From contig NZ_CP116967.1 in NCBI RefSeq assembly GCF_032050975.1, positions 4,337,001 to 4,401,000 on the forward strand: 64,000 nt of DNA, given 5' to 3'. This DNA is from Candidatus Nitrospira allomarina (GTDB lineage Bacteria; Nitrospirota; Nitrospiria; Nitrospirales; UBA8639). Positions 1 to 64,000 of the stretch are shown here, piece after piece. The notes under the pieces are model-generated. The model was not told the origin of the DNA, made no database searches, and saw only the letters and a list, made by a program, of their open reading frames with translations. Position 1 is the stretch's first letter; every line of letters starts with the position of its first letter. The translations under genes were made by a program, and so were the position numbers.

Positions 1-122
1 CAACATAACTAGGCTGGACTATGTGGATCGCTCGCCGACCTGCCTGCCACGAATCGTACGTCTGTCCAATACACTGCGGCCGGGACTTCAGCCGTGCGTA
101 ACCATCATCTGCGTCACGAGCC

Positions 123-3100
123 ATGAGTAATCCCGGGACAAAACAGGCTGATGGCGAGTGGCTTACCGGCGGCGGGGAGATGGGTAAGCTCGTCCGCACG
201 AAGGATTGGTCCAAAACCCCGCTAGGTCCAATCGATTCCTGGCCCCAAAGTCTGCGCACGACTGTCAGCCTTGCGCTCGCGTCAAACTTTCCTATCAGTA
301 TTGCCTGGGGATCGCAACGCACCCAGATCTACAACGACGGCTATTGGCCGATTTGCGGTGATAAACACCCCCATTCGATGGGCCAGGATTTTAAAGAATG
401 CTGGTATTCGGCATGGCCGGCGATTGGCGAAGCGTTTGAAAGCGCCGCCAACGGCAAAACAGCCTTCCTGGTTAACCAGCGCATGTTTCTTGATCGCCTT
501 GGCTTCCTCGAAGAAACCTTTTTTACCTTCTCCTTCAGTCCGATCCGCGATGAGTCCGGCAGCATTGGCGGCCTCTTTCATCCGGTCACGGAACTCACAC
601 AGCACACACTGTCCGAACGACGGCTCCAAGTTCTGCGCGAACTGGCCGAACGGAGCGGGGAAACGACTTCAATCGACGAGGCCCTGAGCGTGATCGGCGA
701 CTCAATCGCAGCCGCCGAACTCGATGTCCCCTTTGCGATCCTCTACCGGTTGGAGGAAGACGGCAAAGGAGCCCGGTTGGCTGATTGCACGGGCGTCGAA
801 GCCGGTTTACCCGTCACTCCGCCAGTCATCAGTTTCGATTCATCTGAAAAAATGGTCTGGCCACTCCAGAACGGACTGGAAACTCAAAGCATGGTTGTGA
901 ACGGATTAAGGCAGTTGTTTGGAGATGCACCATGCGGGCCGTATGAAGAATGTCCTGACACAGCCGTCGTGCTCCGCATCAACCTGTCAGGCTTGGCCCA
1001 GCCCTTTGGTTTTCTTATTGCCGGGGTCAGTTCGCGACGCCCTCTCGATGCGCCCTACTGCACATTTTTCGACCTTCTGGCCGAGGCCGTGGCTAACGCC
1101 TTGAACAAGGCACGTTCGTATGAGGAGGAACGTAAACGCGCGGAAGCGTTGGCGGAACTCGACCGCGCCAAGACCGCATTCTTCTCCAACGTCAGCCATG
1201 AATTTCGCACGCCCCTGACGTTGATGCTGGGCCCGCTGGAAGATGCTCTGGGGAATGTGCATGGCGTTCTACCCGCGGAAGCCGCCAACGCGGTCAGCAT
1301 TGCCCACCGGAACAGCCTCCGGCTGCTGAAATTGGTCAACACCCTGCTGGACTTTTCACGCATCGAGGCGGGACGCATCCAGGCCAATTATGAACCGACC
1401 GATCTTGCGGCACTGACGGCGGATCTTGCCAGCGTCTTCCGCTCAGCCGTTGAGCGTGCCGGCCTGCGGTTGATCGTGAATTGTCCTCCTCTTCCTGAAC
1501 CGATTTTCGTCGATCATGATATGTGGGAAAAAATCGTGCTGAACCTGCTGAGCAATGCCTTCAAATTCACCTTCGAGGGCGAGATCGAGGTGAGTCTGAA
1601 AATGGGCCATGAGTGCAAGGGAAACACTCGCAGGGGGGAGGAAGACGTACAGTCATCAGCGGATCAGGATTCGGCAGAGCTTGATCCAGACCGTTATGTG
1701 ATATTGGAAGTCTGCGACACGGGCACAGGCATTCCCCCCGAGGAATTGCCCCGTATCTTTGACCGGTTTCACCGCATCCATGGTTCCCGTGGCCGCTCAC
1801 ACGAAGGCTCAGGCATTGGCTTGGCATTAGTGCAGGAACTAGTCAAGCTGCACGGCGGCGGCGTGCGCGTGGAAAGCCACATCGGCCGCGGCAGTCATTT
1901 TTCAATTTCTATCCCGCGGGGAAAGGCCCACCTGCCCGCCGACCGCATCGAGGCGGCGCGCGCGCTGACGTCTACCGCTGTGCGGGGTGAGGCCTATGTC
2001 GAAGAGGCCTTACGGTGGCTACCGGGACATATCCCCGCAAGTGAACCCGGTGAAACCGTCAGTTCACCAGCCATGAGCCAACGCGCAGTTCCATCCAGCA
2101 CATGTGCGCCTGTTGCGCTATACGGCGTTCAAACAGGTGGGCGTATTCTTGTAGCAGATGACAATGCAGACATGCGGGAGTACGTCAGTCGCCTGCTCAA
2201 TCAGGCCGGGTTTGACATCGAAGCGGTCATCAATGGAGAAGAGGCATTGGCAATCGCCAAAAAACAACCACCGGATTTGGTGCTCACCGATATTATGATG
2301 CCTGGATTGGATGGGTACGGTTTACTGAGGGGATTGCGTTCCCATGCGGCAACCGCCGATATTCCCATCATTCTCCTTTCAGCCCGCGCCGGGGAAGAAG
2401 CCCGTATCGAGGGAATGCAGGCAGGGGCGGACGACTATCTGATCAAGCCCTTCAGTGCCCGTGAATTGCTGGCGCGGGTCGAATCGCATGTCAAGCTGGC
2501 CCGCCTTCGACGCATGACGGAAGTAAAATTGCGCGAAAGCAAATCTCAACTGACGGCGATCATTGAGCAACTCCCGGTTGGGGTCGGTGTCATCAATACG
2601 GATGGACAGTTCATGATCAGAAACTCCCAAATGAGAAATATTTCCTCAGAAGTTCTCCTGTCCCCGGACCAAGGCACCCTTACGCGCTGGCGCAGGCTCC
2701 AGGTGCAAAAGCAGCCGGTGCCGATGGACCAGTGGCCGGGTGCCCGTGCATTGCGCGGGGAGACCATCGATCCCGGGATGGAATTCATCTACACCGACCA
2801 GCAGGGCATGGAGCACCATCACCTGGTGTCCGCCGTGCCGTTTCGGGATTTCACCGGAAATGTGGTCGGGGCTATTACGGTGGTGCAAGATATTACCGAA
2901 GGCAAACAGGCCGAACAGGCGTTACGCGAAAGTGAGGAGCGCTTCCGTGCCTTCACCAGCGCCACCTCCGATGTCATATATCGCATGAGTCCTGACTGGA
3001 AGGAACTGCGGCATTGTGAAGGCCGGGAATTTGTCGCTGACACATTAGAGCCGAGCCGCATGTGGCTTGAAAGATATATCCATCCCGACGATCAGGCATA

Positions 3101-4937
3101 TGTACTGGACACGATCAACAGGGCCATCCGGACAAAAAGCTTCTTTGAACTCGAGCATCGGGTCATCCGCACCGATGGCACACTCGGCTGGACGTTTTCA
3201 CGCGCCATTCCGATTCTCAATGCCCATGGAGAGATTATTGAATGGTTCGGCGCCGCAATTGATGTCACGGCTCGCAAACATGCCGAGCAGGCACTGCTGA
3301 TAAGCGAGGAACGTTTCCGCACTCTAGCCGACAACATGAGTCAGCTCGCCTGGATGGCCGACGAAAAGGGTTCGATCTTCTGGTTCAATCAGCGATGGTT
3401 CGATTATACCGGGACCTCACTCACAGAGATGCAAGGGTGGGGATGGAAGAAAGTCCCCCACCCCGATCATGTGGAACGGGTTGTCGAGGGGCTCAAAAGG
3501 TCTTGGAATACCGGCGAGCCGTGGGAGGATACATTTCCATTGCGCGACAAAGATGGTCAATATCATTGGTTTCTTTCTCACGCCCTCCCCATTCGCGATG
3601 CGGCCGGGAACATTATCCGCTGGTTCGGCACCAACACCGACATTACGGATTTGCGCGATGTCCAGGATGCGCTACGCCAGAGCGAGGCGCGGCTGCAGAG
3701 ATTTACCCATCAATTGGAACACTTGGTCGAGGAACGGACCAAGGACCTGATCCAGTCACAAGAACGCCTGCGCAGTCTGGCCACCGAACTCAATCTGGCC
3801 GAGCAGCGGGAGCGGAAACGTCTGGCGACAGAGCTGCACGATCATCTGCAGCAGCTCCTGGTATTGGGGAAATTAAAACTCGGGCAGGGAAAGCAAGCAA
3901 GACCGTCTTTATCCACCGCGGCGGAGGTGATGCAACAGGTCGACGACATCTTATCTGAGGCGTTGACGTATACCGGCACTCTGGTTGCCGACTTAAGCCC
4001 GCCGGTGTTGCGGGATCATGGATTGCCCGAAGGGTTGAAATGGTTGGCCGAGGACATGAAAAAACGCAATCTGACGGTTCATGTCCGCCTGCCGGAACCT
4101 CTGGATCTGGTACTGCCTGATGACCAGCGCATTCTGCTCTTTCAATCGGTTCGTGAACTCCTGATCAATGCATCGAAATATGCAGGCACCAGAGAGGTCA
4201 CGGTACAGCTCGTTCAAGAGGAGACACGATTACAAATTATCGTGCAGGATAACGGGATTGGCTTTAATCCTGCGGCTATTGAGACCGCTGCGGCCGCCGA
4301 TAATATTCCATCGACCAAATTCGGGCTTTTCAGTATCCGGGAACGGATGCTTTCTTTAGGAGGCAGTTTGCGTATTGAATCATCCCCGGGACATGGAACC
4401 ACGGCCATACTGATGCTGCCGAAGTCGGACGCGAAAGAAAACCTCTCAGAGGTGAGAGAAGAAAAAGCCGCGCAAGGCGTCACGGTCAATGATCACCCGG
4501 TATTCCGCCCAAAATATCCCTCATCGGTGAGACCCCCTCTTCCATGTATCCGCGTGTTGCTGGTTGATGATCATGCGATGGTCCGTCAGGGCCTGCGCTC
4601 CGTATTGGAGGGGTATGAGGATGTGGAAGTGGTCGGCGAAGCTGCCAATGGGCTTGAAGCGTTACAAGCGGCCAATCGCCTAATCCCCCATGTGGTCGTC
4701 ATGGACATCAACATGCCGGGGATGAACGGCATAGAAGCGACGAAACACCTCAAAATCGCTTACCCGGATTTGATCGTGATCGGCCTTTCCATGCATACCG
4801 GCGACGCCAATCAGGAGGCGATGAAGCAGGCGGGCGCCTTTCTATTGATTCCCAAAGAGGCGGCCGTTAACCAACTGTACGGCTCTATTCAGGAAGCCAT
4901 GAGCAACAGTCAGTCGGCTCCTGAACGAGTCATGTGA
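123..4937 (+). CDS. Hybrid sensor kinase with two kinase cores and two receivers
   Basis: A 1604-residue, apparently soluble signalling protein. Seen in order: a PAS-like N-terminus (about 30-160), a GAF-like domain (about 165-335), a HisKA core with the H-box SHEFRTPL (His359) and an HATPase domain (DTGTGIPPEE, GSGIGLALV), a receiver with LTDIMMPG (Asp723), three PAS domains (starting near 803, 937 and 1060), a NarX/HisKA_3 core with ELHDHLQQ (His1239) plus a second HATPase, and a C-terminal receiver with VMDINMPG (Asp1528). No DNA-binding domain follows the last receiver. No membrane segment is evident, so sensing is probably cytoplasmic. The first ATG of the frame was used; no strong ribosome site decides it. 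That both cores are active is inferred from their intact motifs. The ligand is unknown. Confidence 0.93.
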   Translation: MSNPGTKQADGEWLTGGGEMGKLVRTKDWSKTPLGPIDSWPQSLRTTVSLALASNFPISIAWGSQRTQIYNDGYWPICGDKHPHSMGQDFKECWYSAWPAIGEAFESAANGKTAFLVNQRMFLDRLGFLEETFFTFSFSPIRDESGSIGGLFHPVTELTQHTLSERRLQVLRELAERSGETTSIDEALSVIGDSIAAAELDVPFAILYRLEEDGKGARLADCTGVEAGLPVTPPVISFDSSEKMVWPLQNGLETQSMVVNGLRQLFGDAPCGPYEECPDTAVVLRINLSGLAQPFGFLIAGVSSRRPLDAPYCTFFDLLAEAVANALNKARSYEEERKRAEALAELDRAKTAFFSNVSHEFRTPLTLMLGPLEDALGNVHGVLPAEAANAVSIAHRNSLRLLKLVNTLLDFSRIEAGRIQANYEPTDLAALTADLASVFRSAVERAGLRLIVNCPPLPEPIFVDHDMWEKIVLNLLSNAFKFTFEGEIEVSLKMGHECKGNTRRGEEDVQSSADQDSAELDPDRYVILEVCDTGTGIPPEELPRIFDRFHRIHGSRGRSHEGSGIGLALVQELVKLHGGGVRVESHIGRGSHFSISIPRGKAHLPADRIEAARALTSTAVRGEAYVEEALRWLPGHIPASEPGETVSSPAMSQRAVPSSTCAPVALYGVQTGGRILVADDNADMREYVSRLLNQAGFDIEAVINGEEALAIAKKQPPDLVLTDIMMPGLDGYGLLRGLRSHAATADIPIILLSARAGEEARIEGMQAGADDYLIKPFSARELLARVESHVKLARLRRMTEVKLRESKSQLTAIIEQLPVGVGVINTDGQFMIRNSQMRNISSEVLLSPDQGTLTRWRRLQVQKQPVPMDQWPGARALRGETIDPGMEFIYTDQQGMEHHHLVSAVPFRDFTGNVVGAITVVQDITEGKQAEQALRESEERFRAFTSATSDVIYRMSPDWKELRHCEGREFVADTLEPSRMWLERYIHPDDQAYVLDTINRAIRTKSFFELEHRVIRTDGTLGWTFSRAIPILNAHGEIIEWFGAAIDVTARKHAEQALLISEERFRTLADNMSQLAWMADEKGSIFWFNQRWFDYTGTSLTEMQGWGWKKVPHPDHVERVVEGLKRSWNTGEPWEDTFPLRDKDGQYHWFLSHALPIRDAAGNIIRWFGTNTDITDLRDVQDALRQSEARLQRFTHQLEHLVEERTKDLIQSQERLRSLATELNLAEQRERKRLATELHDHLQQLLVLGKLKLGQGKQARPSLSTAAEVMQQVDDILSEALTYTGTLVADLSPPVLRDHGLPEGLKWLAEDMKKRNLTVHVRLPEPLDLVLPDDQRILLFQSVRELLINASKYAGTREVTVQLVQEETRLQIIVQDNGIGFNPAAIETAAAADNIPSTKFGLFSIRERMLSLGGSLRIESSPGHGTTAILMLPKSDAKENLSEVREEKAAQGVTVNDHPVFRPKYPSSVRPPLPCIRVLLVDDHAMVRQGLRSVLEGYEDVEVVGEAANGLEALQAANRLIPHVVVMDINMPGMNGIEATKHLKIAYPDLIVIGLSMHTGDANQEAMKQAGAFLLIPKEAAVNQLYGSIQEAMSNSQSAPERVM

Positions 4938-4967
4938 TCCAGTCCTGTAGAAAACCGCACATTCAAC

Positions 4968-5519
4968 CTATTTCTCTTTTTGGTCTTGCCCGGACGCGCC
5001 GATAATTTCCAGTCCCGCCTGGGCACATGCAGCATCCAGATGACCGCCAGGGGCGCCGCCAACACCAATTCCGCCTACGACTTCTCCGCCAAATTTTATG
5101 GGAAGCCCACCGCCCAGAATAAGCATATTCTCGTTCATATCCCGTAACCCTTGAACTGCCGGCATTTTGGCAATCAACTCGCCCAATTCTGCCGTGGGCC
5201 TTTTCAGACTGGCCGAGGTGTAGGCTTTCTTGCGGCTGCTATCCACCGTATGCGGGCCGGCTCCATCTTCCCGTAATAACGCCCTCACCACCCCCGCCCG
5301 ATCGACGACCGCCGCACTCACCTGATATCCGTCTTTTGTGCATTGCTCCACCGCCGCACTTGCAGCCTTCGTGGCCAGAGAGAGTGGCAGGACCGCCTCA
5401 CGCGGCAGCTCGGCCGCCGACACGCCCGCGATGAACAGTCCGCTTAGACTGAGGGTAACCATTCCAGATAGATACCAACCTTTTCCCGATCTACATTGCA
5501 GATTGTTTTTGCCGATCAT
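4968..5519 (-). CDS. Exported GlcG/HbpS-family (DUF336) protein
   Basis: A 183-residue protein with an N-terminal signal sequence ending near GVSAAE and one GlcG/HbpS domain. Typical family features are visible: the VVDRAGVVRALLREDGA segment, the SRKKAYTSASLKRPT segment and the glycine-rich GGGLPIKFGGEVVGGIGVGG core. Members bind haem or act as accessory redox or sensor proteins, so the exact role here is open. The start at 5519 was preferred over an ATG 30 bases upstream because AAAGGAGTG lies just before it. It is convergent with the giant kinase gene to its left. Confidence 0.8.
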   Translation of the reverse strand: MIGKNNLQCRSGKGWYLSGMVTLSLSGLFIAGVSAAELPREAVLPLSLATKAASAAVEQCTKDGYQVSAAVVDRAGVVRALLREDGAGPHTVDSSRKKAYTSASLKRPTAELGELIAKMPAVQGLRDMNENMLILGGGLPIKFGGEVVGGIGVGGAPGGHLDAACAQAGLEIIGASGQDQKEK

Positions 5520-5611
5520 GAAACACTCCTTTGATAAACATGAGATCATTCATGTGCTGACCTGACGATTGTCTTGTTCAGGCTGCAACGTTGTCAATAT
5601 ATCTTACACCC

Positions 5612-6301
5612 CTACCGGGCTCCAGCCGATTCCAGCATATTCACGATTCGCGTGAAACCTTTGGTCCGGGCATGTTGCAGCGGGCTGATGCCATCCCCAT
5701 CAGGCAGGTTCATATCGGCACCCGCCTTAATAAGCATTCGTACAATCTCCTGATGTCTGGATCCCCCGTCACTCAGGATTATGGCCTCCAACAGCGCGGT
5801 CCAACCCAATCGATTCACATGATTGATATCCACATCGGTTTGCAATAATTCCCTGACGACCTCAACATGTCCGCGTTCACAGGCCGGAATCAAGGCCGTT
5901 CCCCCGAACCGGTTGTAAATTGCAAAATCGGGTTTGGCCTCTAACACCAACTTTAAAATCTCAAGGTATCCTCTCGCTCCGGCTAAGAGCAATGGACTGT
6001 CCAGTTGACGATCCTGCGCATTCACATCCGCTCCAGCCTCAATCAACACCTTTGCGCTTTCAACATGATTCCGATCAACAGCCAGGAGTAACGCCGTCTG
6101 CCCTTTTTCATCTTGAGCATGAAGGCTTGCCCCGTTTTGCAACAATTGGCGGATCGTGGCTGCATCATTTCGTTCCGCTGCTTGAAGCAACGCTCCATCG
6201 CGCCCTCGGCTTAACTCTTCAGGCATGACAACGTCCGGTCCGCCAACCACTATCAGAAGAGCTGTCATCACGAGAAGTCCTATTGTTTTCATGCATTCCA
6301 T
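5612..6301 (-). CDS. Exported ankyrin-repeat protein
   Basis: A 229-residue protein with an N-terminal hydrophobic signal (KTIGLLVMTALLIVVGG) followed by about five to six ankyrin repeats. Repeat marks such as GQTALLLAVDRNHVESAKVL, GADVNAQD, GGTALIPACERGHVEVV and GADMNLPDGDGISPLQHA are clear. Ankyrin arrays mediate protein binding and no enzyme domain is attached. The signal suggests a periplasmic location. An alternative ATG nine bases downstream (MKTIG) would also leave the signal intact; AGGA about ten bases upstream favours the outer ATG. It may share a transcript with the HbpS-like gene downstream, though about 90 bases separate them. Confidence 0.82.
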   Translation of the reverse strand: MECMKTIGLLVMTALLIVVGGPDVVMPEELSRGRDGALLQAAERNDAATIRQLLQNGASLHAQDEKGQTALLLAVDRNHVESAKVLIEAGADVNAQDRQLDSPLLLAGARGYLEILKLVLEAKPDFAIYNRFGGTALIPACERGHVEVVRELLQTDVDINHVNRLGWTALLEAIILSDGGSRHQEIVRMLIKAGADMNLPDGDGISPLQHARTKGFTRIVNMLESAGAR

Positions 6302-6506
6302 CTGCGGTCAATCCTGACTTCCCGTAGCGTGTCCTGCTCCACCGACCGTCGAGTCAGCACAGGGGACGAGGTACGAGAAGGCCTGGGTTGGGCAAGAAAA
6401 AAAAGAGAAGGAGAATGGAGCATTTTCAGCACGGCACACTATCCGCTCACTGACGAATGGCAGCCAATGACTTCTGCCTTGAAACTTCTGAATACCGACA
6501 CACCAA

Positions 6507-7811
6507 TTATTGGCCGGCCTGCTTGTGATGTGTTGCTGGGGTTTTTAACGGAAGAAAAAGCTCCAAGGGTTTTTCCAACGCCCGTTTAAATGACTGGAGA
6601 AACCGTGCCCCTTGCGCACCATCAAGTGCTCGATGATCGCAGGAGAGCGTAACTTTCATTCGGCGGGATAATTTGATGGCCTGCCCTCGTGCCACGGGAA
6701 CAATATTTACCGCGCCTATGGCCAAAGAAGCCGCTTGGGGCGGCATCAAGACCGCAATGAAATTGTCCACCTCATACATCCCAAGATTAGAGATTGAGAA
6801 CGTGGCCCCGGCATATTCTTCGGGAGTGAGTTGTTGGCCTTTGGCCCGGACAAACAGATCACGAATCTCTTCAGCGACTTGCAGAATATTTTTCCCGGCG
6901 CAATCCCGTATCACAGGAGTAATGAGACCCTCCTCCAAGGCCACCGCGATCCCGATATCAATCGTGGCATGCCGCCGTAAGGTTTCGCCCATGAATGAAA
7001 CATTGATTTCAGGATGCCGGGCCAAAGCCAGGGCAGCGGCACGAACGAACAAGACCGTTAAACTCAAGGGGGAGTGATTCACTTCCTCCATCTGCTTCCG
7101 AAGCCGCTCGGCCTGATCCATGGCCACTTCGGTGGTGAGATAAAAATGAGGGACAGGGGCCTTACTGGACGTGGTCACTCGCGCGATCGCCTTGCGCATT
7201 TGGCTCAAGGGAATATCCTTCGTTTCACGCTCAGGAATCCCGGGGGTGTCCATCTGTCCCTGAATATCGGCTTCAACGATCCGGCCTCCAGGGCCGCTGC
7301 CTTTGATTGTTGACAAATCAATCCCCTGTTCTTTCGCCAACGCCTTGGCTCGGGGCGACACTTTGATCTTTGCCTCCGGGCTCGTATCAGCCTTAGTTTC
7401 CCGGATTTCCTTTTTAGCACTGCTGGATTTTTCGCCCTTGGCCGGGATGGATGGTGCCGGCGAAGGAGAAGAAGGCGTTTCCTTTCGTGAAGAAGGAGCA
7501 GAATCTTTTTGAGGTTCTGGTGCTACAGCCTGGTCCTCAGGAGTCTCAGCCAGCGTGGCCTCAATGTCATCGTCCTCTTCTCCGATCACGGCAATGAGCT
7601 TCCCGGCTTTCACGGTTTCCCCTTCGGGCACTAACACTTTTTTCAGGACACCGGACCCAAAGGATTCCAGATCAAGGACGGCTTTGTCCGTTTCAATTTC
7701 TGCCAGAATGTCTCCCGAGTCGACCGCATCCCCTTCATGCTTTTTCCAAGCCACCACCACTCCTTCCTCCATCGTGTCCGTGAGCTTGGGCATGACGACG
7801 CGCGTAATCAT
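6507..7811 (-). CDS. pdhC: Pyruvate dehydrogenase E2, dihydrolipoamide acetyltransferase
   Basis: The E2 core subunit transfers the acetyl group from lipoyl-lysine to CoA. Seen: a single N-terminal lipoyl domain with ETDKA (Lys43), an Ala/Pro/Lys/Ser-rich linker, an E3/E1-binding domain (about 150-185, SPRAKALAKEQGIDLSTIKG), and a C-terminal catalytic domain ending in the active-site motif DHRALDG (His393, Asp397). Length 434 is normal for one lipoyl domain. AGGAG precedes the start. It is the last gene of pdhA-pdhB-pdhC. No E3 (lpd) gene is present in the window, so E3 must be encoded elsewhere. A branched-chain 2-oxoacid substrate cannot be fully excluded. Confidence 0.93.
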   Translation of the reverse strand: MITRVVMPKLTDTMEEGVVVAWKKHEGDAVDSGDILAEIETDKAVLDLESFGSGVLKKVLVPEGETVKAGKLIAVIGEEDDDIEATLAETPEDQAVAPEPQKDSAPSSRKETPSSPSPAPSIPAKGEKSSSAKKEIRETKADTSPEAKIKVSPRAKALAKEQGIDLSTIKGSGPGGRIVEADIQGQMDTPGIPERETKDIPLSQMRKAIARVTTSSKAPVPHFYLTTEVAMDQAERLRKQMEEVNHSPLSLTVLFVRAAALALARHPEINVSFMGETLRRHATIDIGIAVALEEGLITPVIRDCAGKNILQVAEEIRDLFVRAKGQQLTPEEYAGATFSISNLGMYEVDNFIAVLMPPQAASLAIGAVNIVPVARGQAIKLSRRMKVTLSCDHRALDGAQGARFLQSFKRALEKPLELFLPLKTPATHHKQAGQ

Positions 7812-7902
7812 AAGCCTCTCCTATTTATAACAGGGGAATCCTTCGAAAGAATTTGCCGTGCTGACTATCTGAGGAACAACCACTTCAAAAATATGTTCCA
7901 TG

Positions 7903-8871
7903 TTATAGAATCTGTTTCACCGCCGATATGACCCGCGCCTGATCCGGAATGGCCAGATCTTCAAGCGGCCGGGCATACGGCATGGGGACTTCTTCACCGG
8001 CGACCCTGACAATAGGCCCATCTAACAAATCAAATCCTTTTGAGTAGATGGTCTCAGCAATCTGAGCGCCCAACCCGCAAAACTCCCATCCCTCTTCCAC
8101 AATAACGACCCGCCCGGTTTTCTGGACAGATTCCAGAATGGTTTCAGTATCCAAGGGTTTTAATGACCTCAGGTCAATAACTTCGGCATTGATGCCTTCC
8201 TTTGATAAAGCTTCCGCGGCCTCAAGCGCCAGCAAGGCCATCTTTGAATAGGCCACAATGGTCACATCACTTCCTGTTCGGGTCACAGCGGCCTTGCCAA
8301 TCGGCAGGGTGTAATCCTGCTCAGCCACCTCGCCTTTCGTGCCATAGAGAAGTTGCGCTTCGATAAAAATAACCGGGTTCTCATCACGAATGGCGCTTTT
8401 CAATAAACCTTTCGCATCGGAGGGCGTCGCCGGGGCGATCACTTTCAGTCCGGGAACATGGCAGAACCAGGCTTCAAGACTTTGCGAATGCTGGGCGGCC
8501 AATTGATGGGCCGCACTCCCCGGCCCGCGAATCACCATGGGAGCCGACAACTGGCCTCCGGACATATAGCGAATTTTCGCCGCATTATTGACAATCTGGT
8601 CAAGGGCAAGAATGCCGAAATTAAAAGTCATCAATTCCACAATGGGACGCAAGCCGGCCATCGCCGCGCCAATGGCTAACCCGGTGAATCCGGCTTCGGT
8701 AATCGGAGTATCTAATACCCGCTCAACCCCAAATTCCTCCACAAAGCCTTTGCTCACTTTAAAGGCCCCCTGGTAATACCCGACCTCTTCCCCAATTAAA
8801 AAGACGCGAGAATCCCGTTGCATTTCCTCACGCATCGCCTGATTCAAGGCTTCCCTATAGGAAATCAACAT
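7903..8871 (-). CDS. pdhB: Pyruvate dehydrogenase E1 component, beta subunit
   Basis: A 322-residue transketolase-type subunit that with PdhA forms the thiamine-diphosphate-dependent E1 enzyme decarboxylating pyruvate. Family segments visible are REALNQAMREEM at the start, GEEVGYYQGAFKVSKG, TPITEAGFTGLAIGAAMAG and the C-terminal GWEFCGLGAQIAETI. It lies 98 bases downstream of pdhA and 91 bases upstream of pdhC on the same strand. No good ribosome site is seen before the ATG. The fit to the PdhB/AcoB group is clear; the oxoacid preference is inferred from the family and the gene order. Confidence 0.93.
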   Translation of the reverse strand: MLISYREALNQAMREEMQRDSRVFLIGEEVGYYQGAFKVSKGFVEEFGVERVLDTPITEAGFTGLAIGAAMAGLRPIVELMTFNFGILALDQIVNNAAKIRYMSGGQLSAPMVIRGPGSAAHQLAAQHSQSLEAWFCHVPGLKVIAPATPSDAKGLLKSAIRDENPVIFIEAQLLYGTKGEVAEQDYTLPIGKAAVTRTGSDVTIVAYSKMALLALEAAEALSKEGINAEVIDLRSLKPLDTETILESVQKTGRVVIVEEGWEFCGLGAQIAETIYSKGFDLLDGPIVRVAGEEVPMPYARPLEDLAIPDQARVISAVKQIL

Positions 8872-8969
8872 GGTTCGTCATCATTCAAGAATGGTTGATC
8901 ATCGTGTTGCTTTGATGAAGGAGATACCAGCCCCATACTTCCAGCTTAGCCTTTGTCAGAGCACAATTT

Positions 8970-9962
8970 TCACTCGATTAAAACATCTTCATGCAGCGCA
9001 CCGGCCTCAGGAAACGGGCTTTCATCGGCAAACTTCACAGATTCGGTCACCGTCTTAATCACGTCTTTATCCATCTGCTTAAAGTCGGCCTCCGTAGCCA
9101 GGCCCTCCTGAAGGATCCGGGTCTTGAGAAAAATCAATGGATCCTGCTTACGTGCTTCTCCAACTTCTTCCTTCGTTCGATAATGACCGTGAGCGGGATC
9201 GGACATTGAATGGCCCATAAATCGATAGGTCGACGCCTCAATAAAGTAGGGTTGAGGGTCCTTTCTCAACTTTTTCACCACACGCTCAGTCAATTCCTTC
9301 ACCGCCAGCACATCCATCCCATCCACCTGTTCCGCGTCAATGCCATGCGCCCTGGCCCGTTCGGCAATGTCTTTATACAGCAGCATCTCGCGTTCAACCG
9401 GCGTCCCCATCCCGTACCGGTTGTTTTCGCAAATAAAGATCACAGGCAACTTCCATAAGGCAGCCAGATTGAAGGCTTCATGCGTATGTCCGCTGGGAAC
9501 CGCTCCATCACCAAAAAAGCAGAGAACCACCCGGTCATCCTTCCGATACCGTGAGGCAAACGCCAGCCCGACTGCAAGCGGCAAATGCCCACCGACGATG
9601 GCATACCCGCCCATAAAGTGACGCTCGACATCAATGAGATGCATCGAGCCACCTTTGCCTTTGCACAAGCCGGTGGCCTTTCCAAACAATTCAGCCATCA
9701 CTTTTTTGGGATCCGACCCCTTGGCCAGACAATGCCCGTGATCACGATAGGAGGCTATGACATAGTCATCTGGGCGAATCGCATGCATACATCCCACGGC
9801 GACCGCTTCCTGCCCGATATATAAATGCAGAAAGCCCGCGATTTTCGCTAAGGCGTACATCTCCGCCGACTTCTCCTCAAAGCGTCGGATGAGCAGCATA
9901 TCCCGATACAATGTCAGAAAATTGTTCGCGTTCGAATCGTGTTCCACTGTACTCTTCGCCAT
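8970..9962 (-). CDS. pdhA: Pyruvate dehydrogenase E1 component, alpha subunit
   Basis: A 330-residue E1 alpha subunit. The thiamine-diphosphate motif is complete: GDGA at 151-154 and NN at 180-181. Other family marks are RRFEEKSAEMYALAKIAGF, SYRDHGHCLAKG, GKGGSMH and the phosphorylation-loop-like segment TYRFMGHSMSDPAH. It is the first gene of the pdh operon, so the promoter should lie in the 323-base stretch to its right. Nitrospira are known chiefly as autotrophs using the reductive TCA cycle; a PDH complex would serve pyruvate oxidation from stored glycogen or organic carbon (inference). Confidence 0.94.
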   Translation of the reverse strand: MAKSTVEHDSNANNFLTLYRDMLLIRRFEEKSAEMYALAKIAGFLHLYIGQEAVAVGCMHAIRPDDYVIASYRDHGHCLAKGSDPKKVMAELFGKATGLCKGKGGSMHLIDVERHFMGGYAIVGGHLPLAVGLAFASRYRKDDRVVLCFFGDGAVPSGHTHEAFNLAALWKLPVIFICENNRYGMGTPVEREMLLYKDIAERARAHGIDAEQVDGMDVLAVKELTERVVKKLRKDPQPYFIEASTYRFMGHSMSDPAHGHYRTKEEVGEARKQDPLIFLKTRILQEGLATEADFKQMDKDVIKTVTESVKFADESPFPEAGALHEDVLIE

Positions 9963-10285
9963 AAAAATGTCAGGCTTGTTCGATGTTGCGTGTCCTTATT
10001 TCTCTAATGCTGTCTATGAAATAGTAGAAGAACTGTAGCAAGAGATCGCATGCCGATACAATTTTTAAAGTCTTTCCCGAAATTATTTTTTTCCTTCCCT
10101 TTTGACTCCCACGCAAAAAATGCCCAGTCCTGGACTCCTTCTCAACACAACCTCGTTTGGAAATGTCAGAACAAACCAGGAAACAAATTTCACATGTTTT
10201 CGGGCGTGTGGAAATTTCCCACCGCGAGGTAAGACAGGGCTTTCTTTTTCTTCTCCAATGACTTCTAAGCCGCGATAGGTTGGGG
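9963..10285. other. Intergenic stretch upstream of pdhA
   Basis: No convincing gene is seen in these 323 bases. They must hold the pdhA promoter (minus strand) and the 3' region of the DUF1207 gene, but I could not single out a promoter or terminator with confidence. A minus-strand reading frame that crosses the stop of the neighbouring gene has no ribosome site and no protein-like composition. Confidence 0.5.
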
Positions 10286-11446
10286 TCAGTAATACAAATG
10301 AAGGCCGATTCCGATCCACTCAGTTTGCTGAGTATAAAATTGGCCGTTGGGTGAAGCACCCTTATAATACTCCATTAAGAGTTGAAGTTTGCGATCGCCG
10401 ATGCGGGCATTTTCGAATTGAAGCCCTGCCATCAATGAACGGTTGATAATCCAATTGCTTCTCTCATTAATCTGAAAATCTGCATACGCCACCGGACGAA
10501 TCTTGCCGCTCAAGAACGTCCAAGGGCTCGTTAATTCGGCCCCGAATTGGCTTGAGCCGCGTCCTAACCCGTTGGGGTCTCGATTCATGAGTATCCCGCC
10601 GCCGCCATACACCCGGAACCATTCGAGCAGTTCATAGGACAACTTCACATCAATTTCTTCAAAGGACAAATTAATTCTATTCGGCTGGTTATTGAGAATG
10701 AATTCATCACCAAGATGTGAACTTTGATGATGGATGCGAAGGAAGCCCGAAAGTGGACCGGTCCGATAACTGGCGAGAAGGCCGGCAGTATAATCGGCAT
10801 TGACGAGGTCTTTGGACGACGCGTCCAAATCGAACACGCTGAAGACTCCGCCCTGGAACGCGATTTCCCATTGTCCGTCGAATGGCGCAGCATTCCGGTA
10901 GATCGCGAACGTTTCTCCAAAATTTGCCGAACCGGTTTTGCTCGGTTCAGTACCTTTTGAAATGTCCCGGTAAGCCACGGAGAAGTGCGGCCAACGTGGG
11001 TCGGCATGAAGCGGATCGAAGAGAAGACCATTCGGAAGAAATTTGGACTCGGGCTTGGGAATTTCTTGGGTGATCGCATCCGATGGAGGAGTTGGGGTAG
11101 TTACGGAGTCGACATTGCCCTCTAGAACTTCTACTCGCTTGACACCTGGAATGCTTTCCAGCGCGGTCTGGACTTTTGTTCGATCCAACGTCCCGAGCGA
11201 AACGGCATAGACGGTCACGACGCCGTCATTGACGATTAAGGAGGCATTGGTCGCATTGAACTCATGTTGAAGAACAGCGGCGGCATACCCGGCGATGTAG
11301 GAATCTTCGACCGCGATGGCATTAGGCATCCATCCAGAATGAACACAGAGCAGGAACACGATCACGTTAGTCCATTTCCGCAATCCTGTATGAGTCGCTG
11401 AGAGAACAGTCGAGTCGAGGGCGAGAGAAGCAACCGGTCGGGTCAT
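10286..11446 (-). CDS. BON-domain plus DUF1207 outer-membrane protein
   Basis: A 386-residue exported protein. A hydrophobic signal (about 26-45) is followed by a BON-like domain (about 50-115; AVLQHEFNATNASLIVNDG, then VQTALESIPGVKRVEVLEG). Next is a DUF1207-type domain (about 140-386) with the family marks FDPLHADPRWPHFSVAYRD, GGVFSVFDLD, HHQSSHLGDEF and a final aromatic Tyr-Tyr like a beta-barrel terminus. BON domains bind lipid or envelope components; DUF1207 proteins are uncharacterised and probably outer-membrane. The combination suggests an envelope-anchored barrel. GGAG lies about 12 bases before the ATG. Confidence 0.8.
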   Translation of the reverse strand: MTRPVASLALDSTVLSATHTGLRKWTNVIVFLLCVHSGWMPNAIAVEDSYIAGYAAAVLQHEFNATNASLIVNDGVVTVYAVSLGTLDRTKVQTALESIPGVKRVEVLEGNVDSVTTPTPPSDAITQEIPKPESKFLPNGLLFDPLHADPRWPHFSVAYRDISKGTEPSKTGSANFGETFAIYRNAAPFDGQWEIAFQGGVFSVFDLDASSKDLVNADYTAGLLASYRTGPLSGFLRIHHQSSHLGDEFILNNQPNRINLSFEEIDVKLSYELLEWFRVYGGGGILMNRDPNGLGRGSSQFGAELTSPWTFLSGKIRPVAYADFQINERSNWIINRSLMAGLQFENARIGDRKLQLLMEYYKGASPNGQFYTQQTEWIGIGLHLYY

Positions 11447-11763
11447 TGAGATTAGCGCTCCTTACCGAAAGATAAAAGGGATAAGAACTTCGCGAAGAAA
11501 TATTCAAGATTCAGGGAACACCGGGAAGTTCTCATTGCTGGCACCACAGACCACTTTCTTTTTTGAGTGGTCAGGCTAGGGGCATGGGCTGGTCAATCAG
11601 GATGCCTATTCACAAAATAGCATGACGAATGGTTTTGGTTGGACAGACAAAACGTCAAGGTGAGCGGCATAATTTGGACATTGTCAAATAAAAATCACGG
11701 GATCTCACGCGCAAGGGACTGATTATTTATTCAACAATGACGATCTTGGTCCTATTTGTGTCC
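11447..11763. other. Intergenic stretch, no gene seen
   Basis: About 317 bases between the start of the DUF1207 gene and a minus-strand terminator. It should carry the DUF1207 promoter. No reading frame with protein-like composition and no clear repeat was found. Confidence 0.5.
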
Positions 11764-11806
11764 CAAAAGGAAGGCCGGCCGCAGAGTCAGTCCACAGCCG
11801 GCCTTC
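11764..11806 (-). terminator. Rho-independent terminator of the Met/Lys-rich gene
   Basis: A perfect 10-bp stem, GAAGGCCGGC (11770-11779) with GCCGGCCTTC (11797-11806), is followed on the minus strand by a T-rich CCTTTTGGG. It lies 27 bases beyond the stop of the small exported-protein gene at 11833-12135. Confidence 0.85.
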
Positions 11807-11832
11807 TTAGAGATGCGTAAAAGGAATGAGGG

Positions 11833-12135
11833 TTACTTTTTCATCGGTTCTTTTTTCATCGGTTCCTCTTTCATGGATTTCTTTTTCATTTTGCCCATTT
11901 TCTTTTTACCCTGGGCTTCTATGTCACCAGGCATCTCCTTCCCTTTGGCGTCAGATGACATCTCTTCGCCTTTCCCCTTCATGTCTCCCATGGCGTCATC
12001 AGCCGTTTTCATGCCCTCTTCTTTCATCGTCTCGGTCTTCCCTGTCATTTCGTCTCCCATCCCGGCCGCAAACGATACGGAACCGATCCCAAACAGAAAC
12101 ACGACACCTGCGCACATCAGAAATACGCGTTTCAT
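11833..12135 (-). CDS. Small exported Met/Lys/Glu-rich protein
   Basis: A 100-residue protein with a clear signal peptide (KRVFLMCAGVVFLFGIGSVSF, cleavage near FAAG). The mature part is of very low complexity: alternating MGDEM, KGEEM, KGKEM and a C-terminal tandem of KKSMKEEP / MKKEP. Methionine-rich stretches can bind copper or silver and Lys/Glu-rich ones are usually disordered; neither function is shown here. Start choice is firm: TAAGGAGGTG precedes the ATG and a strong terminator follows the gene, so it is a separate transcript. A long reading frame on the opposite strand is only its shadow. Confidence 0.8.
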   Translation of the reverse strand: MKRVFLMCAGVVFLFGIGSVSFAAGMGDEMTGKTETMKEEGMKTADDAMGDMKGKGEEMSSDAKGKEMPGDIEAQGKKKMGKMKKKSMKEEPMKKEPMKK

Positions 12136-12250
12136 AGGAGCACCTCCTTAAACAGACACACAGGTTGAATGATGAAGATGTGAAACCGTGGGAAGAATGT
12201 TTGGCATGTTCAAATCCTTTCACCTCTGATGCCAAGGTTGGTTGCCTCAA

Positions 12251-12281
12251 GGATGACGGGCCCATCACCAGGCCGTCATCC
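12251..12281 (-). terminator. Possible hairpin terminator after cld
   Basis: Inverted repeat GGATGACGG (12251-12259) / CCGTCATCC (12273-12281) sits directly beyond the cld stop codon. The T tract expected on the minus strand is weak, so factor-independent termination is uncertain. Confidence 0.4.
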
Positions 12282-12283
12282 GG

Positions 12284-13048
12284 CTATTTCACAAGAAAGT
12301 CGACAATATCATTCCAGCTTTTCAATGTGCCGATGATCGTCGGCTCTCCGAGTTGAACATTGAAGATATCCTCACGAACCATCCGCAATGCAATGACCAG
12401 GTCATTGAAATCCACCAGATTGTTGGTTTCAAATATGGTGAGGAAATCCACATCCGAGATCCCGGTGGAATGGTACAATTTCCGCTTCACCGTTTTTAAA
12501 TAAGCAACCGTGGGAATGGTGTGTTCTTTCATCAGCGCCACACGATCCTCTTTGGACAAGTTCCACCATTCAGCATTTTTCCGAATGGGGATCATAATCG
12601 CATAGGTAGATGGATCACCCTCGTACTTCGCCCCTTTCAATTGTTGAAGCAAATCAGGAAAATCCGGAGCATAATTCAGCCCCTTGGTCACCCCACTGAT
12701 CGTGTACTCCAAATCCAAATGCCGGCCAAGACCGGTACTCCGAAGTTGGGTCAGTAATTGCTGGTTGGCTTTGAGTTCAGCAGAATGCAGCCGAAGCAAA
12801 AAATGGGATTCTGTCGTCAATCCATAGGTCCAATAGCCATCCACGGTCACCTGACTTTTGAATGCCTCCAACAGAGCTTTGGCCTCCTCCCCGCCTTTCT
12901 GCCTTTCCTCCATCGGCAAATCCTTCCAATCTTTATCCACCTCATAAAGGGCAAAGGTCCCGAACACAGGAGCATCGGCGGCCCAGCTTAAACCAGACAA
13001 ACCAAATTGCACGACCGCGAAGAACAACCAGGATAGTAATACAGGCAT
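12284..13048 (-). CDS. cld: Periplasmic chlorite dismutase, Nitrospira type
   Basis: A 254-residue haem b protein that decomposes chlorite to chloride and O2. The signal peptide ends near SWAADAP. The catalytic set known from Nitrospira Cld is conserved by motif: proximal haem-ligand His176 in KEHTIP, distal Arg189 in VKRKLYHSTG (13 residues later, as in the family), Lys157 with Trp161-Trp162 in RKNAEWW, and Glu226 near VREDI. Length is close to characterised Nitrospira enzymes (about 260). The start was placed at 13048 because AAGGAG lies just upstream; longer forms lack a signal at the N-terminus. It is a single-gene unit among other small exported-protein genes. Physiological chlorite exposure is unclear; related proteins may serve detoxification. 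Confidence 0.93.
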   Translation of the reverse strand: MPVLLSWLFFAVVQFGLSGLSWAADAPVFGTFALYEVDKDWKDLPMEERQKGGEEAKALLEAFKSQVTVDGYWTYGLTTESHFLLRLHSAELKANQQLLTQLRSTGLGRHLDLEYTISGVTKGLNYAPDFPDLLQQLKGAKYEGDPSTYAIMIPIRKNAEWWNLSKEDRVALMKEHTIPTVAYLKTVKRKLYHSTGISDVDFLTIFETNNLVDFNDLVIALRMVREDIFNVQLGEPTIIGTLKSWNDIVDFLVK

Positions 13049-13490
13049 ATGTTCACTCCTTCTTACCTGAGTCTTATTTTTAAACATGCGAATGGCAAAC
13101 GTTCGGGTTACGGATGACCGGATGGATCTCCCTGGAATCCCCTTAGGAATTGTTGAACGGGAATTACCACACATGCGGGTCGACTTTAGAGCGGGCACGT
13201 GGGAACAAATAATCTTTTAAGAAAGGTTGAGATGCGGAAAAAGGCCACAGCAGGAAAAGGTAAGGAATACCACAAAAACAAGGCTGGTACGGTCGTGTCT
13301 GCGGAGGGTCTGCTCCTTGGCGGTAAAGCGGCCATTGGCCTATCAATAACGCGACTTTCAGAACAGTCGGAACTCTCACGATTATTCCCCTTGTGACTGA
13401 ACGACTACGGCCCACACGCAGAGAACATTTTTGGGGAAACCCTCATCAAACGCAGGAACATGGATGATTGTCTACAATCTCTTCCAGGCG
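13049..13490. other. Intergenic stretch upstream of cld
   Basis: About 440 bases that should carry the cld promoter near 13050-13150 (minus strand). Short reading frames on both strands lack ribosome sites and protein-like composition. No operator-like palindrome was picked out. Confidence 0.5.
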
Positions 13491-13493
13491 TTA

Positions 13494-13536
13494 CACGAAA
13501 AAAACGGCCTGCCGAGAGAAACACACTCGGCAGGCC
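13494..13536 (-). terminator. Rho-independent terminator of the coiled-coil gene
   Basis: Perfect 11-bp stem GGCCTGCCGAG (13506-13516) / CTCGGCAGGCC (13526-13536), followed on the minus strand by a run of eight T. It ends the transcript of the gene at 13601-13927, about 65 bases after its stop. Confidence 0.88.
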
Positions 13537-13600
13537 TCAACACGTCTATATAACTCTGATATTACTCTAGCCGAAACACGGGCCGGTCATACTTGTGCCC

Positions 13601-13927
13601 TTATTTCCCCAAATTGTCTATTTTTGAATTAATATCATTACTCCTTTGATTAACTTCCCCCTTTGCCCCTTCTCTGAGTTGATCCACGATTCCCCCGGCT
13701 TCTTGTTGGGTGGAACGTTGGGCCTCAATTGCCCGCTCCTTTTGCGTTTCTGTGATATTCTCGGCCGCCTCTTCCATATTTCTCATCTCTCTCTCCTGAG
13801 TTTCATTGGCTGCCTGGGCTCTCTCTTCAGCTTGATTCTGTTTATCATCCGCCGTCCCCGCCATGGACAATCCTGATACACCAACTACACACAGTACAGA
13901 AAATACTCCTGATAATATCCAGGTCAT
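13601..13927 (-). CDS. Small exported coiled-coil protein
   Basis: A 108-residue protein with a signal peptide (TWILSGVFSVLCVVGVSGLS, cleavage near SMAGT) and a mature part rich in Glu, Gln, Ala and Arg (QNQAEERAQAANETQERE), predicted to be a helical or coiled-coil stalk. No known domain is recognised. The start at 13927 is chosen over an upstream ATG at 13990 because AGGGAGG lies five bases before it and the signal then starts at the N-terminus. It is a separate unit with its own strong terminator. Function unknown; envelope or periplasmic location inferred. Confidence 0.78.
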   Translation of the reverse strand: MTWILSGVFSVLCVVGVSGLSMAGTADDKQNQAEERAQAANETQEREMRNMEEAAENITETQKERAIEAQRSTQQEAGGIVDQLREGAKGEVNQRSNDINSKIDNLGK

Positions 13928-14122
13928 AAAAACCTCCCTGAAAAGAATGTTAAAGAGTAGAAGAGCAAAGATGTCCCCATTATTACGCATGAGATAGAAA
14001 TTGTGTAACTATGGGAAACCCTGGCAGTCAGCTACTCTCCTTTCGGATCCCAATGTTTTGGTAAGAATGATACCTTGACTCTTTTATACAAAAGAGTCAA
14101 TCCGCATCATTTTGGAAAACGT

Positions 14123-14722
14123 TCACCGCCAACTCCCGCGTCCACCAAAGTTGCGTCGGCCATACCCAAAGGCATACGGAGAGTAGGGCCAATACCATCC
14201 CCAATTCCGGCCCCAGTAAGGATACGGCCCCCAATAGGGACCATACCCATACGTGTTTCGTGGAATCATCGGCCACACTTTCAAGGCCTGAATGGCAAGA
14301 ACAGGATAGACTTTTTCTTCTTCATCCACTCGCACGGAGGCCTGCCCGGTGACTTCTCCTATAATGGTTACGCGAGTGCCCTCAGGAAGCGTGGCCGGAT
14401 CAAGAAAAGGCTGCTGAGTGGCAATGAAACGGCCTTGAGACTTGGTCCGATCCCATTTGGGAACCGAATCGCTGTCTAATGGGATCTGAAGCACCATCAC
14501 TTCGGTCCGGTCTACGAGACGTTTCGCGGACAGCACGACTCCACCCACCTTGAGAATCTGTCCGATATGTGCAGAGGGGTCTTGATTGACGTTGGCAAAC
14601 GACGCGCCAACCATCACCTTCGCTTCCTGATTTGTGGAAAAGGGGGAGGAGGAAAATGTCGCGCACCCACTCAGGCCAACCAACAAAACCGCCAAATGAA
14701 TACACCGCATCCCAATTTTCAT
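14123..14722 (-). CDS. Slp-family outer-membrane lipoprotein
   Basis: A 199-residue lipoprotein precursor with the lipobox LSGC at the end of a short signal. The Slp domain shows IGQILKVGGVVLSAKRL, TEVMVLQIPLD, SQGRFIATQQPFLDP and EGTRVTIIGEVTG. The C-terminal 40 residues are a Tyr/Trp/Gly/Pro-rich tail (YGYGPYWGPYPYWGRN), common in Slp-like proteins of this group. Slp lipoproteins are induced in stationary phase or by starvation in enterobacteria; the role here is unknown. The start at 14722 is supported by AAGGAGGG a few bases upstream. Confidence 0.88.
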   Translation of the reverse strand: MKIGMRCIHLAVLLVGLSGCATFSSSPFSTNQEAKVMVGASFANVNQDPSAHIGQILKVGGVVLSAKRLVDRTEVMVLQIPLDSDSVPKWDRTKSQGRFIATQQPFLDPATLPEGTRVTIIGEVTGQASVRVDEEEKVYPVLAIQALKVWPMIPRNTYGYGPYWGPYPYWGRNWGWYWPYSPYAFGYGRRNFGGRGSWR

Positions 14723-14988
14723 AGATCCCTCCTTCACCCCCCTTATCTATTATACGCCCTCTCCCGTGCCTTTGAAGAGGAAAGAAGGGGAAGGATCTCT
14801 TGTTTGCCGGATTGAAAAACTATTCATTGAGAGGCCAACAAGCAGTCAACAGACACATGTGTTCCAACCACGAATCGCAATAAACTCATAACCAAGTGGT
14901 TCTTTGACTTGTGATTTCCATGATTCCAGGTTACATTTCACCTATCACTATCAATTAATGACCTCTACCTACACACAAGGAGCAGACG

Positions 14989-15399
14989 ATGGCTGCAAAA
15001 AAAGCGGTTAAGAGCACGGCGAAAAAAGCATCCAAGAAGGCCTCCCAAGTTAAGTCAGCGGCAAAGAAAAAATCAGCGACCGTGGCCAAGCAAGCCAAGG
15101 CCGCAACCAAACGGACAAAAAGCACAGTCTCCAAAGCCAAGAAAACGGCCACAAAGCGATCCGCCAACGTTTCCTCGCGTGCAAAGAAAACCGCGGCCCA
15201 ATTAAAAAAGGCGGGCGCGAAGAAAGTGGCCTCGACCAGAAAATCCGTCAACAAGAATACTCGAAAGGCTAAAACCACAGCTCGCTCCGCAGCGGAGAGA
15301 GCCGGAAAGACGGTAGGGAAAAGCGTGGGAAAAGCCATAAAAACAGTTGAGGAATTGGTCCAACAAGCCCAGGAATATGGCAAATCACTCCTTGGTTAA
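14989..15399 (+). CDS. Histone H1-like Lys/Ala-rich DNA-binding protein
   Basis: A 136-residue, very basic protein built of AAKK, KKAS and AKKT units over residues 1-100, then a less basic amphipathic tail (KAIKTVEELVQQAQEYG). This composition is that of eukaryotic H1 C-terminal tails and bacterial H1-like nucleoid proteins, which bind DNA without sequence specificity. AAGGAGC precedes the ATG. The opposite strand also reads open over the same span, but its Phe/Ala/Val-rich product is a composition artefact. A DNA-compacting role is inferred from composition only. Confidence 0.85.
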   Translation: MAAKKAVKSTAKKASKKASQVKSAAKKKSATVAKQAKAATKRTKSTVSKAKKTATKRSANVSSRAKKTAAQLKKAGAKKVASTRKSVNKNTRKAKTTARSAAERAGKTVGKSVGKAIKTVEELVQQAQEYGKSLLG

Positions 15400-15602
15400 C
15401 AAACCGTTGACCCACAACCACTGAATGGAGGAATCAATGACCAACGTTGTGTTTTTACCATTCAGTCAGCGGGGCAACCGTGTGGAACGACAACAGTGGT
15501 CAACCGACCATTCATCCTGAGACGAAAGCGATGGATCCGGGCCCTGGTCGACGATGCCACCGCTCAGGTAGACCCTTCGTTGCACTCCGGGGCGAAAAGT
15601 AA
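15400..15602. other. Intergenic stretch before a dispersed repeat
   Basis: Together with the repeat that follows, 358 bases separate the H1-like gene from the dehydrogenase gene. No gene is seen here. Confidence 0.5.
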
Positions 15603-15717
15603 CTTGACATTCTGAGCCCACGGCGAAGAATCTGTGCACGGCGAAAAATACTTCGGCTCAGGGAGATTCCTCGATGGACTTGGCCTTGGGCTTTGCCGGA
15701 TGGGTCAGGATGACAAG
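15603..15717 (+). repeat. Dispersed inverted-end repeat, copy 1
   Basis: Begins CTTGACATTCTGAGCCC, contains GGCGAAGAATCTGTGC and ends GGGTCAGGATGACAAG. The left end and the reverse complement of the right end are near copies. The same family occurs at 18836, 37757, 40033, 43484, 44711, 44807 and 44902. Confidence 0.75.
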
Positions 15718-15757
15718 AGCTTCATTAAGCCGTGGGACTAAGAAAACCGGTCTGACA

Positions 15758-16672
15758 CTAGTACCGCGAACAGCGGTCTTTAAAGGTCAGTTCCGCAATC
15801 CCGGATTTATCCAATTCCCCTTTCCCCAACTTCACCAATCGTTGATATTGTTCCAAGGTCGATTTGGCCAGAGGCAGGGTGAGTCCCACGGATTCCGCAA
15901 GCGCATAGGCAATGCCGGAATCTTTGGCGGCATGGGCTACCGAAAAATAGCATTCGTGATCACGATGTTGCATATCGGCTCCATCGGTTTCCAAGACCCG
16001 TGATGCCGCCCCGGTTTGACTGAACACTTCCCGCAACATCGTCAGATCCAGCCCAAGCGCATCTCCAAGCCCTAACCCCTCCGCCAAACCGGCGGTATTG
16101 ATGTTCATCACCATATTGACCAGAGCCTTCACTTTGGCGGCTTGCCCGGCCGGGCCAATAAGACGTAACTGCGCGCTCAAGGTGGTTAAAACCGGTTTGG
16201 CTTGTTCGAAAACCTCAGGTGTTCCACCACACATAAGGTACAACGTGCCTTCACGCGCTTGGGGGATGCTGCTGGCCATACATGCCTCCAGAGAATGCCC
16301 CCCTCGTGCTTCCACGCGTTGTTCGATTTCCATGTGAATGTGAGGGGAGAGCGTCGCACAATTCACAAACAATCGACCCTCGGCATTCTTCAAGAGACTC
16401 TTCGGATGACCCTCTGAAAAGATTTCCTGCATCGCCCCGTCATCCGTCACCACCGTAAAAATCGTATTCGATAAGGCAGCCACCTCATCCGGAGTGGACA
16501 CGGCCTCACAGCCTAATTCTTGGGCCAGGATTTTGGCCCTTTCGCCGTCCACATCAAAAACCGCGGTCACCGGATAGCCCACATCCCGAAGCCGGCGAGC
16601 CATATTGGCCCCCATCCGCCCTACCCCCACAAATCCGATTTTTTCAGTTGGTGTCTTCACGTCCACCTCCAT
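15758..16672 (-). CDS. Beta-hydroxyacid dehydrogenase (HIBADH/GarR-like)
   Basis: A 304-residue NAD(P)-dependent enzyme of the 3-hydroxyisobutyrate / tartronate-semialdehyde reductase family. The N-terminal Rossmann motif GFVGVGRMGANMARRL is intact, as are the substrate-loop region (ACMASSIPQAREGTLYLMCGG) and the catalytic-lysine helix (GQAAKVKALVNMVM). It oxidises a small beta-hydroxyacid or reduces the semialdehyde, but the exact substrate cannot be read from sequence; glyoxylate/succinic-semialdehyde reductases belong to the same family. AGGAAAAG precedes the ATG. It stands alone, convergent with copy 1 of the dispersed repeat. Confidence 0.88.
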   Translation of the reverse strand: MEVDVKTPTEKIGFVGVGRMGANMARRLRDVGYPVTAVFDVDGERAKILAQELGCEAVSTPDEVAALSNTIFTVVTDDGAMQEIFSEGHPKSLLKNAEGRLFVNCATLSPHIHMEIEQRVEARGGHSLEACMASSIPQAREGTLYLMCGGTPEVFEQAKPVLTTLSAQLRLIGPAGQAAKVKALVNMVMNINTAGLAEGLGLGDALGLDLTMLREVFSQTGAASRVLETDGADMQHRDHECYFSVAHAAKDSGIAYALAESVGLTLPLAKSTLEQYQRLVKLGKGELDKSGIAELTFKDRCSRY

Positions 16673-17039
16673 CTTTTCCTAAAGATTGCAAAACGAGGTC
16701 CCAGTGCCAACAACCCAACACCAGCTCTTCCTTCCTTGCCCCAGACTATTCCCATTTTGCCCCCATGGGAAGCAGGAGGACAAAATTACTGTACCGAAGG
16801 CCCGGAACCTGCACAACCAAACATTCAAGGACACCCTCTTTCCGGGTAGACGGCAACCCTCCTCGGATATCGCCATTATTCATTCCGTCCCTTTCCTGTT
16901 TCCCTCCTGTGGTCGGTCATCGACCCTGGCGACACTCTCTGGAGGCTGTAACGAATATTCCACTTGAATGGACTGGGGGGAAGAAAATTCAATGCCTGCC
17001 AAAAAGCAAACCGACGCTGCTTTCCAAGGAGTGCTCATC
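16673..17039. other. Divergent intergenic region
   Basis: 367 bases between two divergently transcribed genes. It must hold both promoters. No specific operator or small gene could be supported. Confidence 0.5.
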
Positions 17040-18671
17040 ATGAAAAAAGAACAGAATACATTATGGGGAAAGGGATTGCTGGTCGCATCACTCGTGCTCA
17101 CGTCGGCCTCCTGCATCCCGACACATGAAAAATTGACGCACCCTGCCAACCCCATTGACGTGCAACCATTTCAGGAAATTACGGTGGAGTTCGTACACCA
17201 ATGGGATCAGCTCAATCATCCGTTTTCAGGGGCTGCCGTCATCGACGTGGACCAGGATGGCACGATGGAACTTTTTGTCGGAGGAGGCGGTGGGCAGGAG
17301 GACGCCCTGTTCACCTACCGGCATGGCCGGCTCGTGAACATCATCCAAGGATCGGGGTTGTCCAGTACCATCGCCACCTATGGGGCCACCTCAATTGACA
17401 TGGACCATGACGGGGATACGGACCTGCTCATCGCCAGGGACGACGGGATCTCGCTCTACCTTAACGATCACGGAATCTTTACGCAGCAGAGGATTCCACT
17501 CCATCTTGAACCCGACGCCGTCCCGCTTACGATCGCGGTCTCCGACATCAATCATGACGGGCATGGGGATCTCTACGTCAGCGTGTTCGTCAGCAAGAAG
17601 GCCTTTCACAGCGCCACTTTCAATGACCCGACCCATGCCAAACATAACATCATGCTGCTCAACAACGGGGACCTCACATTTACGGATATCACGGAAGCTT
17701 CCGGCACGGCCTCCAAGCAAAATACGTTTCTGTCGGTCTTCGTCGATTTGGATGGAGACGGCTGGCAGGATCTGGTGGTCGCACAGAACACGGGAGAAGT
17801 CGAAATCTTCAAAAACGAGCGGAACACCACCTTCACGCCTATCGCGACCAACTCCGGCTACGGATTCTGGATGGGTCTGGCCGTGGGGGATGTGGATAAG
17901 GATGGCGATCAGGACTTGTTTTTTACCAATGTCGGCACCTCCATTTCGCACTACTTTCTCAAGGGGGACATCAAGGACGTTCAGCGGCTGGAATCCCAAT
18001 GGCTCCTGTTACGGAACGACGGAAACCTTGTCTTTACCGATGTCACGGAAGCCTATGGGTTACGGGATTATGGGTTCGCCTGGGGAACCGTCTTCGAAGA
18101 CATCAATCTGGACGGACACCTCGATATTTTGACGGCCCAGAACTACATCAAATGGCCTGTGCACAAAGTTTGGAAACTGCCGGGGAAATCGTTCCTCCAG
18201 GTTCCGTCATCCCCTACCAACAGCTTCGTCCATGTGGACGATCTGGGACTCACCAACCCGTTTTTCGGACAAGCGCCGGTGATCGCAGATTTGAATGGCG
18301 ACACGAAACCCGACGTCATCTGGCTCAACATGAACGGCCCGGTGCGGGCCTTTCTGAACCGGTCCACGGCGAACGGCATCGGCATAGCCCTCCCCGATAG
18401 CGTGCAATCCCTAGGGACTCAGGTCACTGTAGAAACCACGAGCGGCAGGTCCTACACGAAACAAATCGTCACGAGCGTCGGATTGCTATCGGATCAATCC
18501 CCGACGCTGTTCTTCGGCCTGGGGGAAGAGCGGGAAGTCGCGAAAGTTCACATACAGGATCCCGATGGGACCGTCTCGATCATTGAGCACCCATCCATCA
18601 ACCAATCACTCATCGTCCAGGAGAGAGTAGGAAACCAGAATACTCTACAGGTGGAAAGAAAGGGCCAATAG
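17040..18671 (+). CDS. FG-GAP/VCBS-repeat lipoprotein with ASPIC/UnbV C-terminus
   Basis: A 543-residue exported protein. The signal ends in the lipobox LTSASC, so it is probably lipid-anchored. The body has about six FG-GAP/VCBS beta-propeller units with calcium-type loops (DVDQDGTMELFVG, DMDHDGDTDLLIA, DINHDGHGDLYVS, DLDGDGWQDLVVA, DVDKDGDQDLFFT, DINLDGHLDILTA). The C-terminus (SLGTQVTVETTSG then VAKVHIQDPDG) fits the ASPIC/UnbV domain. Such CRTAC-type proteins are adhesive or scaffold-like; no enzyme is implied. The start at 17040 has AAGGAG upstream and gives a normal signal; the longer form does not. Confidence 0.87.
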   Translation: MKKEQNTLWGKGLLVASLVLTSASCIPTHEKLTHPANPIDVQPFQEITVEFVHQWDQLNHPFSGAAVIDVDQDGTMELFVGGGGGQEDALFTYRHGRLVNIIQGSGLSSTIATYGATSIDMDHDGDTDLLIARDDGISLYLNDHGIFTQQRIPLHLEPDAVPLTIAVSDINHDGHGDLYVSVFVSKKAFHSATFNDPTHAKHNIMLLNNGDLTFTDITEASGTASKQNTFLSVFVDLDGDGWQDLVVAQNTGEVEIFKNERNTTFTPIATNSGYGFWMGLAVGDVDKDGDQDLFFTNVGTSISHYFLKGDIKDVQRLESQWLLLRNDGNLVFTDVTEAYGLRDYGFAWGTVFEDINLDGHLDILTAQNYIKWPVHKVWKLPGKSFLQVPSSPTNSFVHVDDLGLTNPFFGQAPVIADLNGDTKPDVIWLNMNGPVRAFLNRSTANGIGIALPDSVQSLGTQVTVETTSGRSYTKQIVTSVGLLSDQSPTLFFGLGEEREVAKVHIQDPDGTVSIIEHPSINQSLIVQERVGNQNTLQVERKGQ

Positions 18672-19107
18672 GTAAGGTTGGTGGCGCATGAAACATGAAA
18701 CCATTCATACAATTTCCGGATCATCCATAAAGTTCTTTACCCTAGCGTTCATTACACTGAACAGACGAATCCCGATGTGGTCAATTGAACGTCTGAGGAT
18801 GACAAGAAGACCGGGTGAGGACACCCTCAACAGAATTGTCATGCTGAACTGCGCGAAGCATCTAGCTAAGCCATAGCTCGATCAACCTGGCCACAGATCC
18901 TTCGTTCCTCTCAGGATGACAAGGAAAGGACCGGAGCCTTCTAGAGCTAGCTTTGAGAACAACATGAAAGAAAGGCTCGAACCATAAATTCCGTATGATT
19001 CAAATTGCCCCTCCTTTGTAAGGAGGGACCAGGGGAGGTAGAGGCTTTTGGCGAATCTACCCGAAATCTGTAAAGCCAAAACAACCAATAATTAAAGGAG
19101 GCAAATC
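18672..19107. other. Intergenic region with dispersed repeat
   Basis: No gene is seen. The stretch holds dispersed-repeat copy 2 (18836-18921) and, just before it near 18793, a lone right-end-like piece TCTGAGGATGACAAG. AAAGGAGG just before 19108 is the ribosome site of the next gene. Confidence 0.6.
18836..18921 (+). repeat. Dispersed inverted-end repeat, copy 2
   Basis: A short, diverged copy: ATTGTCATGCTGAACTGCGC at the left, CAGATCCTTCGTTCC inside and CTCAGGATGACAAGG at the right. The GAAGCATCT / AGATCCTTC inner arms are recognisable. Confidence 0.65.
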
Positions 19108-19581
19108 ATGAGACACTCACCATCATTCAAGCAAACCACAATCACCACGATGGCAGCCATGGCGCTTGCATTAGCAGCCCCCGCCTTCGCTAGCGAATTA
19201 CCATCGGCCGTCATGGGAAAAGCGTCAGAAGGACTGGTCACCCTGGCGACAACCGGCAACCCCGATCCACTGCAGGCCGAACTGGGTGGCACCGTGATGT
19301 CGTCGGAGGAATTACAAAAGAAGGTCGGCAACCTGCTGAACCTGGAAAAGGAAGAGCACCTGGCCCCCAAAGCCCTCGTCACGCCGACGGGAGAAACCTA
19401 TGCGATGGTAGCCCCCACCATCACCAAGGATAATTTTATCCTGGTGGATAGCGAAGGGCAGGCCAGACGAATGGATGTCGGTGATTCAGAAGGACATCAC
19501 ATGCCGTTCGTGGTCCAGGAGATTGTGGAAGATGGTGGTACCCCCTGGTACGTCGAATTCTGGCATTGGATTACCGGGTAA
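19108..19581 (+). CDS. Exported protein of unknown function (intact copy of a duplicated gene)
   Basis: A 157-residue protein with a signal peptide (MAAMALALAAPAFA, cleavage before SELPS). I recognise no domain. Conserved-looking blocks are QKKVGNLLNLEKEEHLAPKA, TYAMVAPTITKDNFILVD and the C-terminal DGGTPWYVEFWHWITG. The last two are kept in a truncated second copy at 24423-24729, which marks the C-terminal block as the most constrained part. AAAGGAGG precedes the ATG and a strong terminator follows. Location is probably periplasmic; function unknown. Confidence 0.8.
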   Translation: MRHSPSFKQTTITTMAAMALALAAPAFASELPSAVMGKASEGLVTLATTGNPDPLQAELGGTVMSSEELQKKVGNLLNLEKEEHLAPKALVTPTGETYAMVAPTITKDNFILVDSEGQARRMDVGDSEGHHMPFVVQEIVEDGGTPWYVEFWHWITG

Positions 19582-19735
19582 TCCCGCAACTGACCGAAGA
19601 CAAACCAGCCGCCAGGGACTTTCTTCCTGGCGGCTGATTTTATTGTTCGCCTCCAAAAGTACATGACCAGTTGTGGAGCCTTTTCCAAAATGAAAATATC
19701 GTATTACAGGACTTGTCCCGGAATCTGACCCCGAA
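19266..19735 (+). repeat. Direct repeat, left copy (gene 3' part plus flank)
   Basis: From about 19266 to 19735 this DNA is similar to 24423-24875. The similarity covers the last two thirds of the exported-protein gene, its terminator and a downstream stretch with ACTACATGACCAGTTG-like and AAAATGAAAAT sequences. The two copies have the same orientation and bracket about 4.7 kb. The left boundary is approximate. Confidence 0.75.
19607..19642 (+). terminator. Rho-independent terminator of the exported-protein gene
   Basis: Perfect 10-bp stem AGCCGCCAGG (19607-19616) / CCTGGCGGCT (19626-19635) followed by GATTTTATT. Confidence 0.88.
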
Positions 19736-19761
19736 TCGTGATTTGAACGAAACCCATTCTC

Positions 19762-21078
19762 CTAATTGCTGTCGGGTGTTTTCATTGGGAGAACAGTTTC
19801 TTTAGTTTTAGGGTACTTCTTCAATTCTTCCCTCGTGGCCCCCTCAACGAGATCCGTGGGCGAAGATAAACGCAAGTAACTGCCCATGCCAAAGCGGGTG
19901 TTCTTGTCAAAGGTGAGACCGGCCATCACCGAATCACCTTTTATTCTGCCTAAGGTCGTTCGGGCCTCATCGTGCGAGCTTGCATGAACCTCAAAGATGT
20001 TGGTTTTAGCCCGCTCAGGAGTCATGAGATGTTCAAAAATCTGCCGTCGTGGATTGCCGACCGCCACGGGCCACACAACCGGAATTAACACATGGAGTTT
20101 GTCCCATTCCTGCGGACCTAACTCTTTTTTCCATTGGCTCATGGCGCTCAACCCCGCTTGTATCTGCAATTCCACGGCGGCTTTCATGGCATCCGCAACA
20201 TAAGGGATGATGTTATGAGCAAATGCACGATTAGACTGTTCATCACCGGAACCATTTTCGATACATTCCTGTAAATAACCATTCACCATATCCAACATCT
20301 TCATGGCTCTCATCGAGGGAGTTTGACCAATTCCACTTTTTCCTAAATGTTCTTGGATGTTTTCAACATGCTTTTTATATTCAATCAGAGGTACGTCCCA
20401 TCCCTCGGGTCGATTGGCCACATTGTCAAAGTAGGGAGAGATCAAGATAAAGACTCCCATGGGGAGGTGCGCAAGGATTTTTTCCATCTCATACCTGACG
20501 GAAGTCGGCGTGATCGTTTCGACAGGACGGTCTCTTCTGTACAGGTAATAGGTACTGCCGACCCCCTCTTTTCCCGGTTCATAGTCACTCGCAATGATTA
20601 ATGGGTAAATATTGTGGCCAACGTTCCAGATGAAATTTTGATAATTGTTTTTCCTAAACCAATCCATGTTGCGCATGGCTTCATATGTGTGTTGTTTGAC
20701 ATGACCGGCATCCATTCCAGGACCACCGGGTTCGCCTTCTTCTCCATCGACAGTGGGCCTCTCACCTTTATAATCGACATACTCCACTTTCTTTCCACCC
20801 GAGTACGAAACACTATCCATCAGAAACTTTTTATACTCCTCGTCTTTTTCGAGTCCCAGAATGGCTTTGAAATATTCCTGATCGCCCTCAGGGTAAACCT
20901 CTTCCGATTGAGAGTAAGCCGGGATAGGTAATAATAGGGTTTGAATAAACAAGCCGGCCCCCAAAATTAAAGCAAAGAAAAGACCCTTGTGCCTCATGAA
21001 ATGACGGTGTTGGGGAAATGAACATGATGCATGATTGAGGATGAGTGGTCGGCGTTTCTTGTGAAATTTTTGCAACAT
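19762..21078 (-). CDS. Exported protein of unknown function
   Basis: A 438-residue protein with a basic N-terminus, then a hydrophobic signal (GLFFALILGAGLFIQTLLLP) with likely cleavage near AYSQSEE. No family is recognised. The mature part is mixed alpha/beta in composition, with a Gly/Glu-rich loop (GEEGEPGGPGMDAGH) near 125-140 and the block GLTFDKNTRFGMGSYLRLSS near the C-terminus. The start at 21078 is chosen because AAGGAAC lies upstream; an ATG 18 bases earlier is possible. It sits inside the segment bounded by direct repeats and is divergent from the operon that follows. Confidence 0.75.
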   Translation of the reverse strand: MLQKFHKKRRPLILNHASCSFPQHRHFMRHKGLFFALILGAGLFIQTLLLPIPAYSQSEEVYPEGDQEYFKAILGLEKDEEYKKFLMDSVSYSGGKKVEYVDYKGERPTVDGEEGEPGGPGMDAGHVKQHTYEAMRNMDWFRKNNYQNFIWNVGHNIYPLIIASDYEPGKEGVGSTYYLYRRDRPVETITPTSVRYEMEKILAHLPMGVFILISPYFDNVANRPEGWDVPLIEYKKHVENIQEHLGKSGIGQTPSMRAMKMLDMVNGYLQECIENGSGDEQSNRAFAHNIIPYVADAMKAAVELQIQAGLSAMSQWKKELGPQEWDKLHVLIPVVWPVAVGNPRRQIFEHLMTPERAKTNIFEVHASSHDEARTTLGRIKGDSVMAGLTFDKNTRFGMGSYLRLSSPTDLVEGATREELKKYPKTKETVLPMKTPDSN

Positions 21079-21214
21079 AGTGAGTTCCTTAACCAAAAAG
21101 AATAAATAGAAATTTCAACGCGATTTTCTCGGCTATTGTTGGGAAAACACCTCCAGCTAGTCAATTGACCATTGCCGGATCTTACCTTTTTAAACTGGTT
21201 TAAATCGGAAGGTT

Positions 21215-21376
21215 CAGACGCATGGGGTGGTGGCCATCAAGGCGGTGGCTCATAAACTCCCACTGGCTTGCTATTACGTGCTGCGCGATCAGGTCCCGCT
21301 CGAACTCAATAAGACGTTTACTGTACAGACGGCGTGCCGATTGGGCAGGACGGCTGAGCTCGAATTGGGGCCATAA
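21215..21376 (+). pseudogene. IS110-family transposase, C-terminal remnant
   Basis: A reading frame without its own start ends at a TAA at 21374. It translates to VVAIKAVAHKLPLACYYVLRD followed by a short basic tail. The KAVAHKLxxACYYxLRD block matches my recollection of the C-terminal end of IS110-family transposases. The rest of the element is absent. It lies directly upstream of the alcohol dehydrogenase operon, so it marks past insertion-sequence activity at this boundary. Confidence 0.6.
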
Positions 21377-21563
21377 AGCAAAAAATAACTCCAGGGTAGC
21401 TTAAACAAATTCCAGGAGAACAGAGACCACCCAACATTCAAATTTTATGTGCGTACTTGTTGAACATTTAGCTTTTCCGTATGTTAGACATAACATTAAT
21501 AAGCAGCTCGGAAAAGTCCAAGACGATCTTACTCAGCTGCATTCATTAGGAAGGGGACACGCC
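21377..21563. other. Leader of the ADH-LLM-SDR operon
   Basis: Together with 21079-21214, this non-coding DNA surrounds the IS110 remnant. The stretch is AT-richer than the surroundings. It should contain the operon promoter, which I could not place with confidence. Confidence 0.4.
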
Positions 21564-22550
21564 ATGAAATCCATGATTGTGAATGCCTATGGCGAAGACG
21601 CCGTATTTGAGGCGACGGAAGTTGAAAAACCTGAAGTAAAAGCCGGTCATGTTCTCGTAAAGATCGCGGCATCAAGCGTAAACGCCGTTGATACCATGAT
21701 TCGAAAAATGGGTAAAGAGTTACCGTTATCGCCTGATACGCCGGCCATTTTAGGAACCGACTTTGCCGGCGAGATTGAGGAAGTCGGCAACGGTGTTAAA
21801 GAATATTCAATCGGCGATGAAGTATATGGTTGTGCAGGTGGGTTAGCAGGTTTACCCGGCACATTGACTGAATACATAGTGGCGGATCGCAACTTAATCG
21901 CCCATAAGCCAAAGAATTTGTCGATGCGAGAAGCCGCGGCATTGCCATTGGTTGCCATTACTGCCTACGAAGGTTTGACTCGAGCAGGTATCAAGCAGGG
22001 CCAAAAAGTTCTGGTGCATGGTGGTTCTGGTGGCGTTGGCCATGTGGCTTTGCAGCTGGCAAACCATTTTGGTGCCAAAGTGTATTCGACGGGTGGCGGT
22101 GCAAAACAATTGGCATTGATCGAACAACTGGGGGCAACTGCCATCAACTATAAAACTGAAACGGTTGAGCAGTACGTTGCCAAACATACCAATGGGTCAG
22201 GATTTGATTTGGTGTTCGATTCTGTTGGCGGTGCAAATATGGCGAACTCATTTGAGGCAGCTGCACTCAATGGTCAAATTGCCTCTACCGTTGCCTTATG
22301 TGAGCTGGACTTAACTGTGGCCCACTTTAAGGGATTGTCGTTGCATGTCGTATTTATGTTAATTCCCATGCTGCATAATTTTAAACGAGAAGCACATGGG
22401 GAGATTTTGCGTAACTTAACTCAGATTGTTGAGTCTGGCAGCCTCAAACCTGTGCTTGATGAAAAGCGTTATTCCCTTGAAGAAGTTGGACAAGCCCATG
22501 CTCGCTTAGAGAGTGGACAAGCTATGGGTAAAGTGGTTGTTGAAAATTGA
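21564..22550 (+). CDS. Zinc-dependent alcohol dehydrogenase / quinone oxidoreductase family (MDR)
   Basis: A 328-residue medium-chain dehydrogenase/reductase. Seen: an N-terminal GroES-like half (VLVKIAASSVNAVDTMIRKM, LGTDFAGEIEEVG) and the nucleotide-binding GGSGGVGHVALQLANHFGAK. The cysteine and histidine ligands of catalytic zinc are not obvious, so quinone-oxidoreductase-like NADPH chemistry is likelier than classical zinc ADH. The start at 21564 is preferred over upstream in-frame codons because AGGAAGGGG precedes it. Its codon use is AT-richer than neighbours and the protein resembles gammaproteobacterial enzymes (impression). First gene of a three-gene operon. Confidence 0.85.
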   Translation: MKSMIVNAYGEDAVFEATEVEKPEVKAGHVLVKIAASSVNAVDTMIRKMGKELPLSPDTPAILGTDFAGEIEEVGNGVKEYSIGDEVYGCAGGLAGLPGTLTEYIVADRNLIAHKPKNLSMREAAALPLVAITAYEGLTRAGIKQGQKVLVHGGSGGVGHVALQLANHFGAKVYSTGGGAKQLALIEQLGATAINYKTETVEQYVAKHTNGSGFDLVFDSVGGANMANSFEAAALNGQIASTVALCELDLTVAHFKGLSLHVVFMLIPMLHNFKREAHGEILRNLTQIVESGSLKPVLDEKRYSLEEVGQAHARLESGQAMGKVVVEN

Positions 22551-22602
22551 GAATTGTAAGGCATCATCAACAACGGCCGAAACCATTCGGAGGCTTTGCG
22601 AG

Positions 22603-23577
22603 ATGACACTGGAGGCGAACTTCGACACAACCGGATTCCAGTCTATCAATCGAGGATACAACTCCGTGTTCCGCGCAAACCGGTTGAGCCTTGGTCTGGT
22701 CGTGCCAATTGAGAACTACACCAAGGGTCCTGTACCGGAAATGCACCGCCACATTGAACGTGTTCAGCTCGCCGAAGCACTCGGGTTCTCCGCAGTCTGG
22801 TTACGAGATGTGCCCTACAATGTTCCGTCATTTGGCGACGCGGGACAGACCTACGATCCGTTCGTGTATCTTGGGCTGCTGGCCGGACTAACAGACCGGA
22901 TCGCTCTTGGGGTGGCGAGTATCATTCTGCCTTTACGACATCCGGCTCACGTTGCCAAAGCCGCAGCAACTGCCGACGTCCTTTCGGGCGGACGATTGAT
23001 CCTTGGAGTGGCTTCCGGCGACCGTCCGGATGAATACCCGGCGCTCAACATCCCGTTCGCGGATCGAGGGGCACGTTTCCGAGAGTGCTTTGACTACATC
23101 AGACGCATGAGCGACGAGCAACCAGATTTTGATAACGCTTTTGGCAGCCCGAACGGCGACATAGATATGCTTCCCAAACCGGCGTCGGGAAAGTTGCCGT
23201 TGTTAGTTACAGGGGGAAGTCAACAAAACCCCGAATGGATCGCGCAGAACGGGGATGGCTGGATGATCTATCCGCGTCATACCTTTCTACAGGCGCAAAT
23301 CATTCGCGACTGGCAGTCGCGGGTTGAGGCAGCAGGAAGGTCTCCGCAGCCCGTCATGCAACCTTTTTATGTCGATCTGGCTGAAGACCCGGAAACCCCG
23401 CCGCAGCCAATCCATTTAGGCTTCCGATTGGGTACGCACCACCTTCGGGACTATCTGAAATTGCGGGAAGAGATCGGCGTCAACCATATTGCACTGAACC
23501 TGCGTTATAACCAAACAGATATCGAGACAACACTGAAACGTCTAGCTGATGACATATTGCCGGACTTCTCCGGGTGA
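22603..23577 (+). CDS. Luciferase-like (LLM) flavin oxidoreductase, BA3436 type
   Basis: A 324-residue enzyme of the bacterial-luciferase superfamily, using reduced FMN or F420-type flavin. It matches the TIGR03571 (BA3436) subgroup by its marks: RLSLGLVVPIENY, ALGFSAVWLRDVPYNVPSFG, DPFVYLGLLAGLTDRIALG and GGRLILGVASGDRPDEYPAL. The start at 22603 has GGAGG upstream; longer versions would overlap the dehydrogenase gene. It is the second gene of the operon and is followed 13 bases later by the SDR gene. Substrate unknown; the trio suggests a redox or detoxification pathway for a carbonyl or aromatic compound (inference). Confidence 0.88.
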   Translation: MTLEANFDTTGFQSINRGYNSVFRANRLSLGLVVPIENYTKGPVPEMHRHIERVQLAEALGFSAVWLRDVPYNVPSFGDAGQTYDPFVYLGLLAGLTDRIALGVASIILPLRHPAHVAKAAATADVLSGGRLILGVASGDRPDEYPALNIPFADRGARFRECFDYIRRMSDEQPDFDNAFGSPNGDIDMLPKPASGKLPLLVTGGSQQNPEWIAQNGDGWMIYPRHTFLQAQIIRDWQSRVEAAGRSPQPVMQPFYVDLAEDPETPPQPIHLGFRLGTHHLRDYLKLREEIGVNHIALNLRYNQTDIETTLKRLADDILPDFSG

Positions 23578-23590
23578 GGAAGGCTTTCCC

Positions 23591-24403
23591 ATGCAAAAAA
23601 TCATTCTCATTACCGGTTCCACAGACGGGATCGGGTTAGCAACGGCCAGGTTGTTGACCTCTATGGGTCACCATGTTTTGCTGCACGGGCGCAATCCGGC
23701 AAAACTGGAAGAAGTGAAAAAAACCCTTTCTGTGCTGCCAGGTGATGGGCGCCTTGAAAGCTATGTGGCTGATCTGTCTCGCATGGCCGATGTCGAGGCA
23801 TTCGCAAAGGTCGTAGCGGAAAAACACACGAGGCTTGATGCATTGATCAACAATGCTGGCGTCTATCAGTCGCCCCAAACGGTCACGAAGGACGGGCTCG
23901 ATGTGCGGTTCGCGGTCAATACGATTGCGCCTTATCTGCTGACGCAACGGCTTTTGCCGCTGTTTGATTCCTCCGGAAGAGTAGTCAATGTATCCTCAGC
24001 GGCTCAGTCTCCAGTCAATCCGAGAGCGCTGGCCGGACAGGTCAGGCTGTCCGACGACGCGGCTTATGCGCAAAGTAAACTGGCGTTGACAATGTGGTCT
24101 CGCACGATGGGGCTTTCGCTCAAGGATAAGGGACCAACGATCATCGCAGTTAATCCCGGGTCGATGCTCGGCAGCAAAATGGTGAAAGAGACTTTCGGAG
24201 TGGATGGTGGTGATATCGGTATAGGCGCTGAAATACTGAGGCGTGCGGCTTTGACAGATGAATTCGCGAAGGCCTCCGGCCAGTATTTCGACAACGATAC
24301 GGGGCAGTTTGCCTCGCCCCATCCCGATGCCTTCAACCACCAAAAGTGCGAAGAGATTGTGCGGGTAATCAAGAGGGTGGTGACTAAAATAAAAAGATCC
24401 TAG
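23591..24403 (+). CDS. Short-chain dehydrogenase/reductase
   Basis: A 270-residue classical SDR with the cofactor motif TGSTDGIG, the structural NNAG and the catalytic Ser plus Tyr-x3-Lys (VNVSSAAQ then YAQSK). Length is typical. The start at 23591 follows AGGAAGG by about eight bases. It closes the operon and its stop lies only about 20 bases from where the second copy of the exported-protein gene begins, which suggests the operon was joined there by recombination. NAD(P)-linked oxidation of an alcohol is expected; substrate unknown. Confidence 0.88.
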   Translation: MQKIILITGSTDGIGLATARLLTSMGHHVLLHGRNPAKLEEVKKTLSVLPGDGRLESYVADLSRMADVEAFAKVVAEKHTRLDALINNAGVYQSPQTVTKDGLDVRFAVNTIAPYLLTQRLLPLFDSSGRVVNVSSAAQSPVNPRALAGQVRLSDDAAYAQSKLALTMWSRTMGLSLKDKGPTIIAVNPGSMLGSKMVKETFGVDGGDIGIGAEILRRAALTDEFAKASGQYFDNDTGQFASPHPDAFNHQKCEEIVRVIKRVVTKIKRS

Positions 24404-24422
24404 AACATCTTTTCTCCATTTA

Positions 24423-24729
24423 ATCCATCTTGCAAGCTGAGCGCGGAGGCTCCGTGATTTCGTCGGAAGATTTACCGAAGCAGGTCCGCAACCTTTTGAA
24501 TTTGGAAAAGCAGGAACATCTGGCCCCCAAGGCACTGATCACCCAGACAAGGAAAGCCTACGCAATGGTGGCTCCCACTATTACCAAAGTGGTCGATAGC
24601 CATTGTCAGGCCAGGCCGATGAACGTGGAAGATTCAGAAGGGCATCACATGCCATTTGTGGTCCAAACGATCATGGAAGACGGCGGCACCCCCTGGTACG
24701 TCGAATTCTGGCATTGGATTACGGGGTAA
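24423..24729 (+). pseudogene. 5'-truncated copy of the exported-protein gene
   Basis: About 100 codons homologous to the C-terminal two thirds of the gene at 19108-19581: DLPKQVRNLLNLEKQEHLAP, KAYAMVAPTITK and an identical DGGTPWYVEFWHWITG. The signal peptide and first 55 or so residues are missing and a few residues are lost after TITK. Only a TTG could start it and no ribosome site is seen, so it is probably not expressed as an exported protein. Homology begins 20 bases after the SDR stop. Confidence 0.78.
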
Positions 24730-24753
24730 TCTATCTCTCTGCAGATTACAGAG

Positions 24754-24790
24754 CCAGCCTCCAGGGAGTGGATCCCTGGCTTCGGCTTTT
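24754..24790 (+). terminator. Degenerate terminator in the right repeat copy
   Basis: Inner stem CCAGGGA (24761-24767) / TCCCTGG (24773-24779), then CTTCGGCTTTTAAT. It corresponds in position to the terminator at 19607 and may now end the ADH-LLM-SDR transcript. Confidence 0.55.
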
Positions 24791-24875
24791 AATATACTCT
24801 TCAAAAACTACATGACCAGTTGAGCCTATTTTTTTAAAATGAAAATGTGGTATTGCAAGACCTGACCACGAATCC

Positions 24876-25158
24876 GTTTAAGTCATGGACGTCTGTAAAA
24901 TCTCAGTCCTTCCCTCCTATCACTGATGGCTCTCGCGTATGCAGTCGCGAAGTCAGGAGCAACCTTCATTTATAATTTTAGACTTTCTAGCAAAGTGGCC
25001 TGCCGATGGGGAACTCCTTCCTTAAGTCCAATGCCTGTTTGGACCTTGGATGACTGAGTAATTTGTATTTGACAGCAAGGAAAAGTAGTCATATTCTTTG
25101 ACCGAAGACAAGGCTTTAAACAATTCTAGCCATTTTCTTCTAATGGAGGAGAGGGTTG
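24876..25158. other. Intergenic stretch, no gene seen
   Basis: With the repeat tail, 429 bases separate the truncated copy from the next gene. The DNA is AT-rich. TGGAGGAGAGGG at its end is the ribosome site of the next gene. Confidence 0.5.
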
Positions 25159-25791
25159 ATGCGTGAGCGGGCAAAGGATCTTGTCAAAAATCTCTTGCCA
25201 GCAATTACAAGTGATCTGGACATGGCTCTTGAGACTGCTAAGGAGGCTCCAACTCCCTACAATTTACGCACAGCCGTTCGAGCGGCATTTGCCTATATGG
25301 ATGGACTCATTTTCATCACAAAGACTCTTGTGTTAGTTGGAGCGGCTCAATCGGATCATGCTTTCTCTAACGCAGAGTTAGCTCTCCTTAGAGAAGAAAC
25401 CTATTCATTAAATTCCAAAGGGGAATCTTATGCACAAACCAAGTTTCTGCGCTTGGAAGACAACTTCAGATTTACGCTTTCGATGATACTTAAATCTGCA
25501 AATAAACCATTTAATTTAGATTTAAATGATGGGAATTGGGAAAAGTTTAAGAGAAGCCTCCAACTTCGACATAGACTGACACACCCTCGTCAACCCATTG
25601 ATCTTCAGGTTGTCTCAAGCGAGTTTGAAGATTTAAAGACAACTTTAGATTGGGTTAGTGGGCACCTCATGCGCGGTCTTGCAGAGGCAACCTTGGTACT
25701 GTTCAACAAAAAAGAAGACCTTGAGGCTAGGCTCAAAAAGTTGCGTCAAGAGCTGGGAGCTCATCAGTCTAATTCCAAAATTGAATCGTAG
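25159..25791 (+). CDS. HEPN-like helical protein, unknown function
   Basis: A 210-residue, mostly helical soluble protein. I do not recognise a named family. The segment FKRSLQLRHRLTHPRQPID contains Arg-x4-His (RHRLTH), which resembles the active-site motif of HEPN domains, many of which are RNases in toxin-antitoxin or abortive-infection systems. No antitoxin-like partner adjoins it. The gene is AT-richer than neighbours and stands alone, consistent with an accessory gene. TGGAGGAGAGGG precedes the ATG. Confidence 0.6.
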   Translation: MRERAKDLVKNLLPAITSDLDMALETAKEAPTPYNLRTAVRAAFAYMDGLIFITKTLVLVGAAQSDHAFSNAELALLREETYSLNSKGESYAQTKFLRLEDNFRFTLSMILKSANKPFNLDLNDGNWEKFKRSLQLRHRLTHPRQPIDLQVVSSEFEDLKTTLDWVSGHLMRGLAEATLVLFNKKEDLEARLKKLRQELGAHQSNSKIES

Positions 25792-25990
25792 AAAAAAAGC
25801 CTGAGTCATTCAATCTATGGTCCCATTTTTTTAAATGGGGCTAATTGAAATATAGGGCATCCTTTTTTCTAAGGTTCGCTCCTGGGCAGCTCCCATCTCA
25901 AACTTCCTTAAACTTAGGAGTCTTCCCTTCTACTGAACGCTCCCCACTTTGCCAACAATGAACGTGCACTCCCACAGGTCACCCGCGGTG

Positions 25991-27328
25991 ATGTCCATGA
26001 ACTTGAGAACTCTTTTTTGCCTGTTGTTCCTATTGGTACTTCCGACCACATCAATGGGGCAGGAGGTTGACTGGAAGGAAACGGTTGGCGAGGCCGTGGA
26101 CACCTTGCAGCAGTATCTTCGCTTTGACACGACCAATCCGCCGGGCGATGTCACCGAGGCTGCCGACTTCCTTCAGAAGGCTCTTGAGAAAGAGGGGCTC
26201 ACGGTTACGCGATACGAAGCCGCACCGGGAAAGATCAATATTGCCGCCCGGATCAAAGGCACGGGCAAGGCCAAACCTATTCTGCTGCTTCACCATATGG
26301 ATGTGGTGCCCGCAGACGCGAGTCGCTGGAATGGCATGGATCCCTTTGGCGGCCAACTCAAAGATGGCCACATCTGGGGCCGTGGCGCGATCGACATGAA
26401 AGGCACAGGAGTCCTTCAACTTTATGCCTTTCTGACGCTGGCACGGCAGAAGATTGCTCTCGACCGCGATATCATTTTCATGGCGGTGAACGACGAAGAG
26501 ATCGGTGGGACGATGGGGACCCGCTACATGATCGACCACCACTACGACGAATTCGATCCGGAATATGTCCTCGACGAAGGGGGATTTGGCAGTCGCGAGA
26601 TTTTTGTCAAAGGGAAACTCGTCTTTGGTGTCTCCGTGGCAGAGAAAAGGGCCTTGTGGCTCCGTGTGACGGCCCATGGCATCGCCGGACACGGCTCACA
26701 ACCACATGATCACAATCCAAATGACAAGTTGATGCGTGCGCTTACCCGGCTTTTCAGTAAGCCGTTTCCCACCGTCCCCAATGCAGTCCTTGACGCACTC
26801 GAGACCCGCATCGGCCCGCTTACACCAAACCAGTTCACGAGCGCCATCAGGCAGACGACGGTCTCACTCACATCGTTGCGTTCGGGTGTGGGCGACCCTC
26901 CCAAGGCGAATGTCATCCCCTCCCTGGCCGTCGCGACTCTCGACGCCCGTTTGCTGCCAGGCATGGATGCCGAAGCCTTTCTGGCGGAGGTGCAGTCCAG
27001 GCTCGGCGAGGAGGTCGACGTCGAGGTTATTCACCCGGCAAGTCAGTCCGTCGTCACGGCTCATGACACCGGGATGTTTCGAGCGCTGTCCAACACCATC
27101 ATACGGCACCATCCCGACGCGACCGTTGTTCCGATGATTATTCCGTACGGAACCGATTCGAGGATGTTTCGTCTGCGCGGGGCCAAGTGCTATGGCATCC
27201 TCCCCTTGGTGCTCACCACTGCACTCGCGACGTCCATCCATGGTGACGCTGAGCGAATCCCTGTCGACCAATTCGAAACGGGAATCCGAATTTATTACGA
27301 GACCCTGCTTGAAGTCGCAGCCCGCTAG
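25991..27328 (+). CDS. Exported M20-family metallopeptidase
   Basis: A 445-residue precursor with a signal (LRTLFCLLFLLVLPTTSMG). The M20/ArgE/DapE/carboxypeptidase marks are clear: LLLHHMDVVPA (metal His and catalytic Asp), GRGAIDMKG (bridging Asp), NDEEIGG (general-base Glu and metal Glu) and a lid domain beginning near FGVSVAEKRALWLRV. It hydrolyses peptide or acyl-amino-acid bonds with two zinc ions, here probably in the periplasm. The start is uncertain: ATG codons at 25958, 25991 and 25997 are in frame and none has a good ribosome site; 25991 was taken because it begins a normal signal. Confidence 0.87.
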   Translation: MSMNLRTLFCLLFLLVLPTTSMGQEVDWKETVGEAVDTLQQYLRFDTTNPPGDVTEAADFLQKALEKEGLTVTRYEAAPGKINIAARIKGTGKAKPILLLHHMDVVPADASRWNGMDPFGGQLKDGHIWGRGAIDMKGTGVLQLYAFLTLARQKIALDRDIIFMAVNDEEIGGTMGTRYMIDHHYDEFDPEYVLDEGGFGSREIFVKGKLVFGVSVAEKRALWLRVTAHGIAGHGSQPHDHNPNDKLMRALTRLFSKPFPTVPNAVLDALETRIGPLTPNQFTSAIRQTTVSLTSLRSGVGDPPKANVIPSLAVATLDARLLPGMDAEAFLAEVQSRLGEEVDVEVIHPASQSVVTAHDTGMFRALSNTIIRHHPDATVVPMIIPYGTDSRMFRLRGAKCYGILPLVLTTALATSIHGDAERIPVDQFETGIRIYYETLLEVAAR

Positions 27329-27575
27329 GCATTGGCTTCGCTAATCGCGAGGGTTTCCTACCATAGATCCACCCGCTCGCTATCAGCTGTTCTGTCCTGT
27401 ATCAGGTTCTATCTCCTTCACCCCCTTCCCTTCAACTTCTTCCTCCTCTAATCCGATACTTTCCATTACAGGCTTCTTTATTCGGTTTCAGAGCAGGTGA
27501 GGCTGAAAATGTGGGCCCATGGGTCATCCAATTTCAGGTTAGGCCCTCCCCAAACGAATTGAACAAGGAGAGATT

Positions 27576-27935
27576 ATGGCATCGTGTGCTTTAGCACCAG
27601 AAGATAGAAAGGCTTATGGAAAGGAAGTGGGTGAAATCCTGGTCAGGAATCATGGGAAGAAAAAGTTTTACTCGCCGCAAGAGGTCAAAACCGCATCATC
27701 ACAGAGTCGATTCGGAATGGACTGGCATTGTTGGGCCATGTGTCTCTATACCTCACCAAGTGACTTCGAGACCTACCACCGCTCGGTCGGCCAAACATGC
27801 GAATATGGTTCCATGAAAGCCGAGATGACTTTCGCGATGACAGATGGGGCATCCGAGTCCTGGTTTAATCTTGATGTCTCCTGGCTGGACTGGCCGGATA
27901 TCGAACTCTCATCCGTCTTCGATTTCCTGGACTAA
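27576..27935 (+). CDS. Conserved-looking hypothetical protein
   Basis: A 119-residue cytoplasmic protein with a good ribosome site (AAGGAGAG). I do not recognise the family with confidence. Visible blocks are GKKKFYSPQEVKTA, GMDWHCWAMCLYTSPSDFET with two cysteines, and an acidic Trp-rich C-terminus (WFNLDVSWLDWPDIELSS). It may be a small adaptor or immunity-type protein, but nothing in the neighbourhood supports a choice. It stands alone between the peptidase and the minus-strand DWTL gene. Confidence 0.65.
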   Translation: MASCALAPEDRKAYGKEVGEILVRNHGKKKFYSPQEVKTASSQSRFGMDWHCWAMCLYTSPSDFETYHRSVGQTCEYGSMKAEMTFAMTDGASESWFNLDVSWLDWPDIELSSVFDFLD

Positions 27936-28161
27936 CCCGATTCCACCTATCCGATCGGTGTCTCAAACCTGTCCTGCGCCACCGAACGCCTACGCAAAAT
28001 CATTACAGGCAAAAGTTGACCATCGCCGGCCCCGGCCTATGCATCATCGGGCCGGAGATTCGACTCCTCTATACGCCCCACCAACAACACCAGCTGTACG
28101 TGTCAAATTTCAATCTTCCAGTTAGAGGGTTCATTCCATGAGACCAGTTCGCACAAATAGG

Positions 28162-28197
28162 ACGGGAGAACGTGTCAGTGGGTCCGTCCTCCCGTTT
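28162..28197 (-). terminator. Possible terminator of the DWTL-repeat gene
   Basis: Inverted repeat ACGGGAG (28162-28168) / CTCCCGT (28189-28195) lies just beyond the stop, followed on the minus strand by CCTATTTG. Confidence 0.55.
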
Positions 28198-28204
28198 GGC
28201 GGAG

Positions 28205-28495
28205 TTAGGCTAAGGTCCAATCGACTTCTTCTTCATGGCTTCTATTATTGCTGGCCAGAGTCCAGTCGGTCTCATCATCCCCGGCCTTGTTCTTAGTTAA
28301 AGTCCAATCGGCCTCTTCTTCAGAGGTTCCATCCTTGTTCGCCAGTGTCCAGTCGGTCTCATCGTCGATTGAGGCGACACTCACGCTCCCACTCTTCAAT
28401 CCATATGGCCCAACAATTGGCATTGCCAATAGGCCCAGAACCGCTGCACCGACTGCGAAACCATACAGTTTTGATTTTGTGACAGTGAATTTCAT
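28205..28495 (-). CDS. Small exported protein with four DWTL repeats
   Basis: A 96-residue protein. The first 30 or so residues hold a membrane or signal segment (LYGFAVGAAVLGLLAMPIVG). The rest is four near-repeats of about 15 residues, each with an acidic run followed by Asp-Trp-Thr-Leu: DDETDWTLANK, EEEADWTLTKN, DDETDWTLASN and EEEVDWTLA. I know no described family with this motif. AAAGGAGG precedes the ATG. The gene lies downstream of an ECF sigma factor on the same strand, about 180 bases away, so it may be a target or partner of that regulator (inference). Confidence 0.78.
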   Translation of the reverse strand: MKFTVTKSKLYGFAVGAAVLGLLAMPIVGPYGLKSGSVSVASIDDETDWTLANKDGTSEEEADWTLTKNKAGDDETDWTLASNNRSHEEEVDWTLA

Positions 28496-28677
28496 TTTGT
28501 CCTCCTTTAGGTTTTAGGTTTATTGAACAAGTGATCGCCCGTGATCTTGTTTCTTGATTCCTTCGGTTTCCTTCCCATGCCTCATCCTGATTTTCCAGGA
28601 AAGGAGCGATAATGAAGCCGAAACCAGACATCAAGTATGTATTCAACCGTTTTAGTTTTTTCCCGGTTCCCATCAAA

Positions 28678-29484
28678 TCATGCACAATGCGTCAGAGTGG
28701 GATCGTGCGGGGGTCCCGGAGCTGACGATTCCATCCACGGCTCCAGGGCTTGACGGACTTTAGTGCGCGCCCGATGCAAGAGGACCCGCTGGTTGGACTC
28801 GGACAGGCTTAACATCCGGCAAACGTCCTCCGATTCTACCCCTTCTACGTCCCGCAGCTGGATCACTTGACGCTGCATGGCCGGAAGCGTCTGAATGACG
28901 GTGTAAATCCGCCTGACCATTTCCTTGTTCAACAGTTGTCGTTCCGGGGATACCTCTCCCTGTGACGAAATGATGCCGGAATAAGCTCCAGGCCATCCCT
29001 CTCCCCCAAGCATGGCCGTCGGGTCTTCAAGCTGATCCGTTTCCCCCTTTTCCGATCCGGAGGCTTTTCCGGGAAATTCCACATACCGGCTTTCCCGCAC
29101 TCCTTGCGTTTTGGCCCGATTAACCAGAATGCGAAAGATCCACGTTTTTAACGACGAGCGCCCCTCAAAGCGATGAATGCCTTTCAGCAACGCCATCCAG
29201 GTGTCTTGTACGACCTCTTCGGCCACGGCCTCCGAATTCACGAAGGTCATGGCGACTCGACGTAATGGTGAATGATAGCGTTCGACCAATTCCTTAAACG
29301 CTGTCTCGTCGCCGCGACGCACGCGTTTCACCAAGGCCGCTTCTGCGGGGTTGTCCTTTGCTTGACATTCGTGACGGTCATGGCCCTCGAATACCCGAAG
29401 CGCCGGGGTTGCGGGTTTCCTGAGCCGACCTGGCGCTTGTGCACTGAAAAGACCATCCATCGATTCTGCTGTGATTGTACTCAT
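28678..29484 (-). CDS. ECF-type RNA polymerase sigma factor
   Basis: A 268-residue sigma-70 family factor. Region 2 is seen as LVERYHSPLRRVAMTF through VVQDTWMALLKGIHRFEGRS and SLKTWIFRILVNRAK; region 4 as LPAMQRQVIQLRDVEGVES, DVCRMLSLSESNQRVLLHRA. An N-terminal extension of about 85 residues and a long linker between the regions make it larger than the usual 180-200. No membrane anti-sigma factor adjoins; instead a STAS protein gene ends 24 bases upstream. The start at 29484 has GGAGGAG upstream. Targets are unknown; the DWTL gene downstream is a candidate. Confidence 0.9.
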   Translation of the reverse strand: MSTITAESMDGLFSAQAPGRLRKPATPALRVFEGHDRHECQAKDNPAEAALVKRVRRGDETAFKELVERYHSPLRRVAMTFVNSEAVAEEVVQDTWMALLKGIHRFEGRSSLKTWIFRILVNRAKTQGVRESRYVEFPGKASGSEKGETDQLEDPTAMLGGEGWPGAYSGIISSQGEVSPERQLLNKEMVRRIYTVIQTLPAMQRQVIQLRDVEGVESEDVCRMLSLSESNQRVLLHRARTKVRQALEPWMESSAPGPPHDPTLTHCA

Positions 29485-29508
29485 GGAATGCTCCTCCACC
29501 GAAACCAT

Positions 29509-29766
29509 TTAGGTAAATAAGATCGGTTGAATAAATGACGGACAATTTTTGATTTGACAGCCTTTGATGATGAGCCGCCGAATCATACGGACTCCATCCT
29601 CTCCCACAAAATTCACCGCTGAAAAATCAAGCACCACATGGTTGCCTTGAGCCAGCAATCCCTGACATTCGGATTCGACCACGTTGATCCATTCCGACAC
29701 GATTCGTCCTTCGATTTCCACAGTCGTCGTTCCGTTCTGTGTGGCTTTGACCGTGAGTCGAACCAT
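29509..29766 (-). CDS. STAS-domain protein (anti-sigma antagonist-like)
   Basis: An 85-residue single STAS domain: TTVEIEGRIVSEWINVVESE at the start and VVLDFSAVNFVGEDGVRMIRRL in the centre. In partner-switching antagonists the centre reads Asp-Ser-Ser with a phosphorylated serine; here it is Gly-Glu-Asp, so the phosphorylation site is missing or replaced by an acidic residue. AGGAG lies about ten bases before the start. The gene precedes the ECF sigma gene by 24 bases, so they are probably co-transcribed. Confidence 0.82.
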   Translation of the reverse strand: MVRLTVKATQNGTTTVEIEGRIVSEWINVVESECQGLLAQGNHVVLDFSAVNFVGEDGVRMIRRLIIKGCQIKNCPSFIQPILFT

Positions 29767-29831
29767 CGGTCAGAGTCTCCTGTTGTTGGATGTGAACTGT
29801 TTCATATAAAGGGTATTGAGCAATCATCGGG

Positions 29832-29876
29832 CCAAAAGAAAACCGGCCACTCAGACAGGATCCAAGTAGCCGGTTT
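29832..29876 (-). terminator. Rho-independent terminator of the sigma-54 activator gene
   Basis: Stem AAACCGGC (29840-29847) / GCCGGTTT (29869-29876), followed on the minus strand by TTTTCTTTTGG. It separates the activator gene from the STAS-sigma operon. Confidence 0.8.
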
Positions 29877-29976
29877 CAATACGGTTTTGTAATGGTTGAG
29901 TGATGAGTGCGTGGGCGGTATTCCCAATAATTTTTCCCAATATTTCGTGACGGTCACAACATATTGGGAATCTCTC

Positions 29977-32406
29977 CTATTTTTTTCTTGTGATTCCCAG
30001 CTTCTTCATTCGGGCTTCCAAGGTGGTGGGTTTCAACCCCAGCAGCTCCGCGGCCCCGTCCTTTCCACTGACCCGCCAACCTGTCTGTTCCAGGATATCC
30101 ATGATATGCCGCCGTTCACGCTCCTCCAAGGTCATGACAGCTGAGACCGCCTCGCCTCCCCGCGACCCGGGAGACAATTCGATGGGTTCCAGGGAAGATC
30201 CTTCCGTGAGAATGACGGCCCGTTCAATGACATGTTCCAACTCACGGATATTGCCGGGCCAGGCATAGTGCCGCAGCGCCGTCATCATTGATTCCGGAAT
30301 CCGGTCAATTTTTTTTCCTAAATTCATGGCGCACTTGCGCACAAAATATTGGGCCAGGAGCGGAATGTCCCCTTCCCGTTCCCGAAGGGAGGGGAGATGA
30401 ATCGGAAACACGTTCAGCCGATAGTACAAATCGGATCGATACTGCCCGGTGCGGGACAGGTGCTCGAGATCCCGGTTAGTGGCAGCAATGACCCGGACAT
30501 TAACCTTAAAGGTTTGCGTCCCTCCTACCCGTTCAAACTCCCCCTCTTGGAGGACCCGTAGCAGCTTCGACTGCAAATCCAGAGGCAGCTCGCCGATTTC
30601 GTCCAGAAAAATCGTCCCTTTGTCGGCCAATTCAAACCGTCCGATTTTTTTGGTCAACGCGCCGGTAAATGCCCCCTTCTCATGGCCGAAGAGTTCGCTT
30701 TCGATCAAGCCGGCAGGAATGGCGGCACAATTCACTTTGACCAGCGGCTTGGATTTGCGAGGACTCAGGTTATGAATTGCTCTGGCGATCAACTCCTTCC
30801 CGGTTCCGGTTTCCCCCGTCACCAGGACAGTCGAATCGGTGGGAGCCACCCGTTCGACGTTGCGCAAGACTTTCTTGAGTGTCGATGAGGATCCAATTAC
30901 CTCTTCAAAATTGTGCACACTTTGGATTTCCTCCCGCAGATAGGTATTCTGCGCTTCCAGCCGGGCCTTTTCCTGTTCCATGAGGACTTTGTCGGTAATA
31001 TCCAGGAACATGGTCCGGGTATAGGTCCCGCTAGGATCGGGCCTGGACCACCATTGAATCCACAGGGGCTTACCGGTGTCCTTGCGACGCAATTCCAATA
31101 CCACGCCGCTGGTATCCGTCCCGCGGCCAATCGAGTCAAATGCCTCCTTCAGCCGCTTTTGCGCTTCGGGAGTATCGGGGATAAACGATTTCCCGTACGT
31201 CCCTTCCACCTGGTCGTGCGTGATACCCAGAGTCTGCATCGCCGCACGATTCGCCCGGATAAACCTGGAATCCAGCCCTTCGTTCACATAGGCAATCGGA
31301 GCCTCATCGAACAGGTCCCGCAATTGTTCTTCACTTTCCGCAAGCCTGGCATGGATTTTCTGGCGTTCCAATTCCGCTCCAGCCCTGGCGCCGAAAATTC
31401 GAAAGAGCGGAAGCAGCCTGGCATCCATAGGCATGGGGCACACATCCAGCGCGGCCAAATGCCCCAGCACTTCACCGGCCTGGTTGAGCAACGGAATGGC
31501 CAAATAACTTTCGGCCCCCAGATCGACCAGTCCTTTTTCATGGGGAAACAGTTGTTGAACCCGTTCCGGAAAATGACAGACTTCCCCGGCAAGCACTTGT
31601 TGGCAGGGGCTATGTTCCAGATCATATTCAAAGTTTTCAATGAAGGCCTCACCGTTCCAAAAGGCCAGGGTTCTCACACGGCTCGCATCGGCCATGAGTT
31701 GCCCCACAAAGGCGTATCGGACACCCAATGCCTTTGCCAGGTTGCAAGCCAGAGCCTGGAAAAATTCTCCTCCGGAAGTCGAAGCGGTGCCTTCATCGAC
31801 AAGCCGCAGGATATAATCACTTTTCCTGAGGGCGTGGTCCAACGCCACCCGTTCAATTTCCGCCAACGCCCGAGCGGCGAAAATACGCATAATGAAAGCC
31901 GTATAGTCCCCATTGGGCATCGGCTTATCATCGAGCACCGCCAAGTGCCCGGCCACCTTTCCTGAGGAATTGATGAGGGGGAGGCCGCAATAACTGACGG
32001 CTCCCCAGTCTTTAATGACTTGGACACCGGGGTAACAATCGGCCAAGCCGTCGGCATGATGGACCACCTGATGATTCAATGCCACGTCACAGGGACCACC
32101 AACCGGCACCTGGAAACGAGGGACCAATCCTTTCGGTGACCATCCGGCTTTTGAATAAAAACATCCGTCGGCTCGATTGAATTCCGACAGGTAGGCATAT
32201 TTCACTCCCAGCGCTTTGGCCAACTCCTCGACCAACGTGTCAAAAAATTTCTCGCCCGTCTGCGCCTCCACCCCTTTGACTACTCGCTGGAGTACTTCGT
32301 CCTGGAACACAGGAACGGGACCGAAGGATGACAGTTGAGGGGAACCTGTCGAAGAGACGGGCTCTTCTTCGGAGTGAAATGGAGACGTTGTGCGTACCTC
32401 AGCCAT
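29977..32406 (-). CDS. Sigma-54-dependent transcriptional activator with GAF-GAF-PAS sensor
   Basis: An 809-residue FhlA/NorR-like regulator. Two GAF domains (about 40-190 and 205-355; both include AxxLGVxYAxVGQL/LSEF-type segments), a PAS domain (about 365-490), a AAA+ domain with Walker A GETGTGKE and the sigma-54 contact motif GAFTGA, and a C-terminal Fis-type helix-turn-helix ([20 protein letters not shown]). It activates sigma-54 promoters in response to a small ligand or redox state sensed by the GAF domains; the ligand is unknown. GGAGAGGG precedes the ATG. It is divergent from the glucosidase genes, which could be targets, but I found no clear -24/-12 promoter between them. Confidence 0.93.
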
Positions 32407-32992
32407 TGCCCTCTCCTCTGAAATTGCCCTGCGTGAGAAAAACCCGGCCGCCTTGGTTAGGAACTCACCGTCGCTATTATCTCCGAGGAGCCGGAGGAAA
32501 GGGAATAGATCAGGTGCCGAATTTTCTACACGGCTTCCGTATCAGTCCCCTGACGGACTTCTCCTGACTCCTGTCATTCATCTCCGGAACCGGTCAAGGA
32601 AAATGGCACGACCGGACGGAGAATTTCAGGCGGTTGATTTTCCTACCCTCCTGGCCGGGGATGGCTTGGCCAGTTTACGGTTTTTTCGTGGTACACTAGG
32701 CGTGAAGATCGTGGGAGACCATGAAAATTGTGGAACGGAGCAGGGAGGCTCGACTATACTCGTTGGGCGGCCTAACCACCTCTTCTCGGGCAAACCTGTT
32801 TTGGCGACCAACCCTACACCCATCTTTGTGACACATTGCCACCATTTCAAAATATGTCAGGTCTCGCAACCTGCAAACATCCACACGTCGGACCTGATTT
32901 CCCACTGGCTGAGAGTTCGAACCCCGAACACCATGTCCTGCACATCGTCCAGCGATAACCGGTCAAGCATCTTGTCATAGGGAGCCCCATCC
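32407..32992. other. Divergent intergenic region, 586 bases
   Basis: A long region between the sigma-54 activator and the GH63-like gene. A 196-codon plus-strand frame spans it, but it has no ribosome site, overlaps the activator start, and its product has no protein-like pattern. TGGCAC occurs at 32607 but the matching TTGCA spacing is absent. Promoters for both flanking genes must lie here. Confidence 0.5.
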
Positions 32993-35662
32993 ATGTCCAA
33001 AAGCACACCTCACCTGACAATCGAAGAGGAACGCTTAGAAGAATCCAAAAAGCGGACGGTACATTGGAAACGGTGGGGACCCTATCTGAGTGAACGCCAA
33101 TGGGGCACGGTCCGTGAGGATTACAGTCCCAATGGCGAAGCCTGGGAAGACTTCTCCCACGACCAGGCCCGCTCACGAGCCTATCGGTGGGGCGAGGATG
33201 GCATCGGTGGCATCTGCGACCGCCACCAGCAGATTTGCTTTGCACTGGCGCTCTGGAACGGAAAGGATCCGATTCTGAAAGAACGTTTGTTTGGCTTGAC
33301 CGGGAACGAAGGCAATCATGGGGAAGACGTCAAAGAATATTACTTTTACCTGGACTCCACTCCGACGCATTCCTACATGAAGTTTTTGTATAAATATCCC
33401 CAACACCCCTTTCCCTATGCCCAATTGATCGAAGAAAACCGGAAGCGGGGCAAACACGATTGGGAATATGAGTTGATGGACACGGGTGTGTTTGATGACA
33501 ACCGGTATTTCGACGTGTTTATCGAATATGCCAAAGCGACACACGAAGACATCCTGATCAGGATTACCGCTCATAACCGGGGGCCTGACTTCGCGGAACT
33601 TCATGTGTTGCCGACCATCTGGTTCCGCAATACCTGGTCCTGGACGCCGCATGCTCCACGTCCCACTCTCAATCGGGATAAAAACCTTGGCGATGCGCAG
33701 GCCATCCACTTGGACCATGAACAATACGGGTCGCGGTGGCTGTTATGCGAAGGCACTCCGGACATGCTCTTCACCGAAAATGACACCAACACGCAACGGC
33801 TCTATGGAGTGCCCAACGCGGGCCCCTATGTCAAAGACGGGATCAATGACTCTATCGTCGCCGGCACACAAGGGACGGTGAATCCGGCACAAGTCGGAAC
33901 GAAGGGTGCGATCCATTATCATCCGTTGATTGCGCCCGGACAAAGCATCACCTACCGGCTGAGATTGACCAACCTACCTCCCACCGAGGGCCAGTTGGGC
34001 GAAGAGTTTGATACCATTTTCCCCGCACGCCAACAGGAGGCGGATGATTTTTTTGCCAAACGCCTCGGGACATCCCATTCCGCCGATGCCCAAAATGTGC
34101 AGCGTCAGGCATTTGCCGGTATGCTGTGGAGCAAACAATTTTATCATTTTGACGTGCGCACCTGGCTGGCCGGCGACCCTACAGGACCGCCGCCGCCCGC
34201 AGGGAGAAAAGATGGCCGGAACGCGGATTGGAAGCACCTCTATAATGAAGACATCATTTCCATGCCCGACAAATGGGAATACCCATGGTTTGCGGCCTGG
34301 GACCTTGCCTTTCATTGCGTGCCATTAGCCCTCGTGGACCCGGACTTCGCAAAAGATCAACTCCGGTTATTGGTCAGAGAATGGTATATGCATCCCAACG
34401 GTCAAATTCCGGCATATGAGTGGGCGTTCGGCGATGTGAATCCGCCCGTCCACGCCTGGGCCACCTGGCGGGTGTATAAAATTGAAAAACGCATCAGGGG
34501 CAAAGCCGACCGGGTATGGTTGGCTAAGATATTCCATAAACTCCTGCTGAACTTTACCTGGTGGGTGAACCGGAAGGATGCCGATGGCCGAAACATTTTT
34601 CAGGGAGGGTTCCTCGGACTGGATAATATCGGCCTCTTCGATCGGTCCGCGCCGCTTCCGACCGGCGGATTTATTGACCAATCCGACGGCACCAGTTGGA
34701 TGGGCATGTACTGCCTGAATATGCTGGCCATTGCCCTGGAACTGGCACGACACGATCCCGCCTACGGCGATGTGGCCAGCAAGTTCTTTGAACATTTTGT
34801 CTACATCTCGCACGCCATCAATCACATCGGCGAAGGCAATCACGAAGCCTCCCTATGGGATGAGACCGACGGATTCTATTATGACATGTTGCATTTCCCG
34901 GACGGCCATTCTCAACAAATGAAGGTCCGGTCCATGGTGGGACTCATCCCGCTCTTTGCCGTTGAGACGTTGGAACCGGAAGTGGTGGATGCCTTGCCGG
35001 GCTTTAAACGGCGCCTGTTGTGGTTTATCGAAAACCGCCCGGAATTCCGGCGTCATGTCTGTTCAACCAGCCTGCCGGATGGAAGTGTTCGCCGGATGCT
35101 CTCGATAGTGGATCAGGAGCAACTCCCCCGCGTCATGAAGTACATGCTGGATGAAGAGGAATTTCTCTCCGCGTATGGTATTCGAGCCTTATCCAAATAC
35201 CATCAAGACCATCCCTATGTGCACCATGTGAATGGACATGAACATCGCGTGGATTATGAACCGGCAGAATCCAGGACCGGCTTATTCGGCGGCAACTCCA
35301 ATTGGAGAGGACCGATTTGGTTCCCGGTGAATTTTCTCCTGATCGAATCGTTACAAAAATTCCATCATTTTTTTGGAGATCATCTCACTGTGGAATGCCC
35401 GACCGGATCGGGATCGCAACAGACACTGTGGCAAGTCGCAGCGGAAATTTCCCGTCGCCTCAACCGTCTCTTTCTTCGTGATCCTTCGGGCCACCGACCG
35501 GTCTTCGGGGGAGTCGCCATGTTTCAGCAGGATCCGCATTGGCGGGATTACCTGTTATTCCATGAATATTTTCACGGAGACAACGGAGCGGGATTAGGTG
35601 CAAGCCACCAAACGGGCTGGACCGGACTTGTCACCAAACTGTTGGAACAATCAGGAGAATAG
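32993..35662 (+). CDS. GH63-like glucosidase (MGH1-type)
   Basis: An 889-residue cytoplasmic glycoside hydrolase of the (alpha/alpha)6-barrel type related to GH63 glucosidases. Family marks are [21 protein letters not shown] and [17 protein letters not shown] at the N-terminus, [21 protein letters not shown]-like text near 90-110, [26 protein letters not shown] in the middle (catalytic Asp region), and [20 protein letters not shown] near the C-terminus. It probably releases glucose from alpha-linked oligosaccharides. The stop is three bases from the start of the debranching-enzyme gene, so the two are an operon. No signal peptide. Confidence 0.88.
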
Positions 35663-35665
35663 GAT

Positions 35666-37750
35666 ATGTCTCCCGACCGGAGGCAACAACATCAGGACAC
35701 CCCACCTCCCCTACACACCCCTATCCTGCCACAGGTCGTAGATTTTGGCCGAGAAATTTGCGGCGATTTGTGGCTGTCCGAACGACGGGAATGGCTCGTC
35801 ACCAACGGCATCGGCGGGTTCGCCTCCGGCACCGTGGCGGGTTCCCTGACCCGACGGTATCACGGTCTGCTCCTCGCCGCCCTCAAGCCCCCCCTCGGAC
35901 GCACCCTGTTGGTCAGTAAACTGGAAGAAACTGTGGAGTACCAGGAAAAAATCGTTCAGCTCTCCACCAACCATTGGCATAGCGGAACCGTGTCGCCAGC
36001 GGGATTTGTATTCCTGGAACGCTTCCGCCTGGAAGGCACGACACCCGTCTGGACCTTTGCCATCGGCAACGCATTAGTAGAGAAGCGCATATGGATGGAA
36101 AAGGGTGAGAATACGACGTACGTGAAATACTCCTTCACCAGAGGATCGCTTCCGATTCGCCTCAATCTTCGAGCCTTCATCAATCACCGGGACTACCATG
36201 GCATCACGCTGGACACGCTCCCGGAATTTTCAACCACTCCCATCCCGCATGGACTACAGATTCTACCCGCAGAAGGTTCTCCGTTTATTCTATCTGCCTC
36301 GGGAGGATCGGTTGAAGCCGTCCATATGTGGTACCACGATTACGATCTGCCCCTCGAACGGGAACGGGGACTTCCCGATCGCGAACATCATCTGCACATC
36401 GGCACTTGGATTCTCGACTTGAAACCCGGCGAAGAGATCATCTGGATGGCCAGCACCCGTCTTAAGCCATCCAGACCCTCCGCTTCGTGTTTCGAATTAC
36501 GCCGACGTCATGAAATGGCTTTGCTCCATTCGGAACCCACCGCAACACAGTCACACCCAAGTTGGCCGGACTGGATCCAACAGCTCACGTTGGCCGCCGA
36601 TCAATTTATCGCCTCACGTTTCCTGACCCCTCACAACACCGGTCATACGGTCATTGCCGGTTATCACTGGTTTGGGGATTGGGGCCGGGACACGATGATC
36701 AGCCTGCCGGGACTCACCCTGACCACCGGGCGTTTTGACGTCGCTCGCAGCATTCTTTCCACATTTGCACAATATGCCAATCAAGGCATGCTGCCCAACC
36801 GATTCCCCGACGCAGGGGAAGAACCGGAATATAACACCGTTGATGCAACGCTCTGGTATATTGAAGCCGTCCGCCAATATGTGGACGCCACCGATGATCG
36901 CGCCTTTCTCAAAACGATCTTTCCCGTGCTTATCGAGATGCTGGCGTGGTACCGCAAGGGCACCAGATTTGGAATCGGTATGGATCCCGCCGATCACTTA
37001 CTTCATGCCGGAGAGCCGGGCGTACAGCTCACCTGGATGGATGCCAAGATCGGAGACTGGGTCGTGACTCCGCGGATGGGCAAACCGGTCGAGATCAATG
37101 CGCTGTGGTACCAAGCCTGGCTCACCCTGGGGCAATTGGCCAGGACCATGAAAGAACCACACGAGGAATTTCTACACATAGCCAAGGCCGTCCACACATC
37201 CTTTCAACGGTTCTGGGATGAACGATTACACCGATGTTATGACGTGCTGGACGGACCGCATGGCCATGATCCGGCCCCACGCCCCAATCAATTGTTCGCC
37301 GTGTCCCTGCCAAATAGTCCGCTCACCTACAAACAGCAACATGCTGTTGTGGATTATTGCGCCCGACATCTCTACACCTCTTATGGGTTACGCAGCCTGG
37401 GGCAGGAAGATCCCCAATACGTAGGACAATATGAAGGAGATATCCGGCAGAGGGATGGCGCCTATCATCAAGGCACCGTTTGGGGCTGGCTACTCGGTCC
37501 TTTTGTGCTGGCACACTTTCGGGTCTATCGCAATCCCGAAGCTGCTCGATCGTATCTTGCATCGATGGCTCATCATCTCAACGATTACGGACTGGGAACG
37601 CTGGGAGAAATCTTTGACAGCCAGCCGCCGTTCGCGCCACGTGGCTGCATCGCCCAAGCCTGGACCGTGGCCGAAATCCTCCGCGCCTGGCATCTCATTC
37701 ACCCGTCCACCAACAAGCTTAGAACAGAAAAACCCACTCCCCAAAAATAA
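35666..37750 (+). CDS. Amylo-alpha-1,6-glucosidase (glycogen debranching enzyme, GDE)
   Basis: A 694-residue enzyme with a bacterial GDE N-terminal domain (LVTNGIGGFASGTVAGSLTR, RRYHGLLLAAL) and a C-terminal GDE catalytic barrel (GYHWFGDWGRDTMISLPGL, NRFPDAGEEPEYNTVDATLW, TWMDAKIGDW, EIFDSQPPFAPRGCIAQAW). It hydrolyses alpha-1,6 branch points of glycogen. AGGAG precedes the ATG. It is the second gene of an operon with the GH63-like glucosidase. Its last 40 codons and the repeat that follows recur as remnants at 39.9 and 44.6 kb. Confidence 0.92.
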   Translation: MSPDRRQQHQDTPPPLHTPILPQVVDFGREICGDLWLSERREWLVTNGIGGFASGTVAGSLTRRYHGLLLAALKPPLGRTLLVSKLEETVEYQEKIVQLSTNHWHSGTVSPAGFVFLERFRLEGTTPVWTFAIGNALVEKRIWMEKGENTTYVKYSFTRGSLPIRLNLRAFINHRDYHGITLDTLPEFSTTPIPHGLQILPAEGSPFILSASGGSVEAVHMWYHDYDLPLERERGLPDREHHLHIGTWILDLKPGEEIIWMASTRLKPSRPSASCFELRRRHEMALLHSEPTATQSHPSWPDWIQQLTLAADQFIASRFLTPHNTGHTVIAGYHWFGDWGRDTMISLPGLTLTTGRFDVARSILSTFAQYANQGMLPNRFPDAGEEPEYNTVDATLWYIEAVRQYVDATDDRAFLKTIFPVLIEMLAWYRKGTRFGIGMDPADHLLHAGEPGVQLTWMDAKIGDWVVTPRMGKPVEINALWYQAWLTLGQLARTMKEPHEEFLHIAKAVHTSFQRFWDERLHRCYDVLDGPHGHDPAPRPNQLFAVSLPNSPLTYKQQHAVVDYCARHLYTSYGLRSLGQEDPQYVGQYEGDIRQRDGAYHQGTVWGWLLGPFVLAHFRVYRNPEAARSYLASMAHHLNDYGLGTLGEIFDSQPPFAPRGCIAQAWTVAEILRAWHLIHPSTNKLRTEKPTPQK

Positions 37751-37756
37751 AGAGAT

Positions 37757-37875
37757 CTTGTCATGCTGAGGCCATGCCGAAGAATCTGATCCCAGGCTGA
37801 AGATTCCACAGCTCAGCGAGATCCTCTCGGTGCCCCAAGGATGACATGATCGCTCAGGACATATGGGCTTCCCTT
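37757..37875 (+). repeat. Dispersed inverted-end repeat, copy 3
   Basis: Starts seven bases after the debranching-enzyme stop: CTTGTCATGCTGAGGCC, GCCGAAGAATCTGA, CAGCGAGATCCTCTCGG and CAAGGATGACATGATCGC. It is the closest relative of copy 8 (44902), sharing the GGCCATGCCGAAGAATCTGA block and the CGCT(C/T)AGGAC extension. Confidence 0.75.
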
Positions 37876-38269
37876 GGTCACTCACCTAGGAATCCACCTC
37901 CGTCATCCACGGCATTGATTATCCCTATTCCCCCCTTTTTCTTCTTTTGCATTTGTCCTTCTTCAATTTATCGCAATCCGTCGGCTTTATTGCGCACCAT
38001 GGGGGGTTGCGCCTGAAGAGTTTCCTTTTTTATGTCGTGCTCACAGATTAGGCACTCCCATCCCTCTGATCCGGGAATGGGGGGTTATCAGCCATCTTTC
38101 GGATTCATTTTATTGAAAGTGAGCAATTTTGACCAGAATTCTGCATGTCTTCTTGCCAAAATAGTTGCCCTTCAATGCCCAAAAACCACTACCCGATCTC
38201 ACGGAACCCCGAGCGTTCCTTATCGGAAGGGTACACACTATGGCCGCATATTTTCAAAAAGGAATAGGG
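37876..38269. other. Intergenic region before a sensor kinase
   Basis: With the repeat, about 520 non-coding bases follow the debranching-enzyme gene. The kinase promoter must lie here but was not placed. Short frames on both strands are not gene-like. Confidence 0.5.
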
Positions 38270-39484
38270 ATGCAGTTCAAAGATAACAAAGGCATATTGG
38301 ACGGTCATGTGCATCTCTTTCTCTCGGCCTCTTCACACATAAGTCCTACCAAGATCATCCATCAGGTGGACCCCAAACAGCTCAAGCGGCAATGTGATGA
38401 ATGCTTCATTCTGATCGGGAATGCCGGGGGGAATATTCTTTTTATCAATTCACGAATAGAGGAATGGTTCGGTTATACCCGCAAGGAGTTAATCGGGAAA
38501 CCCCTTGCATGTCTTATTCCAGGACAATTTCGAGTCCAACAGACCGACGAGCGTGTAGACTTCGTATTGACACCACACTGCGAGTCCATGGAACACGAAC
38601 CTGAGTTTCAGGGACGTGGGAAAAACGGGAGGACCATTCCCCTCCAAATCAGCCTCGAATCGATGGGGAAGGAAAACAATGAAGCGACTTTGGTGACGAT
38701 GACGATTATCACCGAACGCAAACGGGTCAATTCTCAAAAACGGTTGCGGGAGATGGCCGCCGACCTCAATTTAACCGAACAACGCGAACGACAACGCATT
38801 GCAATGGAACTCCATGATTATCTCAGCCAACTGTTAGTGGTGTGCCGCTTGAAGCTGACCCAGACCATGCAAGTCCTCAAACCTGAAACTCAGGAGCTCA
38901 ATCTTATCAAAGAAACTGACGATATCCTCGATCAAGCCCTCACCTATTCCAGAACGCTCGTTGCGGAGTTAAGCCCCTCGGTGTTATTTGAATTTGGATT
39001 GCTGGCGGCTTTGAAATGGTTAGCCGGTCAAATGATCCACCATGGACTGAATGTGACAATGACTTGTGCGGGCATTCAGGACCTGAATGTGCCTGAAGAT
39101 AAGGCGATTTTATTGTATCAATCCACCCGTGAACTGTTTTTCAATGTCATGAAACATGCCGGTACCAACCGCGCCACTCTCACACTTGGCAAGGAGGAAG
39201 GAGTGTTACGCATTACCGTGGGGGATGAAGGGAAGGGGTTTCATTCAACCAAAGGAACAGCTACCCCTTTCACGGAACAATCGATGAAATTCGGACTATA
39301 CTCCATACGCGAACGCATGATCAGTCTTGGGGGATCATTCGCAATTGAGTCACAGCCTACACACGGAACCCTGGCTACCCTCCTATTACCCTTATCACTG
39401 AAGGGAGAAATCCATTCAGGACTACACCAGGACCCACCTGGCAGCTCACCAAGCACCTCCTCCTCCCTCAGAGCTACTCTCTGA
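38270..39484 (+). CDS. PAS sensor histidine kinase, HisKA_3 (NarX) type
   Basis: A 404-residue soluble kinase: one PAS domain (about 40-150; ILIGNAGGNILFINSRIEEW, EWFGYTRKELIGKPL), a HisKA_3 dimerisation helix with MELHDYLSQLL (His182) and an HATPase domain (VGDEGKGFH, KFGLYSIRERM). No receiver is attached, so a separate NarL-type regulator is needed. Its PAS and kinase parts are near copies of those in the larger kinase at 45621-48827, also at DNA level, so it is a truncated paralogue. The start at 38270 has AAGGA six bases upstream; an ATG at 38240 is also possible. Confidence 0.9.
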   Translation: MQFKDNKGILDGHVHLFLSASSHISPTKIIHQVDPKQLKRQCDECFILIGNAGGNILFINSRIEEWFGYTRKELIGKPLACLIPGQFRVQQTDERVDFVLTPHCESMEHEPEFQGRGKNGRTIPLQISLESMGKENNEATLVTMTIITERKRVNSQKRLREMAADLNLTEQRERQRIAMELHDYLSQLLVVCRLKLTQTMQVLKPETQELNLIKETDDILDQALTYSRTLVAELSPSVLFEFGLLAALKWLAGQMIHHGLNVTMTCAGIQDLNVPEDKAILLYQSTRELFFNVMKHAGTNRATLTLGKEEGVLRITVGDEGKGFHSTKGTATPFTEQSMKFGLYSIRERMISLGGSFAIESQPTHGTLATLLLPLSLKGEIHSGLHQDPPGSSPSTSSSLRATL

Positions 39485-39619
39485 TCAATCACACCTCTGA
39501 ATCAATGGTCCGAAAAAATATCCCTATGTAAAATGAGGTAAAAAAATTTAATTTAGGTCTTTTGATGACCGTTGCCGCGAGTGTGTCCACTGGAAGTTCT
39601 CGTGGCAAGAGCTAATGAA

Positions 39620-39777
39620 TAATACAATTTGATCTGCACAATCTTGGGATGAGTAGCCTAGGATGAAGTCGGTTGTGATGACGGAGTAGATCGGCTTTGT
39701 CCGATCCCGTTTAGCTTTGTCTAATCGGAATAGGAGTCATCAGACCTTTACTTAATAAAAGATAGGGGAAAATTTGA
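39620..39777 (+). repeat. Duplicated kinase upstream region
   Basis: Non-coding DNA similar to about 45470-45620, the region just upstream of the large kinase gene. Shared pieces include CAATTTG-x-TCT-x-CACAAT, GATGAGTA, TGTGATG and GGCTTTGTCC followed by TAATCGGA. It leads into the kinase N-terminal remnant, so a promoter plus 5' gene end was duplicated. Confidence 0.6.
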
Positions 39778-39894
39778 GCACTGATTTCCGTGATACGGGA
39801 TTGGAGACCTGTTGGGAGGAAATATGGCGCTACATGGGAGCCTGTCCGCCTTTTTTTTTTGGCCAGCCCCCGAGCCGGTCTTCGCCCCGCTAAG
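39778..39894 (+). pseudogene. N-terminal remnant of the large PAS kinase gene
   Basis: Aligned with 45621-45740, the DNA reads as GATACGGGATTGGAGACC, then the counterpart of LWEEIRRFMGVCPSFF, broken by a run of nine or more T that shifts the frame, then CCAGCCCCCGAGCCGG (counterpart of SPEP). No ORF survives for the kinase. It is directly joined to the debranching-enzyme remnant that follows. Confidence 0.75.
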
Positions 39895-40018
39895 ATGTAT
39901 CGTCCAAGCCTGGACCATCGCCCAAGTTCTCCGCGCCTGGCATATCATTAACCTTCCGCCAACAGGGAAACACAAGAAAGACACACTCCCAAATAATAAG
40001 ACTAACTTGGCATCCTGA
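39886..40018 (+). pseudogene. C-terminal remnant of the debranching-enzyme gene (copy 2)
   Basis: Translates as CIVQAWTIAQVLRAWHII followed by a Lys-rich tail to a stop at 40016-40018. The intact enzyme at the matching place reads CIAQAWTVAEILRAWHLI. It is fused in frame-shifted context to the kinase remnant upstream and is followed, 15 bases after its stop, by a dispersed repeat, just as in the intact gene. Confidence 0.78.
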
Positions 40019-40032
40019 TAGTCCCCTTTAAA

Positions 40033-40110
40033 ATTGTCATTCTGAGCCATGGCGAAGAATCTGGCCCCGGCCTGTAGATACCAAAACTCAGCGAGACCCT
40101 TTCCTTTCCG
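40033..40110 (+). repeat. Dispersed inverted-end repeat, copy 4 (left part)
   Basis: ATTGTCATTCTGAGCCATGG then CGAAGAATCTGGCCCC and CTCAGCGAGACCCTTTCC. The right end with GGATGACA is missing. Confidence 0.65.
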
Positions 40111-40951
40111 CAGATGCCCCTTTCAACCATTGTTTTCTCTCCCACATCCATCCTCAAATGCTCCTCAATTTAATCGGGGCTTAACGAATTTGAAGAAAAT
40201 AGATGTTTTATCTATAGTGCTGTACACAACCGGCGGGAGGCACCGTCATGGTGAGGGTGCCATAACGCTGGATCGTGATGGACCAGATGCAGGACGGACG
40301 GCCCGCCGCCAACGCACTCATGGCCGATTCACCACACACCGGCAATGGTTTTGTCCAGCCGTCTCTCCTTAGCCACAAGGTAGCCTTATTCTTCAAGACC
40401 ATGCAGACGGAGGCCTTGGCGGCCGCGAGCCCGACGTTCCAGCTCTCCTCCTTTCTCATCAGTCGACCTCATAAGGTTGGCGTCCCCATAGCCAACACTC
40501 CGAGTCCGGATACCGGCCAAAGTGGTGTGTCATCCGTTACGATAATGAAAATCTTATGCACTGGTGCGGACGTGTGGGTTGAGAAGAGCGCTTCCATTTC
40601 CTACCCATTAATACTTTTTCCGGGTTGCATCGTTTGGCAAACTTGCGGCTGACATATTCGCGGTCGAGGAATTGATTGATAGAGAGATTATCAAAATTTA
40701 GTCAGTTCATTCCGGGATTTGCACGGCCCTCATCTTATAAGGCAGTTGATTTGGACCAATCTGAACAACACGCGGGTCTGCCTCCGGCTCATCGGAATAT
40801 TCCGTAAAATCTGATGAGCCAAGTATTGCAAAGACATTGAGTATTTCACACAGCTCTCCAAGGGCGAAACTGAAAGAAAGGGCCGACTTGTACTGCAACT
40901 GAATCAATGAGCGCGTAATACATCGATAACACCTCAGCTATAGGTTCTAAC
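40111..40951. other. Long region without a convincing gene
   Basis: About 840 bases of apparently decayed DNA. A minus-strand frame at 40208-40459 and a plus-strand frame at 40275-40652 overlap each other; neither has a ribosome site or a recognisable domain. A short start-less frame ending at the TGA near 40580 reads RYDNENLMHWCGRVG, perhaps a gene relic. I see no function here beyond the probable promoter of the next gene. Confidence 0.5.
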
Positions 40952-43483
40952 GTGGTGCAGCAGACTGAATCAGCGGGGTTAACCCTACGCAACTTTTTCT
41001 TGGCACTCGTCAAGACCAAGGAAGACAGTCCGCAGCTCCATGAATCTGAATCTTACACAAATTGGTGCATCCGGTTTGCCTGGGAACGTCTCACCGTTCT
41101 CTATCTTTTGGGATTAGTCGCCAACCCTGCGTTTATTGTAGCCGACGTCCTCCTTCATCGAGAGCATCTCGATGCAATCCTCGACATACGCATGATTTTA
41201 GAGTTGGGGCTCTTCGGCTGTTTTTTACTCGTGAGATACCAACCTGCTGCCGTCTCACCAAACGTGCTTTTAGTCCTTTGGGTATTGATTGGCAATCTGT
41301 GCATCGTCCAGATGACCGTCGTGCTTGGGGGATTCACGGCCCAGTATTACAACGGGCTCAATCTCGTGTTCCTGGCTGCAGCGGTCATTGTGCCGGTGTC
41401 CTGGCCAAGTCATCTGATCGCCCAAGCGGGCACGCTTGTGTCGTATTATGGGCTGAATCTTCTCAATCCTTCTGTGACGGCTGATATCGATGCAGCCATT
41501 GAGAACTCGTTTTTCCTCGTATGGACCTGCGTCGCCTTACTTTTCTCGGTTTCCCTCTACGAACGACTGCAGCGGGCCGAATTTCAAGCACGGCTCTTTG
41601 AGCGCAGGGCAAGGGTTGAATTGGAGACGTCCAACCAAAAACTTCTCGAACTGGATCGGTTGAAAAGTGAGTTTTTCGCCAATATCAGCCATGAAATTCG
41701 CACCCCGCTCACTCTGGCCGTGGGTGCATTTAAGACTCTTTTGAAATCTTCACTCGGCGCAGAAGCCAAAGATGTGGTCCAGACCGGCTTACGGAATGCC
41801 TCCAGGCTTCTGTTCCTCATCAATGAGTTGCTGGACCTGGCTAAATTCGACAGCGGTCGCACCACTCCGAACAAACGGTGTATGGATTTCGCTGCGCTCG
41901 TGAGCAGTGTGGTTATGAACTTCGATTCCAGCCCGACTCGTCGCATCCATGTGAAAGGCCTGATGCAACCGGTGGCCTTGGAGGCCGATCCACTCCAAAT
42001 GAAAAAGGTTCTGTATAACCTGCTCTCCAACGCCTTCAAGTTCAGCGATCCCCATGAGGGCCAGGTGTGGATTCGTCTCTCCTCCAAGGAACATTCCATC
42101 GAACTGGAGGTTGAAGACAACGGCATCGGCATTCCACCCGATCAATTGGGGCGAATCTTCGACCGATTCACTCAAGTGGAAAGCAGTGCCACGAGGCGGT
42201 ATGAAGGCAGCGGGATCGGATTGGCCTTGGTGAAGGAAATCGTTATGCTGCATGGGGGAACAATTGCGGTGGAAAGCAACCCCGACCGTGGTTCCGTATT
42301 TACGATCACGTTGCCTCGCGGGAACGTGCCCGCTGATCAGGTGCTTGCCATTCAAGACGACGAGGAGAACCGGGACGTTCTTCCCAGACCAGCCGAAGAC
42401 GAACACAAAGACGATGAGTCTTTCCTTTCCCCCGCTGAAAAAATGGACGCCCCATTGGTGTTGGTGGTCGATGACAATGCCGATATGCGCGGGTACGTCA
42501 AAAAAATATTGCACAGACAATATCAGATCGTGGTAGCCAGGGACGGGGCGGAAGCCCTGGAGATGGCTCAACACGTGCGCCCGGCATTGATCCTGACAGA
42601 TGTCATGATGCCGAAAATGAGCGGGCAGGACCTTTTGAAAGCCGTTCGAAGCGATAAGACTCTTCGATCGACCCCCGTGATTTTCTTAACAGCCCGCGCC
42701 GGGACCGAAGCACGCATTGAAAGTCTGGAAGCCGGAGCCGACGATTATTTGTCCAAACCCTTCGACGAACCGGAACTCCTGGCTCGCGTCGGCAACCTGA
42801 TTCGAGCACGTGCACAAGAACGGGAACTCGTTCAGTTACAGAAAGAAAAATTAGCCAGGTTCTTACCCCAAAATCTGGCCGACATGATCATGTCGGGCGA
42901 CCACGAGGATTTCCTGAAAGGGCATCGCAGCAAAATCACCGTAATCTTTATCGATCTTCGAGGATTCACACCCTTTACTGAAACGGTGGCTCCCGAAGAG
43001 GTGATGGCCGTCCTCCGTGAGTACCAGGCCGCGATGGGTTACCTGATCTCCGAATATGGCGGAACACTTGAGCGATTTGCCGGCGACGGCATCATGGTCT
43101 ATTTCAACGACCCGCAGCCCTGTCCCAATCACGCCGAACAAGCGGTGCGCATGGCAATTGCCATGCGCCAAGAAGTCCTTTCGTTAGAAGAGCAATGGAA
43201 GAAACGCGGCATTCCCCTCGGAGTAGGCATCGGTATTGCGACCGGATATGCAACGATCGGTGCGATCGGATTTGAAGGACGAACGGACTATGCCGCGATC
43301 GGCCCCGTCACCAATCTGGCATCCAGACTCTGCAACGAGGCCCAGCACGGCCAAATCCTGGTCCCGGAACAGATCGCCTTTCTTCTTGGAAAACTGATCT
43401 CGACCGAACCTGTCGGGGAACTCGCATTGAAAGGCATTCAAAGGCCTCTTTCCGTCTATCAAGTGATCGGATTAAAAGCCTAG
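40952..43483 (+). CDS. Membrane hybrid histidine kinase fused to adenylate/guanylate cyclase
   Basis: An 843-residue protein. Residues 45-210 hold about five to six hydrophobic membrane segments (VLYLLGLVANPAFIVADVLL, LGLFGCFLLVRY, VLLVLWVLIGNLCIVQM). Then a HisKA/HATPase core (SHEIRTPL, His246; DNGIGIPPDQ; GSGIGLALV), a receiver (LTDVMMPK, Asp550), and a class III nucleotide cyclase domain (about 645-840) with both metal aspartates, Asp668 in VIFIDLRGFT and Asp712 in FAGDGIMVYF, 44 residues apart as usual, plus GPVTNLASRL. It probably converts a phosphorelay signal into cAMP. The GTG at 40952 is the first start; no clear ribosome site is seen. Confidence 0.92.
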   Translation: MVQQTESAGLTLRNFFLALVKTKEDSPQLHESESYTNWCIRFAWERLTVLYLLGLVANPAFIVADVLLHREHLDAILDIRMILELGLFGCFLLVRYQPAAVSPNVLLVLWVLIGNLCIVQMTVVLGGFTAQYYNGLNLVFLAAAVIVPVSWPSHLIAQAGTLVSYYGLNLLNPSVTADIDAAIENSFFLVWTCVALLFSVSLYERLQRAEFQARLFERRARVELETSNQKLLELDRLKSEFFANISHEIRTPLTLAVGAFKTLLKSSLGAEAKDVVQTGLRNASRLLFLINELLDLAKFDSGRTTPNKRCMDFAALVSSVVMNFDSSPTRRIHVKGLMQPVALEADPLQMKKVLYNLLSNAFKFSDPHEGQVWIRLSSKEHSIELEVEDNGIGIPPDQLGRIFDRFTQVESSATRRYEGSGIGLALVKEIVMLHGGTIAVESNPDRGSVFTITLPRGNVPADQVLAIQDDEENRDVLPRPAEDEHKDDESFLSPAEKMDAPLVLVVDDNADMRGYVKKILHRQYQIVVARDGAEALEMAQHVRPALILTDVMMPKMSGQDLLKAVRSDKTLRSTPVIFLTARAGTEARIESLEAGADDYLSKPFDEPELLARVGNLIRARAQERELVQLQKEKLARFLPQNLADMIMSGDHEDFLKGHRSKITVIFIDLRGFTPFTETVAPEEVMAVLREYQAAMGYLISEYGGTLERFAGDGIMVYFNDPQPCPNHAEQAVRMAIAMRQEVLSLEEQWKKRGIPLGVGIGIATGYATIGAIGFEGRTDYAAIGPVTNLASRLCNEAQHGQILVPEQIAFLLGKLISTEPVGELALKGIQRPLSVYQVIGLKA

Positions 43484-43530
43484 TTGCCATTCTGCGGTCC
43501 CGCCGAAGAATTTGAGGCCAGCCCTAACAC
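43484..43530 (+). repeat. Dispersed inverted-end repeat, copy 5 (fragment)
   Basis: A degenerate left end, TTGCCATTCTGCGGTCC then CGCCGAAGAATTTGAGG, starting directly at the stop of the cyclase gene. Confidence 0.5.
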
Positions 43531-43895
43531 GTCCTCGTCTCCCAGAACGCCTTCTTTTCCTTAATCCCTAAACTTAAAAAAATATCCCCCTCCGTCATCC
43601 CCGATATCAGTTATCAGGGCTCCATCTTTTGGACGGAGCCTGACCTGTAAAGAATTTGGCAGAGGAAGAAAAAACTCCTGTCCGAATATTCCTCAGGCCC
43701 ACCTGTCATTTTTTCTAGTGGTTGGGTATCATGCCCTGGAATTTTTCCATGAGAAAGGCACAAGTAATCATCCATCCCGTCACGAGTTTGATCTCATGGG
43801 CAAAAGTTAAAACTTCATCGCTTAAATTCGCAACGATCGCCTGCACAATGGCCTCACGGCTAACACCAAAGCAGAGAGACAAGGAGTAGAGACAA
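43531..43895. other. Intergenic region with a hairpin
   Basis: No gene. A hairpin CAGGGCTCC / GGAGCCTG spans about 43616-43642, with an AT-rich stretch before it; it lacks a T tract. AAGGAG just before 43896 is the ribosome site of the methyltransferase gene. Confidence 0.5.
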
Positions 43896-44546
43896 ATGGA
43901 TCCACAATTTTGGATAACAGCCTGGAACGAAGGAAGAACAGCCTTCCACGGGGAACACTATCACGAAAAACTGACGGAGTACTTTCCCCGATTCAATCCT
44001 GAAAAGGGGCAGAGAGTACTCGTTCCACTCTGCGGGAAATCAAAAGATCTTCTTTGGCTTCATAGGCTCAATCTCCATGTCCATGGAGTCGAATTGCATG
44101 CCCAGGCCGTGAAGGAATTTTTTTCAGAGAATGGACTCTCCTCCCCTCACATAACCCAAGATCAAGATTTTACCCATTACACCCACGAAAATATCATCAT
44201 CAGCTGCGGGGACTTTTTCAAACTCAATGAACACCACACCTACGACTACATTTACGATCGGGCAGCACTCGTGGCTCTACCACCCCCAATGAGAAAAAGG
44301 TACGCGCAAGTTATCAAGCAATCCCTTAAACAGGGGGGGAAATACCTTCTCATCGTCTATGATTATGACCAATCAAAAATGGAGGGGCCTCCCTTTCATG
44401 TTGGTGGCAAAGAAATTCATGAACTGTACGAAGATCAGTTCACTATTACATTGAAAGAAAGCCAAAAGCCAAAAAATGAAGGAACAAGACTCTCCGCAAT
44501 AGACAGCCTTCACCAGACAGTCTACGTCCTTGAAAAGATCCGGTGA
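43896..44546 (+). CDS. tpm: Thiopurine S-methyltransferase
   Basis: A 216-residue SAM-dependent methyltransferase of the TPMT family: WITAWNEGRTAFHGE at the N-terminus, the SAM motif VLVPLCGKSKDLLWL, HGVELHAQAVKEFF, and YDYIYDRAALVALPPPMRKRY. Bacterial TPMTs methylate selenium, tellurium and thiol compounds as well as thiopurines. AAGGAG precedes the ATG. The gene looks recently inserted relative to the surrounding debris: its stop lies eight bases from a debranching-enzyme remnant. Confidence 0.93.
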   Translation: MDPQFWITAWNEGRTAFHGEHYHEKLTEYFPRFNPEKGQRVLVPLCGKSKDLLWLHRLNLHVHGVELHAQAVKEFFSENGLSSPHITQDQDFTHYTHENIIISCGDFFKLNEHHTYDYIYDRAALVALPPPMRKRYAQVIKQSLKQGGKYLLIVYDYDQSKMEGPPFHVGGKEIHELYEDQFTITLKESQKPKNEGTRLSAIDSLHQTVYVLEKIR

Positions 44547-44553
44547 CACTCCC

Positions 44554-44685
44554 CGCCCAATTGGCACCTTCGAAAAAATCTTCGACGGACAACCATTTTT
44601 CGTCTCGCATAATTGCCTCACCCAACCCTGGCCCCCCGCCCAAACCCTCCACGCCTGGCAGATCATCCAGACAGTCCTCACCTAA
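44554..44685 (+). pseudogene. C-terminal remnant of the debranching-enzyme gene (copy 3)
   Basis: A start-less frame ending at TAA 44683-44685 reads IGTFEKIFDGQPFFVSHNC then LTQPWPPAQTLHAWQII. The intact enzyme reads LGTLGEIFDSQPPFAPRGC then IAQAWTVAEILRAWHLI. The remnant is more diverged than copy 2 and, like the others, is followed by dispersed repeats. Confidence 0.75.
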
Positions 44686-44710
44686 GTTATCCTTCCGATC
44701 CCACCGCGGC

Positions 44711-44791
44711 GTTTTCATTCTGCGCCAGCGGCGAAGAATCTGTGCCCAGCCTGAGGATGCCACAGCTAACCAAGATCCTCCGGCTCCCTCC
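44711..44791 (+). repeat. Dispersed inverted-end repeat, copy 6
   Basis: GTTTTCATTCTGCGCCAGCG, GCGAAGAATCTGTGCCC, then CAAGATCCTCCGGCTCC. First of three tandem copies; the GGATGACA end is lost. Confidence 0.68.
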
Positions 44792-44806
44792 TGTAGTTCA
44801 AACCCG

Positions 44807-44885
44807 CTTGTCATTCTGAGCCAGTGGCAAAGAATCTGTGCCCAGCCTAACGAACTCTCGCCCCACCAAGATTATTTAGTTCCCT
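44807..44885 (+). repeat. Dispersed inverted-end repeat, copy 7
   Basis: CTTGTCATTCTGAGCCAGTG, CAAAGAATCTGTGCCCAGCC, then a decayed right half (CCAAGATTATTTAGTTCCC). Confidence 0.65.
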
Positions 44886-44901
44886 AATACAGTCCCCCAC
44901 C

Positions 44902-45040
44902 TTGTCATTCTTAGGCCATGCCGAAGAATCTGAGCCCAGGACGAAAAGCCCCACGGCTCAGCAAGATCCTTCGGTGGACCTTGCCCTGAGCTTTGCCGAA
45001 TGGGTCAGGATGGCATGGTCGCTTAGGACAAATGCCTTTC
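44902..45040 (+). repeat. Dispersed inverted-end repeat, copy 8 (long form)
   Basis: CTTGTCATTCTTAGGCCATG, CCGAAGAATCTGAGCCCAGG, CTCAGCAAGATCCTTCGGTG, then TTTGCCGAATGGGTCAGGAT and a GGCATGGTCGCTTAGGAC extension shared with copy 3. The GAGCTTTGCCGAATGGGTCA block is also in copy 1 (GGGCTTTGCCGGATGGGTCA). Confidence 0.75.
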
Positions 45041-45620
45041 GTTGATTGCTCACCATTGGCAAAGATTCTGGCGCTTGGCTGGACACTCAATTGAAAATTT
45101 GTCGGGCAAGTGCGTGCCACATTCCCTATACAAAATTGGGCTTGTGGCTCCTCTTATATCTACTGTCTCGTGACTTCCACCCAGGCCACAGCATGTTGGG
45201 CAGGAACCACGGTCACCCTCATTTCACCTTTTTCACTGTAAGTCAAAAGGGAGCTTAATCTTACATTAGGCCACAGCGGATGCCTTAACAAACACATCCC
45301 CCTCTCCCAAAACTTCTTTCGATACATCACTTCCCTGCCTCAAATGTAAAAAATGTCTCAACTCAGTACCTGTACAAAATGGGCTAAAAAAACTCGATAC
45401 CGATCTTTGCTGACCCGGGGAGCGAGTGCATTCCCTGGACTTTTAATGACACCAACCCCTTATCGATTCAATTTGTTCTCCACAATTTTGAAGATGAGTA
45501 CCCTGGCATGGATTCGGATGTGATGGATGTGGCAGCTTGGCTTTGTCCAATCTCCTCCAAGCCTTGTATAATCGGACTAGAAAACGCCCGTTACCATTTC
45601 ACCAAAATTAGGAATTAAAG
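45041..45620. other. Upstream region of the large PAS kinase gene
   Basis: No gene is seen in 580 bases. The last 150 bases (about 45470-45620) are the intact counterpart of the duplicated upstream region at 39620-39777, which suggests that they contain the kinase promoter. Confidence 0.55.
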
Positions 45621-48600
45621 GTGACCCCTAATACCCGGGATACCGGTTTAGAAACTCTTTGGGAAGAAATCCGCCGATTCATGGGAGTCTGTCCGTCCTT
45701 TTTCCGGTTGGCCAGCCCTGAGCCGATCGTCGCCCGGGGCCTTTTCGATCTGGCAAAATTCGCCTATCTTGAAAGCCCTCTCCCCTCAAGCTTCAAGGAA
45801 AAGCTCTTCACCTATCTCTCCCGATTCTGCGGGGTTCGGTATTGCGTCACACGACATGCCGCATTTTTGTTGGGACGAGGGAACATCGCCGGCGACCCAA
45901 CCTGTCCTCCTCTTACCCCTGAGGAAGTCATCACCTTGCTCAGCGAGCCGTTTCCTGAGGGCGAACAACTTTCCGATATTCTGTCCGCCCTTGGAACCAT
46001 GAGTACTCCCCTCAAGGCCTCGCCGGCTCACGATTCGATGGTGGAGCGACACCTGCGCATCGCCTGTGCGATGATTTTTCTGGAACCCGGGCGCTCCACC
46101 GCATGGTGCGCTGCCCTTCGGCGACTTTTGGGATCTTCGCAATTCGAATGGCTTCTGCTTTTCCTCGCCTTTGTGCGGACCGCGCATTTTTGGACGGAAG
46201 TTCATGCATCGTATGGTGCCATGATACCGATGGCGAGTGAACAGCCTTCCCCCGGGGATGATGCCGTCATCGATCAGACTCCTCAACTGGTTTTTGAAGA
46301 GGACATAGAAATTCTCTTTCGAGAGCAACAAGCACTGGTCGAACCTCTCTTGCAGAGAATGCAGGACGCCACACGATTCGAACTGGGATCACAGCTCCAT
46401 GCAGAGTTGCAGGAATTACGCACCACTCACCGGCTCGCACAAGCCTTGAAAAAAAGTGAAGCCCTCCTTCGCGACTTGTACGAGAATGCCCCGGATATGT
46501 TTTGCTCCGTTGATGCCGAGACAGAGCGCGTTGTTGAATGCAATCGAACCCTTCTGGAAAAAACCGGGTTTTCCCGCGAGGAGATCATCGGCAGATCTGT
46601 TTTCGAACGGTATACCAAGGCCTCCCTCCCAAACGCCCGGAAATCCTTTGAACACTTCCGCCAATATGGAGTCGAGCACAATGCCGAATTGCAATTGCGA
46701 ACTCGTGAAGGAAAAACGATTGATGTCAGCCTGAATACCACGGCCGTGCGTGATGCGTCGGGACAAATAATCTCCAGCCGCTCGATCTGGCGGGATATCA
46801 GCCAACAGAAATCCCTTGAAGACCAACGGCGCCTCATATTTGAAGCCTCCCCGAATGGCATGCTGGTTGTGAACCAGAGGGGAACCATTCTTTTTGCCAA
46901 TTCACGAATAGAGGAATGGTTCGGGTATCCCGGAAAAGAGTTAATTGGAATGCCATTAGAAGGGCTTATTCCCGGGCAATTTCGAGTTCAGCCGGCCGGC
47001 GAGCGTTTTGACTTCGTATTGATTCCCTGCGTCGAATCCATGGAACCCGAGCCTGAGTTTCGTGGGCATGGTAAAGACGGAAGGACCATCCCACTCACAA
47101 TCAGACTCGATCCGATGGGGAAGGAAGACGAGGAATCGACATTGGTGACGATGACAGATATCACCGAACGCCAACGGGATAGGGAAGCCATTCGCCAATC
47201 GACCATCGCGCTTCATGAACAATTGGCTCTCAACAAAACCATCACCGATAATACCTCAACCAGCCTGCTTATGATTGATACCGCCGGACGAGTGACCTTT
47301 GCCAATCCATCCACGGAAATCGTGATGGGGTTCAAACCTGAAGAGCTGATTGGCCGGGTATTGCATGAAATGGTCCACCATACCCGTCCAAATGGTTCCC
47401 CATTTCCAATAAAAGAATGTCCCCTGGCCGGGCTATCTCCCTTAAGAGAGACTCTGACCAATCATGAAGACGTCTTTATCCATAAAGATGGCCATTTTTA
47501 TCCTGTACGCTGCAACACGAGGCAGATTTTCAAGCAAGGGGAGCGGATAGGTAACGTCATCGAAGTTCTGGATATCACAGATCTGCAACGTGCCGAGAAG
47601 GACCGGCAACTTTTTACGCTGGAACTGGCGAAACAGGTCAATGATCGAACTGAGGAGCTTGTCAATTCTCAAAAACTATTACGGGAATTAGCGGCCGCCC
47701 TTAATTTGACCGAACAACGTGAACGGCACCGTATTGCGACGGAACTTCATGATTACCTCAGTCAACTATTAGTGGTGTGCCGCTTGAAATTGGGCCAGAT
47801 CAGACCCGCCCTTGGCCTGAACGCTGAGAGCTCCGGTCTGGTCAAAGAAACCGAAGACGTCCTCGATCAAGCCCTCACCTACACCAGAACGCTCGTCGCG
47901 GAATTAAGCCCTTCGGTCTTATTTGAATTTGGATTGCTGGCCGCCTTGCAATGGTTGGCCGGTCAAATGATCCATCATGGGCTGAAAGTGGAAATGACCT
48001 GTGAGGGCATTCAAGACTGGAAGGTCCCGGAGGAACAGGCGATTTTATTGTATCAATCGATCCGCGAACTGTTTCTCAACGTGATAAAACATGCCGACAC
48101 GGACCGTGCCACGCTCACACTTGGCAAAGAGGAGGGGGTGTTACGTATTTCCGTCCGCGATGAGGGTAAGGGGTTTCATCCACCCAAAGGAACTGCCACA
48201 CAGCCTTTCACGGACCAGGCAATGAAATTTGGCCTCTTCTCCATTCGCGAACGCATGATTACCCTTGGAGGAACATTCGAAATTGAATCACTACCTGATC
48301 ACGGAACCACGGCCCGCCTCATTGTACCCATTGCATTAAAACTGGAAAAGGGTTCTACACCACAACAGGATTCGGACGGGCAGTACATCGATCAACCCAC
48401 GGACGATCAATCTCTACCGGAGGAAGGCAATCTCCCAAAGATCCGCACAAAAAACCACATTCGCATTCTGATCGTCGATGACCATGTGATGGTGCGGGAG
48501 GGCTTAAGGAATATGTTGGAGAGCCATGAAGATCTGGAACTGGTAGGGGAAGCCGGGAACGGCGAGGAAGCCATCGATTTGGTAGAACGCCTGAAACCTG

Positions 48601-48827
48601 CCCTGGTGATCATGGATGTCAATATGCCAAAACTGAATGGCATTGAAGCCACATCCCGGATAAAAGCCCATCATCCGGATATCAGTATTATCGGATTATC
48701 TGTCAATGCCGGTGGAGAAAATCAACGAGCAATGCTCAAGGCCGGAGCGGTCGCCCTCTTGCCCAAAGAAGCTGCTGTCGCCGATCTCTATCAAATGATT
48801 ACAACCGTCATGACGTCACGGCCATGA
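45621..48827 (+). CDS. Hybrid PAS kinase with an AhpD-like N-terminal domain
   Basis: A 1068-residue soluble protein. The first 170 residues look like an AhpD/carboxymuconolactone-decarboxylase-type helical fold, with PEPIVARGLFDLAKFAYLES and a Cys-x4-Cys-x3-His motif in RFCGVRYCVTRHAAFL. Then come three PAS domains (about 280-400, 405-525 and 540-660), a HisKA_3 core with ELHDYLSQLL (His710), an HATPase domain (DEGKGFHPP, KFGLFSIRERM) and a NarL-type receiver (VIMDVNMPK, Asp999) without a DNA-binding domain. The thiol/histidine motif suggests a redox input (inference). It starts at a GTG preceded by AGGAATTAAAG. The central PAS and kinase region is a close paralogue of 38270-39484. Confidence 0.9.
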   Translation: MTPNTRDTGLETLWEEIRRFMGVCPSFFRLASPEPIVARGLFDLAKFAYLESPLPSSFKEKLFTYLSRFCGVRYCVTRHAAFLLGRGNIAGDPTCPPLTPEEVITLLSEPFPEGEQLSDILSALGTMSTPLKASPAHDSMVERHLRIACAMIFLEPGRSTAWCAALRRLLGSSQFEWLLLFLAFVRTAHFWTEVHASYGAMIPMASEQPSPGDDAVIDQTPQLVFEEDIEILFREQQALVEPLLQRMQDATRFELGSQLHAELQELRTTHRLAQALKKSEALLRDLYENAPDMFCSVDAETERVVECNRTLLEKTGFSREEIIGRSVFERYTKASLPNARKSFEHFRQYGVEHNAELQLRTREGKTIDVSLNTTAVRDASGQIISSRSIWRDISQQKSLEDQRRLIFEASPNGMLVVNQRGTILFANSRIEEWFGYPGKELIGMPLEGLIPGQFRVQPAGERFDFVLIPCVESMEPEPEFRGHGKDGRTIPLTIRLDPMGKEDEESTLVTMTDITERQRDREAIRQSTIALHEQLALNKTITDNTSTSLLMIDTAGRVTFANPSTEIVMGFKPEELIGRVLHEMVHHTRPNGSPFPIKECPLAGLSPLRETLTNHEDVFIHKDGHFYPVRCNTRQIFKQGERIGNVIEVLDITDLQRAEKDRQLFTLELAKQVNDRTEELVNSQKLLRELAAALNLTEQRERHRIATELHDYLSQLLVVCRLKLGQIRPALGLNAESSGLVKETEDVLDQALTYTRTLVAELSPSVLFEFGLLAALQWLAGQMIHHGLKVEMTCEGIQDWKVPEEQAILLYQSIRELFLNVIKHADTDRATLTLGKEEGVLRISVRDEGKGFHPPKGTATQPFTDQAMKFGLFSIRERMITLGGTFEIESLPDHGTTARLIVPIALKLEKGSTPQQDSDGQYIDQPTDDQSLPEEGNLPKIRTKNHIRILIVDDHVMVREGLRNMLESHEDLELVGEAGNGEEAIDLVERLKPALVIMDVNMPKLNGIEATSRIKAHHPDISIIGLSVNAGGENQRAMLKAGAVALLPKEAAVADLYQMITTVMTSRP

Positions 48828-48955
48828 ACCTGTGGCTTGCTGATGATTGATAGAGCGACCCGAGTTGCGCTCAGACTGCACGCGGTTTGTTGGAATGCTA
48901 TGATGGAATATAATTTGACTGGCTGAATCATTTAATCACCTTATGAAAGGAAATC

Positions 48956-49366
48956 ATGACTATGAATCTGCTGCGAATGATGATCGGCGTTTCTTTGGGT
49001 GTTGTGCTCTTCGCGGGAACCGGATTTGCCACAGAACCGGCCGAAGTGGAGAAATATGTGAAGGCCCGTATTGAGATCGGCGAGATGATGACGAACTACT
49101 TTAAGGGTGGCAAAGGATACGGAGAGGGGCAGCGGCCGTCACCAGAAGCCATGAAGGAAATGGGTGCGGATATCAATACAAAACTCATTGCGTTATTGGC
49201 CAAGCATGATTTGACGATCGAGGAATATCGCCAGCGCAGCCCTGAGGTCTTTGCCGATGATGCGGCCGTGCAGGGGTATCTCAATGAGCATCCCGATCTG
49301 AAAGTACGCTACGATGCCCTTCCACTGGGCAGCATAAAGGGCGGGAGTACCGGCCGGGGGTACTGA
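48956..49366 (+). CDS. Small exported protein
   Basis: A 136-residue protein with a signal peptide (RMMIGVSLGVVLFAGTGFA, cleavage before TEPAE). The mature part is helical and charged, with a Gly/Lys-rich loop (NYFKGGKGYGEGQRPS) and no recognised domain; it ends in a Gly-rich GGSTGRGY. AGGAAATC precedes the first ATG; a second ATG six bases on is equally possible. It is downstream of the kinase gene by about 130 bases and may be separate. Periplasmic location inferred, function unknown. Confidence 0.72.
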   Translation: MTMNLLRMMIGVSLGVVLFAGTGFATEPAEVEKYVKARIEIGEMMTNYFKGGKGYGEGQRPSPEAMKEMGADINTKLIALLAKHDLTIEEYRQRSPEVFADDAAVQGYLNEHPDLKVRYDALPLGSIKGGSTGRGY

Positions 49367-49468
49367 GGCTTCCCCTTGATTAGACAGGATCTCCCCTTCA
49401 AAAAAATCATTTACTGCGGCCGACGTGCTCAAAAAAAGGGGCGGTCATGATGGTACCCTGTCCATAAC

Positions 49469-50239
49469 GATGCCAATCCGTTTTCCCATCGACACACAAT
49501 TGAAGGAGGGTTCGGCCTTGCGATTGGCGCTGGCCGAACCCCAAAGATATCCAATTGCTTCGCCAGCTGTACAACGTAATTGTCGACGAAGGGACTTCCT
49601 TTCCCCATGAGCAGATGCCATCCGATGAAGAATTTCAGGCCTATTGGTTTGGAGGCTGTGGCACCGTGGTGGCTTTTGCCCAGACCGGAACTGGTTCCTT
49701 GGAACTGGCCGGAGCCCATTACGTAAAGGGTCTGTTGAAAAAAGTCGCCAGCGGCGTTCTCGCCATTTTTCCGTGCTCACGTACTAAGCGCACGCTCCGC
49801 GCGAAAAAACGGCTGCGGCCTTGCTGGACGGACTTTTTTGAACCGACCCGGAGCCATTGCTGAGTAATCTAATCCTGGGCAAATTTGTCCTTGAAAATCT
49901 TATTTATTCAACACTCCCGTGAAAGCGAATTGGCCGGGCCGGGAAAATCACATTGCCAACGCGGGATTTATCGTCGCGCCCGAATGGCGGGGGAAAGGGC
50001 TAGCCCGTCTCCCTGGAGAGACTATGTTGGATCATTCCCGTTTCCTCGGCTTTCGAAGCGTGATTTTCAACCTGGTGTTTTCGGAGAATCACGTGGCACA
50101 TCGTCTGTGGACGCAATTGGGCTTTCGTGAACTCGCCACCCTCCCCCAAGCGGTGCGCAAGAACGACGGAACCTACCAGGATGCCCGTATTCTGTTCCGG
50201 TCACTCTGTGACGACAGCCACCTGCCCGATCGCCCTTGA
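49469..50239 (+). pseudogene. GNAT acetyltransferase gene, frameshifted and interrupted
   Basis: Three pieces in different contexts make one GNAT protein. Codons from 49469 read PIRFPIDTQLKEGSALRLAL; a one-base shift in the ACCCC run near 49540 leads to LLRQLYNVIVDEGTSFPHE through LELAGAHYVK (to about 49727); after an inserted 122-bp element and about 70 further bases the frame resumes at ANWPGRENHIANAGFIVAPE, with the acetyl-CoA motif RGKGLARL and LGFRSVIFNLVFSENHVA. The gene cannot give a normal product. Confidence 0.82.
49728..49849. mobile_element. 122-bp inverted-repeat (MITE-like) element
   Basis: Ends GGGTCTGTTGAAAAAAGTC and GACTTTTTTGAACCGACCC are inverted repeats with 17 of 19 matches. 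The inside (GCCAGCGGCGTTCTCGCC through CGGCCTTGCTGGAC) is GC-rich and partly self-complementary. It carries no gene and sits inside the GNAT gene. No clean target duplication was seen. Confidence 0.75.
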
Positions 50240-50322
50240 AATGAGGCCTCACGCCAGCTGGGTTGCTCTCAATTCAGAAAATTCTGTAGTGACGAAGTGA
50301 TGTTTCCAGGTAAGATATCTTC

Positions 50323-50584
50323 ATGAAAATGAAGGCCTGCGATCCAAGTTCTGTTGACTCACGCCGTCCCAGTCAAGTGATAGGCTCGCCAAGCACAAGA
50401 TTGACGAAGACCGAAAACTCACTCCTGAACAGCGGCCACTCCTTGCCCTTGAACTGTCCGATGCCGCTGCCGCTATCCAACGCGCAGGTTCCAACAAACA
50501 TGAACCGTCATTCTTTCCCGCCTTGAAACAGCCAAAAGCACAGTCATTTTTCGACCATTCTGTCCGGCAGTACCTTGACAAGTA
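50323..50584 (+). pseudogene. Small hypothetical gene with a frameshift
   Basis: An ATG at 50323 opens MKMKACDPSSVDSRRPSQ, after which a one-base shift is needed to continue as DRLAKHKIDEDRKLTPEQRP, LLALELSDAAAAIQRAG and so on to a TAG at 50582-50584. The second part is clearly protein-like (charged helix) but has no start of its own. I do not know the family. A sequencing or assembly error could also cause the shift. Confidence 0.5.
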
Positions 50585-50778
50585 GGCCCGTTCCCGTACT
50601 ATCGAAACACAAGACTATCAGGGCAGAACGGTTCTCAACTCTTATAAACGTACCAGATAATTAATTAAATCTCGGTATGCGCATTTGCCATAGAACCTGA
50701 TATTAAGGAGATGGGCGTTTCCTCATTTGCTTCCCCACTCTCCAACTGTAACTCTATCAATGGAGGTCGTGACATCCC

Positions 50779-51267
50779 ATGAACGATGAGCAGCCGGCTA
50801 CGGTTTGCGCCAGTCTCATAGACGGTATGCAGAGTCTCCAACTCTCCACAGTCGGGGTGGACGGCATTCCCCACTGCAGCTATACGCCCTATTTGCACCG
50901 GGCTCCTGGCAGCTTTTACATCTTTGTCAGTCAACTGGCAGCACATACCCGTCACTTGCTGGCAAACCGGACCGTCGCCATCATGATCATTGCCGATGAA
51001 CAGTCGACGTCACAGATTTTCGCTAGAACGAGGGTGCATTACCTGTGTGAGGCCATGCCTATCCCGCCCGATCGTCCCGAATACGAGTCTGTGCTGGACG
51101 ACTATCAGGAACGGCATGGCAAGATGGCCGGCCTGTTACGGCAGCTGCCGGACTTTGTTCTGTTTCAACTGCATACGAAGAGTGGGCAGTTTGTGATGGG
51201 GTTTGGCAAAGCATACACGTTGACCGGAGACAATTTGTCGGTCTTCGAACATTCCCGCACTGGATAG
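50779..51267 (+). CDS. Pyridoxamine-phosphate-oxidase-fold protein, HugZ-like
   Basis: A 162-residue split-barrel flavin- or haem-binding protein. The segment SLQLSTVGVDGIPHCSYTPY is the classic first strand pair, followed by FYIFVSQLAAHTRHLLANRT and SQIFARTRVHYLCEA, and the C-terminal GQFVMGFGKAYTLTG is typical of the HugZ/heme-utilisation subgroup. Such proteins bind haem or degrade it, or reduce flavins. GGAGG lies 12 bases before the ATG, a rather long spacing. It stands alone after two decayed genes. Confidence 0.82.
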   Translation: MNDEQPATVCASLIDGMQSLQLSTVGVDGIPHCSYTPYLHRAPGSFYIFVSQLAAHTRHLLANRTVAIMIIADEQSTSQIFARTRVHYLCEAMPIPPDRPEYESVLDDYQERHGKMAGLLRQLPDFVLFQLHTKSGQFVMGFGKAYTLTGDNLSVFEHSRTG

Positions 51268-51837
51268 TGTGATTAATCAATTGACCGGCCTCTATTCCAG
51301 CCTTACACGTTTCTCTGTACTTTACAGAAGAGTGAGGGTTCGCTATTCTTGCCAAGGACTGAAGACATCTTTCCGATAACTGTTCAGGGAACTCTCCATC
51401 ACACACAAGATCGTCATGGTGCAACCTCGGGCTTTGTAGCCCGGGCTTTGGTCCTCTGGCTAGAGCCACGGCTCCTCCTGGATCCTCCCCCTCACAAGGA
51501 TAGCGGACTCCATCGGACGGTAATCCGTACATTTCGAATACGTGTGCCTTTCCTCCCTGCGTGCTCCCACGCGAGCGGAAATCACACGAAGTGAGATGCT
51601 TGAATTGGTATCCGGGAACGCCCATGCGAGGAACGATGCGAAGTCCCGGATAGCTCGCAAGACCCACTCAACGAAGAGGTTGTGGTACAGGGAGAGACCG
51701 AGACGGAGAAACAGCCGGAAACCGGATCCCATGTGCAGGAACAACTGACGCGACATTCATTTGAGACCAGAAGATTTGCGACGCATATCGCAAGCAAGAA
51801 CTACATTCACCTCTCACTTCTTATCAGGAAACACACG
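51268..51837. other. Palindrome-rich segment without a gene
   Basis: 570 bases with no supported gene but several perfect hairpins: CGGGCTTTGTAGCCCG (near 51430), GAGCCACGGCTC (near 51464) and a TATCCGGGA / TCCCGGATA pair (51609-51653). Reading frames on both strands are open but not protein-like. It may be a decayed mobile element or a structured RNA. Confidence 0.45.
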
Positions 51838-52389
51838 ATGACTAAATTTGCCAAAAGTGAATATTTTAATCCCTGGCATCATGCCAGTCCCGGAGACAAA
51901 TTACCCGAGTTCGTGAATGGAATCATTGAGATTCCCAAAGGCACGAGAGCAAAATATGAATTAGATAAAGAGAGTGGCCTGCTGATACTGGACAGAGTGT
52001 TATACTCTTCCGTGTATTACCCCGCCAATTACGGATTCATTCCGCAAACGTACTGTGAAGATAAAGACCCCTTGGATATTCTTGTGATTTCACAAATTGA
52101 TGTGGTCCCGATGTGTATCGTGCCGGCCAAAGTCATTGGAGTCATGCGCATGCTTGATAACGGAGAAGCGGATGACAAACTCATCGCAGTGGCGGCAGGC
52201 GATCCCAGTGTCAGCCACATTAAGGATATTTCCGAATTACCCCAACACTTTATTTCCGAAATGCGGCATTTCTTTGAAGAGTACAAGACTCTTGAACATA
52301 AAGCGGTGGTGGTGGAGGAGTTTTTAGAGAAAAAAGTGGCTCAAAACATTCTGAATCAGAGTCTCGCGATGTATAAAGATTTGTTTTGA
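51838..52389 (+). CDS. ppa: Inorganic pyrophosphatase, family I
   Basis: A 183-residue soluble enzyme hydrolysing pyrophosphate to phosphate with Mg2+. Marks: [20 protein letters not shown], the metal-binding [29 protein letters not shown], and [15 protein letters not shown]. The start at 51838 is chosen over in-frame codons further up because AGGAA precedes it and the family begins here; the longer N-terminus would run into the palindrome-rich segment. Single-gene unit. Confidence 0.95.
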
Positions 52390-52568
52390 AGTACGGAGTT
52401 GCCAGATTGCCCTAGGGCCGACGGTCCGGGTGAGGTTGAAATGAACCTTCCCGGCCTTCGGCTAATGCGGTGCGATCATCAATCAGGATTGAGCCAAAAA
52501 TTTCGTGCCACATTACACATGAGAGCCAACCGGTTGCTCATGATGAATAACCTACCAGTTTCACACTC

Positions 52569-53708
52569 TCATGCTGCAGGCTTGAGCAGGACCTTGACCC
52601 AGCCATTTTCCCGCGCATCAATATGGCGATAGGCTTCCGGTCCATCCCGAAGTGGCAACTCGTGAGTGACGAGAAACGAGGGCTTTGCTTTACCCACCTC
52701 AATAAGATTGCATAATCGCCGATTATATGCCTTGACGTTGGCCTGACCGGTTCCTATCCGCTGCCCCTTGAACAAGAAGAGACCCCAGTCGAAAGCCGGC
52801 TGCCTTTTTTGGGCCAACGCTTCTGCCGACTTCGGATCCTCAGGTTGAAACCCGCCCACCACGCCTATTTGTCCCGTCGGGCGCACCGATTGTACAAGAT
52901 GATTCATCGTGATATCGGCCTGTTCGTGACTTTGGGGATCGTGCGTATGGTGTCCCAGGCATTCGCAACCTGAATCTGCGCCCTCGCCGGCAGTCAGGTC
53001 CAGAACCTGATCAACCGGGGAAACTCTCGATTCATCGATGGGAATAGCACCGATTTTCTCTGCCAGTCGTAATCCATCGGGGTGACGATCCACAATCATC
53101 ACCTTACTGGCCCTTTTAAGGATGGCCGAGTAGGCGGCCAGGAGACCCACCGGTCCCGCGCCATAGATGACGACCGAATCGCCCGGGCGGACACCGGCCA
53201 TCTCAGTCGCATGATATCCGGTCGGAAAGATGTCTGACAGCATCACGTAATCGGCTTCCTTCTCCTGCGCATTCTCAGGCAACCGCAAACAGTTAAAATC
53301 ACCGTATGGCACACGGAGAAACTCCGCCTGTCCACCTGGATAAGGACCCATTCCCGCACAGCCATAGGCTCCGCCGGCTGTACCTGGGTTGACCGTCAGA
53401 CAGAAGGCGGTCAACCCGCTCTCGCAGTTTTTGCAAAATCCGCAACTTATATTGAATGGCAGACAGACACGGTCGCCAACTTGCACTTGGGCAACATGAG
53501 GGCCGACCTCGATCACCTCGCCAAGATTCTCGTGGCCGAATATTGTGCCCGGCTCAACGGGCATTCGTCCTTCATACATATGTAAATCGGAATCGCAGAT
53601 ATTGGTCGTGGTCATTTTCACCAAAACATCCGTTGGTCGCTCAATTTTGGCGTCGGGCACTTCCTCCACACTGACATCATGCGGTCCATTATAGACAAGT
53701 GCTTTCAT
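52569..53708 (-). CDS. Zinc alcohol dehydrogenase, glutathione-independent formaldehyde dehydrogenase-like
   Basis: A 379-residue MDR enzyme. Catalytic zinc ligands lie in TTTNICDSDLHMYEGR and GHENLGEV; the structural zinc loop is CGFCKNCESGLTAFC; the NAD motif is GAGPVGLLAAYSAI. The sequence follows the Pseudomonas FdhA type, including the insertion TVNPGTAGGAYGCAGMGPYP and the PFNISCGFC block. It probably oxidises formaldehyde or a related aldehyde/alcohol with NAD. AGGAGG precedes the ATG. It is convergent with ppa. Confidence 0.9.
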   Translation of the reverse strand: MKALVYNGPHDVSVEEVPDAKIERPTDVLVKMTTTNICDSDLHMYEGRMPVEPGTIFGHENLGEVIEVGPHVAQVQVGDRVCLPFNISCGFCKNCESGLTAFCLTVNPGTAGGAYGCAGMGPYPGGQAEFLRVPYGDFNCLRLPENAQEKEADYVMLSDIFPTGYHATEMAGVRPGDSVVIYGAGPVGLLAAYSAILKRASKVMIVDRHPDGLRLAEKIGAIPIDESRVSPVDQVLDLTAGEGADSGCECLGHHTHDPQSHEQADITMNHLVQSVRPTGQIGVVGGFQPEDPKSAEALAQKRQPAFDWGLFLFKGQRIGTGQANVKAYNRRLCNLIEVGKAKPSFLVTHELPLRDGPEAYRHIDARENGWVKVLLKPAA

Positions 53709-54122
53709 AGCTTCGTTCCTCCTATGGTGATAGGTGAAACTCCAACATTCATTCTTAAGCCGAAGCCACGGGCCGGTTGTGGTTCACATTTACCCGGAAG
53801 GCTAAAACATGACGTTAGAAAGAATAAATCAAAAATTTATTAGAAGGGAAATTGCCAAAAGATGGAACTGGGAGAAACCCTGGCTGACCCACTCTCAACA
53901 AATTCTCCTCCCCCTGTACGTTCTCCCTGAAGTCTTCCGTTTTCTAGATAAAATACAGAATAAAATGAATATTTTGGACATTGTCCTCTGACAGACAGGA
54001 CTGTGAAAATTTCAAAAAGAGCATGAAGGCTGTCCATGCAGGTGTGCAGTGAACTAGCCTGATGACGGATCATGAGCTGTATTACTGTATATAAAGACCA
54101 GTCACAACGTTAGGAGGCATGA
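53709..54122. other. Divergent intergenic region
   Basis: 414 bases hold the promoters of the dehydrogenase and ferritin-like genes. A 60-codon plus-strand frame at 53809 has no ribosome site and is not counted. TTAGGAGG just before 54123 is the ribosome site of the ferritin-like gene. Confidence 0.5.
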
Positions 54123-54662
54123 ATGAAGGATCAACCATTTCTCACAGACGTCCAAACATTACGCAAACGCGCCAGGGAACACATGGAAAGGGGAGCGGTG
54201 ACGCCTGGGTATACCGCCGACCGGGACACCGTGATTAAGCTACTCAACGAAGCCCTGGCAACTGAAATCGTCTGTGTCCTCCGATATAAGCGGCACTATT
54301 ATATGGCGTCAGGCATTCATGCTCAGAGCGTGGCGGCGGAATTTCTCCAACATGCCAATGAAGAGCAAGGCCATGCCGATCAACTGGCAGAGCGAATCGT
54401 CCAACTGGGCGGCGAACCGAATCTCTCCCCTGAAGGAATGCTGATGCGCAGTCATTCCGAATATGTGGAAGGCACTTCCCTGGTCGACATGATCAAGGAG
54501 GACCTAGTGGCGGAGCGTGTTGCCATTGATAGCTATCGGGAAGTGATCAATTATCTGGGCATCAACGATTCGACATCCCGCCGGATGTTGGAGGGGATTT
54601 TGGCTGTCGAGGAAGAGCATGCTGATGACCTCGTCTCCCTTCTGGAGGAAATGGGCTCCTAA
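54123..54662 (+). CDS. Ferritin-like (bacterioferritin/DPS-like) protein
   Basis: A 179-residue four-helix-bundle protein. Iron ligands of the ferritin type are seen as LLNEALATEIVCVLRYKRHY (Glu in helix A), HANEEQGHADQLAER (Glu-x2-His in helix B), LVAERVAIDSYREV (helix C) and GILAVEEEHADDL (helix D Glu-x2-His). A 35-residue N-terminal extension precedes the bundle. It probably stores or detoxifies iron or peroxide. TTAGGAGG precedes the ATG. The gntK gene starts eight bases after the stop, so the two are probably co-transcribed. Confidence 0.88.
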   Translation: MKDQPFLTDVQTLRKRAREHMERGAVTPGYTADRDTVIKLLNEALATEIVCVLRYKRHYYMASGIHAQSVAAEFLQHANEEQGHADQLAERIVQLGGEPNLSPEGMLMRSHSEYVEGTSLVDMIKEDLVAERVAIDSYREVINYLGINDSTSRRMLEGILAVEEEHADDLVSLLEEMGS

Positions 54663-54670
54663 CGATTGCT

Positions 54671-55192
54671 ATGAGAGAAGCAAAGAACCGGGACATATGG
54701 ATCGTCATCCTTATGGGTGTCTCGGGTTCAGGAAAAACCACCATTGGTCAACTTCTGGCCAGAAATCTCGGGTGGTCTTTTTACGAAGGCGATGATTTCC
54801 ATTCAGGGCGGAATGTGTCCAAATTGTTGGGTGGCGTTCCGTTAAGTGATGAAGACCGGGTTCCTTGGCTTTTTGCGATCCATCAACTGGTTCACGATCT
54901 GATAAGCAAATCTCAGCGCGCCGTCATTACGTGTTCCGCCCTAAAACAGACCTACCGGAAGTTGATCACTGAGGGGCACCCTCATGTTTCATTGGTGTAT
55001 TTACGAGGCAATTACGCGTTGATCCACCCGCGCCTGGAGTCACGAACCGGCCACTTTATGAAAGCCGACTTGTTAGCCAGTCAGTTCACTGCGCTTGAGG
55101 AACCTCACGATGTCCCCTTCATCGACGTTTCTCAAGCGCCGGAAGTGATTGTGGAACAAATTAAAAGCATGCTGCATCTGCAACCCGCATAA
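54671..55192 (+). CDS. gntK: Gluconokinase
   Basis: A 173-residue P-loop kinase phosphorylating gluconate to 6-phosphogluconate. Marks: Walker A GVSGSGKTTIGQ, the substrate region YEGDDFHSGRNVSKLLGGVPLS, DEDRVPWLFAIHQLV, CSALKQTYRKLI, and SRTGHFMKADLLASQF. It follows the ferritin-like gene directly. It feeds gluconate into the pentose phosphate or Entner-Doudoroff route; no other gluconate gene is in the window. Confidence 0.92.
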   Translation: MREAKNRDIWIVILMGVSGSGKTTIGQLLARNLGWSFYEGDDFHSGRNVSKLLGGVPLSDEDRVPWLFAIHQLVHDLISKSQRAVITCSALKQTYRKLITEGHPHVSLVYLRGNYALIHPRLESRTGHFMKADLLASQFTALEEPHDVPFIDVSQAPEVIVEQIKSMLHLQPA

Positions 55193-55309
55193 CAGATCGG
55201 CGAAGTCATAATACGAACAGCTGCATATGATTTGGACATTTTCTCAGAGAGAGAAGATTTCAAGATGAGGCATGAGGGAGAACACCCTCCCCTCACATCG
55301 ATCAGAAAA

Positions 55310-56233
55310 TCAGGGCATCCTGGGGGATTGGTCCCTTTCCTTCTTCCACTTATACCAGATGGTTTCATTGCTCCCATGCGGATAGATCATTCGTTTCAGC
55401 GCAATGTAGGGCCGCCAGAGATAGCGGTGGTATCGCCTATTTAACTCCGACCGTTTCGCCAACTGCTGTTCCTTCTCGGATAATCTCTGCGGTTGGAACG
55501 TATGTTTGTGTTTATACAGATGATAGAGATCCTCCCGAATCAAGCGTTGAAAAATCTTCTCAGTCAGCGCGCCAACCCAACCCTGCCGAACCGGGACAGG
55601 CAGGCAAATTTGAAAATCGATGAGAAAGGGCTTTCCCTCTGTTGAACAAATGATATTCCCCCGTTTATTCAAGTCCGCATAGAAAATGCGACGCCGGTGA
55701 ATCGCCTGAAGAATGACCCGTAATTGATCGAAAAAATCAGGAGCCAGCAATGTGGCATACGTCGCCATCGCTGGATCTCCCACCACCACGTTAAATTGCT
55801 CCTGGATGCGTCTTTCTATTTCGTGAAGCGTGTGCCCTTCAATAAACCGATGAAAATATCCTCTTTTCCCATATCGCGGTCCCAGGGCTGGAATGCCCGG
55901 GAGATCAGACACCATCTGATAGATGCGGTATTCCCGCCTGGATATCCAACCCGTCAGGGGGCGAAACAGCCAGCCCAGCACAAAACGAAAGTCGCTGAGC
56001 TTAAGGACATATCGATCGCCTTCCTGATTCCGATACAGAACATTCACGGAGAAAAAATCGTCCTTCAGTATTCGTTCATAGCCGTACTCGGTTCCATAAA
56101 TTTCCACGACTGGGGGATGGGATCGTGTTATACGCATGGTATTTTTGCGCCTGTGCTCAACCGGATCCCATGATACACCATCTGAGAAAAAGTTTCCCCC
56201 GCTTATCTTCATAGATGAATGACCGCAAAACAT
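55310..56233 (-). CDS. RIO/WaaP-like protein or sugar kinase
   Basis: A 307-residue protein with a kinase fold of the lipopolysaccharide-kinase/RIO type: an ATP lysine in DRYVLKLSDFRF, the catalytic loop RRIFYADLNKRGNII and the metal Asp in PFLIDFQICLP. The substrate could be lipid A core or another envelope glycan, or a protein. A basic C-terminus (RRYHRYLWRPYIALKRM) may contact membrane. GGAAGGTAA lies before the first ATG, which was used; ATG codons at 56212 and 56137 are alternatives. It is divergent from the GH15 gene. Confidence 0.75.
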   Translation of the reverse strand: MFCGHSSMKISGGNFFSDGVSWDPVEHRRKNTMRITRSHPPVVEIYGTEYGYERILKDDFFSVNVLYRNQEGDRYVLKLSDFRFVLGWLFRPLTGWISRREYRIYQMVSDLPGIPALGPRYGKRGYFHRFIEGHTLHEIERRIQEQFNVVVGDPAMATYATLLAPDFFDQLRVILQAIHRRRIFYADLNKRGNIICSTEGKPFLIDFQICLPVPVRQGWVGALTEKIFQRLIREDLYHLYKHKHTFQPQRLSEKEQQLAKRSELNRRYHRYLWRPYIALKRMIYPHGSNETIWYKWKKERDQSPRMP

Positions 56234-56399
56234 TTACCTTCCAACAAGTACGGGTTATATCTCAATAGATGTACTCGCGTGATCCCGGGTATTTTGGCTC
56301 ATTTTTTTCAGACATATCCTGGAATTTCTGATAAGGTAAGCAAAAAAGACGTTCAGCAACCCGACTCTTTCGTATCAAGAGATTGACTCGTTTTCAACA

Positions 56400-58229
56400 A
56401 TGCCCTATCAGCCCATCGAAAATTACGGCCTGATCGGAAATATGCAGACGACCGCATTGGTGGGCATGAATGGGTCCATCGATTGGTTCTGCTATCCTTA
56501 CTTCGACTCTCCCAGTGTATTCTGCGCAATTCTGGATGATGCCAAGGGTGGCAGGTTTAAAATCGCTCCCGTTCCGGACGGAGTCAAATCCAAACAATAT
56601 TATTGGCCTGACACCAATGTCCTTGTAACCCGGTTTCATACGCCGGAAGGAGTGGGGCGATTGATCGATTTCATGCCGGTCGGAGTTCGCACGTCTGACT
56701 GCACCCGGGACGGGTTGATCCGCCGCGTGCAAGCCATTAGAAAATCGATGACCTTTCGTCTCGAATGCCGTCCGGCATTCAACTATGGTCGAGATACCCA
56801 TACACTCACGATCACCAAAGATGGAGCTCGCTTCAAATCCTCCCGCCTGACACTTCGACTTGGATCCACAATTCCACTGATACAGGATGGTGACGGGACT
56901 TTCACCGAATTCACCCTTCAAGAAGGGGAGGAAATCGATTTTTGCCTTCAAGAGGTCGAATCCGGCAATACCCAGAGCACCTCCTGTCCGGAAACACAAG
57001 CGGAAGAATTATTTAAGCACACGGTCGACTATTGGCGTCGGTGGCTGTCGAAATGCACATACACCGGTCGCTGGCGGGAAATGGTCCACCGCTCTGCGCT
57101 GGTTCTTAAATTGTTGACGTTCCAGCCAACGGGTGCGATTATCGCCGCTCCAACCTGCAGTCTTCCTGAAGAGATCGGCGGGGTTCGAAATTGGGATTAC
57201 CGCTATACCTGGATCCGGGACGCCGCCTTTACCTTGTATGGATTATTGCGAATCGGATTTACTGAAGAAGCTTCGGCCTTCATGCAGTGGCTGGAAGCCC
57301 GCTGTCATGAATTGAATCCTGACGGATCCTTACAACTTATGTATGGGATTGACGGGCGCCACCAACTCACCGAAGAAACCTTGGCGCATCTCGAGGGCTA
57401 TCGGGGCTCACGACCGGTCCGGGTGGGAAATGGCGCCTACAACCAACTCCAACTCGATATTTACGGGGAATTAATGGACTCCGTGTATCTCTACAATAAG
57501 TACGGCACTCCGATTTCGTACGACCTGTGGAAACATCTCCGGCGCATGATCAATTGGGTCTGCGACAACTGGCAGCGCACCGACGAGGGCATTTGGGAAA
57601 TGCGCGGGGGCCAGCAACATTTTGTCTATTCCAAATTGATGTGTTGGGTGGCCGTGGACCGTGGACTACGCCTGGCCGAAAAACGATCTTTCCCGGCAGA
57701 CCGCGAACGCTGGCTGAAGACCCGGGATAATATCTATGAAGAAATCATGTCCAAGGGATGGGATTCAGAACGACAAGCCTTTATCCAGCGATATGGAAGC
57801 ACTTCCTTGGATGCCGCGAATTTGGTGATGCCTCTGGTGTTTTTTGTGTCACCTACCGACCCCCGTATGCTTAAAACCCTGGATGCCATTAATCGGAAGC
57901 CGGAAGAAGGAGGCCTGGTCTCTAACGGACTGGTCTATCGGTATAATTTGTCCGAAATTCAGGACGGACTGGACGGAGAGGAAGGCACGTTCAATCTTTG
58001 TACGTTTTGGCTCGTAGAAGCCATGACCCGCGCAGGACAGGCGGATCGCAATCGCTTAGATGAAGCCCGGCTTGTGTTTGAGCAAATGCTCGGATATGCC
58101 AATCACCTGGGGCTTTATGCCGAAGAAACCGGCCATCACGGTGAGGCACTCGGCAATTTCCCCCAAGCCTTTACGCATCTCGCACTCATCAGCGCCGCCT
58201 TCAATCTGGATCGGTCACTAGGTCAGTAA
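56400..58229 (+). CDS. Glycoside hydrolase family 15 (glucoamylase/trehalase-like)
   Basis: A 609-residue cytoplasmic enzyme. The bacterial GH15 N-terminal part is seen as [20 protein letters not shown] and [18 protein letters not shown]. The (alpha/alpha)6 catalytic domain has [37 protein letters not shown] (general-acid Glu region) and a C-terminal [20 protein letters not shown] (base Glu). Members hydrolyse alpha-1,4-glucans or trehalose. No signal peptide, so it acts on internal stores. No strong ribosome site precedes the ATG. With the GH63-like enzyme and GDE it is the third glucan hydrolase in the window. Confidence 0.92.
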
Positions 58230-58330
58230 CCCAGAGCGTCTTCCTTTCCGACTTTCTGGACTCTCCGGCTCTGCCTGTGAAATCCGGACTACCATTGCCG
58301 AACACCTCAACATGCTCCTACACTTCACGG

Positions 58331-58834
58331 ATGCATGTGATCATTGGATGCGGGAATCTCTATCGAAAGGATGACGGGATAGGAGTCGTTGTGGCTCACC
58401 GACTCCAGGCATATTTTTCCAAACATCCTCAATCCGATCTTCAGATTATTGAGGCAGGCACCAATGGGATCGATGTCCTGTTTCAGGCTCAAGGGGCCGC
58501 CAAGCTGACTATTATCGATGCCTGCTCCAGTGCCTCTGAACCGGGCACCATTTTTCACCTCTCCGGCCGTGACTTGGCACAACGACCTCCACCAAATTTC
58601 AATCCGCATAATTTTCGTTGGAATCATGCCGTCCATGCCGGGCGGACCATCTTTCAAGATGCGTTTCCTCAAGATATCACCGTCTTTCTCATTGAAGTGT
58701 TAGATACCACCTTTGGAGCAAATCTGAGCCCGGGTGTCGCCGCTTCGGTTGAAAGGACTTGCGCCATAATCACCTCATTTATTCACGAATCATCCCACAC
58801 ACCTTTGTCAACTCAACAATCACCAACTCTCTAA
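58331..58834 (+). CDS. [NiFe]-hydrogenase maturation protease (HyaD/HybD family)
   Basis: A 167-residue endopeptidase that clips the C-terminus of a hydrogenase large subunit after nickel insertion. Seen: the N-terminal GCGNLYRKDDGIG with a nickel-site acid (Asp15, Glu16 in HybD), the second acid in LTIIDACSSA (Asp63), and a histidine in the WNHAVHAG segment near 99-102. The start at 58331 begins the family; an upstream in-frame ATG adds an unlikely N-terminus. No hydrogenase structural genes are in the window, but the nickel uptake and NikR genes lie just downstream. Confidence 0.85.
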   Translation: MHVIIGCGNLYRKDDGIGVVVAHRLQAYFSKHPQSDLQIIEAGTNGIDVLFQAQGAAKLTIIDACSSASEPGTIFHLSGRDLAQRPPPNFNPHNFRWNHAVHAGRTIFQDAFPQDITVFLIEVLDTTFGANLSPGVAASVERTCAIITSFIHESSHTPLSTQQSPTL

Positions 58835-59136
58835 CCGGCCCTACTCGGCTTGCTGTGAGAAATATGTTATACACTACTTAGTGTTCTTCATGAGGCTTTT
58901 GTAATATTTGGAATTTTTTCGAGATTCTTTCCTCAGAACCCATTCAATTCTCCAAACCCTAGGCGTCCGTTTATGATTGACAAGAAACCCATTAAACAAT
59001 CTACAAAAAACGTCTTCGCACTTGACGTGTCATTTGACATGGACCATTCCCTACGCTGTGTCAACATGGGAAACGCCACGGTTCGCGCCCTCAAGCTTTC
59101 CGTTCTAATGGGAGAAGCCGTAGCACCCCGGCACGC
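58835..59136. promoter_or_regulatory. Nickel-gene upstream region with a palindrome
   Basis: 302 bases without a supported gene. A perfect palindrome ACACTA-CT-TAGTGT lies at 58871-58884 next to a TTATAC that could be a -10 box. A 70-codon frame at 58973 overlaps the permease start and has no ribosome site. The palindrome is a candidate operator for the permease gene, though 250 bases separate them. Confidence 0.4.
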
Positions 59137-59886
59137 ATGGATGCACCCACACCGACCGTCTTGCCCGGACCACAAAGGTTTATGATGCTCAGTATTCTTG
59201 GATTAGGATTTTTAATGGGTATGCGCCATGCTTGTGAAGCGGACCATGCTGCAGCCGTAGCCTCCTTAGCCACCCGAAGTGGATCGATCGCGCAAACCGT
59301 GAAACAGGGGATGGTCTGGGGATTGGGGCATACCCTGACGTTGTTGATCTTCAGTTCGCTGGTTTTGTTGTTGGGCAGCATCATTCCCGAACGATTCGCT
59401 GCAGGATTGGAACTCATGGTGGGTTTGATGTTGATTGGCCTTGGTCTCGATGTGTTCCGACGACTATTAAAAAACCGGATTCATTTTCATGTTCACCAAC
59501 ATCCGGATCGCCCTCCACACTTTCATGCCCATGCGCATACCGAACCCACACACCCTGACAATACGTCCCATGATCATGTTCATGGTTTTCCCTATCGTGC
59601 GTTGCTGATCGGCCTGATGCACGGGATGGCCGGATCAGCCGCGCTGATCCTCTTAACTCTGAACGCCACCCTGTCCATGAGCCAAGCCATCATGTATATT
59701 CTTCTTTTCGGGTTAGGATCGATACTCGGCATGGGCCTCCTGTCCGTGATCATGGCTATTCCTTTTTGGTACTCAGCCCGATCCCTGACATGGCTCCATA
59801 ACGGGCTTCAGGCTGGCGTGGCCGTGATGACTACCATTCTGGGTATGGCGATGGCATTTTCCTCAGGATCCGTACTCTGGCATTAA
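59137..59886 (+). CDS. Nickel/cobalt permease (NiCoT/UreH-type)
   Basis: A 249-residue inner-membrane protein with about six hydrophobic segments. The nickel signature His-x4-Asp-His is seen in GMRHACEADHAAAVASL near the N-terminus, and a cytoplasmic or periplasmic His-rich loop (HFHVHQHPDRPPHFHAHAHT) lies between the third and fourth segments. It imports Ni2+ (or Co2+) for hydrogenase or urease. The start at 59137 is one of two: an ATG at 59182 (MMLSIL) has AAAGG nearby and is also plausible. It lies between the maturation protease and NikR genes. Confidence 0.85.
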   Translation: MDAPTPTVLPGPQRFMMLSILGLGFLMGMRHACEADHAAAVASLATRSGSIAQTVKQGMVWGLGHTLTLLIFSSLVLLLGSIIPERFAAGLELMVGLMLIGLGLDVFRRLLKNRIHFHVHQHPDRPPHFHAHAHTEPTHPDNTSHDHVHGFPYRALLIGLMHGMAGSAALILLTLNATLSMSQAIMYILLFGLGSILGMGLLSVIMAIPFWYSARSLTWLHNGLQAGVAVMTTILGMAMAFSSGSVLWH

Positions 59887-60008
59887 CGAGTCTTAACTTA
59901 AGCCTTCACTCACCCGCCTTCGTTACTCGACTTCACAACTTCCTCGGCTTTTTAGGCCGATCGGTCGTCATGCTGTTCGGACCGGTTTTCTCGTCCGGCC
60001 CATCGATT

Positions 60009-60027
60009 GTCTTTTGACAGAAAAGAC
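60009..60027. promoter_or_regulatory. Short inverted repeat upstream of nikR
   Basis: GTCTTTT (60009-60015) and AAAAGAC (60021-60027) are perfect inverted arms around GACAG. It lies 45 bases before the nikR start and could be an operator or part of the leader; no -35/-10 pair was assigned. Confidence 0.35.
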
Positions 60028-60072
60028 CATAGGATAGGAGGCATCCAAAATCTGCCTGGAAGGAATATGACA

Positions 60073-60489
60073 ATGAGTCCATTGGTCCGCTTTGGGGTTT
60101 CTCTTGAAGAAACACTCCTTGCCGCTTTTGATCAACATATCAACCGGAAAGGATACCAGAATCGCTCTGAGGCGATTCGAGACCTCATCCGCAATCAGCT
60201 TGTGGGGGAAGAATGGGGCGGAAATAAAGAGACCGTGGGCACCATTACCCTTGTGTATGACCATCATCAATCAGATGTGCTGCAACAATTAACTCAACAT
60301 CAGCACGAATACGGGAAGCAAATCATTTCAAATCTGCATGTGCATTTGGACCACGACCATTGCCTGGAAGTCATTGTGGTCAGAGGGAGAAGTTCAGCCC
60401 TCGTTGAATTAGCCAACCTGTTGATTAAAACCAAAGGAGTCAAGCATGGACAACTCACGATGACGACCACGGGAAAATCCGTGAAATAG
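60073..60489 (+). CDS. nikR: Nickel-responsive regulator NikR
   Basis: A 138-residue ribbon-helix-helix repressor. The DNA-binding N-terminus reads LVRFGVSLEETLLAAFDQHI and RSEAIRDLIRN. The nickel ligands of E. coli NikR (His76, His87, His89, Cys95) correspond to His78, His89, His91 and Cys97 here, in HEYGKQIISNLHVHLDHDHC. It senses Ni2+ and regulates nickel uptake; its likely targets are the adjacent permease and TonB receptor. The ATG at 60073 has AAGGAAT eight bases upstream and was preferred over the in-frame ATG at 60067. Confidence 0.93.
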   Translation: MSPLVRFGVSLEETLLAAFDQHINRKGYQNRSEAIRDLIRNQLVGEEWGGNKETVGTITLVYDHHQSDVLQQLTQHQHEYGKQIISNLHVHLDHDHCLEVIVVRGRSSALVELANLLIKTKGVKHGQLTMTTTGKSVK

Positions 60490-60559
60490 CACTCCTTCCT
60501 CCTCTCAGGACATTGCTGTCACACCGCATAGCTTCCTCTCCGCCCCATGCCCCCTTGCC

Positions 60560-60608
60560 GCACGACTTTGAATTGACAATTGTAGCGGACCTTGCTAAAA
60601 AGTCGTGC
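60560..60608 (+). promoter_or_regulatory. Promoter with flanking inverted repeat before the TonB receptor
   Basis: TTGACA (60573-60578), 17 bases, then TAAAAA (60596-60601) is a sigma-70-like promoter. It is bracketed by a perfect 10-bp inverted repeat GCACGACTTT (60560-60569) / AAAGTCGTGC (60599-60608); the right arm overlaps the -10 box. The arrangement suits a repressor such as the adjacent NikR (inference), though the arm spacing differs from enterobacterial NikR sites. Confidence 0.6.
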
Positions 60609-60680
60609 TACTAATTTCATTTTCGTGTCACTGGCGGGTTCTTCCTTCGCTCCCACGCTCGTTTTTTCTTTACCAATTCC

Positions 60681-62753
60681 ATGGGAATGCGGCACCTTCA
60701 CGCGCTGGCGGTATGTTTCCCGGCCTGTGTTCTCTTCAGCCTCTTGTGGGCCGATTCGGCATCAGGCCATGACCAGGAGGAGGTCACGGTTTTAGAAGAG
60801 ATGGAGGTCGTTGGCGAACGTCCTATTGCGGCTTCTTCCAATCGAATCATTCTCAATGAGGATATTCTGCTTCAACCTCAAGGCCGGCCTGCGGATTTAT
60901 TACGCTTGGCGCCCGGGCTTATTACCTTGGAACATTCGGGCGGGGCCGGGAAGGCTGATCAGTTTCTTCTGCGCGGCTTTGACGCCGATCATGGTACAGA
61001 CCTAGCCCTTCACGTGGATGGCATGCCGATCAACATGCGCAGCCATGCGCATGGGCAGGGATACGGGGACTTGAATTTCATAATCCCGGAAACCGTTGAG
61101 GAAATTACTGTCAAAAAAGGACCCTACCACGTGGAGTATGGGGACTTTGCCACGGCCGGCGCCGCCAATTATGTCACCCGTGAGTCGGTTCCCCAAACCA
61201 TGGTTCAATCCGCCGGAGGGAATTTTAATACCCAACGGCATCTGTTCATGACTTCTCCCACTCACGATAGATTCCGCACCCTATTTGCGGGAGAATTTTA
61301 TTACACCGACGGCCCTTATGATTTTGTCAATCGCAATACCCGATACAACGGACTGGCGAAACTGACGTTTGCCCCCTCAGCCACATCCCAACTCAGTGTG
61401 ACGCTTTCCCAATATTACGGACGATGGAACGGGTCAGGCCAGCTTCCCTTGCGGGACGTGAGGTCCGGGGGCGTGGACCGCTTTGGTTCCCTTGATCCTT
61501 CAGAAGGGGGCAAATCGATACGGAGCACCGGTCGATTGGATTACCATGACGATCTACCCGGAGGGGGGACAGTTTTCGCCAGGCTGTGGGCTCAATATTA
61601 TTACCTGTCCCTGTTTAGCAACTTCACGTTTTATCTTAATGATCCGGTAAATGGTGACGGGATTGAACAGACCGACCGACGATGGTTGACCGGAAGTGAT
61701 ATCGGTTATCGGCAGATTTTTCGCCTGCTCGATTATGAAGGCACCATGACGGCAGGACTTCAGACGCGCTTTGATCAAATCCAGGTGCGTTTGGGCACGC
61801 AACAGAAACGTTCGTCCCTGGCGATCACACAGGAATCGGATATATTCGAAGCCTCCTATTCTCCCTATCTGAAGTTGGACCTTCAATTCCTTCCCTGGAT
61901 GCGCTTTGTGGGAGGAGGCCGCGTGGATGTCTTCACGTATAATGTGAAAGATCGTTGCGGGGCAGACTGCTCGGAACGACCAAACGGGACAGCCTCGAAT
62001 GCCATCGCCAGCGGAAAAGCCAACCTTGTTTTTGGTCCCTGGTATCAGACGGAATTTTTCTTAAATGTTGGAACCGGGTTTCACAGCAATGATGCGCGTG
62101 ATGCCGTGGAAAATCCGTCGACTAACAGCTTAACTCGAGCTATTGGCTATGAAATCGGTATCAGGAGCCGCCCGTGGAACTGGTCCGAATTTCTAGCCAC
62201 ATTTTGGCTGTTGGATCTAGGATCTGAATTGGTATTCGTGGGGGATGAAGGGACCACGGAACCGCGAGGAAAGACGCGTCGCCTGGGAACAGAATTCAGC
62301 TCTCGAATCACCCCGCTGGATTGGCTCACCATTCGAGGAGACGTGACATATACGCATGCCGAGTTCCGAAAAACTGGGGATTCCGTCCCTTTGGCGCCAC
62401 AGTTCACTGGATTTTCATCAGTCACAGCCCGCCTCCCGATTGGACTATCGGGAACGTTGCAAATGTTGACGGTGGGAAGCCGTGCCGGCACGGAAGATGA
62501 CAGTGTGAAACTGGAACCATTTACGATTTTCGATCTGGTTCTTCGCTACAAAATCCCTCTTGCGCCACCAACCGGACGTCTGGAGGCATTTTTTAGCATC
62601 CGCAATTTGACCGATACCGATTGGCGTCAGGCCCAGTTTTATTATGAGTCCCGTCTTCCCGGAGAACCCGCCGGAGGTATTGCGGATATTCACTTTGTCC
62701 CGGGCACTCCCCGAATGTTCATGGGTGGGCTGACGTGGTTTTGGTCGACATAA
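60681..62753 (+). CDS. TonB-dependent outer-membrane receptor, probably for nickel
   Basis: A 690-residue protein with a signal (AVCFPACVLFSLLWADSASG), a plug domain (VLEEMEVVGERPI as TonB-box region; FLLRGFDADHGTDLALHVDG; VEYGDFATAGAANYVTRES) and a beta barrel ending in Trp-Phe-Trp. The plug is His-rich near MRSHAHGQGYGD, which suits metal chelates. It imports a complex through the outer membrane with TonB energy. The gene follows nikR and its promoter is covered by an operator-like inverted repeat, so nickel is the likely substrate (inference). The start at 60681 lacks a strong ribosome site. Confidence 0.9.
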   Translation: MGMRHLHALAVCFPACVLFSLLWADSASGHDQEEVTVLEEMEVVGERPIAASSNRIILNEDILLQPQGRPADLLRLAPGLITLEHSGGAGKADQFLLRGFDADHGTDLALHVDGMPINMRSHAHGQGYGDLNFIIPETVEEITVKKGPYHVEYGDFATAGAANYVTRESVPQTMVQSAGGNFNTQRHLFMTSPTHDRFRTLFAGEFYYTDGPYDFVNRNTRYNGLAKLTFAPSATSQLSVTLSQYYGRWNGSGQLPLRDVRSGGVDRFGSLDPSEGGKSIRSTGRLDYHDDLPGGGTVFARLWAQYYYLSLFSNFTFYLNDPVNGDGIEQTDRRWLTGSDIGYRQIFRLLDYEGTMTAGLQTRFDQIQVRLGTQQKRSSLAITQESDIFEASYSPYLKLDLQFLPWMRFVGGGRVDVFTYNVKDRCGADCSERPNGTASNAIASGKANLVFGPWYQTEFFLNVGTGFHSNDARDAVENPSTNSLTRAIGYEIGIRSRPWNWSEFLATFWLLDLGSELVFVGDEGTTEPRGKTRRLGTEFSSRITPLDWLTIRGDVTYTHAEFRKTGDSVPLAPQFTGFSSVTARLPIGLSGTLQMLTVGSRAGTEDDSVKLEPFTIFDLVLRYKIPLAPPTGRLEAFFSIRNLTDTDWRQAQFYYESRLPGEPAGGIADIHFVPGTPRMFMGGLTWFWST

Positions 62754-62847
62754 CAGACAGGACAAAGACCGCTTTCACAAGGCCTGCATCAGACAGCCCA
62801 GAGCAGACTTCTCTACTATAAACCCGTCATCAATGATCCCATGAAAA

Positions 62848-62886
62848 AGGGCTTTCCAGGAAGCATCGGCAATCCCGGAAAGCCCT
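62848..62886 (-). terminator. Bidirectional-looking terminator between TonB receptor and bfr
   Basis: Perfect 10-bp stem AGGGCTTTCC (62848-62857) / GGAAAGCCCT (62877-62886). On the minus strand it runs into TTTTTCAT, a good bfr terminator; on the plus strand GTTTAT is weaker. Confidence 0.85.
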
Positions 62887-62910
62887 GTTTATCTGGAGGA
62901 ACAGAAACGC

Positions 62911-63384
62911 TTATTTTTCGTGCATGTGTTGAGCCAGATAATTCTCTACTCCCACCTGCTTAATGGTTTCCATTTGCGTTTCGATCCAATCGATATGCTC
63001 CTCTTCACTCTTCACAATTTCTTCCAATTTGTGTCGAGTGGTGAAATCACCGACGCTGGCACAATGGGTAATCGCCTCGGTGAGAAGGACCACCGCTTCG
63101 TGTTCAAGAGCCAAATCTGATTTAAATTGCTCAGGAACCGTCTCTCCAATTTTCAGCGTACCCAATTTCTGCAGATTGGGAACACCGTCCAAATACAGAA
63201 TATGCTCAATCAGTTCTTCTGCATGCTTCATTTCATCAATCGAATGCTTCCTAATTTCATTATGCAATTGTTCATATCCCCAATGTCCACACATTTCGCC
63301 ATGCAGAAAATATTGATTAATCGCCGTGAGTTCATTCGTCAAAATTTTATTGAGAAAATCGATCACACCCTTTTTTGCCTTCAT
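62911..63384 (-). CDS. bfr: Bacterioferritin
   Basis: A 157-residue ferritin subunit. Ferroxidase ligands match E. coli Bfr in place: Glu18 (TNELTAINQYFLH), Glu51 and His54 (IDEMKHAEEL), and Glu-x2-His in the KSEEEHIDW segment. The haem ligand Met52 is present. It oxidises and stores iron as a 24-mer. A run of AAGGAGAA-like bases precedes the ATG at 63384. It is followed by a strong terminator, so it is a single-gene unit. Confidence 0.95.
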   Translation of the reverse strand: MKAKKGVIDFLNKILTNELTAINQYFLHGEMCGHWGYEQLHNEIRKHSIDEMKHAEELIEHILYLDGVPNLQKLGTLKIGETVPEQFKSDLALEHEAVVLLTEAITHCASVGDFTTRHKLEEIVKSEEEHIDWIETQMETIKQVGVENYLAQHMHEK

Positions 63385-63607
63385 GGAAGTTCTCCTTTTT
63401 TAAAAATTGTCTCAGAAGTGAGAAATTGCTTGTTCTGCTTCAATTACTTTGAATATTTTATCGGTCCAGCTTCGGCCTGGTCAATGTTTTTATTTAGGGA
63501 AAATTAATTAATATTGAATTCCTTTCTCAACCTCGTTGATCTACATTTTCAAGTTCAATTATTCCCGAGCATGGAGAATATGCAGCTCCTCGTCCGTCAC
63601 CCAACAC
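63385..63607. promoter_or_regulatory. bfr upstream region
   Basis: 223 AT-rich bases between bfr and the YbjQ-family gene. The bfr promoter (minus strand) must lie here. No Fur-box-like palindrome was picked out with confidence. Confidence 0.4.
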
Positions 63608-63928
63608 TTATTCGACTCTCACGGCAGTCCCGCTTACACTCACCATGAGCATGCTTCCGGTTTCTCCCATGACTTCGTAATCCAAATCAATTCCAACAAT
63701 GGCATTGGCTCCCACCCTTAAGGCTTCTTCCTGAATTTCCTGAAAGGCGATTTCACGCGCGCGTCGCAATTCCTTTTCGTAGGCCCCTGATCGGCCCCCA
63801 ACAATATCACGAATATTGGCAAAAAAGTCCCTAAAAAAATTCGTGCCCAAAATTGCTTCCCCTGCCACCACACCTAAATATTCTTTAATCCGATGGCCTT
63901 CAACATTGGGCGTAGTTGTCAGAATCAT
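63608..63928 (-). CDS. YbjQ/UPF0145 family protein
   Basis: A 106-residue protein of the YbjQ (DUF74, UPF0145) family, pentameric heavy-metal-binding-like fold of unclear role. Marks: [57 protein letters not shown] and [15 protein letters not shown]. Length is usual. GGGAGGAAGAG precedes the ATG. It lies just upstream of bfr on the same strand, but 220 bases apart. Confidence 0.92.
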
Positions 63929-64000
63929 GTTCTCTTCCTCCCTTACCTGATTAGCAATGCTTCAAATACTCAATCGATTGATGTCCAGGATATGTTCAAC

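Follow-up and report, generated by a model that had tools for sequence, protein, structure and literature searches.

A lineage-restricted family of acidic DWTL-repeat proteins in Nitrospirales and its neighboring envelope lipoprotein

Described repeat systems and the DWTL gene

Proteins of the EPYC1 and CsoS2 type are disordered, multivalent linear-motif scaffolds with repeated tryptophan motifs. The small protein described here, encoded within a 64,000-nucleotide stretch of Candidatus Nitrospira allomarina DNA (the window), resembles them in that a short conserved motif recurs between variable linkers but differs in being strongly acidic and, by its predicted features, exported or membrane-tethered. 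As in curli, where CsgA repeats go with CsgG, a repeat-protein gene adjoins a gene for a lipoprotein of predicted CsgG-like fold; unlike in curli, the units are acidic and 14-17 residues long, the tail is predicted to lack structure, and neither curlin nor CsgG Pfam profiles match. The partner lipoprotein, rather than the peptide, resembles lipoproteins of the CsgG/PelC/LptE/HpaA type: it has an invariant cysteine in a lipobox-like context, and its predicted fold is similar to theirs; Pfam and PDB yielded no sequence match to it.

The gene, P0001, encodes a 96-aa protein with the sequence MKFTVTKSKLYGFAVGAAVLGLLAMPIVGPYGLKSGSVSVASIDDETDWTLANKDGTSEEEADWTLTKNKAGDDETDWTLASNNRSHEEEVDWTLA. Its features are as follows.

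28205-28495, minus strand: DWTL-repeat gene P0001, 96 aa, matching the open reading frame exactly and supported by homologs
28501-28508, minus strand: Shine-Dalgarno sequence AAAGGAGG, 5 nt before the ATG
28412-28468, minus strand: hydrophobic segment, residues 10-28 (signal anchor or signal peptide)
28343-28354, minus strand: DWTL unit 1, residues 48-51
28298-28309, minus strand: DWTL unit 2, residues 63-66
28256-28267, minus strand: DWTL unit 3, residues 77-80
28211-28222, minus strand: DWTL unit 4, residues 92-95, one residue short of the C-terminus
28150-28201, minus strand: G+C-rich inverted repeat directly 3' of the stop codon (fold z -1.5)

The Shine-Dalgarno sequence is strong, and AAAGGAGG or GGAGG also precedes the start codons of the other DWTL loci compared. 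The original prediction, made from the letters of the window, described a membrane or signal segment followed by four regular acidic-aromatic DWTL units spaced about 15 residues apart, and both descriptions hold. The best 19-residue hydrophobic stretch spans residues 10-28 (Kyte-Doolittle mean 2.11), and the unit tryptophans lie at residues 49, 64, 78, and 93 (spacing 15, 14, and 15), with each DW preceded by three acidic residues and one spacer (DETDW, EEADW, and EEVDW types). Net charge is +3 on the N-terminal side of the hydrophobic segment and -12 on its C-terminal side, which suggests that the tail should face outwards. AlphaFold2, with low confidence (mean pLDDT 52.8), returned a helix at residues 8-23 and left the remainder without structure. 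The four-unit array is more than a chance arrangement: when residues 41-96 were shuffled, two or more DWTL motifs appeared in just 3 of 200,000 shuffles. In the DNA, units 1-2 and 3-4 form a 69-nt direct repeat, 81% identical, with the copies 87 nt apart.

The original prediction also named no described family for this protein, in line with the outcome of searches of Pfam, NCBIfam, and PDB sequences. The best Pfam match to P0001 was DUF3948 (E 0.22, 11.7 bits against a cut-off of 25), with nothing else at E <=1 and no curlin repeat profile of the kind expected of a CsgA or CsgB subunit; NCBIfam gave no match at E 1. The corresponding open reading frame at the standard locus described below (L042:8660-9007) had no Pfam match at E <=0.1, curlin included. 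Profiles of the DWTL protein and of the lipoprotein found nothing meaningful among PDB sequences (one match, at E 0.57), and a literature search on DWTL or DWTLA repeats returned no such protein among the matches listed.

Conservation and distribution of the family

A search of 146 relatives with P0001 matched 13 genomes at E <=0.1. Eight of these matches are real (E 1.1e-6 or better), while the five weak ones (E 0.037-0.099), along with one further weak match in genome G000, were rejected as homologs since they contain no DWTL repeat. The same eight genomes were recovered with a family profile among the 48 genomes of the taxonomic family, which is probably UBA8639 (lineage IV), as the order and passages on that lineage in PMC12342949 suggest. 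Seven carriers fall among the 20 genomes of the window's genus and one, G027, belongs to another genus; absence is uncertain in some of the negative genomes because these are incomplete drafts. A contig search with P0001 found one relative, in the Nitrospirales MAG OFTM334, very probably the same genome as G005. Across the phylum, a tandem-DWTL DNA pattern matched 4 of 395 genomes (G000, G010, G027, and G249) and its reversed control matched 2; the match in G249 proved to be a 21-bp tandem repeat unrelated to the DWTL genes. When 12 genomes were searched for the motif, three matches lay outside the family, none within a repeat protein, and nothing in phages, plasmids, or viral contigs matched the family. 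The DWTL genes constitute a genuine family restricted to a single narrow group of Nitrospirales. The search for the pattern and for conserved neighbors in Nitrospirota that had been proposed as a check found carriers in 8 of 48 family genomes and a standard locus in which the DWTL gene immediately precedes a lipoprotein gene.

Seven intact genes were used to define the anatomy of the repeat: the window copy, the other G000 copy, and those of G004, G005, G009, G010, and G027. They encode 3-6 units each and a total of 30 tryptophan sites, with the consensus E-E/D-E-V/T/A-D-W-T-L-A. Acidic residues occupy positions -5, -4, and -3 from the tryptophan at 27, 23, and 25 of the 30 sites, respectively, and the flanking residues are D at -1 (27/30), T at +1 (23/30), L at +2 (26/30), and A at +3 (25/30). 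Spacing between tryptophans is 14-17 residues and the linkers are variable. The first tryptophan is residue 49 in six of the seven proteins and residue 47 in that of G009. The array reaches the C-terminus, with five of the seven ending in W-x-L-A plus at most one residue; the G027 protein terminates in WTHV, and in G005 a WTLV is followed by continuation of the reading frame. Codons for the motif D, T, L, and A differ synonymously while the amino acids are kept, and substitutions among the genes are mostly synonymous (dN/dS 0.19-0.43 where computable, in 11 of 21 pairs, with 0.35 for G004-G010 and the remaining pairs saturated). Loss of the repeats in homologs had been named as grounds for abandoning the original prediction; the homologs retain them. 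Two further copies are broken, by a frameshift in G014 and by a stop codon within the helix in G018, each of which could be an assembly error.

The standard locus, its lipoprotein, and the window copy

The standard locus is represented by G000 C1:4449659 (L042), away from the window copy. A photolyase-related DPRP gene is followed there by the DWTL gene, the lipoprotein gene, and a gene for a 140-aa exported protein, and then by a LysR gene on the opposite strand and genes for HlyD, an outer-membrane efflux protein (OEP), and an ABC transporter. DNA similarity to this locus was found in G004, G010, G014, G018, and G027, extending through the HlyD-OEP-ABC region in G010, G014, and G027, and in weaker or partial form in G005 and G009.

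Eight of the 48 family genomes, exactly those that carry a DWTL gene, encode a closely matching lipoprotein (E 1.2e-79 or better). Elsewhere among the 48, it was found as a relative at 42% in G031 and as fragments in G003, so that with remnants counted it is present in 8 of 8 DWTL genomes versus 2 of 40 others (Fisher p 1.2e-7). Since the genes adjoin and the genomes are related, this co-occurrence is not independent evidence of joint function and may reflect shared inheritance alone. The ABC gene is more weakly linked to the DWTL gene than the lipoprotein gene is (7 of 8 versus 13 of 40, p 0.006). In G003 the DWTL gene, most of the lipoprotein gene, and the ABC gene have all been lost, while G031 has a broken lipoprotein gene and no DWTL gene, and may never have had one. 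The DWTL gene thus looks dispensable, being broken in G014 and G018 and absent from G031 despite the lipoprotein relative there. No DWTL-like gene was seen next to members of the wider lipoprotein family in 15 loci. The lipoprotein remnant of G031 is flanked, as in no other genome, by two large, similar-looking proteins (L083:38-3067 and L083:5273-7900), which we take to be DUF2309-like.

An alignment of 23 lipoprotein sequences has an invariant cysteine, C51, in a lipobox-like setting. The single-chain model of the lipoprotein (pLDDT 83.7, pTM 0.75) matched HpaA (E 9.6e-7) and CsgG (E 1.7e-6) in Foldseek, and VIA-align placed CsgG (Z 10.3, rmsd 4.2, 158 aligned) and PelC (Z 10.2, rmsd 3.5, 145 aligned) above FlgT, LptE, and TolB; PelC, FlgT, and others score similarly to CsgG. 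No Pfam family, the CsgG profile included, matched the lipoprotein at E <=0.1, and no PDB sequence matched it. A CsgG/PelC/LptE-like fold is predicted; the matches represent a common envelope fold and no single shared function. The model suggests that the lipoprotein resides in the outer envelope, where it may form rings or assist transport.

The sequence TATGTATTTGTYTAT, or a close form of it, lies about 90-120 bases upstream of the start codon in eight standard loci, and no match was found ahead of the window copy or elsewhere in the window. Exact matches number one each in G000, G010, and G014, all at the DWTL gene; allowing one mismatch added one in G010, and because the reversed control then gave 2, 4, and 4 matches in these genomes, only the exact matches carry weight. 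No further genes of a regulon were found in the three genomes. As G031 has TATTTGTTTAT ahead of its lipoprotein remnant in the absence of a DWTL gene, the element may belong to the leader of the lipoprotein, with the caveat that, when one mismatch is likewise allowed, shuffling this locus produces a match in 45 of 200 cases. Hairpins also fold 3' of the sister DWTL genes, as at 28150-28201, and are weakly supported (z -0.2 to -3.9 in the six loci folded with shuffles); a scan found no terminator-like site at this position.

The window copy stands in a different setting, which includes the following features.

27329-28729, no strand: stretch that lengthens the interval between the ECF and M20 genes to 1.4 kb, versus about 0.18-0.23 kb in G004, G010, G017, and G018
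27576-27935, plus strand: weakly matched DUF6559-like gene in the inserted stretch, 84% identical to a G005 copy that has no DWTL gene beside it
28678-29508, minus strand: ECF sigma factor gene (context), kept in relatives that lack this DWTL copy

Both flanks of the ECF-M20 interval align in G004, G010, G017, and G018, and the ECF side only in G016. The window copy lies within a stretch of about 1.2 kb that is missing from the interval in the first four, which makes its ECF neighbor incidental. The original prediction took this neighbor to suggest regulated expression; the link is rejected here, as relatives carry ECF-STAS-activator genes at the corresponding place with no DWTL gene, and the DWTL gene of the standard locus is not adjacent to an ECF gene. 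The window copy is a relocated duplicate, a second gene beside an unrelated ECF sigma operon. It has no lipoprotein gene next to it; expression driven by some other signal may occur, as the copy is undamaged and retains its ribosome site. The region between the start of the STAS gene and the stop codon of the sigma-54 activator gene contains a palindrome (29932-29971), about 40 bp long, that surrounds GTGACGGTCAC and is matched by blastn on both strands in four of five relatives' loci; it is a candidate site for an activator of the STAS-ECF operon.

Possible functions of the DWTL array

An evenly conserved motif, loose linkers, an export signal, and a place ahead of an envelope lipoprotein gene are together best fitted by a multivalent linear-motif protein. 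In the mechanism that we tentatively favor, at a probability of roughly 0.35, a small exported protein would be tethered by, or cleaved from, its N-terminal hydrophobic helix, and its acidic, disordered tail would present 3-6 copies of E-[ED]-E-[VTA]-D-W-T-L-A outside the cytoplasmic membrane. Several motifs at once might then dock on the co-encoded lipoprotein, or on a ring or complex of it, so that the DWTL protein would provide the envelope with a flexible, multivalent tether or scaffold. Points that count against docking are the absence of an adjacent lipoprotein gene from the window copy, the apparent dispensability of the gene (G014, G018, and G031), the low confidence of the peptide model, and the commonness of the lipoprotein's fold. 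The binding ladder is nevertheless the best, if unproven, of the three ideas offered in the original prediction. A more ambitious proposal, that marine-type Nitrospirales have an undescribed two-gene envelope module in which a CsgG/PelC-fold lipoprotein reads DWTLA motifs, as multivalent tether or as minimal curli-like export cargo, seems improbable on present evidence.

Extracellular assembly of the repeat protein into a curli-like matrix, after export through the CsgG-fold lipoprotein or by HlyD-TolC-ABC, would account for the CsgG chains among the best fold matches, for the HlyD, OEP, and ABC genes downstream in G000 with similarity through the region in G010, G014, and G027, and for the joint losses in G003. 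We consider it unlikely, given that CsgG and curlin profiles did not match, that the ABC gene is common to 7 of 8 DWTL genomes but also to 13 of 40 others, that curlin does not resemble an acidic DWTLA repeat, that the intact sequences contain no RTX-type repeat (GGxGxD), and that the N-terminal helix suggests the Sec route. Near-identical units, variable linkers, and copy numbers of 3-6 would likewise suit a precursor from which proteases release several DWTLA peptides, perhaps modified, as signals or bacteriocin-like products. Such a precursor or processing-enzyme substrate, also raised in the original prediction, is a doubtful candidate: the linkers vary and offer no constant cleavage site between units, no maturation enzyme was found in the subset of neighboring open reading frames given to Pfam, and the M20 peptidase encoded close to the window copy is also present at the site where the DWTL gene is absent. 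Because nonpolar tails of the W-T-L-A sort suit tail-specific proteases, the W-x-L-A endings of five of the seven intact proteins might be read by such a protease or by a PDZ domain, with trimming exposing the next unit, as a timer or decoy for envelope proteolysis. That internal units are also kept, that G027 ends in WTHV, and that no linked protease was found in the standard locus make this quite improbable. An anti-sigma role is already largely refuted and very improbable; the protein has a single helix and its gene lies on the same strand downstream of the ECF gene, but the approximately nine residues before the helix are too few for a cytoplasmic sigma-binding domain, and the ECF operon and the DWTL gene occur apart in the relatives and at the standard locus.

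These results give an unannotated gene family of Nitrospirales a defined motif, E-E-E-V-D-W-T-L-A, and a probable partner, with natural variants of three to six units and natural losses of the gene at hand. Should the lipoprotein bind the motif, it would show a CsgG/PelC-type lipoprotein working with a simple repeat peptide.

Other small exported proteins are encoded near the DWTL locus. Three of them (L042:10200-10622, L001:6635-7042, and L001:13026-13424) have a PKGF-like stretch in common, and the first had no match in Pfam. In OFTM334, a small protein encoded 2.6 kb from the DWTL gene (L001:7113-7412) resembles the DWTL protein in being exported and acidic with a tryptophan-containing repeat, PDSEWALEDQP, but is separate in sequence; it is present in 1 of 146 genomes and was rejected as a wider family. 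The DWTL frame of OFTM334 itself (L001:10001-10426) continues for about 60 residues beyond the last unit, perhaps after an insertion.

Follow-up and report, generated by a model that had tools for sequence, protein, structure and literature searches.

Detached 3′ ends of a glycogen debranching enzyme gene as probable recombination scars at a gene-gain site in Candidatus Nitrospira allomarina

Short copies of the 3′ end of a glycogen debranching enzyme gene (GDE) lie detached from the gene at two downstream sites in the 64,000-nucleotide stretch of the Candidatus Nitrospira allomarina chromosome analysed here, which is referred to as the window. We interpret these detached tails, with a probability of about three in four, as recombination scars at a gene-gain site that lies downstream of GDE and is bounded on its far side by a conserved gene, E. 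This reading builds on the joints at which tails are fused to other genes, the ancestral gene order, a mosaic GDE flank, the loss of codon constraint in the tails and their confinement to one interval. The comparison includes a GDE search of 59 relatives of the window genome (G000). Several of the relatives are fragmented MAGs, and one of them, G018, holds two versions of the region.

The Intact Gene and Its Detached Tails

The GDE gene of the window is intact and encodes a protein of 694 amino acids (35666..37750, + strand; Pfam GDE_C 4.8e-121 and GDE_N 4.7e-73). The part that recurs downstream corresponds to residues ~637-694 (37574-37750, + strand), a putative recombination patch of about 180 bases (178 bp) that is called the tail. 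Detached tail 2 (39887..40001) and detached tail 3 (44556..44687), which starts ~10 nt past the stop codon of a TPMT gene, are on the same + strand as GDE. In a tblastn comparison of GDE with the window, tail 2 is matched at 39872-39970 with 60.6 % identity (E 3.8e-8) and tail 3 at 44560-44667 with 44 % identity (E 6.5e-6), and no tails other than these two were found. They are also the only detached tails in the whole 4.55-Mb single-contig genome (E 2.4e-7 and 1.6e-4), from which the 59-aa tail alone used as query recovers them at E 1.4e-9 and 1.6e-6. The best local tail scores in the two intergenic stretches are 114 and 94, against maxima of 62 and 57 in 1000 dinucleotide shuffles, none of which (0/1000) reaches either observed score. 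These results confirm the preliminary description of the window, made from the sequence alone, in that GDE tail remnants are real at two downstream sites, that the GDE homology of tail 2, placed there at ~39886, begins near 39887, and that each remnant is followed by a copy of a dispersed repeat (40034..40112 behind tail 2 and three tandem copies at 44712..44981 behind tail 3, + strand; repeat search and, for the former, self-comparison). The possibility raised there that the tails might fall below significance is removed by the shuffle scores.

Apart from the locus studied here, the genome contains a second full-length GDE-like gene (G000:C1:2614556-2616592), which is 42 % identical and carries one in-frame TAG, while its counterpart in G010 is open.

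Gene Content of the Interval in the Window

Between GDE and gene E (48956..49366, a conserved 136-aa protein), the window contains four genes assigned by Pfam and one gene remnant, all on the + strand. The first gene is K1 (38165..39484), a PAS-HisKA_3-HATPase sensor kinase paralogous, in shortened form, to the C-terminal part of K2, with which it shares ~80 % identity in two blocks (38428-38726 with 46879-47178, and 38726-39391 with 47661-48329). The upstream region and 5′ part of K1 are collinear with a kinase, K, located after CYCK in relative G010 (locus L144, 9558-10532, 81 %). K1 appears to be functional, judging from its dN/dS of 0.31 against kinase K and its lack of internal stops. Behind K1 lies the remnant of a second copy of K2 (39530..39887), comprising the K2 upstream region and first ~38 codons. 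Its part just before tail 2 (39622-39887) is 71 % identical to the corresponding region of K2 (45466-45735), and the remnant is 68 % identical to L144 17710-18030. Because this K2 sequence stands directly before tail 2, the tail marks the point at which a copy of K2 was cut off and fused to a GDE tail. The remaining genes are CYCK (40952..43483), a histidine kinase - receiver - adenylate/guanylate cyclase whose close version occurs, among the 59 relatives, only in G010, G014 and G018 besides G000; TPMT (43896..44546), a thiopurine S-methyltransferase-family gene (Pfam 4.4e-62); and K2 itself (45621..48827), a multi-PAS histidine kinase with a C-terminal receiver. Versions of this TPMT with at least 90 % identity are found only in G000, G012, G014 and G018, and the TPMT homologues of other relatives are 36-43 % identical and located elsewhere in the genome.

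This arrangement does not agree with a repeated unit of tail, repeat, kinase upstream region and kinase, as had been proposed. In self-comparison, nothing before K2 matches the upstream region of K1 (37838-38427), and the upstream region of K2 type stands before tail 2, not after it.

Ancestral Order and Distribution of Tails in Relatives

GDE stands immediately next to E in two genomes that are outgroups at a GDE identity of about 77 %. In G009 (L152), the repeat (3717), E (4036-4443) and PNPOx (4798) come in this order behind the end of GDE at 3656, and in G001 (L155) E begins ~225 bp past GDE. The comparison gives GDE - repeat - E - PNPOx as the ancestral order, with E as the ancestral right neighbour of GDE. 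Across the order, 28 of the 59 genomes have gene E, among them genomes without GDE. The GDE-E interval measures 11.2 kb in the window, ~15 kb in G010, 11.1 kb in G014, 5.1 kb in G011 and 4.5 kb in both G017 and G027; given the adjacency of GDE and E in the two outgroups, 11-15 kb has accreted between them in the larger intervals.

Detached tails occur in four of the 59 relatives (G010, G012, G014 and G018), on the same strand as GDE and ~3-6 kb behind it where both share a contig. Gene contents differ between these loci while the tails recur. The order in G010 is GDE - CYCK - decayed tail - K - tail - ... - K2 - E, that in G014 is GDE - CYCK - tail - TPMT - tail - DUF3800/162 aa - K2 - E, and a short contig of G012 carries GDE - TPMT - tail. 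The joint between TPMT and tail 3 in the window is also present in G012, G014 and G018. Tail 2 and its flank (40001-40466) correspond in position to the native GDE 3′ end of G010 and G014, where CYCK follows (L144 5948-6506 corresponds to window 39896-40466 with 76 % identity, and L145 5189-5336 matches with 85 %). A search of 20 genomes of the genus found no detached tail outside the GDE-E interval, the other matches being the ends of second GDE-like genes. The tails had been described as parts of a scattered module, but in this genome and in its relatives they are confined to the space between GDE and gene E.

The interval of several relatives contains candidate defence genes. In G011 it holds adjacent HamA and HamB genes of a Hachiman anti-phage system (L154 1741-5888; PADLOC E 6e-99 and 0), which makes the site also a defence-gene hot spot. 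A RhuM-like gene in the G010 interval (L144 16349-17164) matches the PADLOC candidate PDC-S23/S05. A pair formed by a DUF3800 gene and a 162-aa gene is common to G014 and G017 (L145 8475-9667, - strand, and L150 6029-7221), and in G014 both genes match the PADLOC candidates PDC-M04A/B. At the other flank of the interval, G010 carries a 5′ fragment of gene E (residues 1-26; L144 17454-17546) just upstream of K2, with the full E downstream. This mirror-image scar suggests that K2 entered by a similar event.

The Dispersed Repeat

In addition to the copies behind tails 2 and 3, the repeat search located one copy behind GDE (37757..37837, + strand), which has further sites in the genome, and another directly behind CYCK (43484..43541, + strand). 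That all tails of the window are followed by the repeat, and that the repeat is multi-copy in the genus, would fit a mobile element that transduces an adjacent gene tail, an idea contained in the preliminary description. However, blast detects the repeat at ~ten or more further chromosomal sites, none of which has a GDE tail; these sites were counted from looser blast matches because the repeat is too diverged for a strict 46-nt pattern, which with 3 mismatches allowed finds two sites only. Moreover, the tails stay within the GDE-E interval, the joints are not at repeat ends, two of the four folded repeat copies are without strong structure (z of 1.4 and -0.9 for these two; -1.4 and -2.1 for the others), and the scanned interval genes include no recombinase or transposase. 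Transduction by the repeat is therefore improbable.

A different dispersed element of ~195 bp is present between E and PNPOx of the window (49724-49918). It is 88-91 % identical to L150 14546-14740 and 17186-17376, and the ORF fragments that flank it resemble an interrupted gene.

A Novel Joint Between Gene E and the GDE Tail

In three relatives (G010, G014 and G018), at four loci, a truncated gene E (E′) is fused to a GDE tail. The joints are located at 12284/12297 in L144, 8487/8491 in L145, 3820/3824 in L147 and 1398/1402 in L148. In G014 and G018 this scar stands behind CYCK, where the window has the repeat copy at 43484..43541. In the joints, the GDE part starts from TATCTCAA(N)GAT; the bases to the left of this point are of the E type, those to the right of the GDE type. 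Across the fusion zone, the sequence is TATCTCAAYGAGCA in E and CATCTCAAYGATTA in GDE; E supplied the T on the left, and GDE the GATTA on the right. The two genes share the match ATCTCAAYGA, of 10 nt with one C/T variable position, at GDE codon 637 and E codon ~108. Both states of this position are seen in both genes among genomes, and wherever E and GDE have the same state an exact match of 10 nt exists. In the E/GDE pair of the window, which has C in GDE and T in E, the exact run is now just 7 nt; in G014 it is E that carries C and GDE that carries T. Among all breakpoint pairs of the window E and GDE, runs of 8, 9 and 10 nt have frequencies of 1.6e-4, 1.2e-5 and 0. The occurrence of the four joints at one place suggests a single founding event. 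The fusion probably represents the novel joint of a tandem duplication, or that of an imported fragment which paired through homology on just one of its sides. In G010, E′ has a stop and a weakened codon bias, and it branches outside the clade of the window genome, G010, G017 and G004, which implies that the event is old or that the donor came from another lineage; the E′ copies are too old to tell duplication from transfer. Because the window retains no such joint, the origin of tails 2 and 3 is deduced from the relatives.

An intact gene on the left, a same-strand displaced 3′ end on the right and an edge that is constant at residue ~637 in four loci are also the geometry expected from site-specific integration, in which the GDE 3′ end would be an attachment site and an integrase-borne element would restore the gene end and leave the old one at its own far end, in the manner of islands that target tRNA genes or gene ends. 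However, what adjoins the constant edge on its left belongs to the coding sequence of E, the native neighbour, and is no element end, which is why the attachment-site reading of this edge was dropped. Furthermore, the left edges of the tails vary, from residue ~637 in the E′ joints to ~642 behind the TPMT stop (tail 3 in the window) and ~658 behind K2 codon ~38 (tail 2), and Pfam detects no integrase, recombinase or transposase families in the larger interval ORFs of G000, G010, G011, G014, G017 and G027. Integration of this kind is therefore quite unlikely.

The same joints bear on the view that full-length GDE paralogues existed at each site and were truncated by simple deletion, which had been named as a result that would overturn the preliminary description. 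The tails are in or nearly in frame in several relatives, and tail 2 retains a recognisable protein match, as decaying paralogues might. Yet the E′ joints leave no space for a GDE body, which rules this origin out for those copies. For the others it is very improbable: tail 2 corresponds in position to native GDE 3′ ends of G010 and G014, and no tail in the genus was found to have GDE sequence from upstream of residue ~634 beside it.

Loss of Codon Constraint

Native GDE tails differ from each other nearly always at third codon positions (1/1/17 differences at positions 1/2/3), whereas tail 2 differs from GDE by 10/6/9 (Fisher p 5e-4) and tail 3 by 15/10/16 (Fisher p 2.5e-4). The detached tails are without codon constraint. 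The reading of the tails as small functional genes, in which an added C-terminal GDE peptide is under selection, draws on open frames of 60-83 aa in relatives and on the in-frame ATG that starts the TPMT-linked tail in G012, G014 and G018, but is hardly credible given the lost codon-position bias, the frameshift common to G014 and G018 in that tail and the change of its ATG to ATT in the window, and an ATG-started mini-gene was rejected on the same three grounds.

Exchange, Collapse and Lateral Movement

Several loci carry signs of later exchange between copies. The GDE 3′ flank of G010 (L144) is a mosaic, which is of the tail-1 type first (55/60, 59/60 and 53/60 identical positions) and then of the type of the tail-2 flank (38/42 and 53/59). 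This is consistent with a crossover in tail or repeat between two copies of the kind present in the window, by which the K1 unit would have been deleted. In G017, the sequence directly behind GDE is the 2.2 kb found behind the last detached tail in G010 (L150 3502-5724 is collinear with L144 12297-14525 over 2251 bp, 86 %), an order that would be as expected if the array collapsed there or never formed. In the GDE tree, G017 falls inside the tail-bearing clade with moderate support, next to the window genome and G010 on DNA (94/96) and elsewhere on protein (81/80). The CYCK-linked tail of G018 (contig C315) is 89 % identical to the GDE tails of its own lineage but 81-85 % identical to its CYCK-linked orthologues, which would fit conversion or an exchange of units; trees of the tails, with about 177 columns, are poorly resolved. 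The unequal recombination proposed in the preliminary description thus gains support from the E′ joint, the mosaic flank of G010 and the collapse-like order of G017.

Gene blocks seem to have moved between species. Between the window and G014, dS is 0.21 for K2, 0.23 for TPMT and 0.26 for CYCK, against 0.56 for GH63, 0.76 for GDE and 0.60 for E in the flanks, where GH63, GDE, E and PNPOx together range over 0.45-0.76. Since CYCK, TPMT and K2 are far less diverged between species than the flanks, these blocks are likely to have moved laterally, and lateral exchange of the interval interior appears to be the simplest reading, although the low dS of CYCK and TPMT could be due in part to rates specific to these genes; K2, by contrast, has a dS of 0.21 against G014 but 0.80 against the nearer relative G010. 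The DUF3800 gene pair of G014 and G017, in turn, was most probably exchanged recently, with a dS of 0.10 for DUF3800 against 0.59 for GDE.

Proposed Sequence of Events

In the proposed explanation, the segment from the GDE tail to gene E would have been added once more in an ancestor or donor lineage, with one join at the ATCTCAAYGA motif shared by GDE and E that produced the fusion of E′ to a GDE tail. Two alternative routes could lead to this join. With a second copy taken from the same chromosome, the event would be a tandem duplication; with one from a relative, a related fragment would have paired with GDE on the left and been joined illegitimately on the right, which amounts to homology-facilitated illegitimate recombination. 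The copies are too diverged for the two routes to be separated. By either route, GDE would keep a full 3′ end while the older 3′ end is displaced downstream as a scar, and GDE would stay intact because later crossovers fall within the tail or the repeat. The tail (178 bp) and the repeat would subsequently provide homology for unit deletion, reordering and exchange between species, which in this genome may have left K1, the K2 5′ remnant, tail 2, CYCK, TPMT, tail 3 and K2. From these patterns we infer the enzymology, the donor and the exact order of events, including that of the K1 unit. K1 precedes CYCK in the window, whereas K follows CYCK in G010, and additional steps of duplication and deletion or of reinsertion are thus needed.

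Relation to Known Systems

A literature search returned no paper on the GDE-E locus. We class the tails as a new case of recombination scars of an established sort, here at a hot spot of gene gain, generated by a mechanism of known type. Tandem duplication with a join point at short homology, followed by amplification and remodelling, has been described in the part of the work of Reams and Roth relayed in PMC8763031. Remodelling of amplified segments by secondary deletion has been documented experimentally in E. coli amplicons (PMC8763031), and duplications with microhomology borders are also on record (PMC11111574). The GDE-E locus resembles such tandem duplications in the novel joint at a short match, the same-strand copies, the deletions within units and the exchange through duplicated homology. 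It differs from experimental duplications in that the copies are fossils across species, that the genes are also mobile between species and that no selection experiment is involved.

Displaced 3′ ends and arrays are likewise found in the T6SS clusters of V. cholerae and in Rhs loci, for which homology-facilitated illegitimate recombination has been proposed (PMC5361080). The shared features are successive insertions anchored on one side, the displacement of the old 3′ end as a remnant and the later transfer of arrays by homologous recombination. However, the displaced part in T6SS and Rhs arrays is a variable effector end, and an immunity gene is retained with it; at the GDE-E locus the conserved end of a housekeeping enzyme has been displaced, selection does not maintain the scars, and a duplicated piece of E, the native neighbour, makes up the left half of the joint. 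As in islands that target gene ends, the target gene survives whole, with a copy of its 3′ end at the far edge; unlike in integrase islands, no integrase was found among the genes scanned, a host gene supplies the left half of the joint and there are several edges.

Meaning for the Host Group

In a broader and tentative reading, which we consider possible but well short of probable, the GDE 3′ end would serve as a standing, recombinase-free landing patch, at which gene blocks, signalling genes and anti-phage systems among them, build up time and again in the GDE-E interval and are exchanged between species, with each gain leaving a countable scar and GDE being spared by crossovers inside the tail or repeat. 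The scars form a readable record of gene build-up at one chromosomal spot without an integrase in this group of nitrite-oxidizer-like bacteria. Since their breakpoints stay the same from species to species, it is possible to reconstruct in which order duplication, exchange and collapse took place. Unannotated gene fragments can thus reveal a gene-gain hot spot, which in relatives holds Hachiman and other candidate defence genes.
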